From Vulgatibacter incomptus (GTDB lineage: Bacteria > Myxococcota > Myxococcia > Myxococcales > Vulgatibacteraceae): DNA of 64,000 nucleotides. This document shows positions 1 through 64,000 of the stretch, one piece after another; positions within the stretch are counted from its first letter, which is position 1, and the number at the start of each line of letters is the position of its first letter. Made by a program: the position numbers and the translations under genes. The stretch spans positions 676,001-740,000 of the forward strand of contig NZ_CP012332.1 in assembly GCF_001263175.1 (NCBI RefSeq). Reading direction: 5' to 3'. The notes beneath the pieces were generated by a model. That model was given only the letters and a program-made list of their open reading frames with translations. It made no database searches and had not been told where the DNA came from.

Positions 1-52
1 CGCGGACGATCGCCTTGAAGCGGGCGTGGTCCTGTTTGATCTTGAGAGACAG
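1..52 (-). CDS. DUF444/YeaH-like protein, N-terminal fragment
   Basis: Only the first 17 codons lie in the window. They read [16 protein letters not shown] after a CTG codon, which resembles the start of DUF444 (YeaH/YhbH) proteins. These commonly follow prkA in a prkA-DUF444-spoVR cluster. The reading frame is closed by the prkA stop three bases upstream of the CTG, and no ATG, GTG or TTG occurs before the window edge. The start is therefore either the rare CTG at 52-50, with an AAGGA at the end of prkA as ribosome-binding site, or the sequence carries an error. Family assignment rests on a short match and on position. Confidence 0.5.
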
Positions 53-55
53 GGC

Positions 56-2122
<2,067 letters not shown>

Positions 2123-2358
2123 GGGGATTTGGCTCCTGCGGGCTAAGGCGGTTTCTCGGTTCCCTGAGCGGATCGAGATCCTCGCGAGGGGGAACGAGGG
2201 CCCCGATCGGACTATTTCCCCTGCTCCCCCCGGGCGCTCGGCAGGCCGCCCGCCACTCAAGGTTACGACCTGCGATGGCCGCGCGCACGTGGGCGCCCGA
2301 GGGTCCAGGCCTTGCCTCCTTCTCGGGGGGGCGGTAACAGATCCCCTCTTTTGCGTCT

Positions 2359-3468
2359 GTGAGGCGCCGCCTGTTCCGATCTCGTCTCCTTTTCTTGGTA
2401 ACGGCCTCGCTCGCGTCGTGCACCACCCTGGCCCCGATGGGCCGGGGCCCGACGCTGGAGCTGCCGCCCGAGCTCGCCGGGGACGACGACACCAGCGTCC
2501 AGGCGGTGCCGCTCGGGGGCGGCTTCTATTTCGCGTCCTTCCCGATCATGGGGACGTGGTTCGAGCTCACCGTCGCCGCGCGCGACGCAGGCTCGGCAAC
2601 CGAGCTCGCGCAAACGGCGCGGGACGAGCTCATGCGCCTGGATCGCTTGATGAGCGAATGGCGGGCCGACTCGCCGGTCTCGGCGGTGAACCGCGCGGCG
2701 GGAGCCGCCCCCGTTCGGGTCGAGCGCGAGGTCTTCGATCTCGTGGCAAAGGCAGTCGAGGCGGCGGAGCGATCGGGCGGCGCCTTCGACCCCACCTGGG
2801 CCGGGATGCGCGGCGTCTGGCGCTTCGGCGACGCCATGGACGGCCAGGTCCCAAGCGACGAGGAGATTGAGTCTTCGAGAGCCCTGGTCGACTACCGCAA
2901 GGTGCGCCTCGACCCCGAGGCGGACTCGATCTTCCTCGAGAGTCCCGGGATGGCGCTCGGACTGGGCGGGATCGCGAAGGGGTACGCCATCGATCGCCTG
3001 GCGTCTCTTCTGCGCCGAGCAGGCGCGAAGGACTTCGTGGTCAAGCTCGGAGGCGACCTCTACGCCGCCGGACGCCACGGCGATCGCCCGTGGGTGGCCG
3101 GGATCCAGGACCCGCGAAATCCCTCTCGCGTCCTGGCTTCGTTGGAGGTGGAGGATCGATCGTTCTCGACCAGCGGAGACTACGAGCGCTTCTTCGTGAA
3201 GGATGGTGTGCGCTACCACCACATCATCGATCCGGCCACGGGCCGGCCGGCCACCGCCTCGCGCAGCGTGACCGCTCTCTGCACGGACGCCACGACCTCC
3301 GAGGTGGTGACCAAGCCGGTGTTCATCCTCGGCCCGGACCGAGGACTCCCGTATGCCGCTGCTCTCGGCTGCGAGGTCGTGGTGGTCGACGCCTCTGGCG
3401 CGCTCCACGTCTCGCCCGGCCTCGACGGTTGCTGCGGCCCGGAGGCAGGCGGTCCCGGGAGCCGGTGA
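2359..3468 (+). CDS. apbE: FAD:protein FMN transferase (ApbE family), lipoprotein
   Basis: 369 residues, GTG start. The N-terminus has a short signal with lipobox LASC near residues 18-21, so the mature protein is probably membrane-anchored in the periplasm. ApbE enzymes attach FMN from FAD to Thr/Ser of flavoproteins such as NqrB/C and RnfD/G. Family landmarks visible are [26 protein letters not shown], a glycine-rich [14 protein letters not shown] segment, [11 protein letters not shown] and [13 protein letters not shown] with the downstream SVTALCTDA. It is transcribed divergently from prkA across a 236-base gap. No flavoprotein target gene (nqr or rnf) is visible nearby. The start is uncertain because no strong ribosome-binding site precedes the GTG. 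Confidence 0.88.
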
Positions 3469-3489
3469 GGTCGTCGGCCCGTCCGGTCG

Positions 3490-3915
3490 CTACTCGAGGC
3501 CCCGCTCGGGCGCTCCCGCTGCGAGGTAGGCCTCCAGGATCACCTGGGCCGCGACCATGTCGATCATCGCCTTGCGCTTGTGGGCCGGGACGCCGGCCTC
3601 CTCGAGGCGCTGATCGGCTTCGAAGGTGCTGAGCCGCTCGTCCCAGAGCACGATCGGCACGCCGAAGCGCTCCCGTGCGGCGGCGGCGAACCGGCGGGTC
3701 TTGGCGGCGCGCGGCCCCTCGCTGTCGTCCATGTTGAGAGGCAGGCCGATGACGATCCGCTCGGGATCCCGCTCCTCGATGATCCCTTGGAGGGTTGCCA
3801 TGTCCGCCTCGAGGTTCCGGCGCAGGATCGTGGTGATCGGCGAGGTCCAGCTGGCCATCTCCGAGATGGCCACGCCGATGGTCTTGTCGCCGACGTCGAG
3901 GGAGAGGAGTCGCAT
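3490..3915 (-). CDS. ruvX: Putative pre-16S rRNA nuclease / Holliday-junction resolvase-like (YqgF)
   Basis: 141 residues with an RNase H-like fold. It begins MRLLSLDVGDKTIGVAIS, where the Asp of LDVGDKTIG is the first catalytic acid. IVIGLPLNMD, VPIVLWDERLST and a C-terminal KAMIDMVAAQVILEAYL supply the remaining conserved acids. The length is normal for the family. In E. coli YqgF processes the 5' end of 16S rRNA, and an older assignment is Holliday-junction resolution. It lies 31 bases downstream of the TPR lipoprotein gene on the same strand, so read-through transcription is likely. It converges with apbE, with only 21 bases between stops. Confidence 0.92.
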   Translation of the reverse strand: MRLLSLDVGDKTIGVAISEMASWTSPITTILRRNLEADMATLQGIIEERDPERIVIGLPLNMDDSEGPRAAKTRRFAAAARERFGVPIVLWDERLSTFEADQRLEEAGVPAHKRKAMIDMVAAQVILEAYLAAGAPERGLE

Positions 3916-3946
3916 GCGAAGTTCCTGGTGAAACCCGGACGGAGCC

Positions 3947-5065
3947 TCAGGCGCCGGGGTCGGCGTCGGCGGGGATCGTGGCGGAGGCGGGCGGCTCCTC
4001 GACGCCGTCCTCCTCGTCGCGGGCGGCGTCGGCGAGGAGGACGCGCTTCATTCGATCGAGGCTCTCACGGGTCTGGGCGATGAACGGCGTGTCGACCCCG
4101 GAGCGCTCGGCCGCCGCGAGGGTCCGCTCGTAGAGCGAGATGGCCTTCTGCACGAGGATCCGGACCTTCCTGCGGAGCATGGCCCGGTAGAGGTTCGCTT
4201 GGTCCGCGTCGAGGTTCGAGGGGACGGGCGCCTCCATCATCTCGTCGTAGAGCTCCTCGTAGAGGCCGCCGACGCGCTGGCCCGCCGCGGTGGTCCAGTG
4301 CGGATTCCCGAGGCGCATGGTGCGCAGGTAGTGCCCCTGGGCGGAGAGGAGGAGCTGCGCCTTGTACTCGAGCTGGTCGCGCACCTTCTCGGCGTCGTCG
4401 GTGTCGTCGAGGTGCGCGTCGCTGAAATGGAGACGGTAGATCTCGCCCAGGAAGAACTGCGCCTGGCTCGGGAAATAGCTCTCGATGCGCTCGCCATCCG
4501 AGCTTCGACGGTACAGCTCGAGGGCCTGGCGGAGATCCCTCTCGGCGGTGGAGAGCTCACCCTTCTCCACCTTGCAGATCGCGGCGTGGGTGCGGGCGTG
4601 GATGCGATCGATCGCGGGCAGGTCGGCGCGGGCGGCCACGGGCTCTAGGAGCGCGATGGCCTCGTCGTATTCGCCGAGCTGATACTGGCAGGTGGCCACG
4701 CGCCAGAGGACGTCGAGGTCGTCGGAGGGAGGTGGGACCTTCAGCAGCGGCCGGTAGCGGTCGAGGGCGAGCTGCCAGGCGCCGAGGTTCTCGTAGGAGA
4801 CGCCGGCGTTGTACTGCGCGTCGTGGGCGCGGCGGCTCTTCGGGAAGCGATCGGCGAGGCGGGAGAAGCAGGCCGCGGCGCGCACGAAGTCGTCGGCCTG
4901 GTAGGCCGCGGCGCCGCAGGCGAAGAGCTCTTCCTCGTTGAAGCCCTCGATCTCGTCCTGGATGGCGGCGGCGGGATCGCCGGGGCGCAGGGCGGTGGAG
5001 CTCGCGGCGCAGCCGGCGGCGGAGAGGAGGGCGATCGAGGAGAGGGCGGCGAGGCGGCGGATCAT
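3947..5065 (-). CDS. Tetratricopeptide-repeat lipoprotein
   Basis: 372 residues. MIRRLAALSSIALLSAAGCA is a lipoprotein signal with the lipobox Cys at residue 19. The body holds several TPR-like helical pairs (AAAYQADDFVRAAACFSRLA, AGVSYENLGAWQLALDRYRP, ATCQYQLGEYDEAIALLEPV), and the tail is acidic and Pro/Ala-rich. TPR lipoproteins of this kind are abundant in myxobacteria and serve as scaffolds for envelope or motility complexes; no specific partner can be named. It lies upstream of ruvX and 108 bases downstream of the yjbQ stop. Confidence 0.8.
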   Translation of the reverse strand: MIRRLAALSSIALLSAAGCAASSTALRPGDPAAAIQDEIEGFNEEELFACGAAAYQADDFVRAAACFSRLADRFPKSRRAHDAQYNAGVSYENLGAWQLALDRYRPLLKVPPPSDDLDVLWRVATCQYQLGEYDEAIALLEPVAARADLPAIDRIHARTHAAICKVEKGELSTAERDLRQALELYRRSSDGERIESYFPSQAQFFLGEIYRLHFSDAHLDDTDDAEKVRDQLEYKAQLLLSAQGHYLRTMRLGNPHWTTAAGQRVGGLYEELYDEMMEAPVPSNLDADQANLYRAMLRRKVRILVQKAISLYERTLAAAERSGVDTPFIAQTRESLDRMKRVLLADAARDEEDGVEEPPASATIPADADPGA

Positions 5066-5173
5066 CGTGGTACCGGGAGGATAAGCCGATTTCCGTGCGA
5101 TTCCCGAAGATTCGATGGGCCCTCCGCGGCGCTCCTCATGGAGCGCGATTGGCGCCCCGGCTCCGCCCGCCCG

Positions 5174-5581
5174 TCAGGACGGGAAGATCTTGACCTGGAC
5201 CATTCGATCGCGAGGTCCGTCGAGCTCCACGAAGTACACGGCCTGCCACCTCCCGAGGAGGAGGCGGCCTCCGTCGAGGACGAGGGTGCAGGAGGTCCCC
5301 AGGAGCATCGCCTTCACGTGGGCCGGCGCGTTGCCCTCCACGTGGCGGTAGGGCCGATCCTTCGGGACCATCGACTCCAGGGCCCCGAGGATGTCCCTCT
5401 TGAGCTCCGGGTCCGTGTTCTCCTGGATGGTGAGGCCTGCGGTGGTGTGGGGGCAGAACACGACCACGGTGCCGTCGGTGACGCCGCTCTTCTCGACGAG
5501 GCTCCGGAGGCGCGGGGTGAGGTCGACGAACTCGTTTTCACGAGACGTGTGGAGCTCGAATACCGTTGCTGCCCGCGCCAT
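5174..5581 (-). CDS. yjbQ: YjbQ / UPF0047 family protein
   Basis: 135 residues from the ATG at 5581, preceded by GAGGT at a good spacing; codons further upstream look like leader sequence. It shows the UPF0047 signature VFCPHTTAGLTIQENTDPE, the later HVEGNAPAHVKAMLLG, and a closing LLLGRWQAVYFVELDGPR. The conserved histidines suggest metal binding. Some members have weak thiamine-phosphate synthase activity in vitro, but the physiological role is unknown. The start codon lies two bases after the stop of the second Get3/ArsA-like ATPase, so it is the third gene of that operon. Confidence 0.88.
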   Translation of the reverse strand: MARAATVFELHTSRENEFVDLTPRLRSLVEKSGVTDGTVVVFCPHTTAGLTIQENTDPELKRDILGALESMVPKDRPYRHVEGNAPAHVKAMLLGTSCTLVLDGGRLLLGRWQAVYFVELDGPRDRMVQVKIFPS

Positions 5582-5583
5582 GT

Positions 5584-6729
5584 CTACCTCGCCGGAAAGA
5601 GGTGGCGGTCGACCGCCCACAGACCTGGGAGATCATATACGTCGGCATCGAAGCTCGGCACCCGGAGCTGGGGGCTCCTGCGGGTCGCTGCCTCGAGGCG
5701 CTCGAGATTTCGCCGATCGAGGCGCGCCATCGCCCGCGCCTCGGCTGACGTCCTCGCGAGGCGCTCCGAGAGGGGAGGATCGCCCGTGTCTCTCACGCCG
5801 GCAGAGCTAAGCGCCTCGGCGAGATCCTGCCGGGAGGGCAGGGGAGAGTCACCGAGGAAGTCCCGGTGGATCCGGTTCGCGACCACGCCGGCGATCGGGA
5901 TCCGCTCCTCGGCGAGGAGGTGGTGGAAGTAGATGGCCTCGTCGATCGCAGAGGCCTGGGCGCTGGTCACCACGAAGAACGCGGTCTCGTCCGACCCGAA
6001 GAGCGCCTTCACCTTGGCTGCCCGATCCTTGAAGACGCCGTAGGTATCCTGGATCTCGAGCATGAAGCGGACGAGCTCCTCCAGCGTCTCAGCGCCGGTG
6101 AGCTTGGAGAGCGCCCTGCCGGCGAGGGAGCCGCCGAAGCTCATCAGCTTGAGGCCGAGCTTGCCCGCGGCCATCGCAGGCCCGGCCATTGCCCGCACGG
6201 AGCTGCTCTCGAGGAAGTCCAGGATGCGCCTGGGCGCCTCGAGGAAGTCGAGGGCGTGGGCGGTGGGAGGCGTGTCGAGGACGAGGAGATCGTATTTGCC
6301 CTCCGAGTAGAGCTCGTAGAGCTTCTCGGTGGCGATGTACTCCTGGGAACCCGCGAGCGCCGACGAGAGCGTCTGGTAGAAGCGGTTCTGCAGAATCGCC
6401 TCGCGCTTGTCGGGGCTCACGTGGCGGCCGATGAAGTCGTCCCAGGAGCGCTTGAGGTCGAGCATCATCGCCCAGAGCTCGCCCTCGGTCTCGATGCCCG
6501 CGCGGCGCAGGCGCTCGTCGTCGACGCGGGTCTCCACGTTGCCGAGCTGCTCGAGCCCGAGGGCGTTGGCGAGCCGCTTGGCGGGGTCGATGGTGAGGAC
6601 GATCGCCCGCCTCCCCGCCGCTGCCGCCCGCAGCGCAAGGGCCGCAGCGACGGTGGTCTTGCCGACGCCGCCGGAGCCGACGCAGACGATCACGCGGCGC
6701 TGGAGGAGCGCGTCGATGGGATCGGTCAT
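5584..6729 (-). CDS. Get3/ArsA-family ATPase, canonical P-loop
   Basis: 381 residues. VIVCVGSGGVGKTTVAAAL near residues 13-31 is an intact deviant Walker A motif; TIDPAKRLANALG and VLDTPPTAHALDFLEAP are the switch and Walker B-type segments of the ArsA/Get3 branch. A long helical insert (residues about 150-260) could form the client-binding or dimer region. The start overlaps the stop of the upstream paralogue by four bases (ATGA), implying translational coupling and probably a heterodimer. There is no arsenite pump (arsB) or arsR in the window, so arsenite export is unlikely. The layout recalls the actinobacterial pair Rv3679-Rv3680. Confidence 0.85.
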   Translation of the reverse strand: MTDPIDALLQRRVIVCVGSGGVGKTTVAAALALRAAAAGRRAIVLTIDPAKRLANALGLEQLGNVETRVDDERLRRAGIETEGELWAMMLDLKRSWDDFIGRHVSPDKREAILQNRFYQTLSSALAGSQEYIATEKLYELYSEGKYDLLVLDTPPTAHALDFLEAPRRILDFLESSSVRAMAGPAMAAGKLGLKLMSFGGSLAGRALSKLTGAETLEELVRFMLEIQDTYGVFKDRAAKVKALFGSDETAFFVVTSAQASAIDEAIYFHHLLAEERIPIAGVVANRIHRDFLGDSPLPSRQDLAEALSSAGVRDTGDPPLSERLARTSAEARAMARLDRRNLERLEAATRRSPQLRVPSFDADVYDLPGLWAVDRHLFPAR

Positions 6730-7637
6730 GCCGCCTCCCGGCGGATCACGTCGGCGAGGGCCTCCACCGAGGCGCGGCTGAAGTCCCCGCTCGGCTCGAC
6801 GAGGCCCGGGTAGAGCAAGGGAAGGGCGACGAGCGGACGCCCGATCTCCTCGAGCTTCTGGCGGTAGCGCATGGACATCCCTGCCCGGACCTCGTGGGCA
6901 CGGGCGCCGTTTGCGGCGGCGCCGAGGACGCCGGAGGACGAGGCGAGGCCCGAGAGCTCCTCCTGGTCGAAGCGGGCCTCGACGTAGCGGTTCAGGAAGA
7001 CCCCTCCGAGGCTCATCCGGAGGGAGCCCCGTGTGGCACGGGCCAGCTCCACGGTTTCGTTCACCGGCAGCTCTTCGGGGAGGGAGACGAGGTTCACCGC
7101 CGTGGCGGAGGGGTCGCGGAGGAGCTCCCGCATCCACTCGGCCTCGCTCCTCATGGTGCCCCGCGGAATCGTCTCGATCAGGGCCTGCGGCACGCCAAGG
7201 AACGTGAGCCCGTGTCCGGTGGCCGGCGCGTCCACGATCACCAGATCCCAGCGCTCCTCCTTCACGTGGAAGAGGATCTTCCCCAGCATCACCAGCTCGG
7301 GCAGGGAGGGAATGAAGCGGAGGAAGCGGGAGGCGAAGCGGTTCTCGAAGACCGCCTTGTAGAGCGGCTTGAAGCGGAGCTGCATCAGCGCGTATTCGCG
7401 CATCGCCTCGTCGGGACGGACCACGACGGCGTCGACTCCGCGGGCGACCCGCCGGATCGTCTCGTGGACCCGCGGCGCGCCCAGGAGCGCCGAGATCCGC
7501 TCGTGGGAGTTCACCTCGCACACCAGCACCCGCTTCCCCCTGGAGGCGGCGACGAGCGCAAGCGCGGCGGAGACGGTGGAGCGGCCCACACCGCCCTTCC
7601 CGGCTGTCACGAGGAGGCGGCGGTCGAGAAGCGACAT
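6726..7637 (-). CDS. Get3/ArsA-family ATPase paralogue with Arg in the P-loop
   Basis: 303 residues. The N-terminus LLVTAGKGGVGRSTVSAALA is an ArsA/ParA-type Walker A with the signature Lys at 14. The P-loop Lys that normally contacts the nucleotide phosphates is Arg at 19 (GVGRST). VIVDAPATGHGLTFLGVP matches the Walker B/switch II region. It is the first gene of the operon with the canonical ATPase (four-base overlap) and yjbQ. The substitution suggests reduced or altered ATP turnover and a regulatory or structural subunit in a heterodimer, which is an inference. The ATG at 7637 begins directly before the conserved beta strand, so the start is secure. Confidence 0.85.
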   Translation of the reverse strand: MSLLDRRLLVTAGKGGVGRSTVSAALALVAASRGKRVLVCEVNSHERISALLGAPRVHETIRRVARGVDAVVVRPDEAMREYALMQLRFKPLYKAVFENRFASRFLRFIPSLPELVMLGKILFHVKEERWDLVIVDAPATGHGLTFLGVPQALIETIPRGTMRSEAEWMRELLRDPSATAVNLVSLPEELPVNETVELARATRGSLRMSLGGVFLNRYVEARFDQEELSGLASSSGVLGAAANGARAHEVRAGMSMRYRQKLEEIGRPLVALPLLYPGLVEPSGDFSRASVEALADVIRREAA

Positions 7638-7758
7638 AGGCGACGAAACCTATTCGTGAGGGGTGCCTCGGTCAATCGAGAGGAGGCGCCGGTTGACACC
7701 GATCGATGCAAGGGGGATCTTCCCCGCGACCGCCATGGGGGGCGTGCAGGGAGGAACG

Positions 7759-8148
7759 ATGGGGACGCGCTCGAAGACGCTGGTCCAGCGGGTGGTGGAG
7801 GCGGGCGAGGCCCAGGTCGACAAGGTCGTGAACCAGCTCGTGACCAACGAGCGCTTCGTGTCGGCGGTCCAGGGCGCGGTCTCGAAGTCGTTGGCCGCAA
7901 AGGGCTCCCTCGACAAGGCGCTCCGCTCCGCGCTCTCGTCCATGAGCCTCCCCTCCACCCAGGACGTGGACGAGCTCCGCAAGCGCCTCGACCGTCTCGA
8001 TCGCACCTTGACCGAGCTCGACGCGAAGTTGTCGCGGCTCGAGCCCGCCCGGAAGGCGCCCGGGGAGAAGGCAGAAGGGGCGCCCGCGAAGAAGGCTGCC
8101 CCGAGGAAGACGAAGTCGAAGACGAGCCCCAAGGGCACCCACGGCTAG
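7759..8148 (+). CDS. Small coiled-coil protein with basic Lys/Ala-rich tail
   Basis: 129 residues from an ATG at 7759 with a strong GGAGGA ribosome-binding site. Residues 1-60 are helical and amphipathic, 68-95 form a short coiled coil (VDELRKRLDRLDRTLTELDA), and 97-129 are a disordered tail rich in Lys, Ala and Pro (EGAPAKKAAPRKTKSKT). The tail resembles histone H1-like tails, such as that of PhaF, and could bind nucleic acid. It lies nine bases upstream of a ParA-family gene, so it is a candidate partner or cargo adaptor. I do not recognise a named family; phasin-like is a guess. Confidence 0.72.
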   Translation: MGTRSKTLVQRVVEAGEAQVDKVVNQLVTNERFVSAVQGAVSKSLAAKGSLDKALRSALSSMSLPSTQDVDELRKRLDRLDRTLTELDAKLSRLEPARKAPGEKAEGAPAKKAAPRKTKSKTSPKGTHG

Positions 8149-8157
8149 GGGAGCGGC

Positions 8158-8952
8158 GTGCGGCGCATCGCGTTCATCAACGAGAAGGGCGGGACCTGCA
8201 AGACCACCCTCGCCGTCAACGTGGCGGCGTGGCTCGCCTCTGCCAGGGGCGCACGGGTGCTGCTCTGCGACCTCGACACCCAGGGGCACGCGGGCAAGAG
8301 CCTGGGTATCGACGTGCGGACCCTCTCGCCGACCATCGCGGACCTGCTCTGCGATCCGAAGGTCCACGTGAACCAGGTGGTCCGTCCGACGCCGGTGGCG
8401 GGTCTCGATCTGCTCCCGTCGAACAAGTCGCTGGCTCGCTTTCCCCTCGAGGTCGCCGGCCGGATCGATCGGGAGCGCTGCCTCCTCGAGAAGCTCTCCG
8501 ACCTCGCAGGCTACGACTTCGTGATCTTCGACGGACCGCCGTCGATGGGACTGGTGACCCAGAACATCCTCCTCGCCGCGGAGGAGGTGGTGGTCCCGGT
8601 GGGCATGACCTACTTCGCCCTCGACGGCTGCGCGGAGGTGAAGGAGACGGTCGAGACGGTGCGGCGCGAGAGCGGGCACGCCTCCCTCCGGATCAGCCTG
8701 GTGGTCCCCGTGCTCTACCGGAAGACCGCCCTCGCCGACGCGATCCTCGCCAAGCTGCGCGACCACTTCCCCGACGAGCTCTGCAAGACCGTGTTGGGCT
8801 GGAACGTGCAGATCGACGAGGCCCAGAGCCACGGGAAGACGATCTGGGAGCACGCGCCCTCGTCCAAGGGCGCCCAGCTCCTGGAGGCGATCGCCCGGGA
8901 GGTCGCGATCCGGGGCGCCGCGAAGACGGCGCGCCTCGAGCAGGCGTCGTAA
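8158..8952 (+). CDS. ParA/MinD-family ATPase
   Basis: 264 residues, GTG start with GGGGAG nearby. FINEKGGTCKTTLAVNVA holds the deviant Walker A, with signature Lys at 10 and P-loop Lys at 15. LLCDLDTQGHAGKSLG is the switch I region and FVIFDGPPSMGLVTQNIL the Walker B region. These ATPases position plasmids, chromosomes or large protein cargo on the nucleoid. No parB and no parS-like sites are next to it, so it is unlikely to be the chromosome-segregation ParA. The gene upstream encodes a small basic coiled-coil protein, a layout seen in cargo-positioning pairs such as McdA/McdB. pncB follows 19 bases downstream. Confidence 0.85.
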   Translation: MRRIAFINEKGGTCKTTLAVNVAAWLASARGARVLLCDLDTQGHAGKSLGIDVRTLSPTIADLLCDPKVHVNQVVRPTPVAGLDLLPSNKSLARFPLEVAGRIDRERCLLEKLSDLAGYDFVIFDGPPSMGLVTQNILLAAEEVVVPVGMTYFALDGCAEVKETVETVRRESGHASLRISLVVPVLYRKTALADAILAKLRDHFPDELCKTVLGWNVQIDEAQSHGKTIWEHAPSSKGAQLLEAIAREVAIRGAAKTARLEQAS

Positions 8953-8971
8953 TCGTCAAAAGCGAGGGGGG

Positions 8972-10345
8972 ATGGGCGCGGCACTCCAGACCGACCTCTA
9001 CGAGCTGACCATGGCGGCGGCCTACCTCCGGGAGGGGAGCTCGGAGCGTCGCGCCGTCTTCGAGCTCTACGTGCGGCACCTTCCGCCGAGCCGGGGGTAC
9101 GGGATCGCGGCAGGCCTCGAGGCGGCGCTGCGCTTCCTGGAGGAGCTGCGGTTCACGCCGGAAGAGCTCGAGGCCCTCGAGGCGCTCCCCGCGCTGGCGG
9201 AGGGCTTCCGCGTGTCCGGCTTCCGCCGGAGGCTCGAGGAGCTGCGCTTCACCTGCGACGTGTGGGCGATGCCGGAGGGCACCGCCTTCTTCGGTGGCGA
9301 GCCCCTGCTGAGGGTGGAGGGGCCGCTGATCGAAGCGCAGCTGGTCGAAACCCGGCTCCTCTCCGTGCTCAACCACGCGAGCGCCATCGCCTCCAAGGCC
9401 GCGCGGTTCGCCTGGGCGGCGAGGCCCGCGAGCGTGGTCGAATTCGGTGCCCGGAGGGCCCACCCAGACGCGGCGGTCGACGCGGCCCGGGCGGCGTACA
9501 TCGGCGGTTGCGACGGCACGTCGAACCTGGAGGCGGCGAGGCGCTTCGGGATCCCGATCTTCGGGACCGCGGCGCACAGCTTCACGATGTCCCACGAGAG
9601 CGAGCTCGAGGCGTTCCGGAGCTATATCGAGACCTTTCCGGACACGAGCACGCTCCTCATCGACACGTACGACACACTGGAGGGGGCGCGGCGGGCGGCG
9701 GCCGTCGGAGGGGAGCGCCTTCGAGGCGTGCGCCTCGACTCGGGAAACCTGGAGGTGCTCGCCTTCGGTGTGCGGCGGATCCTCGACGACGCCGGGCTCT
9801 CCGAGGCCCGCATCGTCGTGTCGGGAGATCTGGACGAAAACGTGGTCCAGCGGCTGCTCTCGCGAGGCGCGCCCATCGACGTCTTCGGCGTGGGGACCCG
9901 CCTCACCGTCTCCACGGATGCGCCCGCCCTGGGCGGCGTCTACAAGCTGGTGTCGATCGAGCGGGAGGGCCGGATGGAGCCCGCGACCAAGCTCTCGGAG
10001 GCGAAGATCGCGTGGCCGGGCGCCAAGCAGGTCTACCGCCACCGCGGCCGGGAAGGGGAGCTGGCCTTCGACGAGCTCGGCCTCGCGGACGAGCCGGCTC
10101 CGGAGGGCGCGGAGTCGCTCCTCGTCCAGGTGATGCGAGGCGGGCAGCGGATGGGCGAGGGCGAGCCGCTCTCGGCGTCCCGTGCGCGTGCGGTGGCGAG
10201 CGTGGCGGCCCTCCCGGAGCCCGTCCGGCGGATCGCCCGTGATCGTCGGCCCGCCCGTTACGAGGTGCGGCCGACCCGGGCCCTCGTCGCGCTCCTCGAA
10301 GAAGCGCGGGCGAACGTCGCGGCCGAAGCCGGGCTCTCCACCTAG
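8972..10345 (+). CDS. pncB: Nicotinate phosphoribosyltransferase
   Basis: 457 residues; makes nicotinate mononucleotide from nicotinate and PRPP (ATP-assisted) in NAD salvage. It begins MGAALQTDLYELTMAAAYL, a hallmark of the family. VEFGARRAHPDAAVDAARAA and GTAAHSFTMSHESELEAF follow, the latter containing the His that is phosphorylated in relatives. VRLDSGNLEVLA and the phosphate-binding VVSGDLDEN segment are also present. The ATG at 8972 is preceded by GAGGGGG. It follows the ParA gene by 19 bases and may be co-transcribed, without an obvious functional link. Confidence 0.95.
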   Translation: MGAALQTDLYELTMAAAYLREGSSERRAVFELYVRHLPPSRGYGIAAGLEAALRFLEELRFTPEELEALEALPALAEGFRVSGFRRRLEELRFTCDVWAMPEGTAFFGGEPLLRVEGPLIEAQLVETRLLSVLNHASAIASKAARFAWAARPASVVEFGARRAHPDAAVDAARAAYIGGCDGTSNLEAARRFGIPIFGTAAHSFTMSHESELEAFRSYIETFPDTSTLLIDTYDTLEGARRAAAVGGERLRGVRLDSGNLEVLAFGVRRILDDAGLSEARIVVSGDLDENVVQRLLSRGAPIDVFGVGTRLTVSTDAPALGGVYKLVSIEREGRMEPATKLSEAKIAWPGAKQVYRHRGREGELAFDELGLADEPAPEGAESLLVQVMRGGQRMGEGEPLSASRARAVASVAALPEPVRRIARDRRPARYEVRPTRALVALLEEARANVAAEAGLST

Positions 10346-10361
10346 CCGAGCTCGGCGCTGC

Positions 10362-10826
10362 CTACATCGGGAGGCCGGCCGACTCGCGCCTCTCCCGTTC
10401 CTCCGCCGCTGCCAGCGAGTCCTCTTCCTGCGTGATGTCGGCGGGGGTCGAGGGAACGCCGGGCTGCATCTGGTGCTCCTGCTCGGCGGCGAAATACTTC
10501 TTGGGATAGCGCGAGCGCATGAGCTTCCAGCTCTTGTTCCGCTTGACCTGGCGCCGGAAGCGGGTGGCCGCGCCGTCCACCGCCTTGTAGATGTCGTCCG
10601 CCTCCTCGATCACGGTGATCGTGCGGATGTGCGGCATGGTGAACGTGATCCGGCACCGCTTGTCGATGCCGCCCTTGTTCCCGTAGAGGTCGGCGAGCTC
10701 GATCTCCAGGATCGGGCCCTGGCGGTCGTAGAGGCGCCTCAGGGGCTCGACGATCTTGTATCGGCAGAACTCCGCCAGGTTGTCCGTGAATTCGAGTCCT
10801 CCGAGGGCCGTGACCTCGACGTCCAT
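10362..10826 (-). CDS. HPF/RaiA-like ribosome-associated protein with acidic C-terminus
   Basis: 154 residues from the ATG at 10826 (GGAGG nine bases upstream). The first 110 residues look like an S30EA/HPF fold: VEVTALGGLEFTDNLAEFCR, then a beta-rich EIELADLYGNKGG and a helix DDIYKAVDGAATRFRRQVKR with basic residues that would contact 16S rRNA. The last 40 residues are acidic and do not resemble the dimerisation domain of long HPF. It is the second HPF-like gene on this strand within 600 bases and converges with pncB. Ribosome hibernation is the likely setting but the similarity is moderate. Confidence 0.7.
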   Translation of the reverse strand: MDVEVTALGGLEFTDNLAEFCRYKIVEPLRRLYDRQGPILEIELADLYGNKGGIDKRCRITFTMPHIRTITVIEEADDIYKAVDGAATRFRRQVKRNKSWKLMRSRYPKKYFAAEQEHQMQPGVPSTPADITQEEDSLAAAEERERRESAGLPM

Positions 10827-10905
10827 GCAGGCTGCCTCCGTGTCGCGATGGGAGCTCCTCTCCTGGAAAGGTGTGTCCTCGCGCAATCGGCGGCAGAAGG
10901 CCCCG

Positions 10906-10940
10906 AAAACGGGCGCGCCCCGCCGGGGAAGGCGGGGCGC
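10906..10940 (-). terminator. Candidate rho-independent terminator of hpf
   Basis: A perfect 10-bp inverted repeat (GCGCCCCGCC / GGCGGGGCGC) spans 10915-10940 with a six-base loop. On the minus strand it is followed after five bases by TTTT. It lies about 70 bases downstream of the hpf stop. The U-tract is short, so termination may be partial and allow some read-through into the second HPF-like gene. Confidence 0.55.
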
Positions 10941-11012
10941 GGTCCGATTGGCAGCCCGCCCTACGCGCCCGCGGGAAGCCCGGGGGCGCGGAGCAGGCGG
11001 GCGCAGGCTGGG

Positions 11013-11399
11013 TCAGTGGACGTCGTCGAGCGGCTCGGCCTCGAGGGGCATGGCGACGGCGAGGTTCTTGATGCTCTCCCGGCGGTTGAAGTTCTCCCGC
11101 TTCTCGACGCCTCGGCGAAGCGCCTCGACCAGGCGATCGGCCGCGAGGTCGATCGCCTCGTACATGTTGGGTCGCACCTCGGTGACGTGGATCGGAGGAA
11201 TCCCGGGGGCCCGGAAATCGAGCGAGCAGGCTTTGTCCGCCCGACCGTGCCGGCTGCCGTACTCATCGGCGAGCACGATCTCCAGGCGGGCGGCGCTGTC
11301 GACCACCAGCTTTCCCGCGCGCTCCAGGACGTGCTGCCGACAACGCTCCTTGAGCGCGTCCGTCAGCTCGAGATGATGTCCATGTACGACGAACTGCAT
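11013..11399 (-). CDS. hpf: Ribosome hibernation-promoting factor (HPF/YfiA family)
   Basis: 128 residues with the clear S30EA/HPF fold: MQFVVHGHHLELTDALKERC, the beta strand LEIVLADEYGS, ACSLDFRAPGIPPIHVTEV and the helix NMYEAIDLAADRLVEALRR with the basic KRE continuation. Such proteins bind the decoding centre of idle 30S subunits and promote 70S inactivation or 100S dimers. The length is near the short form, without a full dimerisation domain. The ribosome-binding site AAGGAGG is ideal. A perfect 8-bp inverted repeat sits just upstream of it. Confidence 0.9.
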   Translation of the reverse strand: MQFVVHGHHLELTDALKERCRQHVLERAGKLVVDSAARLEIVLADEYGSRHGRADKACSLDFRAPGIPPIHVTEVRPNMYEAIDLAADRLVEALRRGVEKRENFNRRESIKNLAVAMPLEAEPLDDVH

Positions 11400-11415
11400 C
11401 GCGACCTCCTTGGAA

Positions 11416-11436
11416 GACTGACCGTCAGGGTCAGTC
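11416..11436. promoter_or_regulatory. Inverted repeat upstream of hpf
   Basis: GACTGACC and GGTCAGTC form a perfect 8-bp inverted repeat with a five-base spacer, centred 27 bases before the hpf start and just upstream of its ribosome-binding site. It could be an operator or a leader hairpin affecting translation. A palindrome of this quality so close to the start is suggestive but the regulator is unknown. Confidence 0.45.
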
Positions 11437-11542
11437 GACTGTGCAACTCACGAAGCCCCTGTCTGCTTCCCCGGTAACGTTTCCGGCTCCGGCCGGCCGT
11501 CGCCGCGAGGGCTTCTCGGCGGACTCAGTGTGTCAAGTCCGC

Positions 11543-12202
11543 TTACTCTCGGTGCTCTTCCAGCTTCTTCTCCACCTCCGCCAGCTTCTCTCGAAGCGCC
11601 TGGACCTCGCGGTGCAGCGAGGGCAATCCCACGACGGTCTCCACCGTGCGGTGGAGCCTCTCGTCCAACATCCGCTGCCACTCGTCGATCGCGTGGCGCG
11701 ACGAGCGGACGAACTCCCGCGCCTGCTCCCGCGGACCACCCTTCTTGTTCGCGGCGGAGCCCTCGGCGTCCCGGCCCAACACACGGGCCACGGCGTGCTC
11801 GGCCTCGACGCGGATCGCCGATACGCGGGGATTGACCTCGTCCGTCAGGAAGGTCTGCAGCTTCCCGCCGCCGTTGCGGACCATGTCCCTTAGGATCGCG
11901 AGGGGCATGCGCGAGGTCTTCTTTTCCTGCTCGAGGAGGATCTGGGCGAGCGTCACCGCCGTCAGGTCGTCCTTGGTTCGGTTGTCGATGATCTGGACTT
12001 CCGCACCGTCCTGCACCATCTCGGCGATCTCGTCGAGGGTGACGTAGCGGCTCTCTACGGTGTCGTAGAGCTTGCGGTTGGTGTACCGCTTGATGATTTT
12101 CGTCGGCTTCGGATCCGCCGCGCCGTCCCCGCTGCTTCTCTCGTGCTCTGCCAAGACCTCGCCCTCGGGCGCGATTCCGACGCGCCTCTCGTGGTCGATC
12201 AT
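11543..12202 (-). CDS. phaR: PhaR-like polyhydroxyalkanoate synthesis regulator
   Basis: 219 residues from the ATG at 12202; a GTG directly before it is an alternative. The segment TKIIKRYTNRKLYDTVESRY followed by VTLDEIAEMVQDGAEVQIID is the PHB/PHA accumulation regulator DNA-binding domain, and ILLEQEKK follows. PhaR binds DNA and PHA granules and represses phasin genes in granule-forming bacteria. The C-terminal third is a coiled coil (HREVQALREKLAEVEKKLEE). No phaC or phasin gene with clear similarity lies in the window, though a small basic coiled-coil protein and a ParA are about 3.4 kb away. In myxobacteria this family may have a different role. Confidence 0.8.
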   Translation of the reverse strand: MIDHERRVGIAPEGEVLAEHERSSGDGAADPKPTKIIKRYTNRKLYDTVESRYVTLDEIAEMVQDGAEVQIIDNRTKDDLTAVTLAQILLEQEKKTSRMPLAILRDMVRNGGGKLQTFLTDEVNPRVSAIRVEAEHAVARVLGRDAEGSAANKKGGPREQAREFVRSSRHAIDEWQRMLDERLHRTVETVVGLPSLHREVQALREKLAEVEKKLEEHRE

Positions 12203-12442
12203 CACCGGTGCACGATCGGCTTGTCAATCCAAGCGACCACTGCGGCAGGTTCGATCGAAAGTCCGCGGGCCGAGCGCCCGGGTGCCGCCCGGCCGGGGGC
12301 CGATTGGCCGATGGGACGGATCCGGGGCCAGGACGTCCCGACCGAACAGGCCTGGTCTCAACCGGCCTACCTCCGCCGCAGGCTCCAAGCAATGAAACAC
12401 AAAGAGTGCGGGTGAGGTGCACGCCGACAATGTGGCATGGAC

Positions 12443-12495
12443 TCCTACTTTGGCCGTGGGAGTAGGATCCCGAGAGTGCTCCATTCAACACTCTC
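12443..12495 (+). promoter_or_regulatory. Two tandem hairpins in the leader of the DPA-repeat lipoprotein gene
   Basis: Two perfect 7-bp inverted repeats lie back to back: TCCTACT (12443-12449) with AGTAGGA (12461-12467), then GAGAGTG (12472-12478) with CACTCTC (12489-12495). The second ends three bases before the GGAGAAG ribosome-binding site of the gene starting at 12510. A translational or attenuation control element is plausible. In the remaining divergent gap (12203-12442) I see no clear promoter, gene or repeat. Confidence 0.5.
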
Positions 12496-12509
12496 CCGGA
12501 GAAGACAAC

Positions 12510-13961
12510 TTGAATTTGCTGCGATTGCGAGGGACGATCGATCGATTGGGTCCTCTCGCCTGGTATCGGAGAGCCCTGATCATTGCATTCTCGATCGCCG
12601 TCCTTGGACTTCACGGGTGCGGCGGCGTGGCCGATGATCGAGGCCGGCACCCGATGAACGAATCGGATCCGTCGGATCCGGCCGACCCCTCGGACCCCAC
12701 TGACCCTGCGGACCCGGCGGACCCTGCGGACCCGGCGGACCCGGCGGACCCGGCGGACCCGGCGGACCCGGCGGACCCGGCGGACCCTGCGGACCCTGCG
12801 GACCCGGCGGACCCTGCGGACCCGGCGGACCCGGAGGACCCTGCGGACCCCTCAGACCCGGCGGACCCGGCGGACCCGGCGGACCCGGCGGACCCTGCGG
12901 ACCCGGCGGACCCGGCGGACCCGGCGGACCCGGCGGACCCGGCGGACCCGGCGGACCCGGCGGACCCGGCGGACCCGGCGGACCCCGATAGTTCCCCGGG
13001 GAATGGCACTGGAGGAGCCGATGGTGGGACGACAGGCGGGACCGGCGGCACTGGTGGCGCCGGCAGCGGCTCTGATGGCTCCGGTGGAACGGGGGGATCC
13101 GGTGGAACGGGGGGCTCCGGTGGAACGGGGGGCTCCGGTGGAACGGGGGGATCCGGTGGGGCAGGCGGCGGGACCACTCCCGGCAACGACCTCGACACCT
13201 TCGGTATCACCAAGCTCTATCCCTCGAAGCCGGCGGGCGAATCGTGGGCGTTGAACGCCAACCCCACCACCGATCGGCGATTCGATCCCCAGTCCCCGAT
13301 CACGTCGAACTCCGACGGATCCTGGAAGATGCGCAACACGAAGGTCCGGATGAGCGTCTTCACGTCGACCGGTTACAACCCGAACGCGATCGCCACTTAC
13401 GACAGGGAGCAGCTCGCCCAGAAGGGCTTCATGCAGGCCGCCAACGACTGGAAGAACATCGAGATGACCGGGTTCGTGAAGGTCAACGCCGCCTCCGACA
13501 TCAAGGACAACTTCTCGTGGTACGCCCGCGGCGGGAAACATACCGACTCCAGGATGTGTGAAGGCTCCTCCTACAAGGGAGGGCTCCACTACGACGGCCG
13601 GGCCCGAATCGAGAAGGAATCGTGGCACGTCAGCTACGCTCAGACCCCCTATCTGAACGCCGTCTCCTCACTGCTCGGCCGCTGGGTCGGCTTCAAGACG
13701 GTGATGTGGAACATCACCGTGAACGGCAAGACCGCGGTCAAGCTGGAGCTCTGGGTCAACGACAACGCCGATCGCGTCACCTGGAGGAAGGTCTACGACA
13801 AGATCGACGACGGGACCTGGGGCGGCAGCTCCTCGACCTGCGGAGCGGCGAACACCAAGATGCCGATGACCTGGGGCGGGCCCATCGCCGTCTTTCGCTG
13901 GGACAGCGCAACCGACGTCGACTTCAAGTGGTTGAGCGTTCGCGAGATCCAGGCGCCGTGA
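12510..13961 (+). CDS. Secreted lipoprotein with Asp-Pro-Ala repeats and a beta-sandwich domain
   Basis: 483 residues from a TTG at 12510, chosen for the GGAGAAG at 12498; in-frame codons further upstream overlap the leader hairpins. A signal ends at a lipobox (LGLHGC). Then come about 36 DPx repeats, a Gly-Thr/Ser linker ([14 protein letters not shown]), and a C-terminal domain of about 240 residues with [39 protein letters not shown] and [20 protein letters not shown]. The domain looks like a concanavalin-type jelly roll. From memory similar segments occur in secreted thaumarchaeal proteins; no activity is known to me. A surface-displayed glycan-binding or glycan-degrading protein on a rigid stalk is the most reasonable reading. 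Confidence 0.75.
12664..12988 (+). repeat. 9-bp tandem repeat encoding Asp-Pro-Ala
   Basis: About 36 copies of a 9-bp unit of the type GACCCGGCG, in frame inside the lipoprotein gene, with occasional variants encoding DPS, DPT or DPE. Synonymous changes (GCG, GCC, CCT, CCC) interrupt perfect identity. The array is likely to vary in copy number between strains. The encoded polymer should be a stiff, negatively charged spacer. Confidence 0.95.
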
Positions 13962-13967
13962 GACCTC

Positions 13968-13998
13968 CCGAGCGGCCTCCCCCGGGGAGGTCGCTCGG
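13968..13998. terminator. Hairpin between convergent genes
   Basis: CCGAGCG (13968-13974) pairs with CGCTCGG (13992-13998), enclosing a second arm pair CCTCC/GGAGG. It lies seven bases after the lipoprotein stop and two bases before the stop of the convergent SCO gene, so it can serve both. No U-tract follows on either strand. Confidence 0.55.
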
Positions 13999-13999
13999 A

Positions 14000-14590
14000 C
14001 TACCTGACCTCGGAGCGGATCTTCGCGACCAGCAGGTCGATGGGCTGGTGCACTCCTTCGACCCGGCCGGCGATCGCGCCCTCCTTGTCGAGAAGGGTGA
14101 TTACGGAGGAGTGCCCGATCGCTCCGTCCTTCGCGACACGGTAGTGGATCCCGAGCACCTCGGCGAGCTCCCGAACCTTGGTTGCGTCCGTGTGGAGGAA
14201 GGTCCAGCGGGCCGGATCGAGGGCGTGTACATCTCGCAGCTTGCGCAGCACGTCCGGTGTGTCGCGCTCGGGATCCAGCGTGACGAGGACGACCCGCAGC
14301 TCCGCCCGAATCCTGGGTTCGAGCGCTTCTTCGATCCTCCTGATGTCCCCGATCAGCAGCGGACACGCATACTTGCACGTCGAGTAAAACATGCTGATCA
14401 GGACCGGCTTGCCCGCGAGCTGCGCGAGGATCGCCTGTTTTCCGTCTTGATCCGTGAAGCCTCCTCCCAGAAGGTAGAGCGAGTCGGCCCTCCGGTCGGG
14501 CCCGCGTGCAGGGGGCGGCGCGCGGCGGTCTTCGGCGCCTGCTGTCATGGGGAGGAGGGCCGCCAACGTCAGGAGCTCGAGCCACCTCAT
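14000..14590 (-). CDS. SCO1/SenC-family copper chaperone
   Basis: 196 residues with an N-terminal signal (MRWLELLTLAALLPMTAGA) and a thioredoxin-like fold. The copper-binding motif STCKYACPLL provides Cys72 and Cys76, and GHSSVITLLD provides His160; all three ligands are present. SCO proteins deliver copper to cytochrome oxidase CuA and, in Streptomyces, to the copper radical oxidase GlxA. No cytochrome oxidase gene is in the window. It lies 19 bases after an FGE-like gene on the same strand and about 8 kb from a galactose-oxidase-type copper enzyme. The ribosome-binding site GAGGAGA is strong. Confidence 0.9.
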   Translation of the reverse strand: MRWLELLTLAALLPMTAGAEDRRAPPPARGPDRRADSLYLLGGGFTDQDGKQAILAQLAGKPVLISMFYSTCKYACPLLIGDIRRIEEALEPRIRAELRVVLVTLDPERDTPDVLRKLRDVHALDPARWTFLHTDATKVRELAEVLGIHYRVAKDGAIGHSSVITLLDKEGAIAGRVEGVHQPIDLLVAKIRSEVR

Positions 14591-14609
14591 TTCAATTCTC
14601 CTCGAAGCG

Positions 14610-15494
14610 CTACCTGGCGCAGCGAAAGCCCAGGTTTCTCATGGTGAAGGCACCATCGAGAGAGCTGCGAAATGCATATCGCATGAACGCAGGGTAGTCA
14701 TTGGTGCCTCCTCCGGCGAAGACCTTCGCACCGCAGAAGCGCATCGCCTCCGCGTCTTCGCCGTCCTGGCGGTCGTCGGCGCCTACTATCGTGTTCCGGT
14801 AGTCGAGCACCCACTCCCACACGAGGCCGTGGAGGTCGTAGATCCCCCAGTAATTCGGCGCGCTCTTCGCGACCGCGGAAATCACCCGTCGGCCCCTTTG
14901 CGCATACAGTTCCTGGAGTTCTCGGACGAACTCGGGGTCTCGCCGTCCGTCTGCCCTGCAGGCGCTCGCCGAGGCGGCGTATTCCCATTCGCTCTCGGTG
15001 GGAAGGCGCTTCCCCTTCGACTCACAGTAGGCCTTCGCCGCGAACCAGCTCACCTGCGTCACCGGCGCGTCCGGCAGCGCATCGGATCCCAGATCGAGGG
15101 GACCGGACCAGTGCAGGAGATATCCGGGATTGGCGAAGAGTCCTGGTGTCAGGCCTCGCCGCCAGGTGGGGTTGTCCCGGACGAACCCGAGAAAGTCTGC
15201 GTTCGTTACAGGCGTCCGGTCGAGCTCGAATGCCTCGACCGAGATCTTCTTCTCCGAGGGTGAGGCCGGAAACGGTGGGACGAAGAGGCCTGCGCCCACG
15301 TGTGCCGATCCGGCGGTGGCTCCCATCCATGCCTTCGAGCGCGGACATCCCTTACCGGTCGTAGGTCCGGACTTGGCTGACGCCCCCCTCGATTGTGGCA
15401 GGGCATGGGTCGCAGACGGAGCGGCCGAGAACGCACCTCCGAGTAGAATCGCGCACGCGACCCACCTGGTTCTCCCGCAGATATTCACGGACAT
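14610..15494 (-). CDS. Secreted formylglycine-generating-enzyme-like (SUMF1) domain protein
   Basis: 294 residues from the ATG at 15494, preceded by GAAGGA; it carries an N-terminal signal (VACAILLGGAFSAAPSATHA). The SUMF1/FGE fold shows VEAFELDRTPVTNADFLGFV, APVTQVSWFAAKAYCESKGK, RLPTESEWEYAASA, YWGIYDLHGLVWEWVLDY and a closing NLGFRCAR. I do not see the paired active-site cysteines of true FGE in the expected place, so it may be a non-catalytic relative such as NirV, the partner of copper nitrite reductase. It is co-directional with the SCO gene 19 bases downstream, suggesting a role in a copper protein pathway. Confidence 0.82.
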   Translation of the reverse strand: MSVNICGRTRWVACAILLGGAFSAAPSATHALPQSRGASAKSGPTTGKGCPRSKAWMGATAGSAHVGAGLFVPPFPASPSEKKISVEAFELDRTPVTNADFLGFVRDNPTWRRGLTPGLFANPGYLLHWSGPLDLGSDALPDAPVTQVSWFAAKAYCESKGKRLPTESEWEYAASASACRADGRRDPEFVRELQELYAQRGRRVISAVAKSAPNYWGIYDLHGLVWEWVLDYRNTIVGADDRQDGEDAEAMRFCGAKVFAGGGTNDYPAFMRYAFRSSLDGAFTMRNLGFRCAR

Positions 15495-15925
15495 CCCATC
15501 CTTCGAACCGCTTGCCCGCCGGGACCGTCCCTGCCGGCCGTCGACCGGACGGCGCCAGCTCGGCAATGAGATGGGTATGCGCTTGCCGGGCGACCGAGCA
15601 TCCATGCCCTTCCGGTTCACCCCTCCAGACGATCTCGGAGGCGGGCGCCGCGGAGGCCGCTCGACCGAAATCCAAGCCCCGCTCGGTCGTCCCCGCGAGA
15701 AACGAGACTCGGTTGAACCGCGGATTTGCTGTGCCCACCATGCGCGCAGGTCGGGGCGGCGCTCTCTCATGCATGCCCTCGAGCCTCGTGGTCGTTCTGC
15801 AGAGAATCAGTGAGCAATACGGTCGGTGTGGTGGGGTCGGTGGGGTCGGGTCGGTGTACGCGGGGCTCACGCCTCGGCGTCGCACGCCCCGACGGGAAAC
15901 GAAGACGATTCTCTCGGGGGAGACG
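15495..15925. other. Divergent intergenic region between FGE-like and MBL/Rieske genes
   Basis: 431 bases without a convincing gene; frames that stay open here lack ribosome-binding sites and signal-like starts. It must hold the promoters of both flanking genes. The only clear structure is a 14-bp-period G-rich direct repeat at 15821-15856, listed separately. Confidence 0.6.
15821..15856 (+). repeat. Three GGTCGGTG direct repeats with 14-bp period
   Basis: GGTCGGTG occurs at 15821, 15835 and 15849, exactly 14 bp apart, about 70 bases before the start of the MBL/Rieske gene. Regular spacing near a start suggests an iteron-like operator, although the G-rich strand could also form unusual structure. 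Confidence 0.6.
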
Positions 15926-17662
15926 ATGAAGATCACGAGCCTCGGGCACGCTGGATTCATGATCGAGACGGAAGGTGCGCTCATCGTAGCCGACCCGTGG
16001 CTCTCTCCGGCCGGCGCGTTCGACTCAGCCTGGATGCAGTTTCCGCAGAATCATCACCTGGCGTCGCTGGTCCGGGAGAAACTCGGCCGGACCACGAAGG
16101 AACGCTTCCTCTACCTGAGCCACGAGCACAAGGATCACTTCGATCCAGAGTTCCTCTCGACCCTGGAGAAGAGGGACGTCACCGTGGTCGTCCCGCGCTT
16201 TCGCCGCGATCGAATGCGGCGGTACCTCGCCGAGGCCGGGTTCGATCGCCAGGTCGTCTGCCGGGACGGAGATTCTGTCCCGCTGGCGGGCGGGGGGAGC
16301 CTCAAGCTGTTCGTCGAGGACTCCGATCTCAATCGCGACTCGAGCCTCCTGGTCCGTGCAGACGGGCAGACCTTCCTCAATCTCAACGACTGCAAGATCC
16401 ACGATCGGCTCGCCAGCCTCTCTGCGACCGAGGGGCCGATCGACGTCTTCACGGCTCAATTCTCGGGTGCGATCTGGCACCCCACCTGCTACGACTACGA
16501 CAAGCCGACATACAAGCGCATCTCCACCAAGAAGATGTTCAGCAAGTTCGAGGCGGTGGCTCGAGCCATCCAGGTGCTGGCTCCGCGTTGCTATCTCGCG
16601 TCCGCCGGCCCCCCGTGTTTCCTGGATCCGGCGCTCATCCACCTGAACTTCGAAGAGGTCAACATCTTCCCGCGGGCGCCGGCCTTCTTTCAATTCCTTC
16701 AGCGGAGGCTCAAGGATTCGCCTACCCGTCTCCTGGATACCCTGCCGGGTGATGTCTTCGATCTGGACGCGGTGGGGACGCCCGCGTCTTCGGAGCCGTT
16801 CACCGATGAAGGGTTTCGGGAGTATGTCCAGAGCTACGCCGAACGGATGAAGGACCTCTTCGCCTGGAGGTCTCGGAACCTCTCGGCGGATTCGTTGCAG
16901 GGGGTTCTCGATCGCCTCCAGGCCGAGCTGGAGCGCAAGCTGGCCCACCTCTCGCTCCACGATCGGGTCGCGACGCCGCTCTACGTCCAACTCTCCGATC
17001 TGCCGGGGCAGATCCTGCTCGTCGACTTTCCCGCGCGTCGGATCCGCCGGGTCACGGAGGTTCCGGCGACGGACCGCTATTCGCTCGAGGTCGGAGCTGC
17101 GAACATTCTCGCCGTTCTCGAAGGTCGCCTGACCTGGGAGGATTTCATGCTCTCCCTCCGGATGCGGCTCAGCCGCGTGCCGGATCTCTACGATCCGCTG
17201 ATCCACGGCTTCCTGGTCGTCGAGGCCGAGGACCTCGAAGCCTTCTGCGAGACCATCCGCAAGAACGAGGCTCGCACGGAGAGGATCGAGATCCCCGTTG
17301 GGGATCGCACCTACAGCATCAATCGATTCTGCCCACACCAGGGTGCGGATTTCAGTCAGGCGGGGGCGTGCTGGGTGGAGGGCAAGCACCTCGTCTGCGG
17401 CCGCCATCGGTGGCAGTTCGATCTCGAGGCTGGGGGACGCTGCAATACCAACACCTCGTCGATCCGCGCGGAGCTCGTGCGCGACGTCACGGCGTCGAAC
17501 GCAGCGGAAGCGAACGCGTTCGCGGCATCGAACGCAGCCGCTGCGGCGGCGAGCGAGGTCTCGGCCACGAACGAGGCCGTGTCGTCGAACGGGAGCGACG
17601 CCTCCGGAGCGGATAGCGACGACCGGGAGCGCGGCGACGAGGCAGCCCCCACCGCGAGCTGA
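15926..17662 (+). CDS. MBL-fold / Rieske hydroxylase, NamH-like
   Basis: 578 residues; the ATG at 15926 follows GGGGGAG. The N-terminal metallo-beta-lactamase domain shows GHAGFMIETEGALIVADPWL and the metal motif SHEHKDHFD (His66, His68, Asp70, His71). The C-terminal Rieske [2Fe-2S] domain has CPHQGADF (Cys469, His471) and CGRHRWQFD (Cys491, His494). This order and the opening sequence resemble NamH, which hydroxylates UDP-MurNAc to the N-glycolyl form in actinobacteria, and more distantly CMP-Neu5Ac hydroxylase. I infer oxygen-dependent hydroxylation of an N-acetyl sugar nucleotide. The last 60 residues are Ala/Ser/Asn-rich and disordered. It converges with the GT2 export operon. Confidence 0.78.
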   Translation: MKITSLGHAGFMIETEGALIVADPWLSPAGAFDSAWMQFPQNHHLASLVREKLGRTTKERFLYLSHEHKDHFDPEFLSTLEKRDVTVVVPRFRRDRMRRYLAEAGFDRQVVCRDGDSVPLAGGGSLKLFVEDSDLNRDSSLLVRADGQTFLNLNDCKIHDRLASLSATEGPIDVFTAQFSGAIWHPTCYDYDKPTYKRISTKKMFSKFEAVARAIQVLAPRCYLASAGPPCFLDPALIHLNFEEVNIFPRAPAFFQFLQRRLKDSPTRLLDTLPGDVFDLDAVGTPASSEPFTDEGFREYVQSYAERMKDLFAWRSRNLSADSLQGVLDRLQAELERKLAHLSLHDRVATPLYVQLSDLPGQILLVDFPARRIRRVTEVPATDRYSLEVGAANILAVLEGRLTWEDFMLSLRMRLSRVPDLYDPLIHGFLVVEAEDLEAFCETIRKNEARTERIEIPVGDRTYSINRFCPHQGADFSQAGACWVEGKHLVCGRHRWQFDLEAGGRCNTNTSSIRAELVRDVTASNAAEANAFAASNAAAAAASEVSATNEAVSSNGSDASGADSDDRERGDEAAPTAS

Positions 17663-17713
17663 TGGTGATGGTCCCTGTTCGGCGGCGCCGCTGCGGACGA
17701 ACACGCTGCGGCC

Positions 17714-18424
17714 CTATCTCGGCGAGGTCCGAGGGCCTCCGGCGGAAGGGGCCTCCTCGGGCGGCGCGAACATCTCGAGCTCGAGGCGGACATTGTCCGT
17801 TCGAACGCCCACCGGGCCGCGGAGGGCGAGGACCTCTGGCCCCAAGCGTCCTTCCCAAACGAGGACGTCATCGACCCAGACGAGGAGGGTAGAAGCGTCG
17901 AGTCGCGCCTCCAGTCGATGCGAGCTTCCCACCTCGAGTCCGGGCACGGGCCGCGAGCGCGCGGGGCGGAGGTTCCGGTAGCCTCGATTGCCGCATTGGA
18001 CGGAGGCATGCTGTCCCGGGTTCGACTTGACCGAGACGACAATCCCTGGCTTGGGCGCGATCCTCCACATGACGTAGAGCAGGTTGCACCCGTCCTCCGC
18101 CTTGAGCTTCAGGCCGAGCTGTCTGCGTTGCTCACCCGACGCGAGCGGCATTTGCTGGCTCGTGGGCCCTCGATAGGTGAACCGGATCGACGCGTGGGCG
18201 GCGGTGAGGTCCTTCGCGATGGCCCGCATCTTGGGGACGTCGACCCGCATGGGCCCAGCGCCACCGGGAGAGCCACCGGGGGAGAGGATCCCTTCCGTGA
18301 CTCGAAGGTGCGCCATGTCCAGCCGCTTCAACCCCTCGGCGCCAGGCTTGGGATCGGGAGCGTCCGCGCGCGCGCTCGGCCCCAGCGCGCAGATAACGGC
18401 CCACAGGCCGCATGCGAGCCTCAT
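17714..18424 (-). CDS. Secreted protein of the glycan-export operon, unknown function
   Basis: 236 residues with a signal peptide (MRLACGLWAVICALGPSARA). The body is beta-rich, with MPLASGEQRRQLGLKLKAED, LLYVMWRIAPKPGIVVSV, RLEARLDASTLLVWVDDVLV and GPVGVRTDNVRLELEMF, which together look like a LamG/concanavalin-type carbohydrate-binding sandwich. The tail is Pro/Gly-rich. It overlaps the TolC-like gene by four bases (ATGA) and is the last gene of the GT2-HlyD-TolC operon. A periplasmic or surface glycan-binding role is inferred from fold and position. Confidence 0.68.
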   Translation of the reverse strand: MRLACGLWAVICALGPSARADAPDPKPGAEGLKRLDMAHLRVTEGILSPGGSPGGAGPMRVDVPKMRAIAKDLTAAHASIRFTYRGPTSQQMPLASGEQRRQLGLKLKAEDGCNLLYVMWRIAPKPGIVVSVKSNPGQHASVQCGNRGYRNLRPARSRPVPGLEVGSSHRLEARLDASTLLVWVDDVLVWEGRLGPEVLALRGPVGVRTDNVRLELEMFAPPEEAPSAGGPRTSPR

Positions 18425-19527
18425 TCCCGAGGCCCGAGGAAGGCATCGAGGGCCTCGAGGTGGCTGCTCAGGAAAGCGCTGGTGGCTCGTGCGTTGGTCC
18501 GTTCGAACCAGAGGTAGTCGCGGTAGCGTCGTATGGCGGAGCTCTCCATCACTTCCACCGCACGCGCTTGCTGATCGAGGTCTGCCAGGAGCGTCAGGGT
18601 CTGGGCGTGCCGGAATCGCTCGTCCCTCCGAACCGCCTGCAGCGTCGCCACGAGTTCAGAGATCCGCTCGTCCGCTCCCATCACGTCCTCTCCGAGCCAT
18701 CGGCTGCGTCCCTCACGAGCCTGGCGGTTGCCCTCCCCTTGCCAGATGGATCCGAGATTGAAGGACACGGAGAGGAGGGCGAAGACGGGAATCTTCTGCT
18801 CCACCGTGAAGATCTTGTCCCAACCGGCCCGGACGGTGAGTCCCCAGGCCTCTGCCCTTCGAAGCGATCCGGAGATCCGCTCGACCTCGTCGTCGGCTTC
18901 CCGGTACGCCTCGAGAATCGCGGGGAGCGAATCGCCTCGGGTCTTGGGGAGCCTGGAGACCCGAAGGATATCGACCTGGGTCTCGCTCAACGACGAGAGC
19001 AGCGAGTCGACCCGGGACCGGACCGCATTGAGCTCCTCGATCGTGGACCGCCCGGAGGCGACCTCCTCGGCCACTTTCGCGAGGATCGCCTCGGCCTGCG
19101 GGACCGCCTGGGCGAGCACCTCCTCCCTCGCGCGCAGCGCGGCGGCCGACCCGAGGTCTGCACCTGCTCGCAAAAGCGCCTGGAGATCGGAGAGCGCGAG
19201 GTACCTTCGACACTCCGCCTCCGCCTTCCTTCGGAGGGCCATCCCCTGGTAGAGGTGCACGCCGTCGTACTCGGCCCCGAGCGTGATCCGGAGGACCGGC
19301 TCGCCGACCGGGATCCCCTGCGTGACAGTGCCGGAGTTGATCGCTCCAACGGAGCCGATGAGCGCGGGCGCAACCAGGATGGCCGACTCGGCCTTTGCGA
19401 CCCCGCGAACGAACTCGCAATACCCCTCGGACGAAGCAACGCCGTCAGAGGCGTGGGGGTCGGAGGGTCCCGCGCCCGCCGCGACGAGGGGAATGGCGAC
19501 GAACAGACCGAGGATTCCAGCGCGCAT
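18421..19527 (-). CDS. TolC-like outer-membrane efflux protein
   Basis: 368 residues from the ATG at 19527, preceded by a G-rich ribosome-binding site; it carries a signal (MRAGILGLFVAIPLVAAGAG). The sequence is dominated by long amphipathic helices (ARAREEVLAQAVPQAEAILA-type heptads, EVASGRSTIEELNAVRSRVD) with strand segments such as PVFALLSVSFNLGSIWQGEG, where TolC proteins have transmembrane strands. It is somewhat shorter than typical TolC proteins. Its neighbours are an HlyD-like adaptor (13 bases upstream) and, with ATGA overlap, a secreted protein. Export of the polymer made by the upstream GT2 is the likely job. Confidence 0.75.
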   Translation of the reverse strand: MRAGILGLFVAIPLVAAGAGPSDPHASDGVASSEGYCEFVRGVAKAESAILVAPALIGSVGAINSGTVTQGIPVGEPVLRITLGAEYDGVHLYQGMALRRKAEAECRRYLALSDLQALLRAGADLGSAAALRAREEVLAQAVPQAEAILAKVAEEVASGRSTIEELNAVRSRVDSLLSSLSETQVDILRVSRLPKTRGDSLPAILEAYREADDEVERISGSLRRAEAWGLTVRAGWDKIFTVEQKIPVFALLSVSFNLGSIWQGEGNRQAREGRSRWLGEDVMGADERISELVATLQAVRRDERFRHAQTLTLLADLDQQARAVEVMESSAIRRYRDYLWFERTNARATSAFLSSHLEALDAFLGPRE

Positions 19528-19540
19528 CGCGGGCCCCCTT

Positions 19541-20692
19541 TTACAAGAACAGGGGACGACCCTTGGCGTGAAGGAGCTGCTCTTTCGCCCAATGGGGGTC
19601 ATCGAGAGTCAGCTCGACCATCACACCGCGCAGGGTGTCGGCACGGACAGGATGTTTCATCGTGACTTCACCATCGAGGATCGCAGTCACATGCCCCACC
19701 TTCCGGCACCAGAAGAGCTTGAACCTGCACCCGTAGACCGCGGCCCCGGCGCTGACGCTGTCGAGGTTCTCGTAGGGCACGAACGCGACGTTCAGGTTGC
19801 CCTCGATCGCCTTGAGGTAGGGCGAGGTCCGAATCGCTTCGAGGAGTCGGTCATACCTGGTGACCGATCGGGCGAGCGCCTCGAGGCGCCCGATCGTCAC
19901 CGCGCGGACCCCCTCTGCGCGAGCGAGCTCGAGGGCCGAGCGGGTTGCTTCCCGCTCGAGCTGGAGCATCCCGACGCTCCCGGGGCCGACGGAGGCTGTC
20001 TTCTTCCAGACCACGGTCTCAGCGGAGCCTCGATGGCCAAGAACGTTCGAGTCCGATCGCTCGCCGATGGACCTCATGGCCTGGGTCTCACGCGAGAGGA
20101 GTTCGATCCGCCGGTTGATACCGATGTTCCGCTCCTGGAACTCGAGGCTGCTCATCGACATCTGGGCCAGCTGCTGGTTCATCCGCAGATAGGTCTCCCG
20201 ATCGACCAGCTTCGCGCTCGAGAGCTGCTCGGCTTGTACCCTTTCGATCCCGGAGAACGCCTGGTTGGAGAGGGCAAACTCCCGGCTCGCCGCGTCGTAA
20301 TGGCTGCGAAGCGCGGCGAGCTTGCGCATCTCGTCGGTCCAGGCGGCTCGATCGTTCTCGACCGCGATCCTGAGCTTCTCCTGGAAAGACGCCTCTACGA
20401 TGATGATTCGATCCGCATCTGCCAGGAGTGACTCGAGTTCGCTCGCCTCCGCGACGAGCTTGTCGCGCGCCGCGGACTGCTGCGCCACCTGGGCGTTGAG
20501 GGTCAGGATCCGCTCGTCGCTTGGCGATACGATGGTGGGCGCGAGCCAGCTCGAGTTCACCAGAAAGAAAGCCTGCACGCCGAGGTACGAGAGCAGCCCA
20601 CCGAGGATGACGGCCAGGATGACGAACCCAGACAACTTGTATGCGTTGACCACGAGGGAGTTGAGAGAATTGGTTATCCGATGCCCGTTCAT
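19541..20692 (-). CDS. HlyD-like membrane-fusion (adaptor) protein
   Basis: 383 residues. A single transmembrane helix near residues 22-45 (GFVILAVILGGLLSYLGVQA) is followed by a long coiled coil (about 60-220), where LVAEASELESLLADADRIII and QLAQMSMSSLEFQERNIGIN carry the heptads. A C-terminal beta-barrel segment carries CRFKLFWC, a possible disulfide pair. This is the architecture of periplasmic adaptor subunits, but without a PilZ domain as in Alg44. The start overlaps the GT2 stop by four bases (ATGA) and has a GGAGGAG site. It should bridge the inner-membrane synthase and the TolC-like protein. Confidence 0.75.
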   Translation of the reverse strand: MNGHRITNSLNSLVVNAYKLSGFVILAVILGGLLSYLGVQAFFLVNSSWLAPTIVSPSDERILTLNAQVAQQSAARDKLVAEASELESLLADADRIIIVEASFQEKLRIAVENDRAAWTDEMRKLAALRSHYDAASREFALSNQAFSGIERVQAEQLSSAKLVDRETYLRMNQQLAQMSMSSLEFQERNIGINRRIELLSRETQAMRSIGERSDSNVLGHRGSAETVVWKKTASVGPGSVGMLQLEREATRSALELARAEGVRAVTIGRLEALARSVTRYDRLLEAIRTSPYLKAIEGNLNVAFVPYENLDSVSAGAAVYGCRFKLFWCRKVGHVTAILDGEVTMKHPVRADTLRGVMVELTLDDPHWAKEQLLHAKGRPLFL

Positions 20693-21936
20693 GTCTCCTC
20701 CGGCTCTGCGATGGCTCCGGCTTCTGGTGTCGAAACCCGATCGCCCCCGCTCGCCCCGGCGGCGCTTCCGCGCGTCTCCCAGCTCCCCGAATCAAGGGTG
20801 AAGAGTGCGAGCGGAGTGAACAAAATGTATGTGACGGGCAGCACCAGGACGATCGGCAGGAAGGAGACGGCCGAGACACGCTGCTCCGGCGGTATCCCCC
20901 TCATCTTGAACGCATAGACGAGGCCCAACACCGCGGCGAACGAGAGGTGGGCCGTCATCATCTCCCAGAGGTTGCCATTCAGCAGCATGTTGAAGACTGC
21001 GACGGGATAGGCGACCGCCAGCGCGAAGAGGGAGAGGAGGTGGAAGGCGATGACGGGATGGAGCCTCCACACATGCGACAAGGCGGAGATCATGTCCACG
21101 AGGTTCGAGCGCCTCCAGCGAAGCTGTTGCGAGAAGTAGGCTTGGAGCTTCGCGGGAGCGGCCGTGTGACAGATAGCCAGAGGCGTGAAGACCGTCTTGT
21201 AACCGGCCTTGACGATCTGGCGGGTCAGGAAGCGATCCTCGCCGTAGAGGATCGGCACGCCGAGGACCCTGCGCGCCTCGAGGATCGACTCGAGCTCGAG
21301 CAGCACCGCACGCCGATACGCCGTCAGGCAGCCAGAGAGACACATCACCGAGCGGAACGAGCGCTCGAGATCCTTGAGCCACTCCTGCGAGAAATAGAAC
21401 TTCACCTCGATCATCCGGGTCAGCCAGCTCGCCTGGCAACCCCTTACGAAGGTGCGCCCTCCGACTGCGGCGATGTCGGGGTCGACGAAGCGCGCGACGA
21501 GGTGGCGCAGCGCCTTGCGATCCACGGTGACGTCGGAGTCCACGGAGACGACAATCTCCGCCGAGGTCTGCCGGACGGCCCGGATGAGCCCCCTGCGCTT
21601 GCCGACGTTCTTCGTATTTCGAAGGACCGTCACGTTCCGACGTCCTTCCGCCGCCTTGCAAGCCCACGCGAAGCTGTCGTCGCTGGAGCAATCGTCCACG
21701 ACCACGACCTCCAGTTTTTGTGGCGGGTAGTCCTGCTCCAAGAGGCTCAGGATCGTCCTGTAGATCCCCTCTCCTTCGTTGAAGAGCGGGATCACGAACG
21801 CGACGGTCGGCTCCAGGAGCTCGTCGGTCCGATCGAAGCGCCCTCGGAGGGACAGCTTGAAGAACCACCCCAGCACGTAGCGGTTCATGATCACGACCAG
21901 GATCAGAAGCTGAATGGGAAAAAGCTCCACCGCCAC
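20689..21936 (-). CDS. Processive family-2 glycosyltransferase (HAS/CslA type)
   Basis: 415 residues, GTG start with AGGGG upstream. One N-terminal membrane helix precedes a GT2 domain with VVVVDDCSSDD (Asp81/82), SVDSDVTVD (Asp133, Asp135), GEDRFLTRQ (Asp234) and the processivity motif QQLRWRRSN (Gln270 to Trp274). Three or four C-terminal helices would form the translocation channel. This matches the D,D,D,QxxRW signature of hyaluronan, chitin and cellulose-like synthases. No PilZ domain is attached, so direct c-di-GMP control is not visible. It heads the operon and is divergent from the copper radical oxidase gene. The sugar used cannot be told. Confidence 0.9.
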   Translation of the reverse strand: MAVELFPIQLLILVVIMNRYVLGWFFKLSLRGRFDRTDELLEPTVAFVIPLFNEGEGIYRTILSLLEQDYPPQKLEVVVVDDCSSDDSFAWACKAAEGRRNVTVLRNTKNVGKRRGLIRAVRQTSAEIVVSVDSDVTVDRKALRHLVARFVDPDIAAVGGRTFVRGCQASWLTRMIEVKFYFSQEWLKDLERSFRSVMCLSGCLTAYRRAVLLELESILEARRVLGVPILYGEDRFLTRQIVKAGYKTVFTPLAICHTAAPAKLQAYFSQQLRWRRSNLVDMISALSHVWRLHPVIAFHLLSLFALAVAYPVAVFNMLLNGNLWEMMTAHLSFAAVLGLVYAFKMRGIPPEQRVSAVSFLPIVLVLPVTYILFTPLALFTLDSGSWETRGSAAGASGGDRVSTPEAGAIAEPEET

Positions 21937-22235
21937 CTACCCCTGCACCCGCCGCCGCGCTCATCCGAAAACCGTTTCAGAGGTCGGGCCCGTGCGCCTG
22001 GCCGCGCCGTGCGAGACCGCTCGCCAGCCAGCCGGAAACTAGTCATGGGGCGGTGGCAGCAGGTCGTCCGGAAGGAGCGACCTGAGGGGTTCCCTGCCGG
22101 ACGAGACCCATCGGGCCCCGACTACACTGGCCGGGGGACGTTGCCGGCGCTTCGTCGGCTGCCCTAGGTTCGGCTCGCCGACGTGCGATGGCTGGGAGCG
22201 ATGGACGTCGGTCCATTGCCGAGGAGGGAGGGCCG
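21937..22235. promoter_or_regulatory. Divergent control region between GT2 operon and copper radical oxidase
   Basis: 299 bases containing the promoters of both sides. A perfect 7-bp inverted repeat, CAGGTCG (22060-22066) and CGACCTG (22078-22084), lies near the middle, with GTCCGG and CCGGAC arms overlapping and flanking it. No clear -35/-10 pair was found. A shared operator controlling synthase and oxidase together is an attractive but unproven reading. Confidence 0.45.
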
Positions 22236-24572
22236 ATGGCCGGGCGGAGGATGCGTTGGGGCGAGTTGGCGCCTCGCGTTGCTTGTCTGCTGTCGATCGC
22301 GGGGCTGGTGACGGCACTGGGATGCAGCGGCTCCAGGACCGGTGCCGTGGACGATCCGTCTGGCAACCTGGACTCTGGGGTCGAAGACCCGGCAGTGGTC
22401 GGCGAATGGTCACCGCTGCAGCTCTGGCCCATCGGGCCGACCCACACGAGCGTCGTGCCTTCGGGCGACGTCATGTTCTTCGGGGAGTTCTCCTTCGGAG
22501 ACAACCATTACATGTGGAATCCGGACACGGGGCGGTTCACCGAGCTGCAGTACGCCGGATACAACATCTTCTGTGCGGGCCATTCGTTCCTGGCGGACGG
22601 CAGGCTCCTCGTCACGGGTGGTCACGTCGCATCGCACGTGGGGTTCAAGAACACGATTATCTTCGATCCGGAGTCGCAGACCTGGACCCGGACTCCGGAG
22701 ATGAACGATCCGCGCTGGTATCCCACCAACACCACGTTGTCCAACGGCGACGTGCTCGTGATCTCGGGCGAGACGACGGCGGCCGGAGTCATGGCGGAGA
22801 CGCCGCAGGTCTATGAAGTCGCGACCGACAGTTGGCGCGATCTCACAGGAGCCAGGGTCAAGCTCCCCTATTATCCACGCCAGTTCCTGGCCCCGAACGG
22901 GATGGTGTTCATCGCGGGCCCACAGCCCTGGAGCTATTACCTCGACACGGGCGGCACCGGATCGATGACGAGGGTCGCGCAGCCCAACGTGTCGGGAAGG
23001 ACCTACGGTCCGGCTGTGATGTACGACGTGGGCAAGATCCTGATGGTTGGCGGAAATCAGCCTCCCACCGCGGCCGCCGAGGTGATCGATCTGAACGTTT
23101 CCAGCCCGAGATGGAGGGCAGTGGCCTCGATGGGCACGCCCCGGCGCCAGCACAATGCGACGGTCCTGCCTGATGGGACGGTCCTCGTCACCGGAGGCAG
23201 CTACGGCAACTCCTTCGACGACAAGACCTCACCGGTCTTCACGACCGAACTCTGGAATCCGGTCACCGAGCGGTGGACCACCTTGGCGAACGTGGGGATC
23301 TACCGTGGGTACCACTCGACGGCCGTCCTGCTGCGAGACGGCCGGGTCCTGGTCGGCGGGAGCCGAAACGACAACACGGCCCAGATCTACTCGCCACCCT
23401 ACCTCTTCAAGGGGCCGCGTCCGACGATCGCCTCGGTCGAGACGGACGTGGAGGCCAACTCGCAGCTCTCGATCCAGACCCCGGACGCTGCGAGCATCCG
23501 GCGGGTGGCGTTGATCCGCCTGGGATCGGTGACCCACGCTTTCGATCAGAACGCCCGCTACGTGCCGCTTTCCTTCGCCGCCAACCCGGGCGGGATCGTC
23601 GCGGACGTGCCGAACTACAACGTCACGCCTCCCGGCCACTACATGCTCTTCCTGGTGAACGACCAGGGCGTGCCTTCGGTGGCGACGACGGTGAGGGTCG
23701 GTCCACCGGCCCTCGCGCCGCAGAGGATCAGGTTGCTGACCCCGGAATCGGGCGAGAGCCTCACGCCAGGAGCGGCCTACCGGGTCACTTGGACAGCCCC
23801 TTCGACGACACCAAGGGTGAACCTCGATTATTCGACCGATGTCGGAGCGACCTGGACGAAGCTGATCCACTCCATCGTCAACCGTGGGTACTACGACTGG
23901 ACCGTTCCGAGCACGCCCGCCTCCGCCATGCTGCTGAGGCTCTCTGACTCCGCCAATCCGGCTCTGTTCGGGGTCAGTCCGGGGCCGTTCGCCATCGGTG
24001 GGCCGGTGGCCCGGATGTTCTTCACGGCGCCCACCGTCGGTACGACGATCCCCGGGGGCACCGATTTCTCATTCGCGTGGACGTCGCCCCCTGGAGTCCC
24101 GAGGGTGAACTACGACTATTCCATCGACCATGGCGCGATCTGGAGGAAGATTTCGTACAACAACGTGAACCGGAGCACCTACACCTGGAGGGTTCCGGAC
24201 ATGAACGTCGACGGCGTGCTGATGCGGGTGAGCTCGACGAACGAACCGTCGATTTTCGGGGAGAGCCCGGCGTTCAGGGTCACGGGCGGACCCTTCGCAG
24301 TCGGAACGCCCGCCGCAGGTGTGACGCTGACCGCGGGATCGTCGTACGACATCACCTGGACTGCCCCCGGCTCGATCCCTCGGGTCGACCTGAAGTACTC
24401 CGCCGACGCGGGAGGGATCTGGAAGACGATCTCGGGGAAGATCGTCAACTCGGGACGGTTCACCTGGACGGTCTTCAACCTCGACTCGGCCACGGTTCAG
24501 GTGAAGGTGGTCGACTCGGCCGACGAGACGCAATTCGCTGTATCGGGGATGTTCACAGTCCGGAGGCCCTGA
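22236..24572 (+). CDS. Galactose/glyoxal oxidase-type copper radical oxidase, lipoprotein
   Basis: 778 residues from the ATG at 22236, with GGAGG upstream and a lipobox ending at Cys30 (VTALGC). A Kelch-type seven-bladed propeller carries the galactose-oxidase active site: Cys113 in FCAGHSFLADG and Tyr162 in PRWYPTNTTL (the thioether-linked pair), Tyr359-His360 in GYHSTAVLLRDGRV, and His434 in SVTHAFDQNARYVPL. A DUF1929-type beta sandwich follows, then three repeats of about 93 residues (RVTWTAPSTTPRVNLDYSTD, FAWTSPPGVPRVNYDYSIDH, ITWTAPGSIPRVDLKYSADA) resembling glycan-binding modules. Such enzymes oxidise alcohols or aldehydes and make peroxide. FbfB of Stigmatella is a myxobacterial relative. 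It is divergent from a glycan synthase operon, so the polymer may be its substrate. Confidence 0.92.
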   Translation: MAGRRMRWGELAPRVACLLSIAGLVTALGCSGSRTGAVDDPSGNLDSGVEDPAVVGEWSPLQLWPIGPTHTSVVPSGDVMFFGEFSFGDNHYMWNPDTGRFTELQYAGYNIFCAGHSFLADGRLLVTGGHVASHVGFKNTIIFDPESQTWTRTPEMNDPRWYPTNTTLSNGDVLVISGETTAAGVMAETPQVYEVATDSWRDLTGARVKLPYYPRQFLAPNGMVFIAGPQPWSYYLDTGGTGSMTRVAQPNVSGRTYGPAVMYDVGKILMVGGNQPPTAAAEVIDLNVSSPRWRAVASMGTPRRQHNATVLPDGTVLVTGGSYGNSFDDKTSPVFTTELWNPVTERWTTLANVGIYRGYHSTAVLLRDGRVLVGGSRNDNTAQIYSPPYLFKGPRPTIASVETDVEANSQLSIQTPDAASIRRVALIRLGSVTHAFDQNARYVPLSFAANPGGIVADVPNYNVTPPGHYMLFLVNDQGVPSVATTVRVGPPALAPQRIRLLTPESGESLTPGAAYRVTWTAPSTTPRVNLDYSTDVGATWTKLIHSIVNRGYYDWTVPSTPASAMLLRLSDSANPALFGVSPGPFAIGGPVARMFFTAPTVGTTIPGGTDFSFAWTSPPGVPRVNYDYSIDHGAIWRKISYNNVNRSTYTWRVPDMNVDGVLMRVSSTNEPSIFGESPAFRVTGGPFAVGTPAAGVTLTAGSSYDITWTAPGSIPRVDLKYSADAGGIWKTISGKIVNSGRFTWTVFNLDSATVQVKVVDSADETQFAVSGMFTVRRP

Positions 24573-24737
24573 GCGGGGCTTGGCCTCGTCGGCGAGGAGC
24601 ACACGAAGGCGACGCAGCCCTGCGGCGACCGTCCCGGCCTGCGGGCGAGCCTTTCACTGCCCGCGGAATCTTGCCGGCCCGCGACGAAGATGGGACCATG
24701 CGCCCGAAGCGCCGGGTCCGACGCGGAGGGGACGCGG

Positions 24738-25904
24738 GTGATCGTTACCTGCACGAAATGCAAGAGCCGCTACCGCTTTCCCGCGGACAAGGTGTCGAAG
24801 GCGGGCGTGCGCGCCCGATGCTCCCGCTGCTCCGCGGTGGTCGTGGTGCTGCCCGATGGCCGGACGGAGGCCGATCCTTCGCCGGCCCTCGCGAAGCACG
24901 CCGCGCCGGCCGGGCCCGTGCACCAGCCTCCACCGCCTCCGCCGCCTCCGCCGCCCCTGCCGTCGCAGACGGAGCTCCCGCCTGAGATCCCCGGCGAGGT
25001 CGCCGGGCCCTGGATGGATGCCGGCCTTCCCGAGCCGGCCCCTCAGCGCGCCGGGTCCTGGCGCGAGATCGAGCTGGACGCCGGCGATCCCGAGCCGGCT
25101 CCCGCGTTCGGCGGGTCCTGGAGCGAGGTCGAGATGGCCGCGGGCCTCCCAGTACCTGCCGTGCCGGCGCCCGACGTTGCGCCGGAAGAGGATCCCTTCT
25201 CCCTCCTGGCGACCGGTCCGGAGGAGTCGCCCTGGGAGGGCTTCAGCTTCGAGGAGGCTCCACGCAGTCCGGCGGCTCCCGAGCCGGCAGTGGTGCCGGA
25301 AGAGGCTCCGTTCGCTTCGATGCCGCCCATCGCGGCAGCGCCGCCGCCGTCCGCCACGATTCGACGTCCATCGGACGCCGCCGCCAAGAGGGAACCCAGG
25401 CGCCACGAGGCCAAGGCGTGGGGCTGGCTCCAGGCCATCGCCTTCGCCGGGCTCCTCGCGCTGGCCGTCGTAGCAGGGCTCGGCATCCTTTCGCCGGGCC
25501 TCGGCGTCGACGCGGGCCACGACCCGGTGGAAGTCGTCGCCGATTCGCTCGCGATGGGCCTCTATCCGTCCGCCAGCGCCGATGGGGCGAATCGGGTCTA
25601 CGTCGTCGGCCTCGTCCGCTTCGACGGCGAGAGGCCCGCGGGGAAGCGGGTCCACGTGGAAGCCGAGCTGCGCGATCGGGCAGGGCGGACGTTCGCGAAA
25701 GCGGAGGGCTGGGCGGGCGGCGCCGCAGAACAGAACGCCGAGGCGGGCGATCCCGCCCCTGCGCTCCTCGAGAGCCTGCCGAACGGCGACGATCGCTTCG
25801 TCGTGGTCTTCCCGACCTCGAGCGTGCCGTCAGGCCCCATCAGGGCCCGGGCCGTCGCCACCCTCGTCGACGCCGCCGAGCTGCCGCGCGTCGGCGACCT
25901 CTAG
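24738..25904 (+). CDS. MJ0042-type zinc-ribbon membrane protein
   Basis: 388 residues from a GTG at 24738 with GGAGGGG upstream. The N-terminus IVTCTKCKSRYRFPADKV with a second CSRC pair forms the MJ0042 zinc ribbon (four Cys). A long Pro/Ala/Glu-rich linker follows, with a repeated WREIELDAGDPEPAP / WSEVEMAAGLPVPA unit. One transmembrane helix (LQAIAFAGLLALAVVAGLG, about residue 235) leads to an extracytoplasmic domain of about 140 residues like DUF3426. Proteins of this layout are common in deltaproteobacteria and have no known function. Confidence 0.8.
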   Translation: MIVTCTKCKSRYRFPADKVSKAGVRARCSRCSAVVVVLPDGRTEADPSPALAKHAAPAGPVHQPPPPPPPPPPLPSQTELPPEIPGEVAGPWMDAGLPEPAPQRAGSWREIELDAGDPEPAPAFGGSWSEVEMAAGLPVPAVPAPDVAPEEDPFSLLATGPEESPWEGFSFEEAPRSPAAPEPAVVPEEAPFASMPPIAAAPPPSATIRRPSDAAAKREPRRHEAKAWGWLQAIAFAGLLALAVVAGLGILSPGLGVDAGHDPVEVVADSLAMGLYPSASADGANRVYVVGLVRFDGERPAGKRVHVEAELRDRAGRTFAKAEGWAGGAAEQNAEAGDPAPALLESLPNGDDRFVVVFPTSSVPSGPIRARAVATLVDAAELPRVGDL

Positions 25905-25916
25905 CGGCAATCCCGC

Positions 25917-26069
25917 TCAACCTTCGCGGCGATCGTCCTTCCGGGGCGACCGGCTCCGCGACAGGCGCACCCCGATCGCTTCGCCGAGCGCCGGTACCTT
26001 GACGGCTCCGAAGATCAGGAAGACCACGAAACCGATGATGAGCAGCTCACCGAGATTGGGAAGCACCAT
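25917..26069 (-). CDS. tatA: Small TatA/E-like protein
   Basis: 50 residues with AGGAG upstream of the ATG at 26069. The sequence NLGELLIIGFVVFLIFGAVK followed by VPALGEAIG has the TatA layout: a short N-terminal membrane helix, the Phe-Gly hinge, then an amphipathic helix with K.P.LG..IG, ending in a basic tail. TatA/E oligomers form the pore of the twin-arginine translocase. No tatB or tatC lies nearby. The tail is shorter than in usual TatA (about 60-90 residues), so it may be a TatE-like accessory copy. It converges with the zinc-ribbon gene. Confidence 0.75.
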   Translation of the reverse strand: MVLPNLGELLIIGFVVFLIFGAVKVPALGEAIGVRLSRSRSPRKDDRREG

Positions 26070-26127
26070 GGGAACGTCTCCTGGATCGCGACTCTACCAC
26101 GAACGGTTCCACCGCACCGATCGCCCC

Positions 26128-26880
26128 ATGATCTACGCCCACCGGGGCGCGAGCGCGATGCAGCCGGAGAACACCTGCGCCGCCTTTGCCCTCGCTTCCC
26201 GTCAGGGCGCCGACGGGATCGAGTGCGACGTGATGCGTGCCCGAACCGGCGAGCTCGTGGTCTGCCACGACGAGCGCCTCGATCGCCTGGCAGGCCTTTC
26301 CGCCGAGGTGCGCGATCTCTCCCTGGAGGAGCTCAGGCAGGTGAAGGTGCTGGCAGACCGCTTCGCCGGAACGGCGGAGACGGTGCCGACCCTCGAGGAG
26401 GCGGTCGGGTCGGCGGGCCCGGACCTCGTCTGGAACGTGGAGCTCAAGGTCGACCGGGACGAGGAGGCGGAGCCCCTCGCCCGAGCGGCGGTGAGGGAGC
26501 TCGAGCGCCTCCCGCTCGCCGGTCGAGTGATCGTGAGCTCCTTCCACCCCCTCGCCCTCCTCACGGTTCGCAAGGAGGCGCCGAGCCTGCCCACCGCGTA
26601 CCTGTGGGAAGGCCGGGGCGCGGTCTGGCATGCGCTCTGGGGCAAGCTCTGCGGATCGGCCGCCCTCCACCCCGAGGCCTCGCTGGTGACGGAGCCTCGG
26701 ATGCGAGCGTGGCATGGCTCGGGCAAGCTCGTGAACGTCTGGACCGTCGACGATCCGGACGAGCTGCGGCGCCTGTCGAGCCTCGGCGTCGACGGCGTGA
26801 TCACGAATCGGCCCGACGTCGCGCTCGAGGTCCTTAGAGGAGGCGGATCGGCGCGAAGCGGGCGGCGTCGCAGGACGTGA
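26128..26880 (+). CDS. Glycerophosphodiester phosphodiesterase family protein
   Basis: 250 residues. MIYAHRGASAMQPENTCAAF carries the HRG and PENT catalytic motifs; GIECDVMRARTGELVVCHDE supplies the metal-binding E.D and catalytic HD. VNVWTVDDPDELRRL and GVDGVITNRPD close the TIM barrel. GDPDs release glycerol-3-phosphate from phospholipid head groups. No signal is seen, so it is probably cytoplasmic. The start at 26128 gives the canonical N-terminus; an in-frame ATG at 26068 is possible. Its last 15 codons overlap the convergent phosphoesterase gene by 47 bases. A second GDPD is at 46828. Confidence 0.9.
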   Translation: MIYAHRGASAMQPENTCAAFALASRQGADGIECDVMRARTGELVVCHDERLDRLAGLSAEVRDLSLEELRQVKVLADRFAGTAETVPTLEEAVGSAGPDLVWNVELKVDRDEEAEPLARAAVRELERLPLAGRVIVSSFHPLALLTVRKEAPSLPTAYLWEGRGAVWHALWGKLCGSAALHPEASLVTEPRMRAWHGSGKLVNVWTVDDPDELRRLSSLGVDGVITNRPDVALEVLRGGGSARSGRRRRT

Positions 26881-27622
26881 GCACGTAGCGGACGCCGTTG
26901 TGCTCTCCCACGAAGCCCGCGGGGATCCCGGGGCCGTGGAGGTGGCCGTAGGCACAGACCGCCGGCCGGTAGGCCTCGATGATCGGGCTGAAGCGCGTCG
27001 GCTTCGGTCCGGCGTACACCGGAGGAAAGTGCATGCATGCGACACGGATGGTGTCAGGATCGCGAGCGAGGACCTCGGCGGCCTGGACGCTGGCGCGGAG
27101 CCTGCCGAGATCCCGTTCCACCACGTGGGGTTGGTAGCTCTCCATGTCCAGCTCCGGATCGTAGCCGCCCCCCGGCAGCTGCGGCGCCTCCGGGACGGTC
27201 CAGCCCCGGACTCCGGCGATCACGTAGGGGCCTTCGCGCAGGGCGCTCCCGTTGTGGAGGAAGCCCACGATGCTGGGGAAGGGGGCGAGGAGCGTGCCGA
27301 GCTTGGTGCGGCTGTCCGGCCACCAGAAGTCGTGGTTCCCCTTGAGGAGCACCTTCCGGCCCTGCCGCTCGTGGATCCAGGCCAGATCCTCCTCGACCTC
27401 GGAGGGGCGGGTGGCCCACGAGGTGTCGCCGAGGACGAGCACCAGGTCGGACGGCGCTACCGCCTGGTCCCATGCCTCGGCGAGAGGACGCGGATGGTCC
27501 TTCCAGCCGAAGCGATCCATCCGCTTGCCGCGTGCCGAGGGGAGATGAAGGTCGCCGATCGCAAAGAGCCGCAAGGAGGAGCCCCTCTCTCCGCCCGGGG
27601 AAACCGCTGCGGGCGGCGCCAT
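26834..27622 (-). CDS. Calcineurin-like metallophosphoesterase
   Basis: 262 residues. The dimetal motifs are complete: GDLHL near residue 23, LGDTSW, KGNHDFWW, an MHFPPV histidine and AYGHLHGPG. The sequence resembles the uncharacterised YfcE/YkuE-like cytoplasmic phosphoesterases; the substrate is unknown. The ATG at 27622 has no strong ribosome-binding site, and starts at inner codons are possible, but the conserved domain starts about 18 residues in. It overlaps the GDPD gene at the 3' end on the opposite strand and lies 60 bases downstream of a membrane-protein gene. Confidence 0.88.
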   Translation of the reverse strand: MAPPAAVSPGGERGSSLRLFAIGDLHLPSARGKRMDRFGWKDHPRPLAEAWDQAVAPSDLVLVLGDTSWATRPSEVEEDLAWIHERQGRKVLLKGNHDFWWPDSRTKLGTLLAPFPSIVGFLHNGSALREGPYVIAGVRGWTVPEAPQLPGGGYDPELDMESYQPHVVERDLGRLRASVQAAEVLARDPDTIRVACMHFPPVYAGPKPTRFSPIIEAYRPAVCAYGHLHGPGIPAGFVGEHNGVRYVLTSCDAARFAPIRLL

Positions 27623-27682
27623 CCTGCATTTGCCGCCGCGGTTGTAAAGGGGATCGGCGTTCTCGAGGGCGCCCTCTGGGCC

Positions 27683-28183
27683 TCAGGCGTGGACGGGCCG
27701 GCGGATTCTCCCCGGGCTCTGATCGCGGCGCTGGAAGGGCACGAACGCCAGGCCGAGCGCTACGCCGAAGAGCGCGTGGCCGGTGATCATCCGGCCGATC
27801 GGGATCCCCTGGATCATCGGCCCCGCCGCCATGGCCGGCCCGATAGCGTAGGACATCACCGCCCACGCGACGAAGGCCCACGCGATGGCCGCGAAGAACG
27901 TCAGGCCCTTCGGCTCGCCGTGGATGACCGCGGCGAAGAGCACGCCCCAGCCCATCGACACGCCGAGGTGGATCAGGAGGCTGACGAGGATCGCGCCCGG
28001 CGCGTTCGAGAACACCGCGTCGCCGAACAATCCGACGCCGGCGAGGCGGGCGACGAGCCACGGATCGCTGTCCGGAAGCCCCACGAAGATCAGGTAGAAG
28101 CCCAGCACCAGGCCGGCGACCAGGCCGGCGAACGCTCCGCCGAGGAGCAACCGGAGAAAGTTCTTCATCGCGACCTTGGCCAT
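27683..28183 (-). CDS. Four-helix membrane protein, unknown function
   Basis: 166 residues from the ATG at 28183, with GGGAGG eight bases upstream. Hydrophobic stretches at about 10-32 (LLLGGAFAGLVAGLVLGFYL), 63-85, 92-115 and 130-152 (IGRMITGHALFGVALGLAFV) predict four membrane helices; the tail is basic. A Gly/Ala-rich content and a DSDPW loop are seen. I do not recognise the family. It is upstream of the phosphoesterase on the same strand. Confidence 0.72.
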   Translation of the reverse strand: MAKVAMKNFLRLLLGGAFAGLVAGLVLGFYLIFVGLPDSDPWLVARLAGVGLFGDAVFSNAPGAILVSLLIHLGVSMGWGVLFAAVIHGEPKGLTFFAAIAWAFVAWAVMSYAIGPAMAAGPMIQGIPIGRMITGHALFGVALGLAFVPFQRRDQSPGRIRRPVHA

Positions 28184-28349
28184 CGACCGAGCCTCCCGAC
28201 GAAGACGTTGGGGCCGTCGGGGAACCTTGGGGAGTGCGGGTCGCTTTGCGGGCGAGGGGTGCACATGCGCCGGTTCATGGACAGGATCGAGTTGTCCAAT
28301 GTCCGACTCTCCCGAAGCGCAAGGGACGAGGCCCCCAGGAGGAACCACC

Positions 28350-28555
28350 ATGGCGATCCAGGACAACCCGAAGACACCCAGTGAGCCGAAGGCGGAGCGT
28401 CGGGGCGGAATGACCGTCCAGGAGGCCGGCCGCAAGGGCGGCGAGACAGTGCTCCACCAGCGCGGCCCGAGTTCTTCGCCGAGATCGGTAAGAAGGGCGG
28501 GCAGAAGGTCCGCGAGCTGATCAACGCGGGAAAGAAGGGCGCCCAGAACAAATAG
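28350..28555 (+). pseudogene. KGG-domain stress protein (YciG/Con-10 type), frameshifted
   Basis: An ATG with an excellent AGGAGGAA site begins RRGGMTVQEAGRKGGETVLH, the first KGG repeat. The frame then breaks near 28466-28469. One base is missing, because the -1 frame from 28466 reads EFFAEIGKKGGQKVRELINA and ends at TAG 28553-28555 after GKKGAQNK, exactly the second half of the family. Left unshifted, translation stops at 28520 with unrelated sequence. An intact product would be about 68 residues. It may be a real disruption or a sequencing error in the CCC run; no canonical slippery heptamer is present. Confidence 0.8.
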
Positions 28556-28615
28556 AGACATTTCGACTGGCCCGATTCCGGCGCGAGCGCCGCCGGATCG
28601 CCTTTGGGGGAAAGC

Positions 28616-29266
28616 ATGAGCCGGGAGCTGGAAGGGATCCGCGTCGCTTGCCTCGCCACCAACGGGGTCGAGGAGGTCGAGCTCGACGAGCCGATGAAGG
28701 CCTTCGAGGCCTTCGGCGCCACGGTGGAGCTCCTCGCGCCGGAGGCGGGCAGGATCCAGGCCCTGCGGTACTTCGAGAAGGGCCGGACGTTCGAAGTCGA
28801 CCGGACGATCGAAGCAGCGGATCCCAGCGAATACGACGCGCTCTTCCTGCCGGGCGGGACGATGAACGCGGACGCGCTGCGGCGGAGCCCGGACGCCGTC
28901 GAGTTCGTCCGGGACTTCTTCGACGACCAGCGGCCCGTGGCGGCGATCTGCCACGGGCCGTGGATCCTCGTGGACGCGAATGTCCTCGCCGGACGGACGC
29001 TCACCTCCTGGCCGAGCCTGCGCCCGGATCTCCAGAACGCGGGCGGGCGTTGGGTGGACGAGGAGGTCCACGTCTCCGGAAACCTCGTGACGAGCCGCAA
29101 GCCCGCGGATCTGCCGCCGTTCATCGCCGCCGCGGTGGACGCCTTCGCCAGCCTCCCGGCAGCGGGACATGCGAGGGAGATCTACCGCGCCGCGCACGGC
29201 GCCGATCGCGTGGAGGAGGCGAGCCGGGAGTCGTTCCCGGCCAGCGACGCTCCCTCCTCCTGGTAG
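28616..29266 (+). CDS. DJ-1/PfpI-family protein
   Basis: 216 residues from the ATG at 28616 after GGGGGAAAG. The DJ-1/PfpI fold shows ALFLPGGTMNADALRRSPDA, the nucleophile elbow AAICHGPWILVDANVLAGRT with Cys, TSWPSLRPDLQNAGGRW and NLVTSRKPADLPPF. Members act as deglycases, chaperones or stress proteases. The C-terminus ends in EEASRESFPASDAPSSW, a short tail shared by many small bacterial stress proteins. It follows the broken KGG gene by 60 bases, so the pair probably formed a stress-response unit. Confidence 0.9.
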   Translation: MSRELEGIRVACLATNGVEEVELDEPMKAFEAFGATVELLAPEAGRIQALRYFEKGRTFEVDRTIEAADPSEYDALFLPGGTMNADALRRSPDAVEFVRDFFDDQRPVAAICHGPWILVDANVLAGRTLTSWPSLRPDLQNAGGRWVDEEVHVSGNLVTSRKPADLPPFIAAAVDAFASLPAAGHAREIYRAAHGADRVEEASRESFPASDAPSSW

Positions 29267-29507
29267 CGTCCCCGACGAAAACGAGACATCGTCCGGACGT
29301 CGCGGATCGGACGATCCAAGTACCTCGATTCACTGCCATTTTCCGGATGGTTCGATTTCGGAAGGTGGTCCCCGGGAGAGGGGCGGATTCCGTCCAGGGC
29401 GCCCTTGCCGCATCCTGGCGGAGGAAGCATTTACTGTCCCGTCTCTTGCCTCTGATGGAAGCGGCCTCGCATGGGCTGCCCGGGCAGGAGCCTGTGGGGG
29501 ACTTGGA

Positions 29508-30551
29508 ATGGAGGAGATTTTCCATCCGGCCGAACGAGAGTCGCCGACCGCGCCGATCGCCGAGGCGCAGAACATCGCGCTGTCCACCGCGCTCGAATCG
29601 GGTCCGTCTTCGCCGAGAGCGGTGGCAGAGCGCGTCTCCTCTGCGGCCGCCTGCGATCTCGTGGTCGCCGCCGATCTCGACGCGCCCTTCATCGGCCCGG
29701 GGTCGGTCTTCGGAAAGGGGATCGCCGACGAGGCGGCCTGGCGGACCGCGATCCGCGTCGCCGCGGCGGTGGCGAACGCGGCGCCGCGGCCACGCGGGGA
29801 GGGGTGGTCGAGCTCTCTCGCCGAGCTGACCGGAGGCCGCGGCGACGCGGCGATCCTCGGGCAGGCGAGGAGCGTGATCGTGATCCTGCGCGCCGAGGGT
29901 GGCAGGCCGCGGACCCTGGTCGTCGCGGCGCGGAAGGAGGCCGACTTCGGCGACGCCGAGCGCCGCGCGATGACGGCGGCGGCCGCCAGGCCCGAGGCCC
30001 GCGATCCGGTGATCGTGGCGGCGCTCGAGGCGGTGGCGAGCAGGACCGGCGTCCCCCTGGGCCTGCTCCACAGCGGCAAGCTGATGTGGGCGGCCGGTCC
30101 GCTCTGGAGAGCCCTCGGCCTCGAGGGAGGCGCGCGCCTCGGGAGGGCCTTCGCTCACGGCGGCGCTCCCGCCGCGGCGATGCGCCTCGAGGACGCCGCC
30201 AAGACCACCGGCCCCGGCGCGGACCTGGACGTCACCTCGCTTCCGGGCGAGCTGCAGCTCCTCCAGGCCACCCGGCCCGCGGACGTGGCCCGCAGCGCCA
30301 GGCTCGACGAGCTGGGGAGGCGCTGGCGCCTCTCTCCGGCGGAGCGCGCCGAGCTCCAGCACCTGATGCTCGGGCTCTCCTGCAAGGAGGCGGCGGCGCG
30401 GCTCAGCGTCTCGCCCGAGACGATCCGCGGGAGGCGCAAGCAGATCTACCGCAAGGCGCGGGTGGGTGGCGCCGGGCCGCTCCGGGCGCTGCTGGACGGC
30501 GTCACCGAGGACGAGGAGCCGGCGCCGGCCCAGTCCGCCGCATCCGCCTGA
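29508..30551 (+). CDS. LuxR-type transcriptional regulator
   Basis: 347 residues from the ATG at 29508, with GGGGGA upstream. The C-terminal GerE/LuxR helix-turn-helix is clear: LSPAERAELQHLMLGLSCKE, then AAARLSVSPETIRGRRKQIY, near residues 275-325. The N-terminal 250 residues are Ala-rich and could form a GAF- or PAS-like sensor, but no receiver-domain Asp motif is visible, so it is not a standard response regulator. It is monocistronic, downstream of the pfpI-like gene, and converges with the clan-CD-like gene. Confidence 0.83.
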   Translation: MEEIFHPAERESPTAPIAEAQNIALSTALESGPSSPRAVAERVSSAAACDLVVAADLDAPFIGPGSVFGKGIADEAAWRTAIRVAAAVANAAPRPRGEGWSSSLAELTGGRGDAAILGQARSVIVILRAEGGRPRTLVVAARKEADFGDAERRAMTAAAARPEARDPVIVAALEAVASRTGVPLGLLHSGKLMWAAGPLWRALGLEGGARLGRAFAHGGAPAAAMRLEDAAKTTGPGADLDVTSLPGELQLLQATRPADVARSARLDELGRRWRLSPAERAELQHLMLGLSCKEAAARLSVSPETIRGRRKQIYRKARVGGAGPLRALLDGVTEDEEPAPAQSAASA

Positions 30552-30576
30552 CGCACGCGGCGGACCGACGGGCGAG

Positions 30577-32670
30577 CTACTCGGCCTTGGTCAGACCGAA
30601 GCGGAGCGTGGCCGCGCCCTTGCCGCCGCGAGGAAGCGCGGCCTCGTGGATGAGCAGCGAGAGCTTCCGGGTGCGGGGCGCGAAGACCCACGCGTAGGTC
30701 GAGGGATCGTAGGCGGCGGTCACCTGCGGATCGTCGCCGAGCTCCTTGGGGACCTCCACCTCCACGAAGAAGAGCTCCACCAGGCGACGGGAGGCGTCGG
30801 CGTCGACGTTGTCGTAGAGGGCCGAGAGCTGCGCGCCGGGCCGGATCTCCGCCATGTAGTCGCTGGCGACCGCAGTGGGGAGCCGCTCCGCCGGGATCTG
30901 CACCGTGATCTGGTGGTTCGCCACGGTCGCGCGGACGGGGGCCTTCCGCGGCTGGGAGGCCTGCACCGGGAGCTTCGCCGTCGGATCGCCCCAGAGGTCG
31001 AAGGAGAGCGCGGCGCGCAGGGTCTTGCGCCAGTCGGCGTGGCCGCGGCGCTTCTTCAGCTCGACCGTCGCCAGCAGGTAGTTCCGGGCGCTCGCGAGGG
31101 CCTCGCCTGCTGTCTCGCCCCCGTGGAGCTGGGCGTTCAGGTACGCGCGGGCGAAGCCAGAGCCGCTCGCCGAGTAGACCGCCATGTAGGTGCCGATCAC
31201 CGCGTTGGCACCGCGCTCCACCAGGAGGTAGGGGTCGGAGCGGTCCAGGGTGTAGCAGCCCTGGAGAAAGTAGGTCGCAGGCGGCAGCGGCGACTCGGGG
31301 GCGGGGAGGGCGTCGTCGTCGAGGGTGAGGTCGCGGGGATGGCCCTCCCAGAGCACCAGGCCGTGGCCCGGTAGCTCCTTCCGGATCAGCTCGGGGGTGA
31401 TCTCCTCCCGATAGTAGGACTCGACCTTGACCCCCGAGTTGGCGAGCTCGGAGGAGGTGGTGCGGCTGATCGCCTCGCCGAGGACGAACTTGCGGTCGGC
31501 GTTGGCCAGGATCAGGGCGCCGTTTCCGTCGGTCTTGTCGCTGACGCCGTGGAGGATGCGCGCGATCCACCGGGAGAGGTCGAAGACGTCGAGGGCCGCG
31601 AGCCTGCCGACGGCCCGATCGGCGGCGAGGCCCTGCCGGGTCACGAAGGACGGGATCTTGTGGACGCGGGGGCTGTCGGCGCCCTTGGCCACCTGGTCGA
31701 TGTCCTCCATTTGGCCCATCGGGACCGCGATGTGGTCGCCGACGATCGTGACCGCGTCGAAGGGCCCCTTGCCGGTGGCCTCGAGGGCGGTGGCGGCCTG
31801 CTCGGGCGAGCGACCGCCCCCGGGGCCGGCGCCGACGTACGCCAGGGCGGCGCCCTTGCCCAGCACGTAGGGGAGCGCGCCCACCGAGAGCCTGGGCGGC
31901 GAGAAGGGGCCCTCGGCGTCGGAGGGTGCGGCGACCACGAGGTGCCGCGCCGAGGCGACCCGATCGTTGTAGGCCTTCAGGGCGTCGTCGCCGGAGAGGA
32001 CCCGGACCCTGCCGCCGGAGGCGGAGGCGAGACGGGTCTCGTCGCCGGTGCCGACGAAGACGACCTCCTTTGCGCCGAGGTGGCGGGCGAGCTCTCCGGC
32101 CTCGCGGACCGTGGCAGGGAGATCGCCGCTCGCGATCAGGAGGGGAGCCGAATCGGCGGCGGCGAGGGCGGCGGCGGCGAGGGCGGCCGAGAAGTCGGTG
32201 CCGTCGGCCACGTAGACGGCGGGGGCCTTGGAGGCGGGGCCGAAGGCCGCCTTGGCCAGCGCGGCGCCGAGCTCCTCGTCGGGGGCCTCGATGCGCTGGA
32301 CCTTGCCGGGGATCTTGAGCGAGGCGGAGGAGCTCCCGGGCGGGCCGATCCAGACCACCTTCTTGGGCTTGAGGCGTTGGAGGAGCTCCTCGGTCCAGCG
32401 TTCCTCGCCGCCGGTCCAGAGCAGGACGGGCGGCAGGGTGGCCGCAGCGCCGGAGCCCTTCGACGCGGGCTTCGCCGAAGCCGCGTAGGCGGGGAGCGTC
32501 CGCTTCCACGACGAGCCGTAAATCAGCACGACGTCGGCGTCGAGGGCCGCTGCGGCGGGCGAAGCGATCAGGAGGCCTGCGGCGAGGGCGGCCATCGACA
32601 GGGCCCGCCGCGCCGCGGCTCGCGCGGCTTCGCTCGATCCAGGGCGCGCGGTTCGGAGGACGGGATTCAT
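30577..32670 (-). CDS. Secreted clan-CD (gingipain/caspase-like) peptidase-related protein
   Basis: 697 residues with a signal (ALSMAALAAGLLIASPAAAA, about 23-42). The long central region has alternating strand-helix sequence. A likely catalytic dyad sits at His444 in VLWEGHPRDL and Cys472 in FLQGCYTLD, followed by GANAVIGTYMAVYSASGSGF and a helix EALASARNYLL. That order (His, about 28 residues, Cys after a hydrophobic strand) is typical of clan CD, for example C25 gingipains. The C-terminal 130 residues form a beta-sandwich-like end. It overlaps the upstream transglutaminase-like gene by four bases. A cell-surface protease or a dead relative are both possible. Confidence 0.68.
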   Translation of the reverse strand: MNPVLRTARPGSSEAARAAARRALSMAALAAGLLIASPAAAALDADVVLIYGSSWKRTLPAYAASAKPASKGSGAAATLPPVLLWTGGEERWTEELLQRLKPKKVVWIGPPGSSSASLKIPGKVQRIEAPDEELGAALAKAAFGPASKAPAVYVADGTDFSAALAAAALAAADSAPLLIASGDLPATVREAGELARHLGAKEVVFVGTGDETRLASASGGRVRVLSGDDALKAYNDRVASARHLVVAAPSDAEGPFSPPRLSVGALPYVLGKGAALAYVGAGPGGGRSPEQAATALEATGKGPFDAVTIVGDHIAVPMGQMEDIDQVAKGADSPRVHKIPSFVTRQGLAADRAVGRLAALDVFDLSRWIARILHGVSDKTDGNGALILANADRKFVLGEAISRTTSSELANSGVKVESYYREEITPELIRKELPGHGLVLWEGHPRDLTLDDDALPAPESPLPPATYFLQGCYTLDRSDPYLLVERGANAVIGTYMAVYSASGSGFARAYLNAQLHGGETAGEALASARNYLLATVELKKRRGHADWRKTLRAALSFDLWGDPTAKLPVQASQPRKAPVRATVANHQITVQIPAERLPTAVASDYMAEIRPGAQLSALYDNVDADASRRLVELFFVEVEVPKELGDDPQVTAAYDPSTYAWVFAPRTRKLSLLIHEAALPRGGKGAATLRFGLTKAE

Positions 32671-33581
32671 GGAGTCGCCTCGCTCGTGGTCACGGGCTTC
32701 GCGACCTTCCAGTGGAAGCTCACCGAGCCGACGCCGTCCCGCACCAGGAAGGGGCGATCGCCATGGGCGAGCTTCACGTATCGCGCCGGGAGCTTGCCCC
32801 ACTGGTCGCGGGGGACCGACATCGGAGCCCAACGCCCGCCGCTCTTCACCTCCACCCAATGGGCGAAGCGGCTCTTCGCCTTTGCGCGGCCCACCTCCAC
32901 GCCGATCACGGGCCGCGACGGGACGCCGCTCGTGCGCAGGAAGGTCGCGAAGAGGCGGTCGAGTCCCTTGTCGGAGGCGTGGCCGGTCCGGACCGCCTTG
33001 AGAACGGTCTTGCTCCCGTCCGGCTTGCGCCGGAAGCCGGAGGAGGAGAGTGCCCAGGCCAGCTTGATCGCGTCGTCCTCGCCCTCGACGAGCTTGGGGC
33101 CCGCGAAGCCGATCAGCTTCTCGCGGACGATGGGCGAGGTCGACTGGAGCTGCTTGGTGGGGCGCAGCCAGACCCGATCGTCCTCGGGGGGCTCGCCGCC
33201 CTTCGAGACAGGGACCGGAACAACGGGGACCGTGGACGCGACCATGGCCGCCGTGAACTCGTAGGTGATGCGCCTCGGGCCTTCGAGCTTCGGGTAGGTG
33301 AGGACGGCGAGGCGGTTCCCGTCGCGCATCACCTGCTCCACCCGGAAGCCACGGCCGAGGATCTTCTCGTTCGAGATGGTCTGGTGCTCGTCCGACTGCG
33401 CGAGGGGGAGCTCCAGGTAGGCGTCGCCGCCGTTGCCCACCACGCGGATCGAGAGGCGGACCACGCGGGTGAGGGGCGCCGGCGCCTCCTCCTTCGCGAG
33501 CTCCTGGGCCTTGGCGGCACAGCCGCCGATCGCGAGCGAGAGGAGGAACGCCAAGGCGGCGTGGGGGCGACGCGTCCTCAT
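32667..33581 (-). CDS. Transglutaminase-like lipoprotein lacking the catalytic Cys
   Basis: 304 residues from the ATG at 33581, which overlaps the ATP-grasp stop (ATGA). LAFLLSLAIGGCAAKA is a lipoprotein signal. The C-terminal half is a transglutaminase-like domain: VLKAVRTGHASDKGLDRLFA, FLRTSGVPSRPVIGV and SRFAHWVEVKSGGRWAPM. The position of the family's catalytic Cys (GDCKDKA-type motif) is Ala (GHASDKG), so it should be inactive as a peptidase. The His and later acidic residues remain. It sits in the four-gene operon with a second dead transglutaminase. Confidence 0.78.
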   Translation of the reverse strand: MRTRRPHAALAFLLSLAIGGCAAKAQELAKEEAPAPLTRVVRLSIRVVGNGGDAYLELPLAQSDEHQTISNEKILGRGFRVEQVMRDGNRLAVLTYPKLEGPRRITYEFTAAMVASTVPVVPVPVSKGGEPPEDDRVWLRPTKQLQSTSPIVREKLIGFAGPKLVEGEDDAIKLAWALSSSGFRRKPDGSKTVLKAVRTGHASDKGLDRLFATFLRTSGVPSRPVIGVEVGRAKAKSRFAHWVEVKSGGRWAPMSVPRDQWGKLPARYVKLAHGDRPFLVRDGVGSVSFHWKVAKPVTTSEATP

Positions 33582-34570
33582 CCGACCTTCTCCAGAGCGG
33601 GGGTCGCTTCGGGCAGCGGCCGCGGCCGGAGCTCCCGGGCGACCTCCTTCGCGAGCTCGATCCGCTGGTCCACGCCGAGGCTCCAGGTGTCGACCCGCTC
33701 CAGCATGGTGAGGGGGCCGAGGAGCCCCTGGAAGTTGGCGATCTGGATCGCCAGGCCCGGCCTCGCGTTGAGCTCGAGGAGCAGCGGCCCCTGCGTGGCG
33801 TCCAGGACCACGTCGACCCCGATGTATCCGAGGCCCGTCATCTCGGCGCTGACCGCCGCGATCCGCAGGATCTCCTCCCACCTCGGGACCTGGACGCCGA
33901 TCACGCGATTGCCCGTGTCCGGATGGGTCTCGACGAGGCGGTTCGACTGCACCGCGTGGTGGGTGCGGCCCGTGGCGAGATCGATCCCGGCCGCGATGGC
34001 GCCCTGGTGGAGGTTGGCCCTGCCGTCGCTGCGGCTCGTGGGCAGGCGCAGCATCGCGAGGGCGGGAACGCCCTTGAAGACGATGACCCGCACGTCGGGG
34101 ACGCCGCCGTAGGCGATCTGGCCGAAGACGGGGTGGAGCTGCACCCGGTACTCGACCATCGCACGGTCGGTGGTGCCGGAGAGGGAGTAGAGGCCCGAGA
34201 GGATCCCGCTCACGTAGTGGCGGACCTCGGCCTCGTCGAGGCGGACGCCCGAGCTCTTCACGTAGCTCGGGCCGTCGCGGTCGACGACGACCAGCACGCC
34301 GTTGCCCATGGCCCCGCGGACCGGCTTGATCACGAACTCGCGGTAGGGCGCGAGGAGCTCGGGGAGCTCCCGGAGGTCGCCGTGGGCTTCCACGACGCCG
34401 TAGAGCTCGGGGGCGGGGATCCCGTTCTCCAGGCAGAGGGCCTTGGACCTCAGCTTGTCGTCGACGAGCGGAAAGAGCCGCCGCGGGTTGTGCTTGGAGA
34501 TGAACCGGGCGTTTCGGGCGTTGATCCCGAGGACGCCGGCGCCCTTGAGCTTGTCGAAGAGCCCGAACAT
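33578..34570 (-). CDS. RimK-like ATP-grasp ligase (alpha-L-glutamate ligase-like)
   Basis: 330 residues from the ATG at 34570, sharing one base with the upstream stop (TGATG). MFGLFDKLKGAGVLGINARN then ISKHNPRRLFPLVDDK is the opening typical of the alpha-L-glutamate ligase-like family. Later come YREFVIKPVRGAMGNGVLVV, VFGQIAYGGVPDVRVIVFKG, GYIGVDVVLDATQGPLLLEL and NARPGLAIQIAN, which carry the ATP- and Mg-binding residues of ATP-grasp enzymes. Relatives occur beside inactive-transglutaminase membrane proteins and are predicted amidoligases that add amino acids to a peptide or protein. The substrate is unknown. Confidence 0.88.
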   Translation of the reverse strand: MFGLFDKLKGAGVLGINARNARFISKHNPRRLFPLVDDKLRSKALCLENGIPAPELYGVVEAHGDLRELPELLAPYREFVIKPVRGAMGNGVLVVVDRDGPSYVKSSGVRLDEAEVRHYVSGILSGLYSLSGTTDRAMVEYRVQLHPVFGQIAYGGVPDVRVIVFKGVPALAMLRLPTSRSDGRANLHQGAIAAGIDLATGRTHHAVQSNRLVETHPDTGNRVIGVQVPRWEEILRIAAVSAEMTGLGYIGVDVVLDATQGPLLLELNARPGLAIQIANFQGLLGPLTMLERVDTWSLGVDQRIELAKEVARELRPRPLPEATPALEKVG

Positions 34571-36162
34571 CAGTGGGCCCGCTCCAGCCCCCCCTTGCGG
34601 AAGGCGCGGAACCTCGTCCACTCGCTCAGGCGGTAGCCCGTGTAGCGGCCCAGGAGCAGCAGGATCGCCATGGTGACGAGGTGGATCTCGGGGAAGGTGA
34701 AGACGAAGTGCTGGAGGCTCTCGTTCGCGATCACCCAGTAGCCGCTGGTGGCCACGACCATGGTGCCGGCGACGAGCTTCGCGGCGTTTCGAGGGCCCTC
34801 CTCGACGATGGCGATGGAGAGGCGCTCGATGGTCATCGTGATGATCACGATGGGGAAGAGCGCGATCGAGAACGCCTTGTCGCTGCCCAGGTGCTCCGCC
34901 GAGATCATCAGCCCGGCGATGATCAGGATCACCAGGGTGAGGAGGAAGGAGAGGCGTGGCACCATCAGGAGCTGGGCGCGGTTCAGCAGGTGCCGCCCCA
35001 CGTAGCCCACGGCGACCACGAGGCCGAAGAGGACCAGGCCCCAGGGGACCCCGGACTCCCGGAAGGCGAGGGAGATCAGGATCGGCATGAAGGTGCCGAA
35101 GGTGGGCACGCCGATCAGGTTGCGGAAGATCGTCACCACCAGCGCGCCGAGGGGCACGAGGAGGAGGACCTGGAAGAGCAGGCGGGTCTTCACCGGGAGT
35201 GAATAGAGCGAGAGCTTGTCGAGGAGCCGGTCCGACTTCTCGATCTTGCGCTGGTAGATCTGAAACTGCGCCTCGCGCTCCCGGAGCATCGAGACCTTGA
35301 GCGAGGCCCTCTCGACCCCCACCGGATCGAGGGGCGCGGCGTCGCCGACGTGGAGGACCAGGCGCTCGCCCAGGGGCTGATCCAGCCCGAAAAGCGGATC
35401 CATCGGCCAGAAGCGCCCGTCCAATCGCGCCTCGACCCAGTGGGTGACCTCCGCGCTCCCCTTCTCCGACAGGGCGACGCCGGCGACGACCTGCGCCGGG
35501 ATCCCTACCGCACGGAGAAGGGCCACCTCGGCGCGGGCCTTGCCGTGGCTGCCGCCCCGCTCACGCTGGAGCACGGCGAGGGCGTCCTGGGGGCCGTCGT
35601 GGCCGTCGGTGGTCTCCACGTCGCCCACGATGAACTCGTGGATCTGGCGGACGGCCTGTGCGCGATCCGCCCGAGAGATCGCGAGCTCCTCGAGGAGGGA
35701 CGCGACCTGCTCGGCGTCGCTCTGGATCGCCTCCTCGGGGGAGAGGAGCGGCGCGAGCTGCCGGGCCTCCGCCTCGCCCATGGGCGGGAGCGACTTCGGC
35801 AGCTCCGTGTGTGGCGAGGGGAGGAGCTGGGCCGAGAAGCGGTAGGTGAGGCGCGAGCCGTCGTCGAGCTTGCCGAGAGCGACCGCGACGCGGTTGCCCT
35901 CGCGGGGGCGGATGAAGAAGCGCATCCCCTCCGCCGAGACGCGCTCGTCGTAGATCCGCTGACCTGGGCCGTCGGCCGGGAGGAAGAAGGTGATCCGGGT
36001 CTTGTCGTCGGGGTTGGTGAGCCGGACCTCCATCTGCACCGACCAGCGGTCGGGCGCGGGTTTGGGGACCAGCTCGTAGCCCAGACCGATCACCTTGTAG
36101 GCGATGAGGCCGGCGGCGATGAGGATGAAGCCGACTGCGACGGCGATGAGGCGCGAAGACAC
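34570..36162 (-). CDS. Inactive transglutaminase fused to seven transmembrane helices
   Basis: 530 residues. One N-terminal helix (about 5-25) and a periplasmic beta/transglutaminase region (40-260) precede a C-terminal block of about seven helices (from residue 320: LLFQVLLLVPLGALVVTIF and VPTFGTFMPILISLAF onward). In the transglutaminase domain the catalytic Cys position is Ser205 (GGSHGKARAEVALLRAVGIP), while VTHWVEARLDGRFWPMDP keeps His and Asp. This matches the known family of inactive transglutaminases with 7TM, which pairs with an ATP-grasp partner. It heads the operon; the S41 protease gene ends 98 bases upstream. Confidence 0.88.
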   Translation of the reverse strand: MSSRLIAVAVGFILIAAGLIAYKVIGLGYELVPKPAPDRWSVQMEVRLTNPDDKTRITFFLPADGPGQRIYDERVSAEGMRFFIRPREGNRVAVALGKLDDGSRLTYRFSAQLLPSPHTELPKSLPPMGEAEARQLAPLLSPEEAIQSDAEQVASLLEELAISRADRAQAVRQIHEFIVGDVETTDGHDGPQDALAVLQRERGGSHGKARAEVALLRAVGIPAQVVAGVALSEKGSAEVTHWVEARLDGRFWPMDPLFGLDQPLGERLVLHVGDAAPLDPVGVERASLKVSMLREREAQFQIYQRKIEKSDRLLDKLSLYSLPVKTRLLFQVLLLVPLGALVVTIFRNLIGVPTFGTFMPILISLAFRESGVPWGLVLFGLVVAVGYVGRHLLNRAQLLMVPRLSFLLTLVILIIAGLMISAEHLGSDKAFSIALFPIVIITMTIERLSIAIVEEGPRNAAKLVAGTMVVATSGYWVIANESLQHFVFTFPEIHLVTMAILLLLGRYTGYRLSEWTRFRAFRKGGLERAH

Positions 36163-36260
36163 GGGTGGATTATCTCACAACTCGAAGCACGCTGCGCGAA
36201 ACGCCCGCACCCCGCCGGCTTCTTCTTCGAGCCGTGTAGGGTGCGGGCGTACGTGCGAGC

Positions 36261-39200
36261 CTACGGATGAGGCGTCGGCGCGGGGATCGCCGCTGCGGCC
36301 TTCGGCTCGACGCTCGCCGGAGCATCGGCGGCCTTTCGCCTCAGGACGGAGATCGCCTGCCGGCTCGCGACCTCGCTGCCGTCGCGGGCCACTACCACCA
36401 CGTGGTTTGCGCCTTCCTTGAGGGGGAACTCGGCCTTGATCCGCAGGGGGCTGCCGTCCTTCGCCCCTGGGGCGAAGAAGACCTTCTTGTCGTTCACGAA
36501 GACGTAGACGTCGCGGAGCTGCGGATCGAGGACCGTCCCGCTCAGCGTGTAGCGCGTGCCGTCCACCGCGATGCCGCCGGTGGAGGTGTCGACGTCCAGG
36601 CGGATCTCCGGGGGCACGCGGCCGAGGGCGAGGCCGACGTTTGCGAACGAGGGCTTTCCGCCGTCGACGACCTTCTGGTCGGAGCCGAGCTTCACGAAGC
36701 CGATCCGCCCCTTCTGCCACTCCACGCGGGCCCAGCCCTCGAGGCGGCCGTCCACGGGGAGCGAGGCTCCCTTGCCCGCCGTGGCAAGCACCAGCGCGTC
36801 GTCAAGGGGCGCGGCCCGCACGACGATCTCCTTGTCCTGCTGGGGCCGGACGAAGCCCTTGGCCGCCTGGACGAGCAGCGGATCGCTGGTCACCGGGATC
36901 TCGAGCTTCTCCACCACGATCTCCTCGAGCTTCTCGTCGAAGACCAGGAGCTGGACGGGCATGGTCGGCTCGGCGTAGCCGGCCTTGAGCTCGAGCTCGA
37001 AGGTCGCCCGGGCGGTGGCGCCGGGGGCGAGCTCGCCGAGCTTCTGCCGGCCCTTCTCGATGAAGATCTTCTCGTTGCCCTTGTTCTTGATGGAGGCGTA
37101 GGTGGTCTCGCTGCTCACACCGGCGCCGACGTTCTTCACGTCGACCACGAGCGAGAGCTTCTGGCCCGGCCGGCTGCGGCCGTCACCGCTGCCGCTGCGC
37201 TCCACCACCTGCCAGCCGTAGGCGAAGCGCGGCTTGGCGAGCTCCGCCACGTTGATCTCGCTGCGGACGTCGTCGAAGGCGTGCCCGTCGGCGTCCTGGA
37301 GCTTGACCACCACGGCGTCCCGCCGCGAGGCCAGCGCCTTCGGCAGCTCCACGGTCGCGGTCCAGCGCTTGGTCTGGCCGGGTCCGACGCTGCCGATCAG
37401 GAACTCGCGGCGGTCGAGGAGCGGGTTGCCTTCGCTCTCGGTCCAGGCCCGGAGGCGGTGGATCGGCGCGTCGCCCTGGTTCGTCACCGAGAGCACGAGA
37501 TCCAGCTTGTCGCCTGCGTGGGACACGGAGGAGGGCGCGGGCTGCAGGGTCGCGACCACCTTCGGCGCCTTCGCGCCGGCAGCCGCAGGGGCCTTCGTCC
37601 AGTCGACGCCGAGGTTGGCGATCGCCTTGTCGATTCGACCCTCTTCCTCGGCGGAGCGGCCGTTCACGAACGGCGTCATCTTGGCGAGGATCTGCGAGCG
37701 CGTGCCGAACGGGGCCGCGCCGAGCAGATCGCGGGCGAAGCGCACCTGGTAGTCCTCGACGAAGTCGTCGGAGAGCTCCTCCTCCTCCGCATCCTCGTCG
37801 TCGAGCGCCGCCTCGCCGTCCTTGGTCTTGGGCTCGTCGCGCAGGTAGCGCAGCGAGTAGAGCGGCTTCTGGTCGGGGTCGTTCTTCTTCGCCTCGGGGC
37901 GCTCGGTCGGCTCCTTGGCGAAGAGATCGGCCGGGTTCGAGAGGTGCCGGTCGAGATCCTGCTCGCGCATGGTGCGGATCGGCGCGAAGGCGCTCACGGC
38001 GTCCTTGTCCACCCGCGAGGCTACGAGCTCGACGTCCGGCGTGATCCCCGTCTCCTGGATCGAGACGTCGCCGGGGGTGAGGTACTGCGCGATCGTGAGC
38101 TTGAGCGCCGACTGGTCGGGGAAGTCGTAGAGCACCTGCACCGAGCCCTTGCCGAAGGAGGTGCGGCCCACGATCACCGCGCGGTCGAGGTTCTTGAGCG
38201 CGCCGGCGACGATCTCGCTGGCGGAGGCGGAGCCGCCGTTCACGAGCACGGCGAGGGGGAGGTTCTTCTCGAGGTCGGGGTTCCCCTGGTCGGTGGCCTT
38301 CTTCACCTCGCGCAGCTTGTTGCTCATGCCCACGGTGGTGACGATCGTGCCGGAGTCGACGAAGGTGTCGGAGACCTGGATCGCCTGCTCGAGGAGGCCG
38401 CCGGGGTTGCCGCGGAGGTCGATCACCAGGCCCGCGAGCTTTCCGCCGGCCTCGGTCTTGAGGTCGCGGATCGCGGCCTGGAGGTCGCGCGACGTGTTGC
38501 CCTGGAAGCCCTTGAGGCGGACGTAGCCGATCTTGTTGGTGAGGAGCTTCGAGACCACCGACTCGATCTCGATCCGGGCGCGGGGGAGCTCCATCAGCTT
38601 GGGCTCGGCCCAGCCCTTGCGCTGCAGGAGCACCTTGATCTTGGAGCCCGGCTTGCCGCGGAGCCTCTCCGCCGCCTCGGTGACGTCCATGTTCACGGTG
38701 GACTCGCCGGCGATCTGGAGGATCTTGTCCTTCGGCTTGATCCCGTACTTGGAGGCCGGGGTCGGGTTCTCCTTGGTCCCCTTGAGGACCTTCACCACGG
38801 TGAGCTCGCCGTCCTTCATCGCGATGATGAAGCCGAGGCCGCCGAACTCGCCCTTGGTGGAGAGCTTCATCTCCTTGAAGTATTCGGGCTTGAGCAGGAC
38901 CGAGTGCGGGTCGAGGGAGGAGAGCATCCCGTTGACGAGGGCGTACTCGACGTTGCGGAGCTCGTCGGCGGTGTGGCCCTTGTCCAGGTTCTTCTGGACG
39001 AAGCCCATGATCTGCCCGAGCCGCAGGCTCATCTTGAAGATCGAGTCGACGTCCGCGATCGAGAACGTCGCGGACTTGCCGCCGACGTTCACCTTGAGCT
39101 CGCCGGAGTCGACGTCGCCGTCCACCATGACCTCGGGCACCTGCTTCTCGACCGCATCGAGGCTGTCGATCAGCATCTGCTTCGGCTGGATCCGGCTGGG

Positions 39201-39404
39201 GTCGAAGTAGTTCTCCTTCACCTGGAGGACCACCCGGTTGAAGACCTTCAGAGACGCGAGGTCGGGGGTCTCGTCGGCCGCTGGGGAGGAGGGCTCGGCC
39301 CTCGCCTCGGAGAGGAACGGAGCGGCCAGGCGATCCCCGGCCGAAAATCCCCAGGCCCCGATGAGGGCAAGGAGGGCGGCCGCGCGGGCGGCAAATCGAA
39401 TCAT
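36261..39404 (-). CDS. Large S41 C-terminal-processing protease with extra beta domains
   Basis: 1047 residues from the ATG at 39404, with a signal (AARAAALLALIGAWGFSAGD). The N-terminal half is a CtpA/Prc-type protease: a PDZ region (GEFGGLGFIIAMKDGELTVV, YGIKPKDKILQIAGE), GLVIDLRGNPGGLLEQAI, the nucleophile Ser in GGSASASEIVAGAL and Lys in SFGKGSVQVLYDFP. An acidic linker (DDEDAEEEELSDDF) leads to two CARDB-like beta domains (about 690-900) and a final beta sandwich. Usual Ctp enzymes are 400-500 residues, so the C-terminal extension is large. The following operon is on the same strand; shared transcription is possible. Confidence 0.88.
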   Translation of the reverse strand: MIRFAARAAALLALIGAWGFSAGDRLAAPFLSEARAEPSSPAADETPDLASLKVFNRVVLQVKENYFDPSRIQPKQMLIDSLDAVEKQVPEVMVDGDVDSGELKVNVGGKSATFSIADVDSIFKMSLRLGQIMGFVQKNLDKGHTADELRNVEYALVNGMLSSLDPHSVLLKPEYFKEMKLSTKGEFGGLGFIIAMKDGELTVVKVLKGTKENPTPASKYGIKPKDKILQIAGESTVNMDVTEAAERLRGKPGSKIKVLLQRKGWAEPKLMELPRARIEIESVVSKLLTNKIGYVRLKGFQGNTSRDLQAAIRDLKTEAGGKLAGLVIDLRGNPGGLLEQAIQVSDTFVDSGTIVTTVGMSNKLREVKKATDQGNPDLEKNLPLAVLVNGGSASASEIVAGALKNLDRAVIVGRTSFGKGSVQVLYDFPDQSALKLTIAQYLTPGDVSIQETGITPDVELVASRVDKDAVSAFAPIRTMREQDLDRHLSNPADLFAKEPTERPEAKKNDPDQKPLYSLRYLRDEPKTKDGEAALDDEDAEEEELSDDFVEDYQVRFARDLLGAAPFGTRSQILAKMTPFVNGRSAEEEGRIDKAIANLGVDWTKAPAAAGAKAPKVVATLQPAPSSVSHAGDKLDLVLSVTNQGDAPIHRLRAWTESEGNPLLDRREFLIGSVGPGQTKRWTATVELPKALASRRDAVVVKLQDADGHAFDDVRSEINVAELAKPRFAYGWQVVERSGSGDGRSRPGQKLSLVVDVKNVGAGVSSETTYASIKNKGNEKIFIEKGRQKLGELAPGATARATFELELKAGYAEPTMPVQLLVFDEKLEEIVVEKLEIPVTSDPLLVQAAKGFVRPQQDKEIVVRAAPLDDALVLATAGKGASLPVDGRLEGWARVEWQKGRIGFVKLGSDQKVVDGGKPSFANVGLALGRVPPEIRLDVDTSTGGIAVDGTRYTLSGTVLDPQLRDVYVFVNDKKVFFAPGAKDGSPLRIKAEFPLKEGANHVVVVARDGSEVASRQAISVLRRKAADAPASVEPKAAAAIPAPTPHP

Positions 39405-39622
39405 CCTGGGGCTCCCGGCAATTGCTAGGGATGCGGCGCACGGGACCAACGCCCCGTGGCACGGATCATAGGCAGCCGATCGACCGCCCTCAAGCAACAA
39501 GACGGCCGATCCGCTGGTTTCGACGATCTTCTCGCCGGGCCCGCGCAACGAGGGCGAGGGCTCGGACTCGGCTTCGAACACCCCGAGTCGGAAAATCGAT
39601 CCAGGCGGACGCAGAGCGAGCC

Positions 39623-39646
39623 AGGAGCCGGCTGAAATGGGCTCCT
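39623..39646 (-). terminator. Hairpin at the 3' end of gshB
   Basis: AGGAGCC (39623-39629) and GGCTCCT (39640-39646) form a 7-bp stem that overlaps the gshB stop codon at 39645. There is no U-tract, so it may stabilise the transcript end rather than terminate. The gap 39405-39622, upstream of the S41 protease, shows no other feature. Confidence 0.35.
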
Positions 39647-40583
39647 AGCGCTGGGCCCGGCGCTCCGTCCATTCGACCACGCGGGCACAGGCGCCCGGGC
39701 CGTCCAGCGCCTCGATCTCCTGGATCCCGGTGGGCGAGGTGACGTTCACCTCGGTGAGCTTGCCGCCGATCACGTCGAGGCCCACGAAGACGAGGCCGTC
39801 GGCCCGGAGCTTCGGCGCAACGGTCCGCACGATTCGCCAGTCGGCCTCGTCGAGGGCCGTGCGCTCCGCCGTGCCCCCGAGGTGGAGGTTGTTCCGCTCC
39901 TCGCCAGGGCCGTGAACGCGCAGGATCGCGCCGAGGGGCTCGCCGTCGAGGAGGAGGATGCGCTTGTCGCCCTCCTTGGCCTCCGGGAGGTAGGCCTGCG
40001 CCTCGGTGCGGCTCCCGCCCGCGGTGGCCACCTCGATCAGCGCGTCCAGGCCCCGCATGCCCGCCTGGGCGAAGAGGATCCCGGAGCCCGCGTGCCCGTT
40101 CGGCGGCTTGAGCACCGCCTCGCCGTGCTCCTCCACGAAGCGGCGCACGAGGCGCCGGTTCGACGAGACCAGCGTGGGCGGGCAGAGCTCGGGGAAGCAG
40201 AGGGCGTAGAGCTTCTCGTTGGCCCCGCGGACGCCGGTCGGGTCGTTCACGACGAGGCAGCGCGAGCGGTCGACCCGATCGAGGATCCACGTCGCCTCGA
40301 GGTAGGCCTCGTCGAAGGGCGGATCGGTGCGGAGCCAGACCACCGGGAAGGCCGAGACCTCCCGGAGGACCGGCTCCGAGAGCCAGGCGAAGATCGCCGG
40401 CGCAGGCCGCACCTCCACCTGCCGCGCCACGACGAAAGGGCTTCCGCCCACGAGCGAGAGGTCGCGCGACTCGGCGAACCATAGGGAGTGGCCACGGGCC
40501 TGGAAGGCGCGCATGAGCGCGTAGGTGGTGTCCTTGTCCGGCGCGACCCGCTCGAGCGGATCCATCAGGAAGAGCAGCTCCAT
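39645..40583 (-). CDS. gshB: Glutathione synthetase
   Basis: 312 residues, close to E. coli GshB (316). MELLFLMDPLERVAPDKDTT is the typical start, and the ATG at 40583 has GGAG upstream. WLRTDPPFDEAYLEATWILD, VLKPPNGHAGSGI, LLDGEPLGAILRVHGPGEER, NNLHLGGTAERTALDEADW and GLDVIGGKLTEVNVTSPTG are the ATP-grasp and glutathione-binding segments. It joins gamma-glutamylcysteine and glycine. It is divergent from gshA across 353 bases, so the pathway is encoded in one locus. Confidence 0.96.
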   Translation of the reverse strand: MELLFLMDPLERVAPDKDTTYALMRAFQARGHSLWFAESRDLSLVGGSPFVVARQVEVRPAPAIFAWLSEPVLREVSAFPVVWLRTDPPFDEAYLEATWILDRVDRSRCLVVNDPTGVRGANEKLYALCFPELCPPTLVSSNRRLVRRFVEEHGEAVLKPPNGHAGSGILFAQAGMRGLDALIEVATAGGSRTEAQAYLPEAKEGDKRILLLDGEPLGAILRVHGPGEERNNLHLGGTAERTALDEADWRIVRTVAPKLRADGLVFVGLDVIGGKLTEVNVTSPTGIQEIEALDGPGACARVVEWTERRAQR

Positions 40584-40936
40584 GAGCTCCAACCTCTCGC
40601 GAAGAGCGTCCTCCACACGGGGTGGAGGGGATGAGCCTTCATAGCGTTCGGCGCCGCCGTGCGCGAGGGAGACTGCGCCGCGCGACCTGGCCAACGTGCA
40701 GATCCACGCGGCGCCGCGCGCGGGGGCGGCGGATGGCCCACCCCCCGAATGGGGGGAGGAGCCTGCGGCGAATCATGGGCCCGGCGGCCGGAAAGCCGGT
40801 TGCGGCCCCGCGAGCGGGTCGCCATAACCCCCGGAGCCCGGCTGTTCTCCCGGCGCCGATTTTCGTGCGACCAGCCTGCGGGCCACGCATCCAAGCGACA
40901 CCCAGACCCTTTCCGGCCCTCGCCGGCAGGAAGCCC
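40584..40936. other. Divergent gshB-gshA intergenic region
   Basis: 353 bases with no gene that I can support. It contains a G/C hairpin with arms CCCCCC (40741-40746) and GGGGGG (40751-40756). Promoters for both genes must lie here but no hexamer pair with good spacing stands out. AGGAAG is the gshA ribosome-binding site. Confidence 0.5.
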
Positions 40937-42289
40937 ATGTCCCTCGACCTCGACAAAGACTCTTCCCCGCCGATCACCTCCGTCGACGATCTGGTCGCCC
41001 GCCTCCGGCGCTCGGAGCGGCCGCGGGCCGACTGGAAGGTCGGCATGGAGCACGAGCTCATCGGAATGGTCGACGGCGGGCCGGTGCCCTACGAGGGCCT
41101 CCGCAGCATCCGCGGGGTCCTCGAGCGCTTCGGGCGCTTCGGCTACGAGCCCTACGCCGAGGAGGGGAAGGTCATCGCCGCCAGGAGGCCCGACATGACC
41201 CTCACGCTGGAGCCCGGCGGCCAGTTCGAGCTCGCCGGCAGGCCGTTCGGCTGCGCGCACGCGAGCCGCGAGGAGATCCTCCACCACACGGCGCAGATCA
41301 AGGCGGTAGGCCAGGAGCTCGGGATCCGCTGGCTGGGCGTGGGCTACCGGCCCTTCGGGACCCCTGCCGAGATGCCGTGGATGCCGAAGACCCGCTACGA
41401 CGTCATGCGGGCCTATCTGCCGACCCGGGGGAAGCGGGCGGTGGACATGATGCTGATGACCGCCACGGTCCAGGCGAACTACGACTTCTCCTCCGAGGAG
41501 GACATGGTCCGCAAGATGCGGGCCGGCATGAGCGTCTCGCCGCTGGTGAGCGCGATGTACGCCAACTCCTTCCTCGTGAACGGGAAGGACTCGGGCTACG
41601 CCACCTTCCGCTACGACGTGTGGAACGAGGTGGATCCGGATCGCTGCGGGCTCCTGCCCTTCGTCTTCGAGGAGGACTTCGGCTACCGGCGCTGGGTCGA
41701 GTACGCCCTCGACGTGCCGATGTTCTTCGTGCGCCGCAAGGGCCGGTACCTGCCCGCCTCCCACCTGACCTTCCGCCGCTACATGAAGGAGGGCCTGGAG
41801 GAGCACCGCGCCACCATCGGCGACTTCGAGGATCACCTCACCACGCTCTTCCCGGAGCTCCGGCTCAAGAGCGTGATCGAGGTCCGCGGCGCCGACGTGG
41901 GGAGCACTGAGCTCAACGCGGCGCTCCCGGCGCTGTGGAAGGGGATCTTCTACGACGACGGTGCCCTGGACGCCGCCGATCGGCTGCTGGCCGGCATGGC
42001 CTTCTCCGAGCGCATGCAGCTCCAGAGGGACGTCGCCCGGCACGGCCTGCGCGCCTCGTGCTCGAAGGGCCACGTCCTCGACCTGGCCCGTGAGCTCTAC
42101 GCCATCGCCTCCGAGGGGCTGAAGAACCAGGCCTGCCCCCACCTCGACGAGTCCGACGAGCGGGCGGAGCTGCGGGCGCTGGAGCCCATCCTCGAGAGCG
42201 GCCGAGCGCCCGTCGACGTGTGGCGCGAGCGGTGGCACGGGGATCTCGGCCAGGATCCCGCCAAGCTCATCGCCGCGATGGCGTATTAG
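40937..42289 (+). CDS. gshA: Glutamate-cysteine ligase (plant/alphaproteobacterial type)
   Basis: 450 residues from the ATG at 40937. The family is shown by WKVGMEHELIGM, LTLEPGGQFELAG, EMPWMPKTRYDVMRAYLPTR, MLMTATVQANYDFSSEEDM, PLVSAMYANSFLVNG and RLKSVIEVRGADVG. It carries out ATP-dependent formation of gamma-glutamylcysteine, the first step of glutathione synthesis. This is the class found in plants and alphaproteobacteria, not the E. coli type. Located divergent from gshB; the 3' end converges with an amidinotransferase-fold gene through a large hairpin. Confidence 0.95.
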   Translation: MSLDLDKDSSPPITSVDDLVARLRRSERPRADWKVGMEHELIGMVDGGPVPYEGLRSIRGVLERFGRFGYEPYAEEGKVIAARRPDMTLTLEPGGQFELAGRPFGCAHASREEILHHTAQIKAVGQELGIRWLGVGYRPFGTPAEMPWMPKTRYDVMRAYLPTRGKRAVDMMLMTATVQANYDFSSEEDMVRKMRAGMSVSPLVSAMYANSFLVNGKDSGYATFRYDVWNEVDPDRCGLLPFVFEEDFGYRRWVEYALDVPMFFVRRKGRYLPASHLTFRRYMKEGLEEHRATIGDFEDHLTTLFPELRLKSVIEVRGADVGSTELNAALPALWKGIFYDDGALDAADRLLAGMAFSERMQLQRDVARHGLRASCSKGHVLDLARELYAIASEGLKNQACPHLDESDERAELRALEPILESGRAPVDVWRERWHGDLGQDPAKLIAAMAY

Positions 42290-42293
42290 GAGA

Positions 42294-42325
42294 GCCGGTT
42301 GCGGCGACTCTGCCGCGGAACCGGC
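42294..42325. terminator. Hairpin between convergent gshA and amidinotransferase-fold genes
   Basis: GCCGGTTGCGGC (42294-42305) pairs with GCCGC plus AACCGGC (42312-42325), with a two-base bulge and a six-base loop; outer AGGAG/CTCCT arms extend it to both stop codons. It fills the 45-base gap between convergent genes and could act on both strands. No U-run is present. Confidence 0.6.
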
Positions 42326-42334
42326 AACTGGCTC

Positions 42335-43480
42335 CTAGCCGCGGCGTCGGCCCTCGAAGTAGGCGGGGTCGACCGAGAGCTTCTCGGGGAGGCGGTCGCG
42401 GCGACGCAGGGCCTCCTCCCGCCGGACGCTGAACCGCAGGGGGAAGCGGGGCGGCAGCTCGAGGTTCTTCGGGAGGTAGAGCGTGGCGCAGGCGGGCCCT
42501 CCGCCGGCCTTGCCGAAGAGCTCGAAGAGCGGCACGCGCAGGGTGCGCAGGCCCAGCGACTCCAGGGACTCGACGAAGGCGGCGCTCACGCCGTCGGGCA
42601 CCAGGACGCCATTTTCCACCTGACGTGAATTGCCCGCGTACTTCTCGACCGCGTCGTCCCTGCCGATCGGTACGATCGCTCCAGCGCCGAGGCGGGACTC
42701 CACCCGGGCGCTCCCTTCGCCCCAGAGGCCGCCCGGATAGTGGACGAGCTTCGCACCGTCAATGCCGGGCCGCGCGCCGAAGTGCACCGTGTCTCCGTGG
42801 AAGTGCGGGTAGACGAGCTCGGCGAAGACGCGGGCGTCTTCGGGCACGCCGGCGAAGTCCGCTGCGCGCTCCACGCCCTCGCGTGACGAGCGCATGGTCT
42901 TGGGGCCGCTGGCGCCGTCGTAGTGGCCGGAGACGGTGTAGGTGAGGACGACCTTCTCGCCCACCACCGCGACGTCGGCCATCCCCTCCCAGCGGTGGGG
43001 GTTCGCCTCGACGGAGAGCTCGTATCCCCCGGCCTCGGCCATCGACTCCAGGAGCCGCAGGTAATAGGGCTGCTCAGCGAGGCGGTGGGTGAGCATGTTG
43101 GGCATCAGGGCGCGGAGCTTCCGTCCCTCCACCACTACCCACGGTCCGTTTGCGGCGAAGACACGGCCGGTGAGGATCTCGTCCATGTTGCCGAGGGCCT
43201 CGCCGCCGCCCTCGGCGCGGATGGTGCCGTCGGCCTCGACCCGGAGGTCGCCTTTGCCGAGGAACGGCTCATCCTCCGCCTCGAAGTCGAAGATCGCGTC
43301 GCCGCCGAAGTCGACGATCCCCTCGCAGATCCGCAGCCACTCGTCGTAGGCCTCGCGCGGCGAATACTCGAGGAAGGTGACCTCGCTCTTGTAGTTCGCG
43401 CCGGCCTTGTTGAGGGTCGCGGCGACGGGCGGGCGGACCGCCAGCAGCGGGCCGTAGACGTTGCGAAGTGCGTTCGACAT
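42335..43480 (-). CDS. Amidinotransferase/arginine-deiminase-fold enzyme
   Basis: 381 residues from the ATG at 43480, with GGGAGGGG upstream. The pentein fold of the guanidine-modifying superfamily is suggested by VDFGGDAIFDFEAED, GRVFAANGPWVVV, FAELVYPHFHGDTVHFG (catalytic His segment) and the C-terminal GGGPACATLYLPKNL with the nucleophile Cys. Members include dimethylargininase and agmatine or arginine deiminases; the sequence is divergent enough that the substrate cannot be named. It is upstream of no other gene on its strand; alaS ends 84 bases upstream. Confidence 0.75.
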   Translation of the reverse strand: MSNALRNVYGPLLAVRPPVAATLNKAGANYKSEVTFLEYSPREAYDEWLRICEGIVDFGGDAIFDFEAEDEPFLGKGDLRVEADGTIRAEGGGEALGNMDEILTGRVFAANGPWVVVEGRKLRALMPNMLTHRLAEQPYYLRLLESMAEAGGYELSVEANPHRWEGMADVAVVGEKVVLTYTVSGHYDGASGPKTMRSSREGVERAADFAGVPEDARVFAELVYPHFHGDTVHFGARPGIDGAKLVHYPGGLWGEGSARVESRLGAGAIVPIGRDDAVEKYAGNSRQVENGVLVPDGVSAAFVESLESLGLRTLRVPLFELFGKAGGGPACATLYLPKNLELPPRFPLRFSVRREEALRRRDRLPEKLSVDPAYFEGRRRG

Positions 43481-43564
43481 CTTGCCCCTCCCGGGCATGT
43501 TCGCGCGCCCCCTCCGCCAGGAGCGGGGCGCGCCTGTTCACGGGGCGTGCAGCCGCCTTCGAGG

Positions 43565-46264
<2,700 letters not shown>

Positions 46265-46376
46265 GAGGGACCTTGGTGGGCTGTTCGCAGCGCGAAGGCG
46301 CGTCGGAATCGAAGGCCTGTGCGTAACCGAGGCCGATTGCCGCGTCAATGACGTGCAAAGAGACGGTAGAGCGAGT

Positions 46377-46784
46377 TCAGGGCCTTGGGACGTCCAGGTC
46401 CACCCGCCAGCCGCCCTTCTCGCGGACCATGTGGACCCGACGCGTCTCGCCGCCGCTGGTCACCTCCAGGGCGGCCTTGTCGTCGCTCTTGGCGATCTCC
46501 TTCAGGTCGTCGATCGGGTGGGCGAGGCTCGCGCTGCCCAACACCGCCACCCGGGGATCGCTGGGGATCGCCCCGCCGGTGGCCTTCGCCCGCTGCTCGA
46601 TGAGGGTGGTCAGGTCCTGCTGCGTACCGAGCGAGAGCAGATCCCACGCTCCTTCCACGTCCCGGGCCTGGACCTTCTCCACGAAGGTGCGAAAGGCCTT
46701 TTCGGGGGTGGAGGAGGGGCTGTCGCAGGAGGCGAGCAGCACGAGGAGGAGCGTCGCCGACGCCACGCGGAATCGAGTCTGCAT
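46377..46784 (-). CDS. Small lipoprotein, DUF4878-like
   Basis: 135 residues from the ATG at 46784. LLLVLLASCDSPSS is a lipoprotein signal with Cys near residue 20. The rest (PEKAFRTFVEKVQARDVEGA, WDLLSLGTQQDLTTLIEQRA, RRVHMVREKGGWRVDLDVPR) has the cone-shaped alpha/beta look of DUF4878/NTF2-like domains. It is divergent from a GDPD gene across 43 bases. Function unknown. Confidence 0.75.
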   Translation of the reverse strand: MQTRFRVASATLLLVLLASCDSPSSTPEKAFRTFVEKVQARDVEGAWDLLSLGTQQDLTTLIEQRAKATGGAIPSDPRVAVLGSASLAHPIDDLKEIAKSDDKAALEVTSGGETRRVHMVREKGGWRVDLDVPRP

Positions 46785-46827
46785 CCTGGAGAAGCTATCA
46801 TCCGGACCGGCGATCGGAGCCGACCCC

Positions 46828-47628
46828 ATGCATCCCTACCTGAGAGGGCTTCGGCCCACCCTCCACATCTCCCACCGCGGCGGCGCCGCCCTGGCGCCCG
46901 AGAACACCCTGGTCGCCTTCCGCCAGGCGATCGACCGCTACTCCACGGCGATGCTGGAGCTCGACGTCCAGGGAACCGCCGACGGTGAGCTCGTCGTCTT
47001 CCACGACGACACCCTCGATCGGTGCACGGAGGCGAAGGGCCCCGTCGCAGAGCGGACCCTCGCCGAGCTCCGCGCTCTCGACGCCGGCTACCGCTTCACG
47101 ATCGACGGCGGCGCCACCTTCCCCTGGCGGGGCCGCGGCGTGCGGATCCCGACCCTTCGGGAGGTGATCGAGGACTTCCCTGGAACGAAGCTCCACGTCG
47201 AGCTCAAGCCCGACCGCCCGGAGGTCGAGCCCGCCTTCGCCTCCCTCGTGAGGGGCGAGCCCGGACGCTTCTGCGTCGGCTCCGAGCACGATCGAGTGGC
47301 CCATCGCCTATCGGCGGCGCTGCCGGACGCTTGCCTCTTCTATCCGCGGATCGCCCTCACCGAGCTCGTGACCGCCCTTCGGCTCGGCATCGCGCCGCCT
47401 CGGGACGATCGCTTCCTGGTGATCGACATGCCGCTCTCCTACGACGGGGTCCGCTTGGTGAGCCGCGATCTCCTCGAGAAGGCCGCGGCGCTGGGCAAGT
47501 GGGTGAACGTCTGGACGGTGGACGACCCCGAGGAAATGCGGCGGCTCGTGGACGAGGGGGTGGGCGGGATCATGTCGGATCGCCCCGATCTCCTCAGGGA
47601 GGTGCTGGACGAGGCGGAGGCAGGTTGA
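46828..47628 (+). CDS. Glycerophosphodiester phosphodiesterase
   Basis: 266 residues. TLHISHRGGAALAPENTLVA holds HRG and PENT; AMLELDVQGTADGELVVFHD supplies the E.D metal ligands and the second catalytic His. LHVELKPDR and the final VNVWTVDDPEEMRRLVDEGV plus GIMSDRPDLLREVL complete the barrel. The ATG at 46828 follows GGAG. No signal peptide is seen. Distinct from the GDPD at 26128; the two share only motif regions. A two-gene order with yggT downstream may be co-transcribed (75 bases). Confidence 0.92.
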   Translation: MHPYLRGLRPTLHISHRGGAALAPENTLVAFRQAIDRYSTAMLELDVQGTADGELVVFHDDTLDRCTEAKGPVAERTLAELRALDAGYRFTIDGGATFPWRGRGVRIPTLREVIEDFPGTKLHVELKPDRPEVEPAFASLVRGEPGRFCVGSEHDRVAHRLSAALPDACLFYPRIALTELVTALRLGIAPPRDDRFLVIDMPLSYDGVRLVSRDLLEKAAALGKWVNVWTVDDPEEMRRLVDEGVGGIMSDRPDLLREVLDEAEAG

Positions 47629-47703
47629 GATACAGGCCGGCCGGCATGTAGGCGCGTCCGCCCGTGTTGATCCGAGCCACACCCGTTCCCGAGCGGAGCC
47701 TCG

Positions 47704-47955
47704 ATGAATCCCGAGACCATCCTCCTGATCGCCCGCTTTCTCGACCTCGTCTCGTGGCTCGTGATCCTTCGGGTCATCCTCTCCTGGGTGATCCGCGATC
47801 CGGCCAACCCGATCGCGCGCCTGCTCGGCACCCTCACCGACCCGCTCCTCCGCCCGCTCTCGCGCGTCCTAACGTTCGGCGGCCTGGACCTCGCGCCGAT
47901 GGCGTTCCTGCTCGTGCTGGGCGTGATCAAGCGCCTCCTGCTGGAGCAGGCGTAG
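47704..47955 (+). CDS. yggT: YggT-family membrane protein
   Basis: 83 residues with two membrane helices (about 3-25 and 60-80). IRDPANPIARLLGTLTDPLL followed by RPLSRVLTF is the conserved YggT loop. The family is found in most bacteria and linked to division-site or osmotic functions, without a firm role. GGAG lies before the ATG. The last 87 bases overlap, on the opposite strand, the 3' end of a kinase-like gene. Confidence 0.9.
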   Translation: MNPETILLIARFLDLVSWLVILRVILSWVIRDPANPIARLLGTLTDPLLRPLSRVLTFGGLDLAPMAFLLVLGVIKRLLLEQA

Positions 47956-48681
47956 CGGCGCCGCCTCCGGGAGCCCGCCCGTCTCCAGCAGTTGGCCGAT
48001 GAGCCGGCCCATCCGGTCGGATGCACGGCGGATCGCGGCCACCCGCCGGAGGAAGCGCTGTCCCTGCTCGTCGTGGGGCGCCAGCGTCTCGAGGAAGCCG
48101 GCGTTCGCGACGATCGAAGCCAGGGGGTTGCGCAAATCGTGGGAGACCACGGCGAGGCGCTCGTCCCGCTCGGCTACGCCCCGGCGCGCCGCCTGCTCGC
48201 GGGAGGAGGTCCGGGCGTGCGCGAAGACCGCCGCCCAGCGGCCGGCGAGCTCCCCCAGCGCCCTGGCGATCGCGCGGAGCAGCGAGCGCGCGAAGCCGAG
48301 CCGCACCGGATCGCCTGCCGAGATCGAGGTGACGACCGTGCCCGCGTCGCCGCTCCCGTCGTACCTCACCTTCGCAGCGAGCCAGATCTCGTCGCCGCGC
48401 TTCGCCTCGGCGAGGCCCGGACGGTCGGCGGCCTGGCTGGCCACGCGAAGCCACTCGGCGGGGGAGGGCAATGGGACCCAGGCACCGCTGGAGAGCCGGA
48501 GCCTGCCCGCGCCGTCCGGAGCGAGGACGCCGACGTCGAGTCCGGCGTCCGCGAGGCACTCGTCGAGGATGCCGGCGACCGCGCCGCTCGCCCAGGGGGC
48601 GGCGATCGAGATCGATGGGTCGCGCACGTCGGGCGGGCGCCCTTTTTCCAGGCACCTCGTACTGTCCGAATTCCCTTCCAT
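47869..48681 (-). CDS. Truncated histidine-kinase-like protein (DHp domain only)
   Basis: 270 residues from the ATG at 48681, with a strong GGGAGG site. Residues 20-160 are a GAF-like sensor region (ILDECLADAGLDVGVLAPDG). A HisKA/DHp hairpin follows, with phospho-acceptor His181 in AVVSHDLRNPLASIV, and the protein ends about 90 residues later (RRVAAIRRASDRMGRLIGQL). No HATPase_c domain (N, G1, G2 boxes) is present, and the downstream DNA is yggT on the other strand, so it is not an ordinary sequencing-frame break. It could be phosphorylated by another kinase, or act as a dominant regulator. Confidence 0.75.
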   Translation of the reverse strand: MEGNSDSTRCLEKGRPPDVRDPSISIAAPWASGAVAGILDECLADAGLDVGVLAPDGAGRLRLSSGAWVPLPSPAEWLRVASQAADRPGLAEAKRGDEIWLAAKVRYDGSGDAGTVVTSISAGDPVRLGFARSLLRAIARALGELAGRWAAVFAHARTSSREQAARRGVAERDERLAVVSHDLRNPLASIVANAGFLETLAPHDEQGQRFLRRVAAIRRASDRMGRLIGQLLETGGLPEAAPLRLLQQEALDHAQHEQERHRREVQAAER

Positions 48682-48775
48682 GCCCCCCTCCCACGCCCGA
48701 GGGAGAGAAGCATCGCATGAATCGACCGGGGCTCGGGAGGGGTCCACGGCGGCCCGTTTCGGGCCCCTGGGAGGA

Positions 48776-49096
48776 CTAGCCCAGCCGCGGGGCCAGGAAG
48801 CGCGCCAGGGCGAACATGTCGTCCCAGTCGAGATCCAGGAAATGGAGCGCTCGGGTGCCGTCATGCCGAACGGTGCCGAGGACCTCGCAGGTGATCGAGA
48901 GGGTGCGCTGCTCGTCGGGGAGGCGAAGCTCGGCCACGAAGCGGGCGCCGGGGGCTGCCTCGACCCCGTCCACGAGGAGGCCGGTCATGGAGAGGTTGCG
49001 GGCGATCCGGACGAGCGTATGTCCCTCGGCCCGGAGCGAGACGGGAAAGCCCGCCTCCACGCGGGGGTGCCTTCGGCGTACCGGCTCTGCGTACAT
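48776..49096 (-). CDS. PilZ-domain protein
   Basis: 106 residues from the ATG at 49096, chosen because TGGAGA lies five bases upstream; ATGs at 49111 and 49114 are alternatives. The c-di-GMP-binding motifs are RRRHPRVE (RxxxR) and NLSMTGLLVDG ([D/N]xSxxG). Small stand-alone PilZ proteins relay c-di-GMP levels to motility or polysaccharide synthesis. The nearest kinase-like gene lies 94 bases downstream on the same strand. No link to the GT2 locus 27 kb away can be shown. Confidence 0.85.
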   Translation of the reverse strand: MYAEPVRRRHPRVEAGFPVSLRAEGHTLVRIARNLSMTGLLVDGVEAAPGARFVAELRLPDEQRTLSITCEVLGTVRHDGTRALHFLDLDWDDMFALARFLAPRLG

Positions 49097-49235
49097 GGTT
49101 CTCCACTCCATCATCGGAGAAGGTGCCAGGCCTCCCGCATCGCGGGCGAGCCAGCACCGATCACCCGATCGACGTTACGACGGGTGCAGGCGAGGTCCAC
49201 TTGTCGACCGCCCCCGCCTGTGGATAACGAGCGCC

Positions 49236-50036
49236 CTACCGACTCGGGGGAGCCGCTTCCTCTCCCTTGCGCGCGGAGCGATCGGGAGCGATTTCGGCCG
49301 CTTCGAGCTCGACGATCCGGACCCGTCGCTCGGGATCCGCCTTCCGGAGGACCGGGGACGCGACGTTGTAGACCGGGATGCCGCCCAGGGTCCGGCCCTC
49401 TCCCGACCCGTAGTGGGCGTGGCCGTGGAACGCGGCCGTCGCCGCGTACGTGTCGATCGCGTCGGCGAGCCTGGAGCTCCCGAGGAAGGGCATGATCTCC
49501 GCGTTCTCTCCTTCGCAAGTGCCGCGGATCGGCGCGTAGTGGGTGATCGCCACCTTCACCGGCGCGTCCACCTGGAGGAGCGCGGCCTCGAGCTTGAGCG
49601 CCTCGCGCACGGTCTCGTAGACGAAGGCCTTGATGGTCTCCTCGCCGAAGCCCTGGAGGGAGGCGCGATCGAAGCCGCCCGCGAAGCCCTTGGTGCCGGC
49701 GAAGCCCACGGCGTGGCCCTTGAGCTCGTAGTGGTCGCCGTCGAGGATGAAGATCCCTCCCTCCTTCAGGATCTCCGTGACCTCGTCGGCCTTGCCCGAG
49801 TCGTGATCGTGGTTCCCGAGCACGCCGATCATCGGCGGGCGGACCCGCGAGAGCTCGTCGACGAGGGCGCGCGCCTCGTCGATGGTGCCGTGATCGGTGA
49901 GGTCGCCGCAGAGCAGGAGCGCGTCGCAGCCCTCGGCGTTCACGTCGTCGACGAGCTTGCGGTAGTGGCCGTGGCGGCCCACACGGCAGTGGAGGTCACC
50001 GACCGCCGCGAGCCGGATCGCCTTGTCGATTGGCAC
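49236..50036 (-). CDS. Calcineurin-like metallophosphoesterase
   Basis: 266 residues, GTG start with GGAGGG upstream. Metal-binding motifs: GDLHCRVG, LCGDLTDHG, GVLGNHDHDSG, an ITHYAPIRGT His, and FHGHAHYGSGEGRT. This set is complete. The overall sequence resembles the single-domain 3',5'-cyclic nucleotide-type phosphoesterases but specificity is not visible. Its 5' end overlaps the nucleotidyltransferase gene by 41 bases, so the two are probably translationally linked. Confidence 0.88.
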   Translation of the reverse strand: MPIDKAIRLAAVGDLHCRVGRHGHYRKLVDDVNAEGCDALLLCGDLTDHGTIDEARALVDELSRVRPPMIGVLGNHDHDSGKADEVTEILKEGGIFILDGDHYELKGHAVGFAGTKGFAGGFDRASLQGFGEETIKAFVYETVREALKLEAALLQVDAPVKVAITHYAPIRGTCEGENAEIMPFLGSSRLADAIDTYAATAAFHGHAHYGSGEGRTLGGIPVYNVASPVLRKADPERRVRIVELEAAEIAPDRSARKGEEAAPPSR

Positions 50037-50853
50037 GGAATCCCTCCACTTCGAGCATGCGCGCGTCCCGGTAGCCCCAATGCTCCAGGTCCACCCGGTA
50101 CTGGGCGCGTGAGAGGAGCAGCCCCCGGCACACGGTCTCGGCGGCGGGATCGTTCGCCTGCACCCGGCTGCGCTCCAGGAGCTCCGCGAAGATCGGCTGC
50201 GGGACCCGATCCCGCTGTCCGGGGTAGCTGAAGCGGTACATGATCATGTGCGCGAGCAGGATCTCCCAGTAGGGCTCGAAGCGGTCCAGGAGGTGGCGCC
50301 AGTCCATCTTGTCGCCGCACGCCAGGATGATGTGGTTCACGTCGGCCCCGTCGAAGCGCTCGCGTTCGCAGACGAAGGCCTTGGACCAGATGATCTCCTC
50401 CGGGGCGGCGAGGAGCACCGGGAGCCCGTGGATCACGGCGCCCTGGGCCCGCGCGAGCCAGATGTCGTCCACCACGGCGACGCCGTTGCCCGAGCTGAAG
50501 ATCAGGTCGGCGAAGTAGTTGTCGGTGGCGTAGGCCTTCGCGAGCCAGACGGGGTCGAGGAGGGAGGTCTTGAACCCGGTCTCCGCCAGGACCTCCAGCG
50601 CGCGATCCACGTCCTGGCGGCGCAGGAAGATGTCGAGGTCCTTCGTCTCCCGGTAGATGCCGGTGTAGACGTGGAGCGCATATGCGCCCGCCACGACGAA
50701 GGGGATCTCCGCGCTCTTGAGGGTGGAGAGGGCGAGCAGGTGGGCGCCGCGCTCGATGGCCGGCCGCTGATCGACCTGCCTCGCGCGGCCTCCGTTCGAT
50801 TCGGAGGCGGCACGCCTGGTGCTCTTTTCCTCGCCCCGAATCGGATCCGCCAC
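49996..50853 (-). CDS. Nucleotidyltransferase-fold protein
   Basis: 285 residues from a GTG at 50853 with GGGGGAG upstream. IPFVVAGAYALHVYTGIYRE then TKDLDIFLRRQDVDRALEVL is the MNT-type fold with the double-Asp motif of the DUF6036-like nucleotidyltransferases. The rest includes EEIIWSKAFVCERERFDGAD. Such proteins often modify RNA or proteins or serve as antitoxin partners, but no HEPN partner is adjacent. The 3' end overlaps the phosphoesterase by 41 bases. Confidence 0.78.
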   Translation of the reverse strand: MADPIRGEEKSTRRAASESNGGRARQVDQRPAIERGAHLLALSTLKSAEIPFVVAGAYALHVYTGIYRETKDLDIFLRRQDVDRALEVLAETGFKTSLLDPVWLAKAYATDNYFADLIFSSGNGVAVVDDIWLARAQGAVIHGLPVLLAAPEEIIWSKAFVCERERFDGADVNHIILACGDKMDWRHLLDRFEPYWEILLAHMIMYRFSYPGQRDRVPQPIFAELLERSRVQANDPAAETVCRGLLLSRAQYRVDLEHWGYRDARMLEVEGFRANRQGDPARGGR

Positions 50854-50933
50854 CAGGCTCCCCCGTTCGGGCCTACGGGCCCGCCGGTTCAACGTAGGGA
50901 GCGAGCCAGATGACCGCAGGGAGCGGGCGGTCG

Positions 50934-51371
50934 TCAGCTGGGGAGGAGCTCGCGCCGTGCGAAGGCCGGGAAGGCTCCCAGGCGCGCGATCTCCGTGAAG
51001 GCCTCGGGATCGACCTCGACCACCTCGCACTCGCCGGCGTCGTCCGCGGCCGAGAGATCGAGGCAGAAGAAGCGATCGCCGTCGACGATCGGCAGGAGGT
51101 GGCGAGGCAGGCCCTCCTGCCAGAGGTCCGTGGCGACGGCGTGCAGCGTGGCGCCCAGCTCGTCGGGATCCTTGGTGCCCAGGAGGAGGGCGCCGCTCGC
51201 GAGCACTCCCCCCGAGCCCACCTGGAGGAAGCCCTTGTACGAGGGCGGCAGCCGGACCTTCAGCATGCGCTCGACGCCCTGGAGCTCGCCGGGCATCGCC
51301 TCGTCGTAGAGCTCGTGATCCGGGTGGTCGAGGAACTCCGCCGCCACCTTCCTGCCTTCGGATTCGCTCAT
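50934..51371 (-). CDS. SMI1/KNR4 (SUKH)-family protein
   Basis: 145 residues from the ATG at 51371. The SUKH fold appears in GVERMLKVRLPPSYKGFLQV, GSGGVLASGALLLGTKDP and VDPEAFTEIARLGAFPAF. SUKH proteins are often immunity proteins of polymorphic toxin systems, though many are single genes. No toxin gene with Rhs or PAAR features is nearby. It lies 84 bases from the divergent uvrD-like gene. No strong ribosome-binding site is seen. Confidence 0.75.
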   Translation of the reverse strand: MSESEGRKVAAEFLDHPDHELYDEAMPGELQGVERMLKVRLPPSYKGFLQVGSGGVLASGALLLGTKDPDELGATLHAVATDLWQEGLPRHLLPIVDGDRFFCLDLSAADDAGECEVVEVDPEAFTEIARLGAFPAFARRELLPS

Positions 51372-51454
51372 GGCGCGGGGGGGTATCACGACAGGCGGTG
51401 GGCGGAAAAGGCCGGCCTCGACCGTGGCCCGGTCTCGGGTACATTGCGCCGCCC

Positions 51455-53488
51455 ATGATCGACCTCTCCACCCTGAATCCTCCCCAGCGCGAAGCCGTGA
51501 TCACCACCGAGGGGCCGCTCCTCGTGCTCGCCGGCGCAGGCTCCGGCAAGACGCGCGTGATCGTCCATCGGATCGCCTGGATCCTCCAGCAGGGAAATCC
51601 CGCCACCTCCGTCCTGGCGATGACCTTCACCAACAAGGCCGCCAGCGAGATGCGCGAACGGGTGGGGCAGCTCGTCTCGTCGCGCAAGTCCAAGGAGCTC
51701 ACCCTCGGCACCTTCCACGCCTTCGGGCTCCACCTCCTCCGCCAGGAGCACAAGCGCATCGGCTACCCGCGGCAGTTCACTATCGCCGACGCGGGCGACC
51801 AGGCGGCGCTGGTGAAGCGCGCCATGCGGGAGGTGAAGATCGACGACCGGAGCTTCGATCCCCGCCGCATCCTGGGTCTGCTCTCGCTGGCGAAGTGCGA
51901 GGGGATCCAGCCGGGGGAGCCGATCGCCAGGCCTGGGCGGCCGACGATCCACGGGGAGGAGTACGAGCTCGTGGCGGAGGAGGTCTACCCGCGATACGAG
52001 AGCGCGCTGCGCGCCATGGCGATGGTCGACTTCGACGACCTCATCGGCCTGCCGATCAAGCTCCTCCGCGAGCACCAGGAGCTGCGCGACCGCCTCAACG
52101 ATCGCTTCCGCTACCTGCTGGTGGACGAGTACCAGGACACGAACCGCACGCAGCTCGAGCTCCTCAAGCTCCTGGGCCTGCCCAGGGGCAACGTCTGCGC
52201 CGTGGGCGACGACGATCAGGCGATCTACGGCTGGCGCGGCGCCGAGGTGGAGAACATCCTCCGCTTCCACCTGCACTTCCCGGGGGCGAAGGAGGTCCGC
52301 CTCGAGCAGAACTACCGCTCCTTCGGGAACATCCTCGACTGCGCGAACGAGGTGATCGCGAAGAACGAGGCACGCAAGGTAAAGGCTCTGTTTACCGAGC
52401 GTGGAGGCGGCGAGAAGGTGCGGGTGGTGACCTGCCCGAATGACGAGGCGGAGGCCCGCTTCGCCGTGGGCGAGCTCCGGGCCTCGATCGCCGGCGGCCG
52501 GAGGCCCGGCGATCACGCGATCCTCTACCGGACCAACCTGCAGTCGCGCGCCTTCGAGGAGGTGCTGCGGGCCGAGGGCGTGCCCTACGAGGTGGTGGGC
52601 GGCACCGAGTTCTTCGACCGCCGGGAGGTGAAGGATCTCCTCGCCTACCTGCGCCTCTTCGTGAACAACGGCGACGAGGTCTCGCTCCTGCGGATCGTGA
52701 ACTTCCCCGCCCGCGGGATCGGCGACGCCACCATGGAGAAGGTGCGGCACCGGGCCACCGTGGAGGCGCTCCCGCTCCTGAAGGCGATGCGCAAGGCCGC
52801 CGCCGGCGCGTGGCCCGAGGTGGCGCCGGCCGCAGGCCGCATCCAGGCCTTCGTCGAGATCGTCGATCGCTACTCGAACCGCCTCGTGGAGGGCGAGCCG
52901 GCCTCGCGCCTCGCGAGGGAGCTCTGCGAGGAGGTCGATCTGCGGGGCGCGATCGCGTCCCAGATGACCTCGGCCGCCGCCGCGTCGCGCCGGATCGGCC
53001 TCATCGACGAGACCCTGGTGTCACTGGAGCGCTTCGAGGCACGGGAAGGCAAGAAGCACAGCCTCGCGCAGTACCTGGCCCAGCTCACCCTGGACCGGCG
53101 GGACGACGAGCCCGCGCTCCCCGGCGATCGCGTGGTGATGATGACCCTCCACGCGGCAAAGGGGCTGGAGTTCCCCGTGGTCTTCCTCGCGGGCCTCGAG
53201 GAGGACCTGCTGCCGCACAAGGGCATCCAGGGCGGGCCCCAGGATCTCCCGGAGGAGCGCCGCCTCGCCTACGTGGGCATCACGCGGGCCCGCGAGCGCC
53301 TCTTCCTCACCCGGAGCGCCGCCCGCCTGAGCCGCGGGAAGGAGGTCCCGCGCACGCCCTCCCGCTTCCTCTCCGACCTCCCGGGGCACGCGATCGAGGA
53401 GATCGACATCGCGCAGCCGACCGAGGCGTCGGAGCTAAGGAGCGAAACGTTCTTCGATGAGCTTCTCGCGCGGCTCGAATCGCGGTAG
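51455..53488 (+). CDS. UvrD/Rep-type superfamily 1 DNA helicase
   Basis: 677 residues from the ATG at 51455 (MIDLSTLNPPQREAVITTEG). The helicase motifs are in order: Walker A LVLAGAGSGKTRVIVHRIAW, Ia LAMTFTNKAASEMRERV, II LLVDEYQDTNRTQLELLKL, III VCAVGDDDQAIYGWRGAEVE, IV LEQNYRSFGNILD, V MTLHAAKGLEFPVVFLAGLE and VI RRLAYVGITRARERLFL. Length matches PcrA/Rep, which unwind DNA 3' to 5' in repair and replication restart. The sequence does not decide between Rep and PcrA. Confidence 0.95.
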   Translation: MIDLSTLNPPQREAVITTEGPLLVLAGAGSGKTRVIVHRIAWILQQGNPATSVLAMTFTNKAASEMRERVGQLVSSRKSKELTLGTFHAFGLHLLRQEHKRIGYPRQFTIADAGDQAALVKRAMREVKIDDRSFDPRRILGLLSLAKCEGIQPGEPIARPGRPTIHGEEYELVAEEVYPRYESALRAMAMVDFDDLIGLPIKLLREHQELRDRLNDRFRYLLVDEYQDTNRTQLELLKLLGLPRGNVCAVGDDDQAIYGWRGAEVENILRFHLHFPGAKEVRLEQNYRSFGNILDCANEVIAKNEARKVKALFTERGGGEKVRVVTCPNDEAEARFAVGELRASIAGGRRPGDHAILYRTNLQSRAFEEVLRAEGVPYEVVGGTEFFDRREVKDLLAYLRLFVNNGDEVSLLRIVNFPARGIGDATMEKVRHRATVEALPLLKAMRKAAAGAWPEVAPAAGRIQAFVEIVDRYSNRLVEGEPASRLARELCEEVDLRGAIASQMTSAAAASRRIGLIDETLVSLERFEAREGKKHSLAQYLAQLTLDRRDDEPALPGDRVVMMTLHAAKGLEFPVVFLAGLEEDLLPHKGIQGGPQDLPEERRLAYVGITRARERLFLTRSAARLSRGKEVPRTPSRFLSDLPGHAIEEIDIAQPTEASELRSETFFDELLARLESR

Positions 53489-53528
53489 AGAGGAACCCGT
53501 CGGGCGAAAAAGAGGAATTGCGGAGTGC

Positions 53529-53557
53529 TTGACTTCCCCCGGTTCTTCCTCTAGTAA
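53529..53557 (+). promoter_or_regulatory. Candidate rplM-rpsI promoter
   Basis: TTGACT at 53529-53534, 17 bp, then TAGTAA at 53552-53557, about 114 bases before rplM. The -35 box resembles those before the tRNA-Lys and tig genes, sharing CTTGACTTCCC with tig. The -10 is weak, matching TATAAT at three positions. Confidence 0.5.
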
Positions 53558-53670
53558 GCCCGCTTTCGTTGTGCCCTGCATCGATTCAGGCGGGGCGCAG
53601 TCGTGCCGAATTTCGGGGACACGCGACGATCGCCTGCCCCCTGCGAAGCCGCATCGTGGAGCGATATCCG

Positions 53671-54111
53671 ATGAAGACGCACAGCGCCCAGAAGGGCGAG
53701 ATCCGCCGGAAGTGGTTCGTGGTGGACGCGAGCGACAAGATCCTGGGCCGTATGTCCAGCCAGGTCGCCGCCATCCTCAAGGGCAAGCACACGCCCCTCT
53801 ACACCCCTTCCATCGACACCGGCGACTTCGTGATCGTGGTGAACGCGGACAAGGTGAAGCTCACCGGTCGCAAGGAAGAGAACAAGAAGTACTACCGGGT
53901 TGGACTCCAGGGTAAGCCGGGCTCGCTGAAGGTGGCGACCGCCCAGCAGCTTCGCGAGAAGCGCCCCGAGGACCTGGTGAAGAACGCCGTGCGCCGCATG
54001 CTCCCCCGCAACACGCTCGGCCGTCAGATGTTCACCAAGCTGAAGGTCTACGCCGGCCCCGCGCATCCGCACGAGGCGCAGCAGCCCCAGGCCCTCGACA
54101 TCCAGGCTTAG
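53671..54111 (+). CDS. rplM: 50S ribosomal protein L13
   Basis: 146 residues from the ATG at 53671 (MKTHSAQKGEIRRKWFVVDA). GRMSSQVAAILKGKHTPLYT, YYRVGLQGKPGSLKVATAQQ and VRRMLPRNTLGRQMFTKLKV are diagnostic of L13. It is followed after 16 bases by rpsI, the usual bacterial pair. The C-terminus HPHEAQQPQALDIQA is a common extension. Confidence 0.98.
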   Translation: MKTHSAQKGEIRRKWFVVDASDKILGRMSSQVAAILKGKHTPLYTPSIDTGDFVIVVNADKVKLTGRKEENKKYYRVGLQGKPGSLKVATAQQLREKRPEDLVKNAVRRMLPRNTLGRQMFTKLKVYAGPAHPHEAQQPQALDIQA

Positions 54112-54127
54112 AAAGTAAGGAAGAATC

Positions 54128-54523
54128 ATGGCCAGCATGGAGAAGACGTACGCGACGGGGCGCCGCAAGGAAGCAGTGGCCCGCGTCTGGATTTGGCCCG
54201 GTGAGGGCAAGATCACCATCAACGAGCGCCCGATCGACGAGTACTTCGGTCGTGAGACCTCGAAGATGGTGCTGATGCAGGCCCTCGAGGTCGTCGACCA
54301 GAAGGGCAAGATGGACATGAACGTGAACGTCTGCGGCGGTGGCCTCACCGGCCAGGCCGGCGCGATCCGTCACGGTCTCTCTCGCGCCCTCGCGAAGCTC
54401 GACCCCGAGCTCCGCCCGGTGCTGAAGAAGGCCGGCTTCCTCACCCGCGACTCCCGCGCGGTCGAGCGCAAGAAGTACGGCCAGCCCGGCGCCCGCAAGC
54501 GCTTCCAGTTCTCCAAGCGCTAG
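54128..54523 (+). CDS. rpsI: 30S ribosomal protein S9
   Basis: 131 residues; AAGGAAG precedes the [23 protein letters not shown], the [20 protein letters not shown] core and the basic C-terminal tail [14 protein letters not shown], whose last Lys-Arg contacts P-site tRNA, identify S9. It is co-transcribed with rplM and ends at a strong terminator. Confidence 0.98.
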
Positions 54524-54551
54524 TCCGGATTCCGGCCGCAAGGCCGAAGAG

Positions 54552-54602
54552 GCGAGGCTGCTCGGACCCCATCGCGGGATCGAGCGGCCTCGCTTCGTTT
54601 TT
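54552..54602 (+). terminator. Rho-independent terminator of rplM-rpsI
   Basis: GCGAGGCTGCTCG (from 54552) pairs with CGAGCGGCCTCGC (to 54593) over 13 positions with one wobble, followed by TTCGTTTTT. It lies 29 bases after the rpsI stop and is the best terminator in this part of the window. Confidence 0.85.
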
Positions 54603-54705
54603 ATGGGGCAAAGGCGGCACATGGTATGCTGCCCCCCATGCATCCAGAGCAGGGGCGGGTCGAGGGGTGGCGACGACCGCCCTTCGGGAGCGGGAGACCT
54701 TCGGA

Positions 54706-55929
54706 ATGGAGCTGAACGAGATCCTCACGGTTGCGCTCCGCGGGGGCGCATCCGACATCCACCTGAAATCCGGCCTTCCCCCGATCTTCCGGGTCGACGG
54801 CAGGCTCATGCCCGTGAAGGACGCGCGGCGACTCCCTCCCGAGGAGATCGCGCGGATGGCCTTCTCGATCATGAACGAGTACCAGCGGGAGCGCTTCAAG
54901 CAGACCAACGAGTGCGATCTCGCCTACGGCGTCCCGGGCCTGGGCCGGTTCCGCGTCAACGTCTTCCAGCAGCGCGGGACGGTGGGCGTGGTCTTCCGGG
55001 TGATCCCCTTCCGGATCCAGTCGATCGAGCAGCTCATGCTGCCGCCGATCCTCGGAAAGATCGCCCTCGAGCCCCGAGGCCTCATCCTGGTGACCGGCAC
55101 CACGGGCTCGGGAAAGTCGACCACCCTCGCGGCGATGATCGACCACATCAACAACGTGGAATCCGATCACATCATGACGATCGAGGATCCGATCGAGTTC
55201 CTGCTCCGCGACAAGAACTCGATCATCAACCAGCGCGAGGTCGGGGTCGACACGATCTCGTTCGGCCAGGCGCTGAAGAGCGCGCTGCGCCAGGATCCCG
55301 ACGTCATCCTCGTGGGCGAGATGCGCGATCTGGAGACGATCGAGACCTCGCTCACCGCCTCCGAGACCGGCCACCTCGTGATGTCGACCCTCCACACCGT
55401 CGACGCCACCGAGACGATCAACCGGATCATCTCCGTCTTCCCGCCGTACCAGCAGAAGCAGGTCCGCCTCCAGCTCGCCTCGGTGCTGCGGGCCGTGATC
55501 TCGCAGCGCTTGGTGCCCCGCGCCGACGGCAAGGGCCGCGTGGCGGCGGTCGAGGTGATGATCTGCACCGCTCGCGTGCGGGAGCTGATCGAGGACAAGG
55601 ATCGGACGAAGGAGATCGCCGACGCGATCGCCCAGGGCCACCTCTCCTACGGGATGCAGACCTTCGATCAGTCGCTGATGAGCCTCCTCAAGGCGAAGCT
55701 GATCACCTACGAGGAGGCGCTCCGGCAGGCCACGAACCCCGACGACTTCGCGCTGCGGCTCTCGGGCATCGCCTCGACCTCGGACTCCAAGTGGGATTCG
55801 TTCGAGATGACGGAGGAACCGCCGAACCGAAGGGCCACGACGCCGCCGCAGCCTGCGGCGCGCCCCGGTCCCGCGCCGGCGGCGCCGCCGAAGGACTCTT
55901 CGGATGACTTCGAGATCGAGCGCTTCTAA
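54706..55929 (+). CDS. pilT: Type IV pilus retraction ATPase PilT
   Basis: 407 residues from the ATG at 54706 (MELNEILTVALRGGASDIHL), with GGGAG upstream; a GTG at 54667 would add 13 residues. Motifs are GTTGSGKSTTLAAMID (Walker A), TIEDPIEFLLRDKNSIINQR (Asp box), ILVGEMRDLETIETSLTASE (Walker B) and GHLVMSTLHTVDA (His box). PilT drives pilus retraction and twitching (S) motility. The C-terminus has a Pro/Ala-rich extension (TPPQPAARPGPAPAAPPKD) beyond the usual end. Other pil genes are outside the window. Confidence 0.95.
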   Translation: MELNEILTVALRGGASDIHLKSGLPPIFRVDGRLMPVKDARRLPPEEIARMAFSIMNEYQRERFKQTNECDLAYGVPGLGRFRVNVFQQRGTVGVVFRVIPFRIQSIEQLMLPPILGKIALEPRGLILVTGTTGSGKSTTLAAMIDHINNVESDHIMTIEDPIEFLLRDKNSIINQREVGVDTISFGQALKSALRQDPDVILVGEMRDLETIETSLTASETGHLVMSTLHTVDATETINRIISVFPPYQQKQVRLQLASVLRAVISQRLVPRADGKGRVAAVEVMICTARVRELIEDKDRTKEIADAIAQGHLSYGMQTFDQSLMSLLKAKLITYEEALRQATNPDDFALRLSGIASTSDSKWDSFEMTEEPPNRRATTPPQPAARPGPAPAAPPKDSSDDFEIERF

Positions 55930-56428
55930 GCGGGCGAAGGAGCCGATCGGCGAGCGCTTCGAGCCGGCCTTCCGCCTCGCCTGCGACTCCCTCGCGAGGC
56001 GGGCCCGGAGCGAGGCGGAGATTCGGGAGCGGCTCGGGCGCGCCGGAGTGGCCTCGGCCACCATCGATCAGGTGGTCGCGAGGCTGCGGGAGCTCCGCTA
56101 CCTCGACGATCCCGCCTTCGCGCGCCAGCGCGCAGGCTCCCTGGCGCGGCGAGGCTTCGGTCCCCGGGCCGTGGAGCTTCGCCTGGCGCGGGCCGGTCTA
56201 GCGGGGGAGCTGGCACAGCACGGGATCCGCGAGGCCTTCGGTGCCGACGAGGCGCGCCTGGCGCGGGAGGCGCTCGCCCGCAGGCTCGGGGATCGACCGA
56301 GCGACGGCCTCGACGTGAAGGAGCGGGCCCGCCTCTTCCGCTGGCTCGCGGGGCGCGGTTTCTCACCCGGGGCGATCCGCGCCGCCTTCGAGCCTGGCCG
56401 TCCATCGGACGATCCCCTCGAAGAGTGA
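55904..56428 (+). CDS. recX: Regulatory protein RecX
   Basis: 174 residues; the start overlaps the last 26 bases of pilT in another frame. ACDSLARRARSEAEIRERLG, VVARLRELRYLDDPAFARQ and GRGFSPGAIRAAFE are the three-helix RecX repeats. RecX inhibits RecA filament activity. No recA is adjacent, and no good ribosome-binding site precedes the ATG, so translation is probably coupled to pilT. Confidence 0.87.
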   Translation: MTSRSSASKRAKEPIGERFEPAFRLACDSLARRARSEAEIRERLGRAGVASATIDQVVARLRELRYLDDPAFARQRAGSLARRGFGPRAVELRLARAGLAGELAQHGIREAFGADEARLAREALARRLGDRPSDGLDVKERARLFRWLAGRGFSPGAIRAAFEPGRPSDDPLEE

Positions 56429-56467
56429 GATCCGGGTGGGGCCGGGCGAGCAGGCGCCCGGCGATGA

Positions 56468-56496
56468 TTGACACCGCCAGGAACGCAGTGTACGCG
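56468..56496 (+). promoter_or_regulatory. Candidate bamD promoter, possibly giving a leaderless mRNA
   Basis: TTGACA at 56468-56473 and TACGCG at 56491-56496 are 17 bp apart. The expected start of transcription (about 56502-56504) coincides with the chosen bamD ATG at 56503. The -35 is perfect, the -10 poor. Confidence 0.35.
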
Positions 56497-56502
56497 AGCC
56501 CG

Positions 56503-57321
56503 ATGCGTCGAAACGCCCTCCCGGTCGTCCTTCTCGCGGCTTCGCTCTGCCTGGCTCTCTCCTCCGGCTGCGCGCACGAACAGGCGGTCGCAAAGTCGGG
56601 ATACTCGGAGGACGCCCAGGCTGCCTACGAGGAGGCCGTCTCCGCCCTCGAGAGCAAGAACTTCGAGCAGGCGATCCTGGCCTTCGAGCAGATCCGCTCG
56701 AAGTTCCCGTACTCGTCGTACGCGGCCCTCTCCGAGCTTCGGATCGCGGACGCCGAGTTCGGGCGCGGCCGCTGGCTCGAGGCGATCGACTCGTACCAGG
56801 CCTTCGTGAAGTTCCACCCGGACCACCCGCAGGTCGACTGGGCCACCTTCCGGATCGGCGAGTCGCACTTCCGCGCGATCCCCTCCAGCTTCTTCCTCTT
56901 CCCCTCTGCGAGCGAGCGCGACCAGACCGAGGTCCGGGCGGCGAAGACCTCCCTCACCGACTTCGTCTCGCGCTTTCCGAAGAGCGAGTACCTGCCGCGG
57001 GCGAAGGAAGAGCTGCAGGAGGTGATGGGCCTCCTCGCCCGCCACGAGCTCTACGCCGCGCGCTTCTACGCGAGCCGGGAGCACTGGGCGGGCGCCGCCG
57101 GGCGATACCGGTACCTGCTCCAGAACTACCCGGGGAGCCCGTACGAGACGGACGCGACCCTGGGCCTCGCCGAGGCCCTCGCAAAGCTGGGCGAGCACGA
57201 TCGGGCGAAGGAGCTCCTCGACGCCGTCGAGGCAGCGCACCCGCACACGGAGGAGGGTCGCAAGGCGCGCGAGATGCAGCGGATGATGGAGAAGGCCCCC
57301 AACCCGCCGGAGAAGCGGTGA
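56503..57321 (+). CDS. bamD: BamD-like outer-membrane assembly lipoprotein
   Basis: 272 residues from the ATG at 56503. VVLLAASLCLALSSGCAHEQ is a lipoprotein signal. TPR units follow (AYEEAVSALESKNFEQAILA, ALSELRIADAEFGRGRWLEA, SYQAFVKFHPDHPQVDWATF, RYRYLLQNYPGSPYETDATL), with the order and length of BamD (YfiO), the essential lipoprotein of the beta-barrel assembly machine. ATGs at 56425 and 56464 would add residues lacking signal character. The stop overlaps the next gene's GTG (GTGA). Confidence 0.88.
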   Translation: MRRNALPVVLLAASLCLALSSGCAHEQAVAKSGYSEDAQAAYEEAVSALESKNFEQAILAFEQIRSKFPYSSYAALSELRIADAEFGRGRWLEAIDSYQAFVKFHPDHPQVDWATFRIGESHFRAIPSSFFLFPSASERDQTEVRAAKTSLTDFVSRFPKSEYLPRAKEELQEVMGLLARHELYAARFYASREHWAGAAGRYRYLLQNYPGSPYETDATLGLAEALAKLGEHDRAKELLDAVEAAHPHTEEGRKAREMQRMMEKAPNPPEKR

Positions 57322-57992
57322 TCGTCTCGGGAGTCGTCCCGGTGGTCAGGAAGTCCGGCGAATCGAGGGCGTCGCTCGTGGCAGGCGCGCTGCCCCTCCT
57401 CGGCGCGATCCTCGTCCTCCTCGGAAGCGGCTGCACCTCGCTGGAGAGCCCGAGCGACCGCGCGCGATCCGCCCTGGAGCGGCTCTCGTCCCATGGATTC
57501 TCGATCCCCGTCGACGCCGGCGTGTCGATCGACGTGCCGGCGGGCAAGCTCGTCGCCACGGCGGTCGACGCAGGATCGCGGAAGCGGGGGACACTCGAGG
57601 CCTTCGGCCAGCTCGCCATCGAGGGGAGGGTGGACGGGATCCCGCTCTCCTACGTGGGCAACGAGAAGTTCCTCGTCTCCTGCTCCACGACCTGCTCCGT
57701 CGACGGAGCGCTCGCGCCGCGGCTGGCCGACGTGGTCCGCCTGCTCCGCGCGAGGCGCGCGGCTCTCCATGCCCGAGATCCCGCCGCGGTGGCCGCGCTC
57801 TCCTCCGCCGAGCTGCCGTCGCCCACCGCCGACGAGCTCGCGGCCGCCGACGGTCGCGGAGTCGCCGCCTGGTTCATCCGCGTGGAGGGCGACAGCGCCG
57901 TCGTCGGCGAGGCGGCCGTGGACGGGAAGCAGAAGCGCCTGGCCCTCGTTCGCGCCGACGGGGCGTGGCGCTTCGAGAGCGGCTTGCCCTAG
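57318..57992 (+). CDS. Lipoprotein of unknown function
   Basis: 224 residues from a GTG that overlaps the bamD stop (GTGA), so the two genes are translationally coupled. GAILVLLGSGCTSLESP gives a lipoprotein signal with Cys near residue 39, rather far in, so the true start may be internal. The mature part (IDVPAGKLVATAVDAGSRKR, LSYVGNEKFLVSCSTTCSVD, RVEGDSAVVGEAAVDGKQKR) is beta-rich with a CSTTC pair. I do not recognise the family; coupling to bamD suggests an envelope role. Confidence 0.72.
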   Translation: MIVSGVVPVVRKSGESRASLVAGALPLLGAILVLLGSGCTSLESPSDRARSALERLSSHGFSIPVDAGVSIDVPAGKLVATAVDAGSRKRGTLEAFGQLAIEGRVDGIPLSYVGNEKFLVSCSTTCSVDGALAPRLADVVRLLRARRAALHARDPAAVAALSSAELPSPTADELAAADGRGVAAWFIRVEGDSAVVGEAAVDGKQKRLALVRADGAWRFESGLP

Positions 57993-58126
57993 TCCTCTTC
58001 GGCGCGTCGGCTTTTTGGCGCAAACGTTGCCGCGCGGCGACCGGAACGGGTAGTCTTTCGCGGGGGATGTGCCGGGAACCCCGAGGAGGGGCCCCTCCCG
58101 GTCCATCGATCGAACGAGGCCTCAAG

Positions 58127-59047
58127 TTGGACACCGGCAAGGCATTCGCGCTCAAGTTCATCTCGGGCAAGTACCAGGGCGGCGAGCTTCCGCTCTCCCC
58201 CGGGAAGGAAGTCCGGATCGGCCGCTCCTCGGAGCTGGAGATCGTGCTCGTCGAGGAGATGGTGAGCCGCAAGCACGCGCGTCTCTTCACCGACGAAGAC
58301 GGTCCCGTGCTCTCCGATCTCGGCTCGACCAACGGCACCTTCGTCAACGGCGAGAGGGTGAGCGAGACGCGGCTGAAGGAAGGCGACCGCTTCCTGATCG
58401 GCACCTCGATCTTCAAGGTCGTGACGATGGATCCCGGCTCGATCCCGCTGGATCAGAGCGAGATCCGCGAGCGCCTCGAGGAGGTCGCCGCCGCGAAGCC
58501 CAGGTCGGGCGGCGCGATGAACGGGCGGATCGACGAGGTCTCGATCCCCGATCTGCTCCAGCTCTTCCAGGCGTCGAAGAAGAGCGGCGTGCTCCGCCTC
58601 ACGGACGGCTCGCGCGAGGCGATGGTCCACCTGCGCAAGGGGCGGATCGTCTTCGCGGAGATCGTCGGGAAGGAGCACGTCGATCCGCTGAGGTCCATCT
58701 ACCGGATCATCGCCTGGACCACGGGCGACTTCGAGCTGGCGCCCGCCGAGGAGCGGGAGTTCCCCGCGGAGCTCGAGGAGAGCACGGAGGCGATCCTCAT
58801 GGAGGGGAGCCGCCGCCTGGACGAGCTTCGGCTCCACGCGCTCCCCCCGAGCGGCGACCGCATCGTCTTCGTCGAGCCGCTCGAGCCGCTCCTCCGCGAT
58901 CTCACCCCCGACGAGCTCGACGTCCTCCAGCTCGTGGTGAACCAGGGAGAGCTCGACGCGATCCTCGATCACTCGACCGTCGGCGACCTCGAGACGGCCG
59001 CCCATCTCGCGAGCCTCATCGAGAGGGGCTACGCCCGCGCGCTCTAG
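58127..59047 (+). CDS. FHA domain / DUF4388 protein
   Basis: 306 residues from a TTG at 58127 (GAGG seven bases upstream). An ATG at 58067 would add 20 residues not seen in relatives as I recall them. The FHA domain is clear: EVRIGRSSELEIVLVEEMVS, RKHARLFTDED, LSDLGSTNGTFVNGERV. A DUF4388 region follows (GRIDEVSIPDLLQLFQASKK, SGVLRLTDGSREAMVHLRKG). FHA domains bind phosphothreonine; DUF4388 is common in signalling proteins of myxobacteria and other deltaproteobacteria. It lies one base before the amidase gene. Confidence 0.82.
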   Translation: MDTGKAFALKFISGKYQGGELPLSPGKEVRIGRSSELEIVLVEEMVSRKHARLFTDEDGPVLSDLGSTNGTFVNGERVSETRLKEGDRFLIGTSIFKVVTMDPGSIPLDQSEIRERLEEVAAAKPRSGGAMNGRIDEVSIPDLLQLFQASKKSGVLRLTDGSREAMVHLRKGRIVFAEIVGKEHVDPLRSIYRIIAWTTGDFELAPAEEREFPAELEESTEAILMEGSRRLDELRLHALPPSGDRIVFVEPLEPLLRDLTPDELDVLQLVVNQGELDAILDHSTVGDLETAAHLASLIERGYARAL

Positions 59048-59048
59048 G

Positions 59049-60002
59049 ATGCCTTTCCGGGCTGCCGCCGTCCTCCTCCTCGTCGTCCTCTCGATGGGCG
59101 CGACGGCCGTCGCGACGACAGCGCATCCGGCGGCGCTGTCGAACGCTGCGCCCGTGTCGGCTCCAGCGGAGGTCGGAGCCCATCCTTCCGCGACTCGTTC
59201 TCCTGCGGACGCCGGAAATGCGAAGCCCGCCCGGCGCGGGCTCCGCGTGGTGATCGATCCGGGCCATGGCGGCGACAAGGACGGCGCGATCGGCCCGAAC
59301 CGCCTCAAGGAGAAGGACGTCGCCCTGGCCATCGCCCTCGAGCTGCGCAAGGAGCTCGCGAGCCGTGGCCACGAGGCGATCCTCACCCGGGAGCGCGACC
59401 TGCCACTCGCCCTCGGCCCCCGGATCCGCGTTGCGAACGAGCGCGGTGCGGATCTCTTCGTGAGCATCCATTTGAACTCGCTTCCGGAGGGGGCCGATCG
59501 CGCCCGCGTCTCCGGCGTCGAGACCTACTTCCTCTCCGCCGACGCCACCGACGATCGCGCGCTCGCCCTCGCCCACGCGGAGAACAGCGACGACTCGCCG
59601 GAGGCGGCCGGGATCGACGCCGGACCCCTCGGGGCGATCCTCGCGGACCTGGCCCGGACGGAGGCCCACGCAAGCTCCGCGCGCCTCGCCTACCTGACCC
59701 ACTCTCACCTCCTCGCCGGGATCGGGGCGAGGGATCGCGGGGTGCGGCAGGCTCCGTTCACCGTCCTCCAGGGCGCCGAGATGCCGGCCGTCCTGGTGGA
59801 GGTGGGCTACATCTCCCATCCCGGCGAGGCGGCGAGGTTGGAGACGAACGCCGAGCGGCTTCGGGTCGCGAGGGCGCTCGCCGACGGGATCGACGCCTTC
59901 CAGCTCGAGGTGGTGGAGAAGTCCACGCCCCACGACGCGGCGGGGAAGGGCGGGTCCCGTTACGAGGCGCCCCCTGTCGTGGCGGGGGACGAGGGGCCCT
60001 GA
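59049..60002 (+). CDS. N-acetylmuramoyl-L-alanine amidase
   Basis: 317 residues with a signal (AAAVLLLVVLSMGATAVATT). The Amidase_3 zinc ligands are in DPGHGGDKDGAIG (His), LKEKDVALAIA (Glu) and DLFVSIHLNS (His), with the catalytic Glu in VLVEVGYISHPGEAARLE. It cleaves the amide between MurNAc and the stem peptide during cell separation. It follows the FHA gene by one base; co-expression with a phosphothreonine sensor is notable. Confidence 0.93.
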   Translation: MPFRAAAVLLLVVLSMGATAVATTAHPAALSNAAPVSAPAEVGAHPSATRSPADAGNAKPARRGLRVVIDPGHGGDKDGAIGPNRLKEKDVALAIALELRKELASRGHEAILTRERDLPLALGPRIRVANERGADLFVSIHLNSLPEGADRARVSGVETYFLSADATDDRALALAHAENSDDSPEAAGIDAGPLGAILADLARTEAHASSARLAYLTHSHLLAGIGARDRGVRQAPFTVLQGAEMPAVLVEVGYISHPGEAARLETNAERLRVARALADGIDAFQLEVVEKSTPHDAAGKGGSRYEAPPVVAGDEGP

Positions 60003-60069
60003 TCCTCGTTTCCAGACGCAAGCCGGAGGCGAGCAAAGGAAAAGGAGCGCCCTCGCGCGAAGCGCGAGC

Positions 60070-60109
60070 TGAAGAGAGCGGGCCCGCTGCAGCGGGACCG
60101 ATTTCTTCA
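60070..60109. repeat. 40-base palindromic element, copy A
   Basis: TGAAGAGA and TTTCTTCA form imperfect outer arms (one mismatch) around a CCCGCTGCAGCGGG palindrome. It aligns without gaps to copy B at 63148-63187, which is also 40 bases long, with 29 identities of 40; the next bases share CGCTC.GAG. It lies 67 bases after the amidase stop and 50 bases before rph. Confidence 0.65.
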
Positions 60110-60159
60110 TACGCTCTGAGAGCGCGATTGGTTAGGGTGCCGCGCGAGGAGTATCCCCC

Positions 60160-60876
60160 ATGCGCAAGAGCGGCAGAGCTCCGGACCAGCTCCGGGCGAT
60201 CGAGATCATCCCCAACTACCTGCGGCATCCGGAGGGCTCCGCCCTCGTGGCCTTCGGTGACACGAGGGTGATCGTCACCGCTTCGGTCGACGAGAAGGTC
60301 CCGCCGCACCTCATCGGCAAGGGCACCGGCTGGGTGACCGCCGAGTACGGGATGCTCCCCCGCGCGACCCACACCCGCAGCGCCCGCGAGGCGGCGCGCG
60401 GACGGCAGCAGGGCCGGACCCTCGAGATCCAGCGGCTCATCGGCAGGGGGCTTCGCGCTTGCGTGGAGCTCGACCGGCTGGGGCCCCTCACCATCGCCAT
60501 CGACTGCGACGTGATCCAGGCCGACGGCGGTACCCGGACCGCGTCGATCACCGGCGCCTACGTGGCCCTCGCCCTCGCGATCCGCAAGCTGCGGGCGTCG
60601 GGGCGGATCAAGAAGGACCCGTTCGTCGCCCAGGTCGCCGCGGTCTCGGTCGGCGTGGTGGACGGCAAGGCCTGCCTCGACCTGGACTACGAGGAGGACT
60701 CGGGCGCCGAGGTGGACATGAACATCGTCGCCACCTCGGAGGGCGCGCTCATCGAGGTGCAGGGCACCGCGGAGAAGCGGGCCTTCCCGCGGGCGATGCT
60801 CGACGAGCTCGTGGACCTGGGACTCCTCGGCGTCGAGCGCCTCGCCGAAGAGCAGCGCAAGGCGCTGGCGCCGTGA
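60160..60876 (+). CDS. rph: Ribonuclease PH
   Basis: 238 residues. [80 protein letters not shown] and [20 protein letters not shown] are diagnostic. It trims the 3' ends of tRNA precursors and RNAs by phosphorolysis. It overlaps rdgB by four bases (GTGA), a common pair, and precedes five tRNA genes. Confidence 0.97.
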
Positions 60877-61484
60877 AGATCCTGGTCGCCTCGACGAACG
60901 AGAAGAAGCTGCGTGAGCTCCGCGACCTCGTGGAGGGCATGGCGGTGGAGATCGTCTCGCCGCGCGATCTCGATCGTCCGCTCCCCGAGGTGGTGGAGGA
61001 CGCCGACACCTTCGAGGGCAACGCCTGCAAGAAGGCGCTCGCCTTCGCCGCCGCGAGCGGCCTCCCGGCCATCGCCGACGACTCCGGCCTCTGCGTGGAC
61101 GCCCTCGACGGCGCGCCGGGGATCTTCAGCGCCCGGTACTCGGGCGAGGCGCCCGTCCCGGATCGGGACGCCCGGAACAACGCCAAGCTCCTGCGCGCGC
61201 TGGCCGGGCTGCCGCCGGCGCGCAGATCCGCCCACTACTTCTGCGCCGTCTGCCTCGCGCTCCCCGACGGGAGCGTCCGGACGGCGACGGGACGATGGGA
61301 CGGGCAGATCGCGTTCTCGCAGAGAGGGCAGGGCGGGTTCGGCTACGATCCCCTCTTCCTCCTGCCGTCGCTGGGCAAGACGGCCGCGGAGCTCCCCGCC
61401 GCAGAGAAGCAGGCGCGGAGCCATCGAGGCCGGGCGATGCGGGCGCTTCGACCCAGCATCCTGGAATTGTCGAAAGAAGTGTGA
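60873..61484 (+). CDS. rdgB: XTP/dITP diphosphatase (RdgB/HAM1 family)
   Basis: 203 residues from a GTG at 60873 overlapping the rph stop. [67 protein letters not shown] and the [19 protein letters not shown] segment are characteristic. It removes non-canonical purine nucleotides. Complete and of normal length. Confidence 0.97.
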
Positions 61485-61533
61485 TCCGCGCTTGCCATGC
61501 CGCGCGTCATGGGCTAAACCAGCGCCGATTTCG

Positions 61534-61610
<77 letters not shown>

Positions 61611-61628
61611 GTTGCAAGGGAAGCTCGA

Positions 61629-61705
61629 GCGCCAGTAGCTCAGTTGGATAGAGCGGCGGCCTTCTAAGCCGTAGGTCGAGGGTTCGATTCCTTCCTGGCG
61701 CGCCA
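61629..61705 (+). tRNA. tRNA-Arg (anticodon TCT)
   Basis: 77 bases, CCA encoded. Acceptor GCGCCAG pairs with CTGGCGC (61695-61701). The loop CTTCTAA has anticodon TCT, decoding the AGA/AGG codons that are rare in this GC-rich genome. It lies 18 bases after tRNA-Pro. Confidence 0.97.
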
Positions 61706-61731
61706 GATGTACGTGGTTCGTGTCGGTTTGT

Positions 61732-61808
61732 GGTGAGAGTAGCTCAATTGGCAGAGCACTGGACTGTGACTCCGGGGGTTGTGGGTTCGAGCCCCATCTC
61801 TCACCCCA
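61732..61808 (+). tRNA. tRNA-His (anticodon GTG)
   Basis: 77 bases including G-1 at 61732, which pairs with the discriminator C at 61805, the hallmark of tRNA-His. Acceptor GTGAGAG/CTCTCAC, anticodon loop CTGTGAC, CCA encoded. It lies 26 bases after tRNA-Arg. Confidence 0.97.
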
Positions 61809-61852
61809 CTTTTTGAGCAGCACCGGGTCGGAAAATTGGTCGAAAAAGTCGT

Positions 61853-61881
61853 TTGACAGACTCGGCCGGTTCCACTAGAAA
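61853..61881 (+). promoter_or_regulatory. tRNA-Lys promoter
   Basis: TTGACA (61853-61858), 17 bp, TAGAAA (61876-61881): a perfect -35 and a four-of-six -10. It lies 47 bases before tRNA-Lys, so this tRNA has its own transcription start in addition to any read-through. Confidence 0.75.
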
Positions 61882-61927
61882 GCCGCTCGCCAACAACGGC
61901 GGCGGGCAGAAAAAAGCCAGCAGTTGC

Positions 61928-62003
61928 GGGAGCGTAGCTCAATTGGCAGAGCAATGGACTCTTAATCCATAGGTTGAAGGTTCGATTCCTTCCGCTCTCA
62001 CCA
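61928..62003 (+). tRNA. tRNA-Lys (anticodon CTT)
   Basis: 76 bases, CCA encoded. Acceptor GGGAGCG pairs with CGCTCTC with one G-T wobble. Anticodon stem ATGGA/TCCAT encloses CTCTTAA, anticodon CTT (AAG). Transcribed from its own promoter at 61853 and ended by the terminator at 62012. Confidence 0.97.
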
Positions 62004-62011
62004 CCAAAACC

Positions 62012-62052
62012 AAGAGCCCTCCAGGTAGCCACCTGGGGGGCTTTTGGTTTTC
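62012..62052 (+). terminator. Rho-independent terminator after tRNA-Lys
   Basis: AGCCCTCCAGGT pairs with ACCTGGGGGGCT (12 positions, one wobble) around an AGCC loop, followed by TTTTGGTTTT. It starts within 10 bases of the tRNA end. Confidence 0.9.
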
Positions 62053-62085
62053 AGGCCGATTTCCGCTCCCGGGCATCGTCTTCCT

Positions 62086-62115
62086 TTGACCCGGACCCGG
62101 GTGTCGGACTATTCC
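62086..62115 (+). promoter_or_regulatory. tRNA-Leu promoter
   Basis: TTGACC (62086-62091), 18 bp, TATTCC (62110-62115), about 26 bases before tRNA-Leu. The preceding terminator at 62012 separates it from tRNA-Lys. Confidence 0.6.
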
Positions 62116-62140
62116 ACTCGCGCAAGCGTCGTTCGCACCT

Positions 62141-62225
62141 GGGCAGGTGGCGGAACTGGTAGACGCGCTGGACTTAGGATCCAGTGCTGCAAAGCGTGAG
62201 GGTTCGATTCCCTCCCTGCCCACCA
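62141..62225 (+). tRNA. tRNA-Leu (anticodon TAG)
   Basis: 85 bases with the long variable arm of class II tRNAs. Acceptor GGGCAGG pairs with CCTGCCC (62215-62221); loop CTTAGGA has anticodon TAG, decoding CUA/CUG. CCA encoded. Last of the five tRNAs. Confidence 0.97.
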
Positions 62226-62317
62226 CGCGAACGCCCCTCTCCGGCCCACGGATCCCGACCTCCGCCAGCCTGCCGGCCTGGTGGAATTCGGTCCGGAGGG
62301 CTCTGGTTGGCAGGCCG

Positions 62318-63115
62318 ATGATCCCGTACTTCCAGATTCCGCCCCTCCACGTCGGTCCCCTCGAGCTCCACGCCTTCGGGGCCCTCTCCGCCCTCGGGAT
62401 CTACGTGGGCGCGAGGCTCGCTGCCCGGGCGGCGCGGGTCTACGAGCCCAGGGACGATCGCGCGCTCGTCGAATCGTCGGTTTGGCTGGTGGTCGGCGGC
62501 GTGCTCGGCGGCCACCTGATGCACGTCCTGGGCTACCACCCCGAAATCCTCCGGCAGGACGGCTTGGGCGTGCTCCTCCGCGTGTGGGAGGGGCAGTCGT
62601 CCATGGGCGGCCTCGTCGGCGCGATGATCACGCTCCTCGTCCTGTTCAAGGTGAGGGGATGGAAGATCCTGCCCAACCTCAACGCGTTCGCGCTGGGCCT
62701 CGCGCCCGGCTGGGCGATCGCGCGCCTGGGCTGCTTCGCGGCCCACGACCATCCCGGCGTCCTGACGAGCTTCCCGCTGGCGGTGGCCTTCCCGGAAGGG
62801 GCCCGCCACGACCTGGGGCTCTACGAGGCGATCCTCCTGGGCACCCTGGCCGGCGTGCTCTATCTCCTGGCTCGCAAGCCCCGGCCCCAGGGCATGCTCA
62901 TGGGCGTGCTCGCCATCGGCTACGGGGTCCCGCGCTTCTTCCTCGACTTCCTGCGGGCGAGCGACCTGCCCTTCGTGGACGGCCGGATCTTCGGCCTCAC
63001 CCCGGCGCAGTACGTCACCTTCCTGCTGATGGGCATCGGGACCTGGCTCCTGGTCCGCTCTCGCAACCTCCCGGCGGCGCAGGCCCCGGGGACCCCCGTC
63101 CGGCACGCGGCATAG
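62318..63115 (+). CDS. lgt: Prolipoprotein diacylglyceryl transferase family protein, divergent signature
   Basis: 265 residues from the ATG at 62318 with seven hydrophobic helices. The Lgt layout is visible: HAFGALSALGIYVGARLAAR, VVGGVLGGHLMHVLGYHP, WEGQSSMGGLVGA and GYGVPRFFLDFLRASDL. In the family signature GRxGNFxNGE this protein reads ARLGCFAAHDHP, so the invariant Asn is Cys139 and the NGE acids are absent. It may be an Lgt paralogue with altered function, or a lineage variant. Lgt adds diacylglycerol to lipobox Cys residues, and the window has many lipoproteins. tig follows. Confidence 0.78.
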   Translation: MIPYFQIPPLHVGPLELHAFGALSALGIYVGARLAARAARVYEPRDDRALVESSVWLVVGGVLGGHLMHVLGYHPEILRQDGLGVLLRVWEGQSSMGGLVGAMITLLVLFKVRGWKILPNLNAFALGLAPGWAIARLGCFAAHDHPGVLTSFPLAVAFPEGARHDLGLYEAILLGTLAGVLYLLARKPRPQGMLMGVLAIGYGVPRFFLDFLRASDLPFVDGRIFGLTPAQYVTFLLMGIGTWLLVRSRNLPAAQAPGTPVRHAA

Positions 63116-63147
63116 CGGAGCCGAAAAAAGAGGAGCGGCAGCGCGCC

Positions 63148-63187
63148 TGAAGGAATCGGACCCGCTCTTGGGGGGCTGATTCCTTCA
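63148..63187. repeat. 40-base palindromic element, copy B
   Basis: TGAAGGAATC and GATTCCTTCA form perfect 10-bp outer arms. The interior shares CCCGCT and GGG with copy A at the same positions. It lies 33 bases after the lgt-like stop and 22 bases before the tig -35 box. Confidence 0.65.
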
Positions 63188-63208
63188 CTCGCTCCGAGCT
63201 GGACTTCC

Positions 63209-63238
63209 TTGACTTCCCGGGGGGCGGGCGTCTATCTC
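63209..63238 (+). promoter_or_regulatory. Candidate tig promoter
   Basis: TTGACT (63209-63214), 18 bp, TATCTC (63233-63238), 41 bases before the tig start. The extended CTTGACTTCCC is shared with the rplM promoter. Confidence 0.55.
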
Positions 63239-63278
63239 GCGGGGTTCTTTTGTCCCCGCTAGCGCAACGAGGAAGTCC

Positions 63279-64000
63279 ATGAAGGTCAATGTCGAGTCGC
63301 TCTCTCCGATCGAGATCAAGGTCTCGGTCCAGGTCGAGGCCGACCGTGTCGCCACCGAGATCGAGCGCGCCTACAAGGGCCTTTCCCGCCAGGTGAAGAT
63401 CCCCGGCTTTCGCGCGGGCAAGGTGCCCCGGCGGATCCTCGAGACGCGGTACAAGGACGAGGTCGAGCAGGACGTCGCTCGGAAGCTGATCGACACGACC
63501 TTCCGCGAGGCCGTCGACCAGCACGACCTCTTCCCGGTCGCCAGCCCCGTCGTCTCCTCCGACCGCCTCGAGCCGGGCAAGGACTTCCACTACGAGGCCC
63601 GGGTCGAGGTGAAGCCCGAGGTCACGGCCAAGGACTACAAGGGCCTGGAGATCGCCAAGGCGAAGGCCGAGGTTACCGAGGCCATGGTGGACGACGAGCT
63701 CGAGCGGATCCGCGAGCAGCTCGCCCAGTTCGTGCCGGTCGAGGATCGCACCACCGCCACCACCGGCGACTACGCCGTGATCGACTACCTGGGCACCCAC
63801 GACGGCAAGGAGATCGAGGGCGGCAAGGGCCAGGACATCACCGTCAAGGTCGACGCCGGCACCCTCCTCGAGGGCTGCGCGCCGGAGATCGCCGGCGTCG
63901 CCGTCGGTGAGACGGCGGAGACCACGGTCGAGTTCCCGCCCGATTACCCGGTCGAGTCCGTCCGCGGTACCGCCGCGAAGTTCGCGATCACGCTCAAGTC
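63279..64000 (+). CDS. tig: Trigger factor, N-terminal part (runs off the window)
   Basis: At least 240 residues. GAGGAAG precedes the ATG. MKVNVESLSPIEIKVSVQVE, GLSRQVKIPGFRAGKVPRRI (the ribosome-binding signature GFRxGKxP) and the start of the FKBP-like PPIase domain (TGDYAVIDYLGTHDGKEIEG) identify trigger factor, the ribosome-bound chaperone. The C-terminal chaperone domain lies beyond 64000. In many genomes tig precedes clpP-clpX. Confidence 0.96.
   Translation, partial: MKVNVESLSPIEIKVSVQVEADRVATEIERAYKGLSRQVKIPGFRAGKVPRRILETRYKDEVEQDVARKLIDTTFREAVDQHDLFPVASPVVSSDRLEPGKDFHYEARVEVKPEVTAKDYKGLEIAKAKAEVTEAMVDDELERIREQLAQFVPVEDRTTATTGDYAVIDYLGTHDGKEIEGGKGQDITVKVDAGTLLEGCAPEIAGVAVGETAETTVEFPPDYPVESVRGTAAKFAITLK

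Follow-up and report, generated by a model that had tools for sequence, protein, structure and literature searches.

We analysed a window of 64,000 nucleotides from Vulgatibacter incomptus (NZ_CP012332.1, assembly GCF_001263175.1, positions 676,001-740,000 of the forward strand; all coordinates below are positions within this window). With a probability of about 0.6, the locus that it contains is the Vulgatibacter form of the myxobacterial fbfA locus, a little studied synthase-dependent exopolysaccharide system that would produce an N-acetylhexosamine polymer. Its conserved core is made of a GT2 glycosyltransferase, a predicted HlyD-like adaptor, a putative TolC-like protein, a LamG-like protein, an MBL-Rieske protein and a secreted jelly-roll protein, and a copper radical oxidase is accessory to this core. 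The features are the following, with the main evidence in brackets:

12417-13961, plus strand: secreted repeat and jelly-roll protein, core member (conserved beside the MBL-Rieske gene)
14000-14590, minus strand: SCO/SenC copper chaperone, outside the polysaccharide block (PF02630, 6.9e-18; CxxxC)
14610-15770 (start possibly at 15494), minus strand: FGE-sulfatase-domain gene, NirV-like, outside the block (PF03781, E 3.3e-37)
15926 (likely start)-17662, plus strand: MBL-fold and Rieske protein of the NamH type, candidate sugar-nucleotide N-acetyl hydroxylase, core member (domains, ligands, co-occurrence)
17714-18424, minus strand: putative secreted LamG-like protein, fourth gene of the operon (37-50% identity in relatives, same position)
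18421-19602, minus strand: putative TolC-like outer-membrane protein, third gene of the operon (position kept in relatives)
19541-20692, minus strand: predicted HlyD-like periplasmic adaptor (AlphaFold2 architecture; same genomes as the GT2)
20689-21936, minus strand: processive GT2 synthase of the NodC/hyaluronan-synthase class, FbfA-type (profiles, motifs, synteny)
21937-22235, no strand: divergent promoter region of about 300 bp between GT2 and oxidase (spacing kept in relatives)
22188 or 22236-24572, plus strand: copper radical oxidase (AA5-like, FbfB-type), probable lipoprotein with C-terminal Ig-like repeats, accessory (profile, residues, tree)

Synteny and homologue searches across the order (about 142 genomes) showed that the block is kept in about 60 genomes, so that the grouping exceeds what chance would give. 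Relatives from more than one family carry this block with gene order and orientation kept. In the window, the genes of the GT2, the adaptor, the outer-membrane-type protein and the LamG-like protein overlap or abut in an operon-like arrangement. Three genes had been missed in the earlier reading: the jelly-roll gene at 12417-13961, the FGE gene at 14610-15770 and the gene at 17714-18424.

The class of the synthase was given by profile scores and motifs. The protein of 415 residues matches Pfam PF13641 (E 9.5e-31) and Chitin_synth_2 (1.6e-23) and contains the DxD, GED and QQLRW motifs, which confirms the processive GT2 synthase proposed at 20689-21936. It scores 186.7 bits with the NodC profile versus 33.7 bits with that of cellulose synthase (CelA); hyaluronan synthases are its best-scoring solved structures, and NodC proteins of rhizobial plasmids share about 31% identity with it across 90% of its length. 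The Streptomyces enzyme CslA is a GT2 of the cellulose-synthase class with a TED motif and a PilZ domain (PMC11022532). In the window GT2, the GED motif lies at the position of this TED, and a profile search found no match to PilZ. A CslA-type cellulose synthase was rejected on these scores and motifs, and the initial description of the enzyme as a counterpart of CslA is not supported. A Paraburkholderia plasmid groups an adaptor, an outer-membrane-type protein, a TviB-like UDP-GlcNAc dehydrogenase (393 bits, under the equivalog cut-off of 592 bits) and a related GT2, a gene set that fits an amino-sugar polymer. Searching a contig collection with the GT2 yielded only four metagenome-assembled loci.

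Downstream of the synthase, an envelope conduit had been annotated at 18421-20692. Two conserved genes are indeed present, and the AlphaFold2 model of the adaptor (pLDDT 78) suggests an HlyD-like architecture, with an N-terminal transmembrane helix, a long alpha-hairpin and a C-terminal beta domain. A structure search with this model returned chiefly generic coiled coils, and one T1SS adaptor (5nen, Z 11.1) was among the hits. In profile comparisons, the adaptor matched no family in Pfam, NCBIfam, PDB profiles or hhalign comparisons with the HlyD_D23 proteins of its own genome, and the protein of 18421-19602 gave no OEP/TolC match in the same three collections or by hhalign against the OEP proteins of that genome. 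The latter protein may be TolC-like. The putative LamG-like protein had no match in Pfam. The product of 12417-13961 consists of a low-complexity DPADPADP and glycine-rich linker followed by a jelly-roll domain (13182-13958), which shares 62-69% identity with its counterparts in Myxococcaceae loci, where it also adjoins the MBL-Rieske gene. The AlphaFold2 model of this domain is a beta-sandwich of low confidence (pLDDT 55) whose structural matches, at Z about 10-11, are a GH43 C-terminal domain, PL7 alginate lyases, L-type and legume lectins and CBM66. The predicted fold would thus be of the concanavalin/PL7/lectin type, a fold class and not a function. An identity as alginate/PL7 lyase was dropped, given this even spread of matches and the low pLDDT.

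The divergently transcribed oxidase carries a complete active site, as initially annotated, with its start at 22188 or at 22236; the second start would give an LGC lipobox. It contains a galactose-oxidase-like E-set match (E 4.1e-21), and C129, Y178, Y375, H376 and H450 provide the Cys/Tyr cross-link pair, the axial Tyr and the two His copper ligands of AA5 enzymes. All five residues are invariant across five aligned myxobacterial oxidases. Judged from its sequence, the secreted enzyme is probably active. The initial annotation had called for a search for a GT2 beside an oxidase. Among the roughly 142 genomes of the order, 18 have the pair, divergent every time and with 309-458 bp separating the matched parts; the proposed link to the FbfB galactose oxidase is supported. 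Some 42 of the 60 genomes with the GT2 have no oxidase linked to it, and many oxidases of the order are unlinked; the substrate of the oxidase therefore need not be the GT2 polymer. In the tree, the window oxidase sits on a long branch and falls outside a group that holds the linked Myxococcaceae copies and most of the unlinked ones (support 97/91 for this group, 86/84 for the exclusion). The linked oxidases split into three groups with weak deep forks, and the tree does not divide into a linked clade and an unlinked one. A single ancient linkage of oxidase and GT2, later lost or rearranged, is one possibility.

These data bear on an alternative in which the GT2 product is not a substrate of the oxidase. 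The enzyme would instead make peroxide or oxidise glycans of foreign or prey origin, and would only be co-regulated through the shared promoter region. The many unlinked paralogues and the mixing of linked and unlinked copies in the tree would fit such a role, which is countered by the divergent linkage at near-constant spacing in 18 genomes and by the Stigmatella reports whose titles (1996, 1998) announce fruiting effects for both genes. We regard this alternative as possible, with the odds somewhat against it.

The MBL-Rieske protein was proposed initially as a sugar-nucleotide hydroxylase candidate, and as a candidate it stands: the MBL and Rieske domains are both present and the metal ligands HxHxDH, CxH and CxxH are kept. 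Homologues with 53-59% identity occur in about 60 genomes, and the gene is present in 58 of the 60 GT2 genomes versus three matching genomes devoid of the GT2 (Fisher p about 2e-33, a value that ignores kinship and is inflated by shared ancestry). Two genomes (G003 and G014) have the GT2 and the adaptor and lack the MBL-Rieske gene. The hydroxylase, which almost always accompanies the GT2, is an overlooked part of the locus. By its domain order and metal ligands the protein resembles NamH, the mycobacterial muramic acid hydroxylase with an N-terminal UlaG and a C-terminal Rieske domain (PMC10050696). Both have the N-terminal UlaG/MBL part, the C-terminal Rieske part, HxHxDH and the 2Fe-2S ligands; this likeness to NamH follows the published domain description, and mycolata homologues align full length with the window protein at about 30%. 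One of them, a Rhodococcus protein encoded beside murB, aligns end to end at 32% over 509 residues. The window gene differs in lying in a GT2 export operon context and not in a cell-wall one. If the protein were a peptidoglycan UDP-MurNAc hydroxylase and a chance neighbour, the polymer would be plain poly-GlcNAc or hyaluronan-like. The activity of NamH on muramic acid in mycobacteria and the murB neighbour in Rhodococcus lend themselves to this explanation, which we consider unlikely because in about 60 genomes the gene is associated with the GT2 operon and not with genes of the cell wall. An N-glycolyl sugar is possible outside the mycolata cell wall.

The SCO gene was found where it had been annotated, with its PF02630 match and CxxxC motif. 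Its place as third leg of an oxidised-glycan system was rejected on synteny: SCO is absent from every relative's polysaccharide locus examined and travels with the FGE gene, which lies just upstream of it, between SCO and the MBL-Rieske gene. The FGE-SCO pair follows the copper nitrite reductase gene nirK in all six relatives fetched, and the closest SCO homologues sit behind FGE and nirK. The window pair shares gene order and strand with this NirK-NirV-SCO cassette; it differs in that the V. incomptus genome has no nirK orthologue (best match 32% over 137 residues). We read FGE-SCO as a stray nirK-type cassette, an orphan remnant outside the polysaccharide system. A full counterpart of CslA-GlxA-Sco, in which the GT2 makes a cellulose-like glucan and the local SCO loads copper into the oxidase, is suggested by a GT2 beside an oxidase with intact site and a SCO within 10 kb, by the in vitro synthesis of cellulose by the CslA-GlxA complex (PMC11022532) and by the implication of Sco in GlxA maturation (PMC4736821), but is very improbable given the provenance of SCO, the class of the GT2, the absence of the oxidase from most GT2 loci, and an oxidase that scores 219.4 bits versus the 800-bit cut-off of the GlxA equivalog NF052501 and is lipoprotein-like, not TM-anchored.

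In the fbfA-type system that we favour, the inner-membrane GT2 would polymerise a chain containing N-acetylhexosamine, the HlyD-like and TolC-like proteins would take it out of the cell, and the LamG-like and jelly-roll proteins may bind the polymer or act on it outside. The cytosolic NamH-type hydroxylase would probably turn part of the UDP-N-acetyl sugar pool into the N-glycolyl form. In Vulgatibacter and some other lineages, the secreted FbfB-type oxidase would then oxidise a primary alcohol of this polymer or of some other glycan. We tentatively put forward a more specific and rather doubtful version, a myxobacterial N-glycolylated amino-sugar exopolysaccharide built by the NodC-class synthase and the NamH-like hydroxylase, exported by the HlyD/TolC-like proteins and made aldehyde-bearing in some lineages by the copper radical oxidase. 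Of the exported, oxidised polysaccharide first proposed, the processive synthase, the export-type neighbours, the probably active secreted oxidase and the FbfB link are retained; the role of SCO and the CslA class are not. A 2020 search reported no synthase-dependent pathway in Myxococcus (PMC7484181), against which such a locus apparently occurs throughout the presumed Myxococcus genus.

Compared with CslA-GlxA(-CslZ, Sco), the window locus likewise has a GT2 adjoining a copper radical oxidase, but the GT2 is of another class, with neither PilZ nor a glucanase neighbour. The Streptomyces sco gene is unlinked and stands together with ecuc and dtpA at another chromosomal site (PMC4736821); the window SCO belongs to another cassette. 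The cyanobacterial XcsA-XcsB-TolC cellulose system, a proposed model, shares the combination of GT2, HlyD-like adaptor and TolC-like exit and differs in a cellulose-class synthase with a PilZ or PCR domain and in having no hydroxylase or oxidase (PMC12430437). The closest likeness is to fbfA-fbfB of Stigmatella aurantiaca (Silakowski et al. 1996, 1998), where a chitin-synthase-like GT2 also diverges from a galactose-oxidase-like gene: STAUR_4011 (fbfB) adjoins a divergent glycosyltransferase gene (PMC3543389), and fbfA is, by the title cited in PMC11821767, a chitin-synthase homologue needed for fruiting. The synthase-oxidase pair is thus an arrangement already on record and not new. The presumed S. 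aurantiaca DW4/3-1 genome (G092) is among the 18 with the divergent pair; its GT2 is 62% identical to that of the window, and its adaptor, outer-membrane-type, LamG-like, MBL-Rieske and jelly-roll genes stand in identical order. The window locus differs in the place of its oxidase in the tree, outside the copies of the Myxococcaceae, and in the insertion of FGE-SCO between the jelly-roll and MBL-Rieske genes, a gap of 1964 bp versus 110-269 bp in nine relatives. FbfA and FbfB have been tied to fruiting bodies since the 1990s, and the gene comparison now allows their product to be sought directly: the companions of FbfA are the adaptor and the outer-membrane-type, LamG-like, NamH-like and jelly-roll proteins, and not SCO.

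The genome is a single contig of 4,350,553 bases, of which the window covers 676001–740000. The SCO, MBL–Rieske, GT2 and divergent copper radical oxidase genes claimed by the initial annotation were all found, together with several that it had overlooked:

12417–13961: secreted jelly-roll gene (overlooked)
14000–14590: SCO/SenC copper chaperone (SCO)
14610–15770: FGE-sulfatase-domain, NirV-like gene (FGE; overlooked)
15926 (probable start): MBL–Rieske gene
17714–18424: fourth operon gene (overlooked)
18421–19602, minus strand: outer-membrane-type (putatively TolC-like) protein
19541–20692, minus strand: putative HlyD-like adaptor
20689–21936: GT2 synthase
22188 or 22236 (start) to 24572: copper radical oxidase, divergent from GT2

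The third-position GC was reduced across 12.4 to 25.9 kb (about 0.80–0.85 versus about 0.92 for most neighbours), and that of the FGE gene was lower still. The jelly-roll protein (12417-13961) carries a DPADPADP and GGTGGSGG repeat linker N-terminal to its conserved secreted domain. Elsewhere in the window, the product of 30577-32859 (minus strand) is large and matches peptidase C25/CHAT weakly, and two tandem paralogues at 10362-11399 (minus strand) read like ribosome hibernation-promoting factors.

The GT2 synthase recurs at 54–66% identity in 60 of the 145 genomes of the order. In relatives, the operon consists of GT2, the adaptor, the outer-membrane-type protein and a LamG-like protein; the MBL–Rieske gene is convergent to it, and the jelly-roll gene lies further out. 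The adaptor profile and the MBL–Rieske protein each have matches in 61/142 genomes, and 58 genomes are common to GT2 and MBL–Rieske; the p-value of this co-occurrence ignores shared ancestry. Several Myxococcaceae (L065:10776-17886 and similar loci) carry, close to the GT2 operon, genes for sulfate activation that were read from the sequence as cysD, cysN and cysC-like; they possibly hint at sulfation, or may be unrelated. The same loci contain genes for a phosphopantetheinyl transferase, a thioesterase and a second MBL protein.

In the MBL–Rieske protein the HxHxDH motif is retained, as are the CxH and CxxH ligands of the Rieske domain; it shares its domain order with NamH, UlaG being N-terminal and Rieske C-terminal (PMC10050696). 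Among plasmid records, proteins of Rhodococcus, Nocardia and Tsukamurella match 88% of its length with 29–32% identity, and the Rhodococcus homologue gene adjoins a UDP-N-acetylmuramate dehydrogenase gene. Architecture, ligands and this Rhodococcus context argue for a putative hydroxylase of the NamH type. Because the gene is tied to GT2 and not to cell-wall genes, UDP-GlcNAc or UDP-GalNAc is suggested as the predicted substrate. That an uncharacterised synthase locus is accompanied almost one-to-one by a candidate NamH-type hydroxylase across the order is of interest and directly testable.

Residues 68 to 504 of the oxidase match galactose oxidases of known structure (E about 1e-57). All copper-site residues are present (C129, Y178, Y375, H376, H450), including the Cys and Tyr of the cross-link, and they are invariant across five aligned myxobacterial proteins. 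Against the GlxA equivalog the protein scored 219 bits (cut-off 800). An LGC lipobox, read from the sequence, suggests a lipoprotein. Oxidases of the FbfB type occur in 40/142 genomes, frequently in several copies. The divergent GT2–oxidase pairing proposed initially held: in 18 genomes, including that of the window, one copy is divergent from GT2, with 309–458 bp between the matched parts. In a tree of 34 oxidases, the GT2-linked copies do not form one group, and the window copy branches off outside the Myxococcaceae copies that are linked and most of those that are not. In one genome (L057:6014-13776) GT2 occurs twice, with about 6 kb between the copies, and an oxidase adjoins just one of them.

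In the genome that we take to be S. aurantiaca DW4/3-1, the pair sits at 4.83 Mb of the chromosome, close to the 4.9 Mb or so estimated for STAUR_4011 from its gene number and the gene total. The fbfB gene is STAUR_4011 and adjoins a divergently transcribed glycosyltransferase gene (PMC3543389), which we infer to be fbfA, a chitin-synthase homologue needed for fruiting according to the title of a 1996 paper cited in PMC11821767. The divergent synthase–oxidase pair is therefore an already known arrangement.

SCO had been proposed as the third leg of the system, and this did not hold. The distance between the jelly-roll and MBL–Rieske genes is 110–269 bp in nine relatives versus 1964 bp in the window, where SCO and FGE occupy the interval. 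The FGE gene was found in 16/142 genomes, with SCO closely downstream in most cases among the matches listed, and nirK lay immediately upstream of FGE–SCO in 6/6 loci fetched; one of these nirK genes scored 353.5 bits against TIGR02376 (cut-off 296.3). On these grounds SCO was rejected as a member of the polysaccharide locus, and its position behind nirK in relatives suggests a NirK maturation partner. No nirK orthologue was found in the window's genome, which leaves 14000-15770 as an orphan FGE–SCO pair. SCO proteins can serve several cuproenzymes, so SCO may still load the window oxidase; linkage gives this role no support. We equate the FGE-type gene behind nirK with nirV, which is frequent in nirK operons and of unknown activity (PMC10356946). 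In Streptomyces, sco is itself unlinked, lying elsewhere on the chromosome in one operon with ecuc and dtpA (PMC4736821). The original finding is thus weakened, since the synthase–oxidase pair was already known and the SCO part was wrong.

Among the matches listed, the 16 genomes of the genus that we take to be Myxococcus have the adaptor and MBL–Rieske in 16/16 and GT2 in 15/16. A 2020 study of M. xanthus, searching with known components, reported no synthase-dependent pathway (PMC7484181). It likely overlooked a divergent system, as judged from these genomes of the genus and not from strain DK1622 itself.

No Pfam, NCBIfam or PDB profile matched the adaptor or the outer-membrane-type protein, and comparing profiles with the OEP and HlyD_D23 proteins that this genome encodes was negative. 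In the adaptor model (pLDDT 78, pTM 0.49) a TM helix is combined with a long hairpin of helices and, at the C-terminus, a beta domain, as would be expected of an HlyD-like protein; its structural matches are for the most part generic coiled coils. On a plasmid of Paraburkholderia sp. PGU19 (L148:5774-11185), genes for an adaptor, an outer-membrane-type protein, a TviB-like UDP-GlcNAc dehydrogenase and a GT2 stand in a row and, GT2 included, are related to the window operon; the combination therefore occurs outside myxobacteria too.

The top profiles of GT2 were NodC (186.7 bits) and PgaC (110), versus 33.7 bits for cellulose synthase; hyaluronan synthases ranked first when its family profile was compared with solved structures, and its best plasmid-record matches were mostly rhizobial NodC. 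The synthase, initially presented as a counterpart of CslA, is by these profiles a NodC/hyaluronan-synthase-class enzyme, unlike Streptomyces CslA, which reportedly has TED and PilZ elements and yields cellulose when complexed with GlxA (PMC11022532). A GT2–HlyD–TolC route comparable to the putative conduit has been proposed, though not proven, for cyanobacterial cellulose (PMC12430437).
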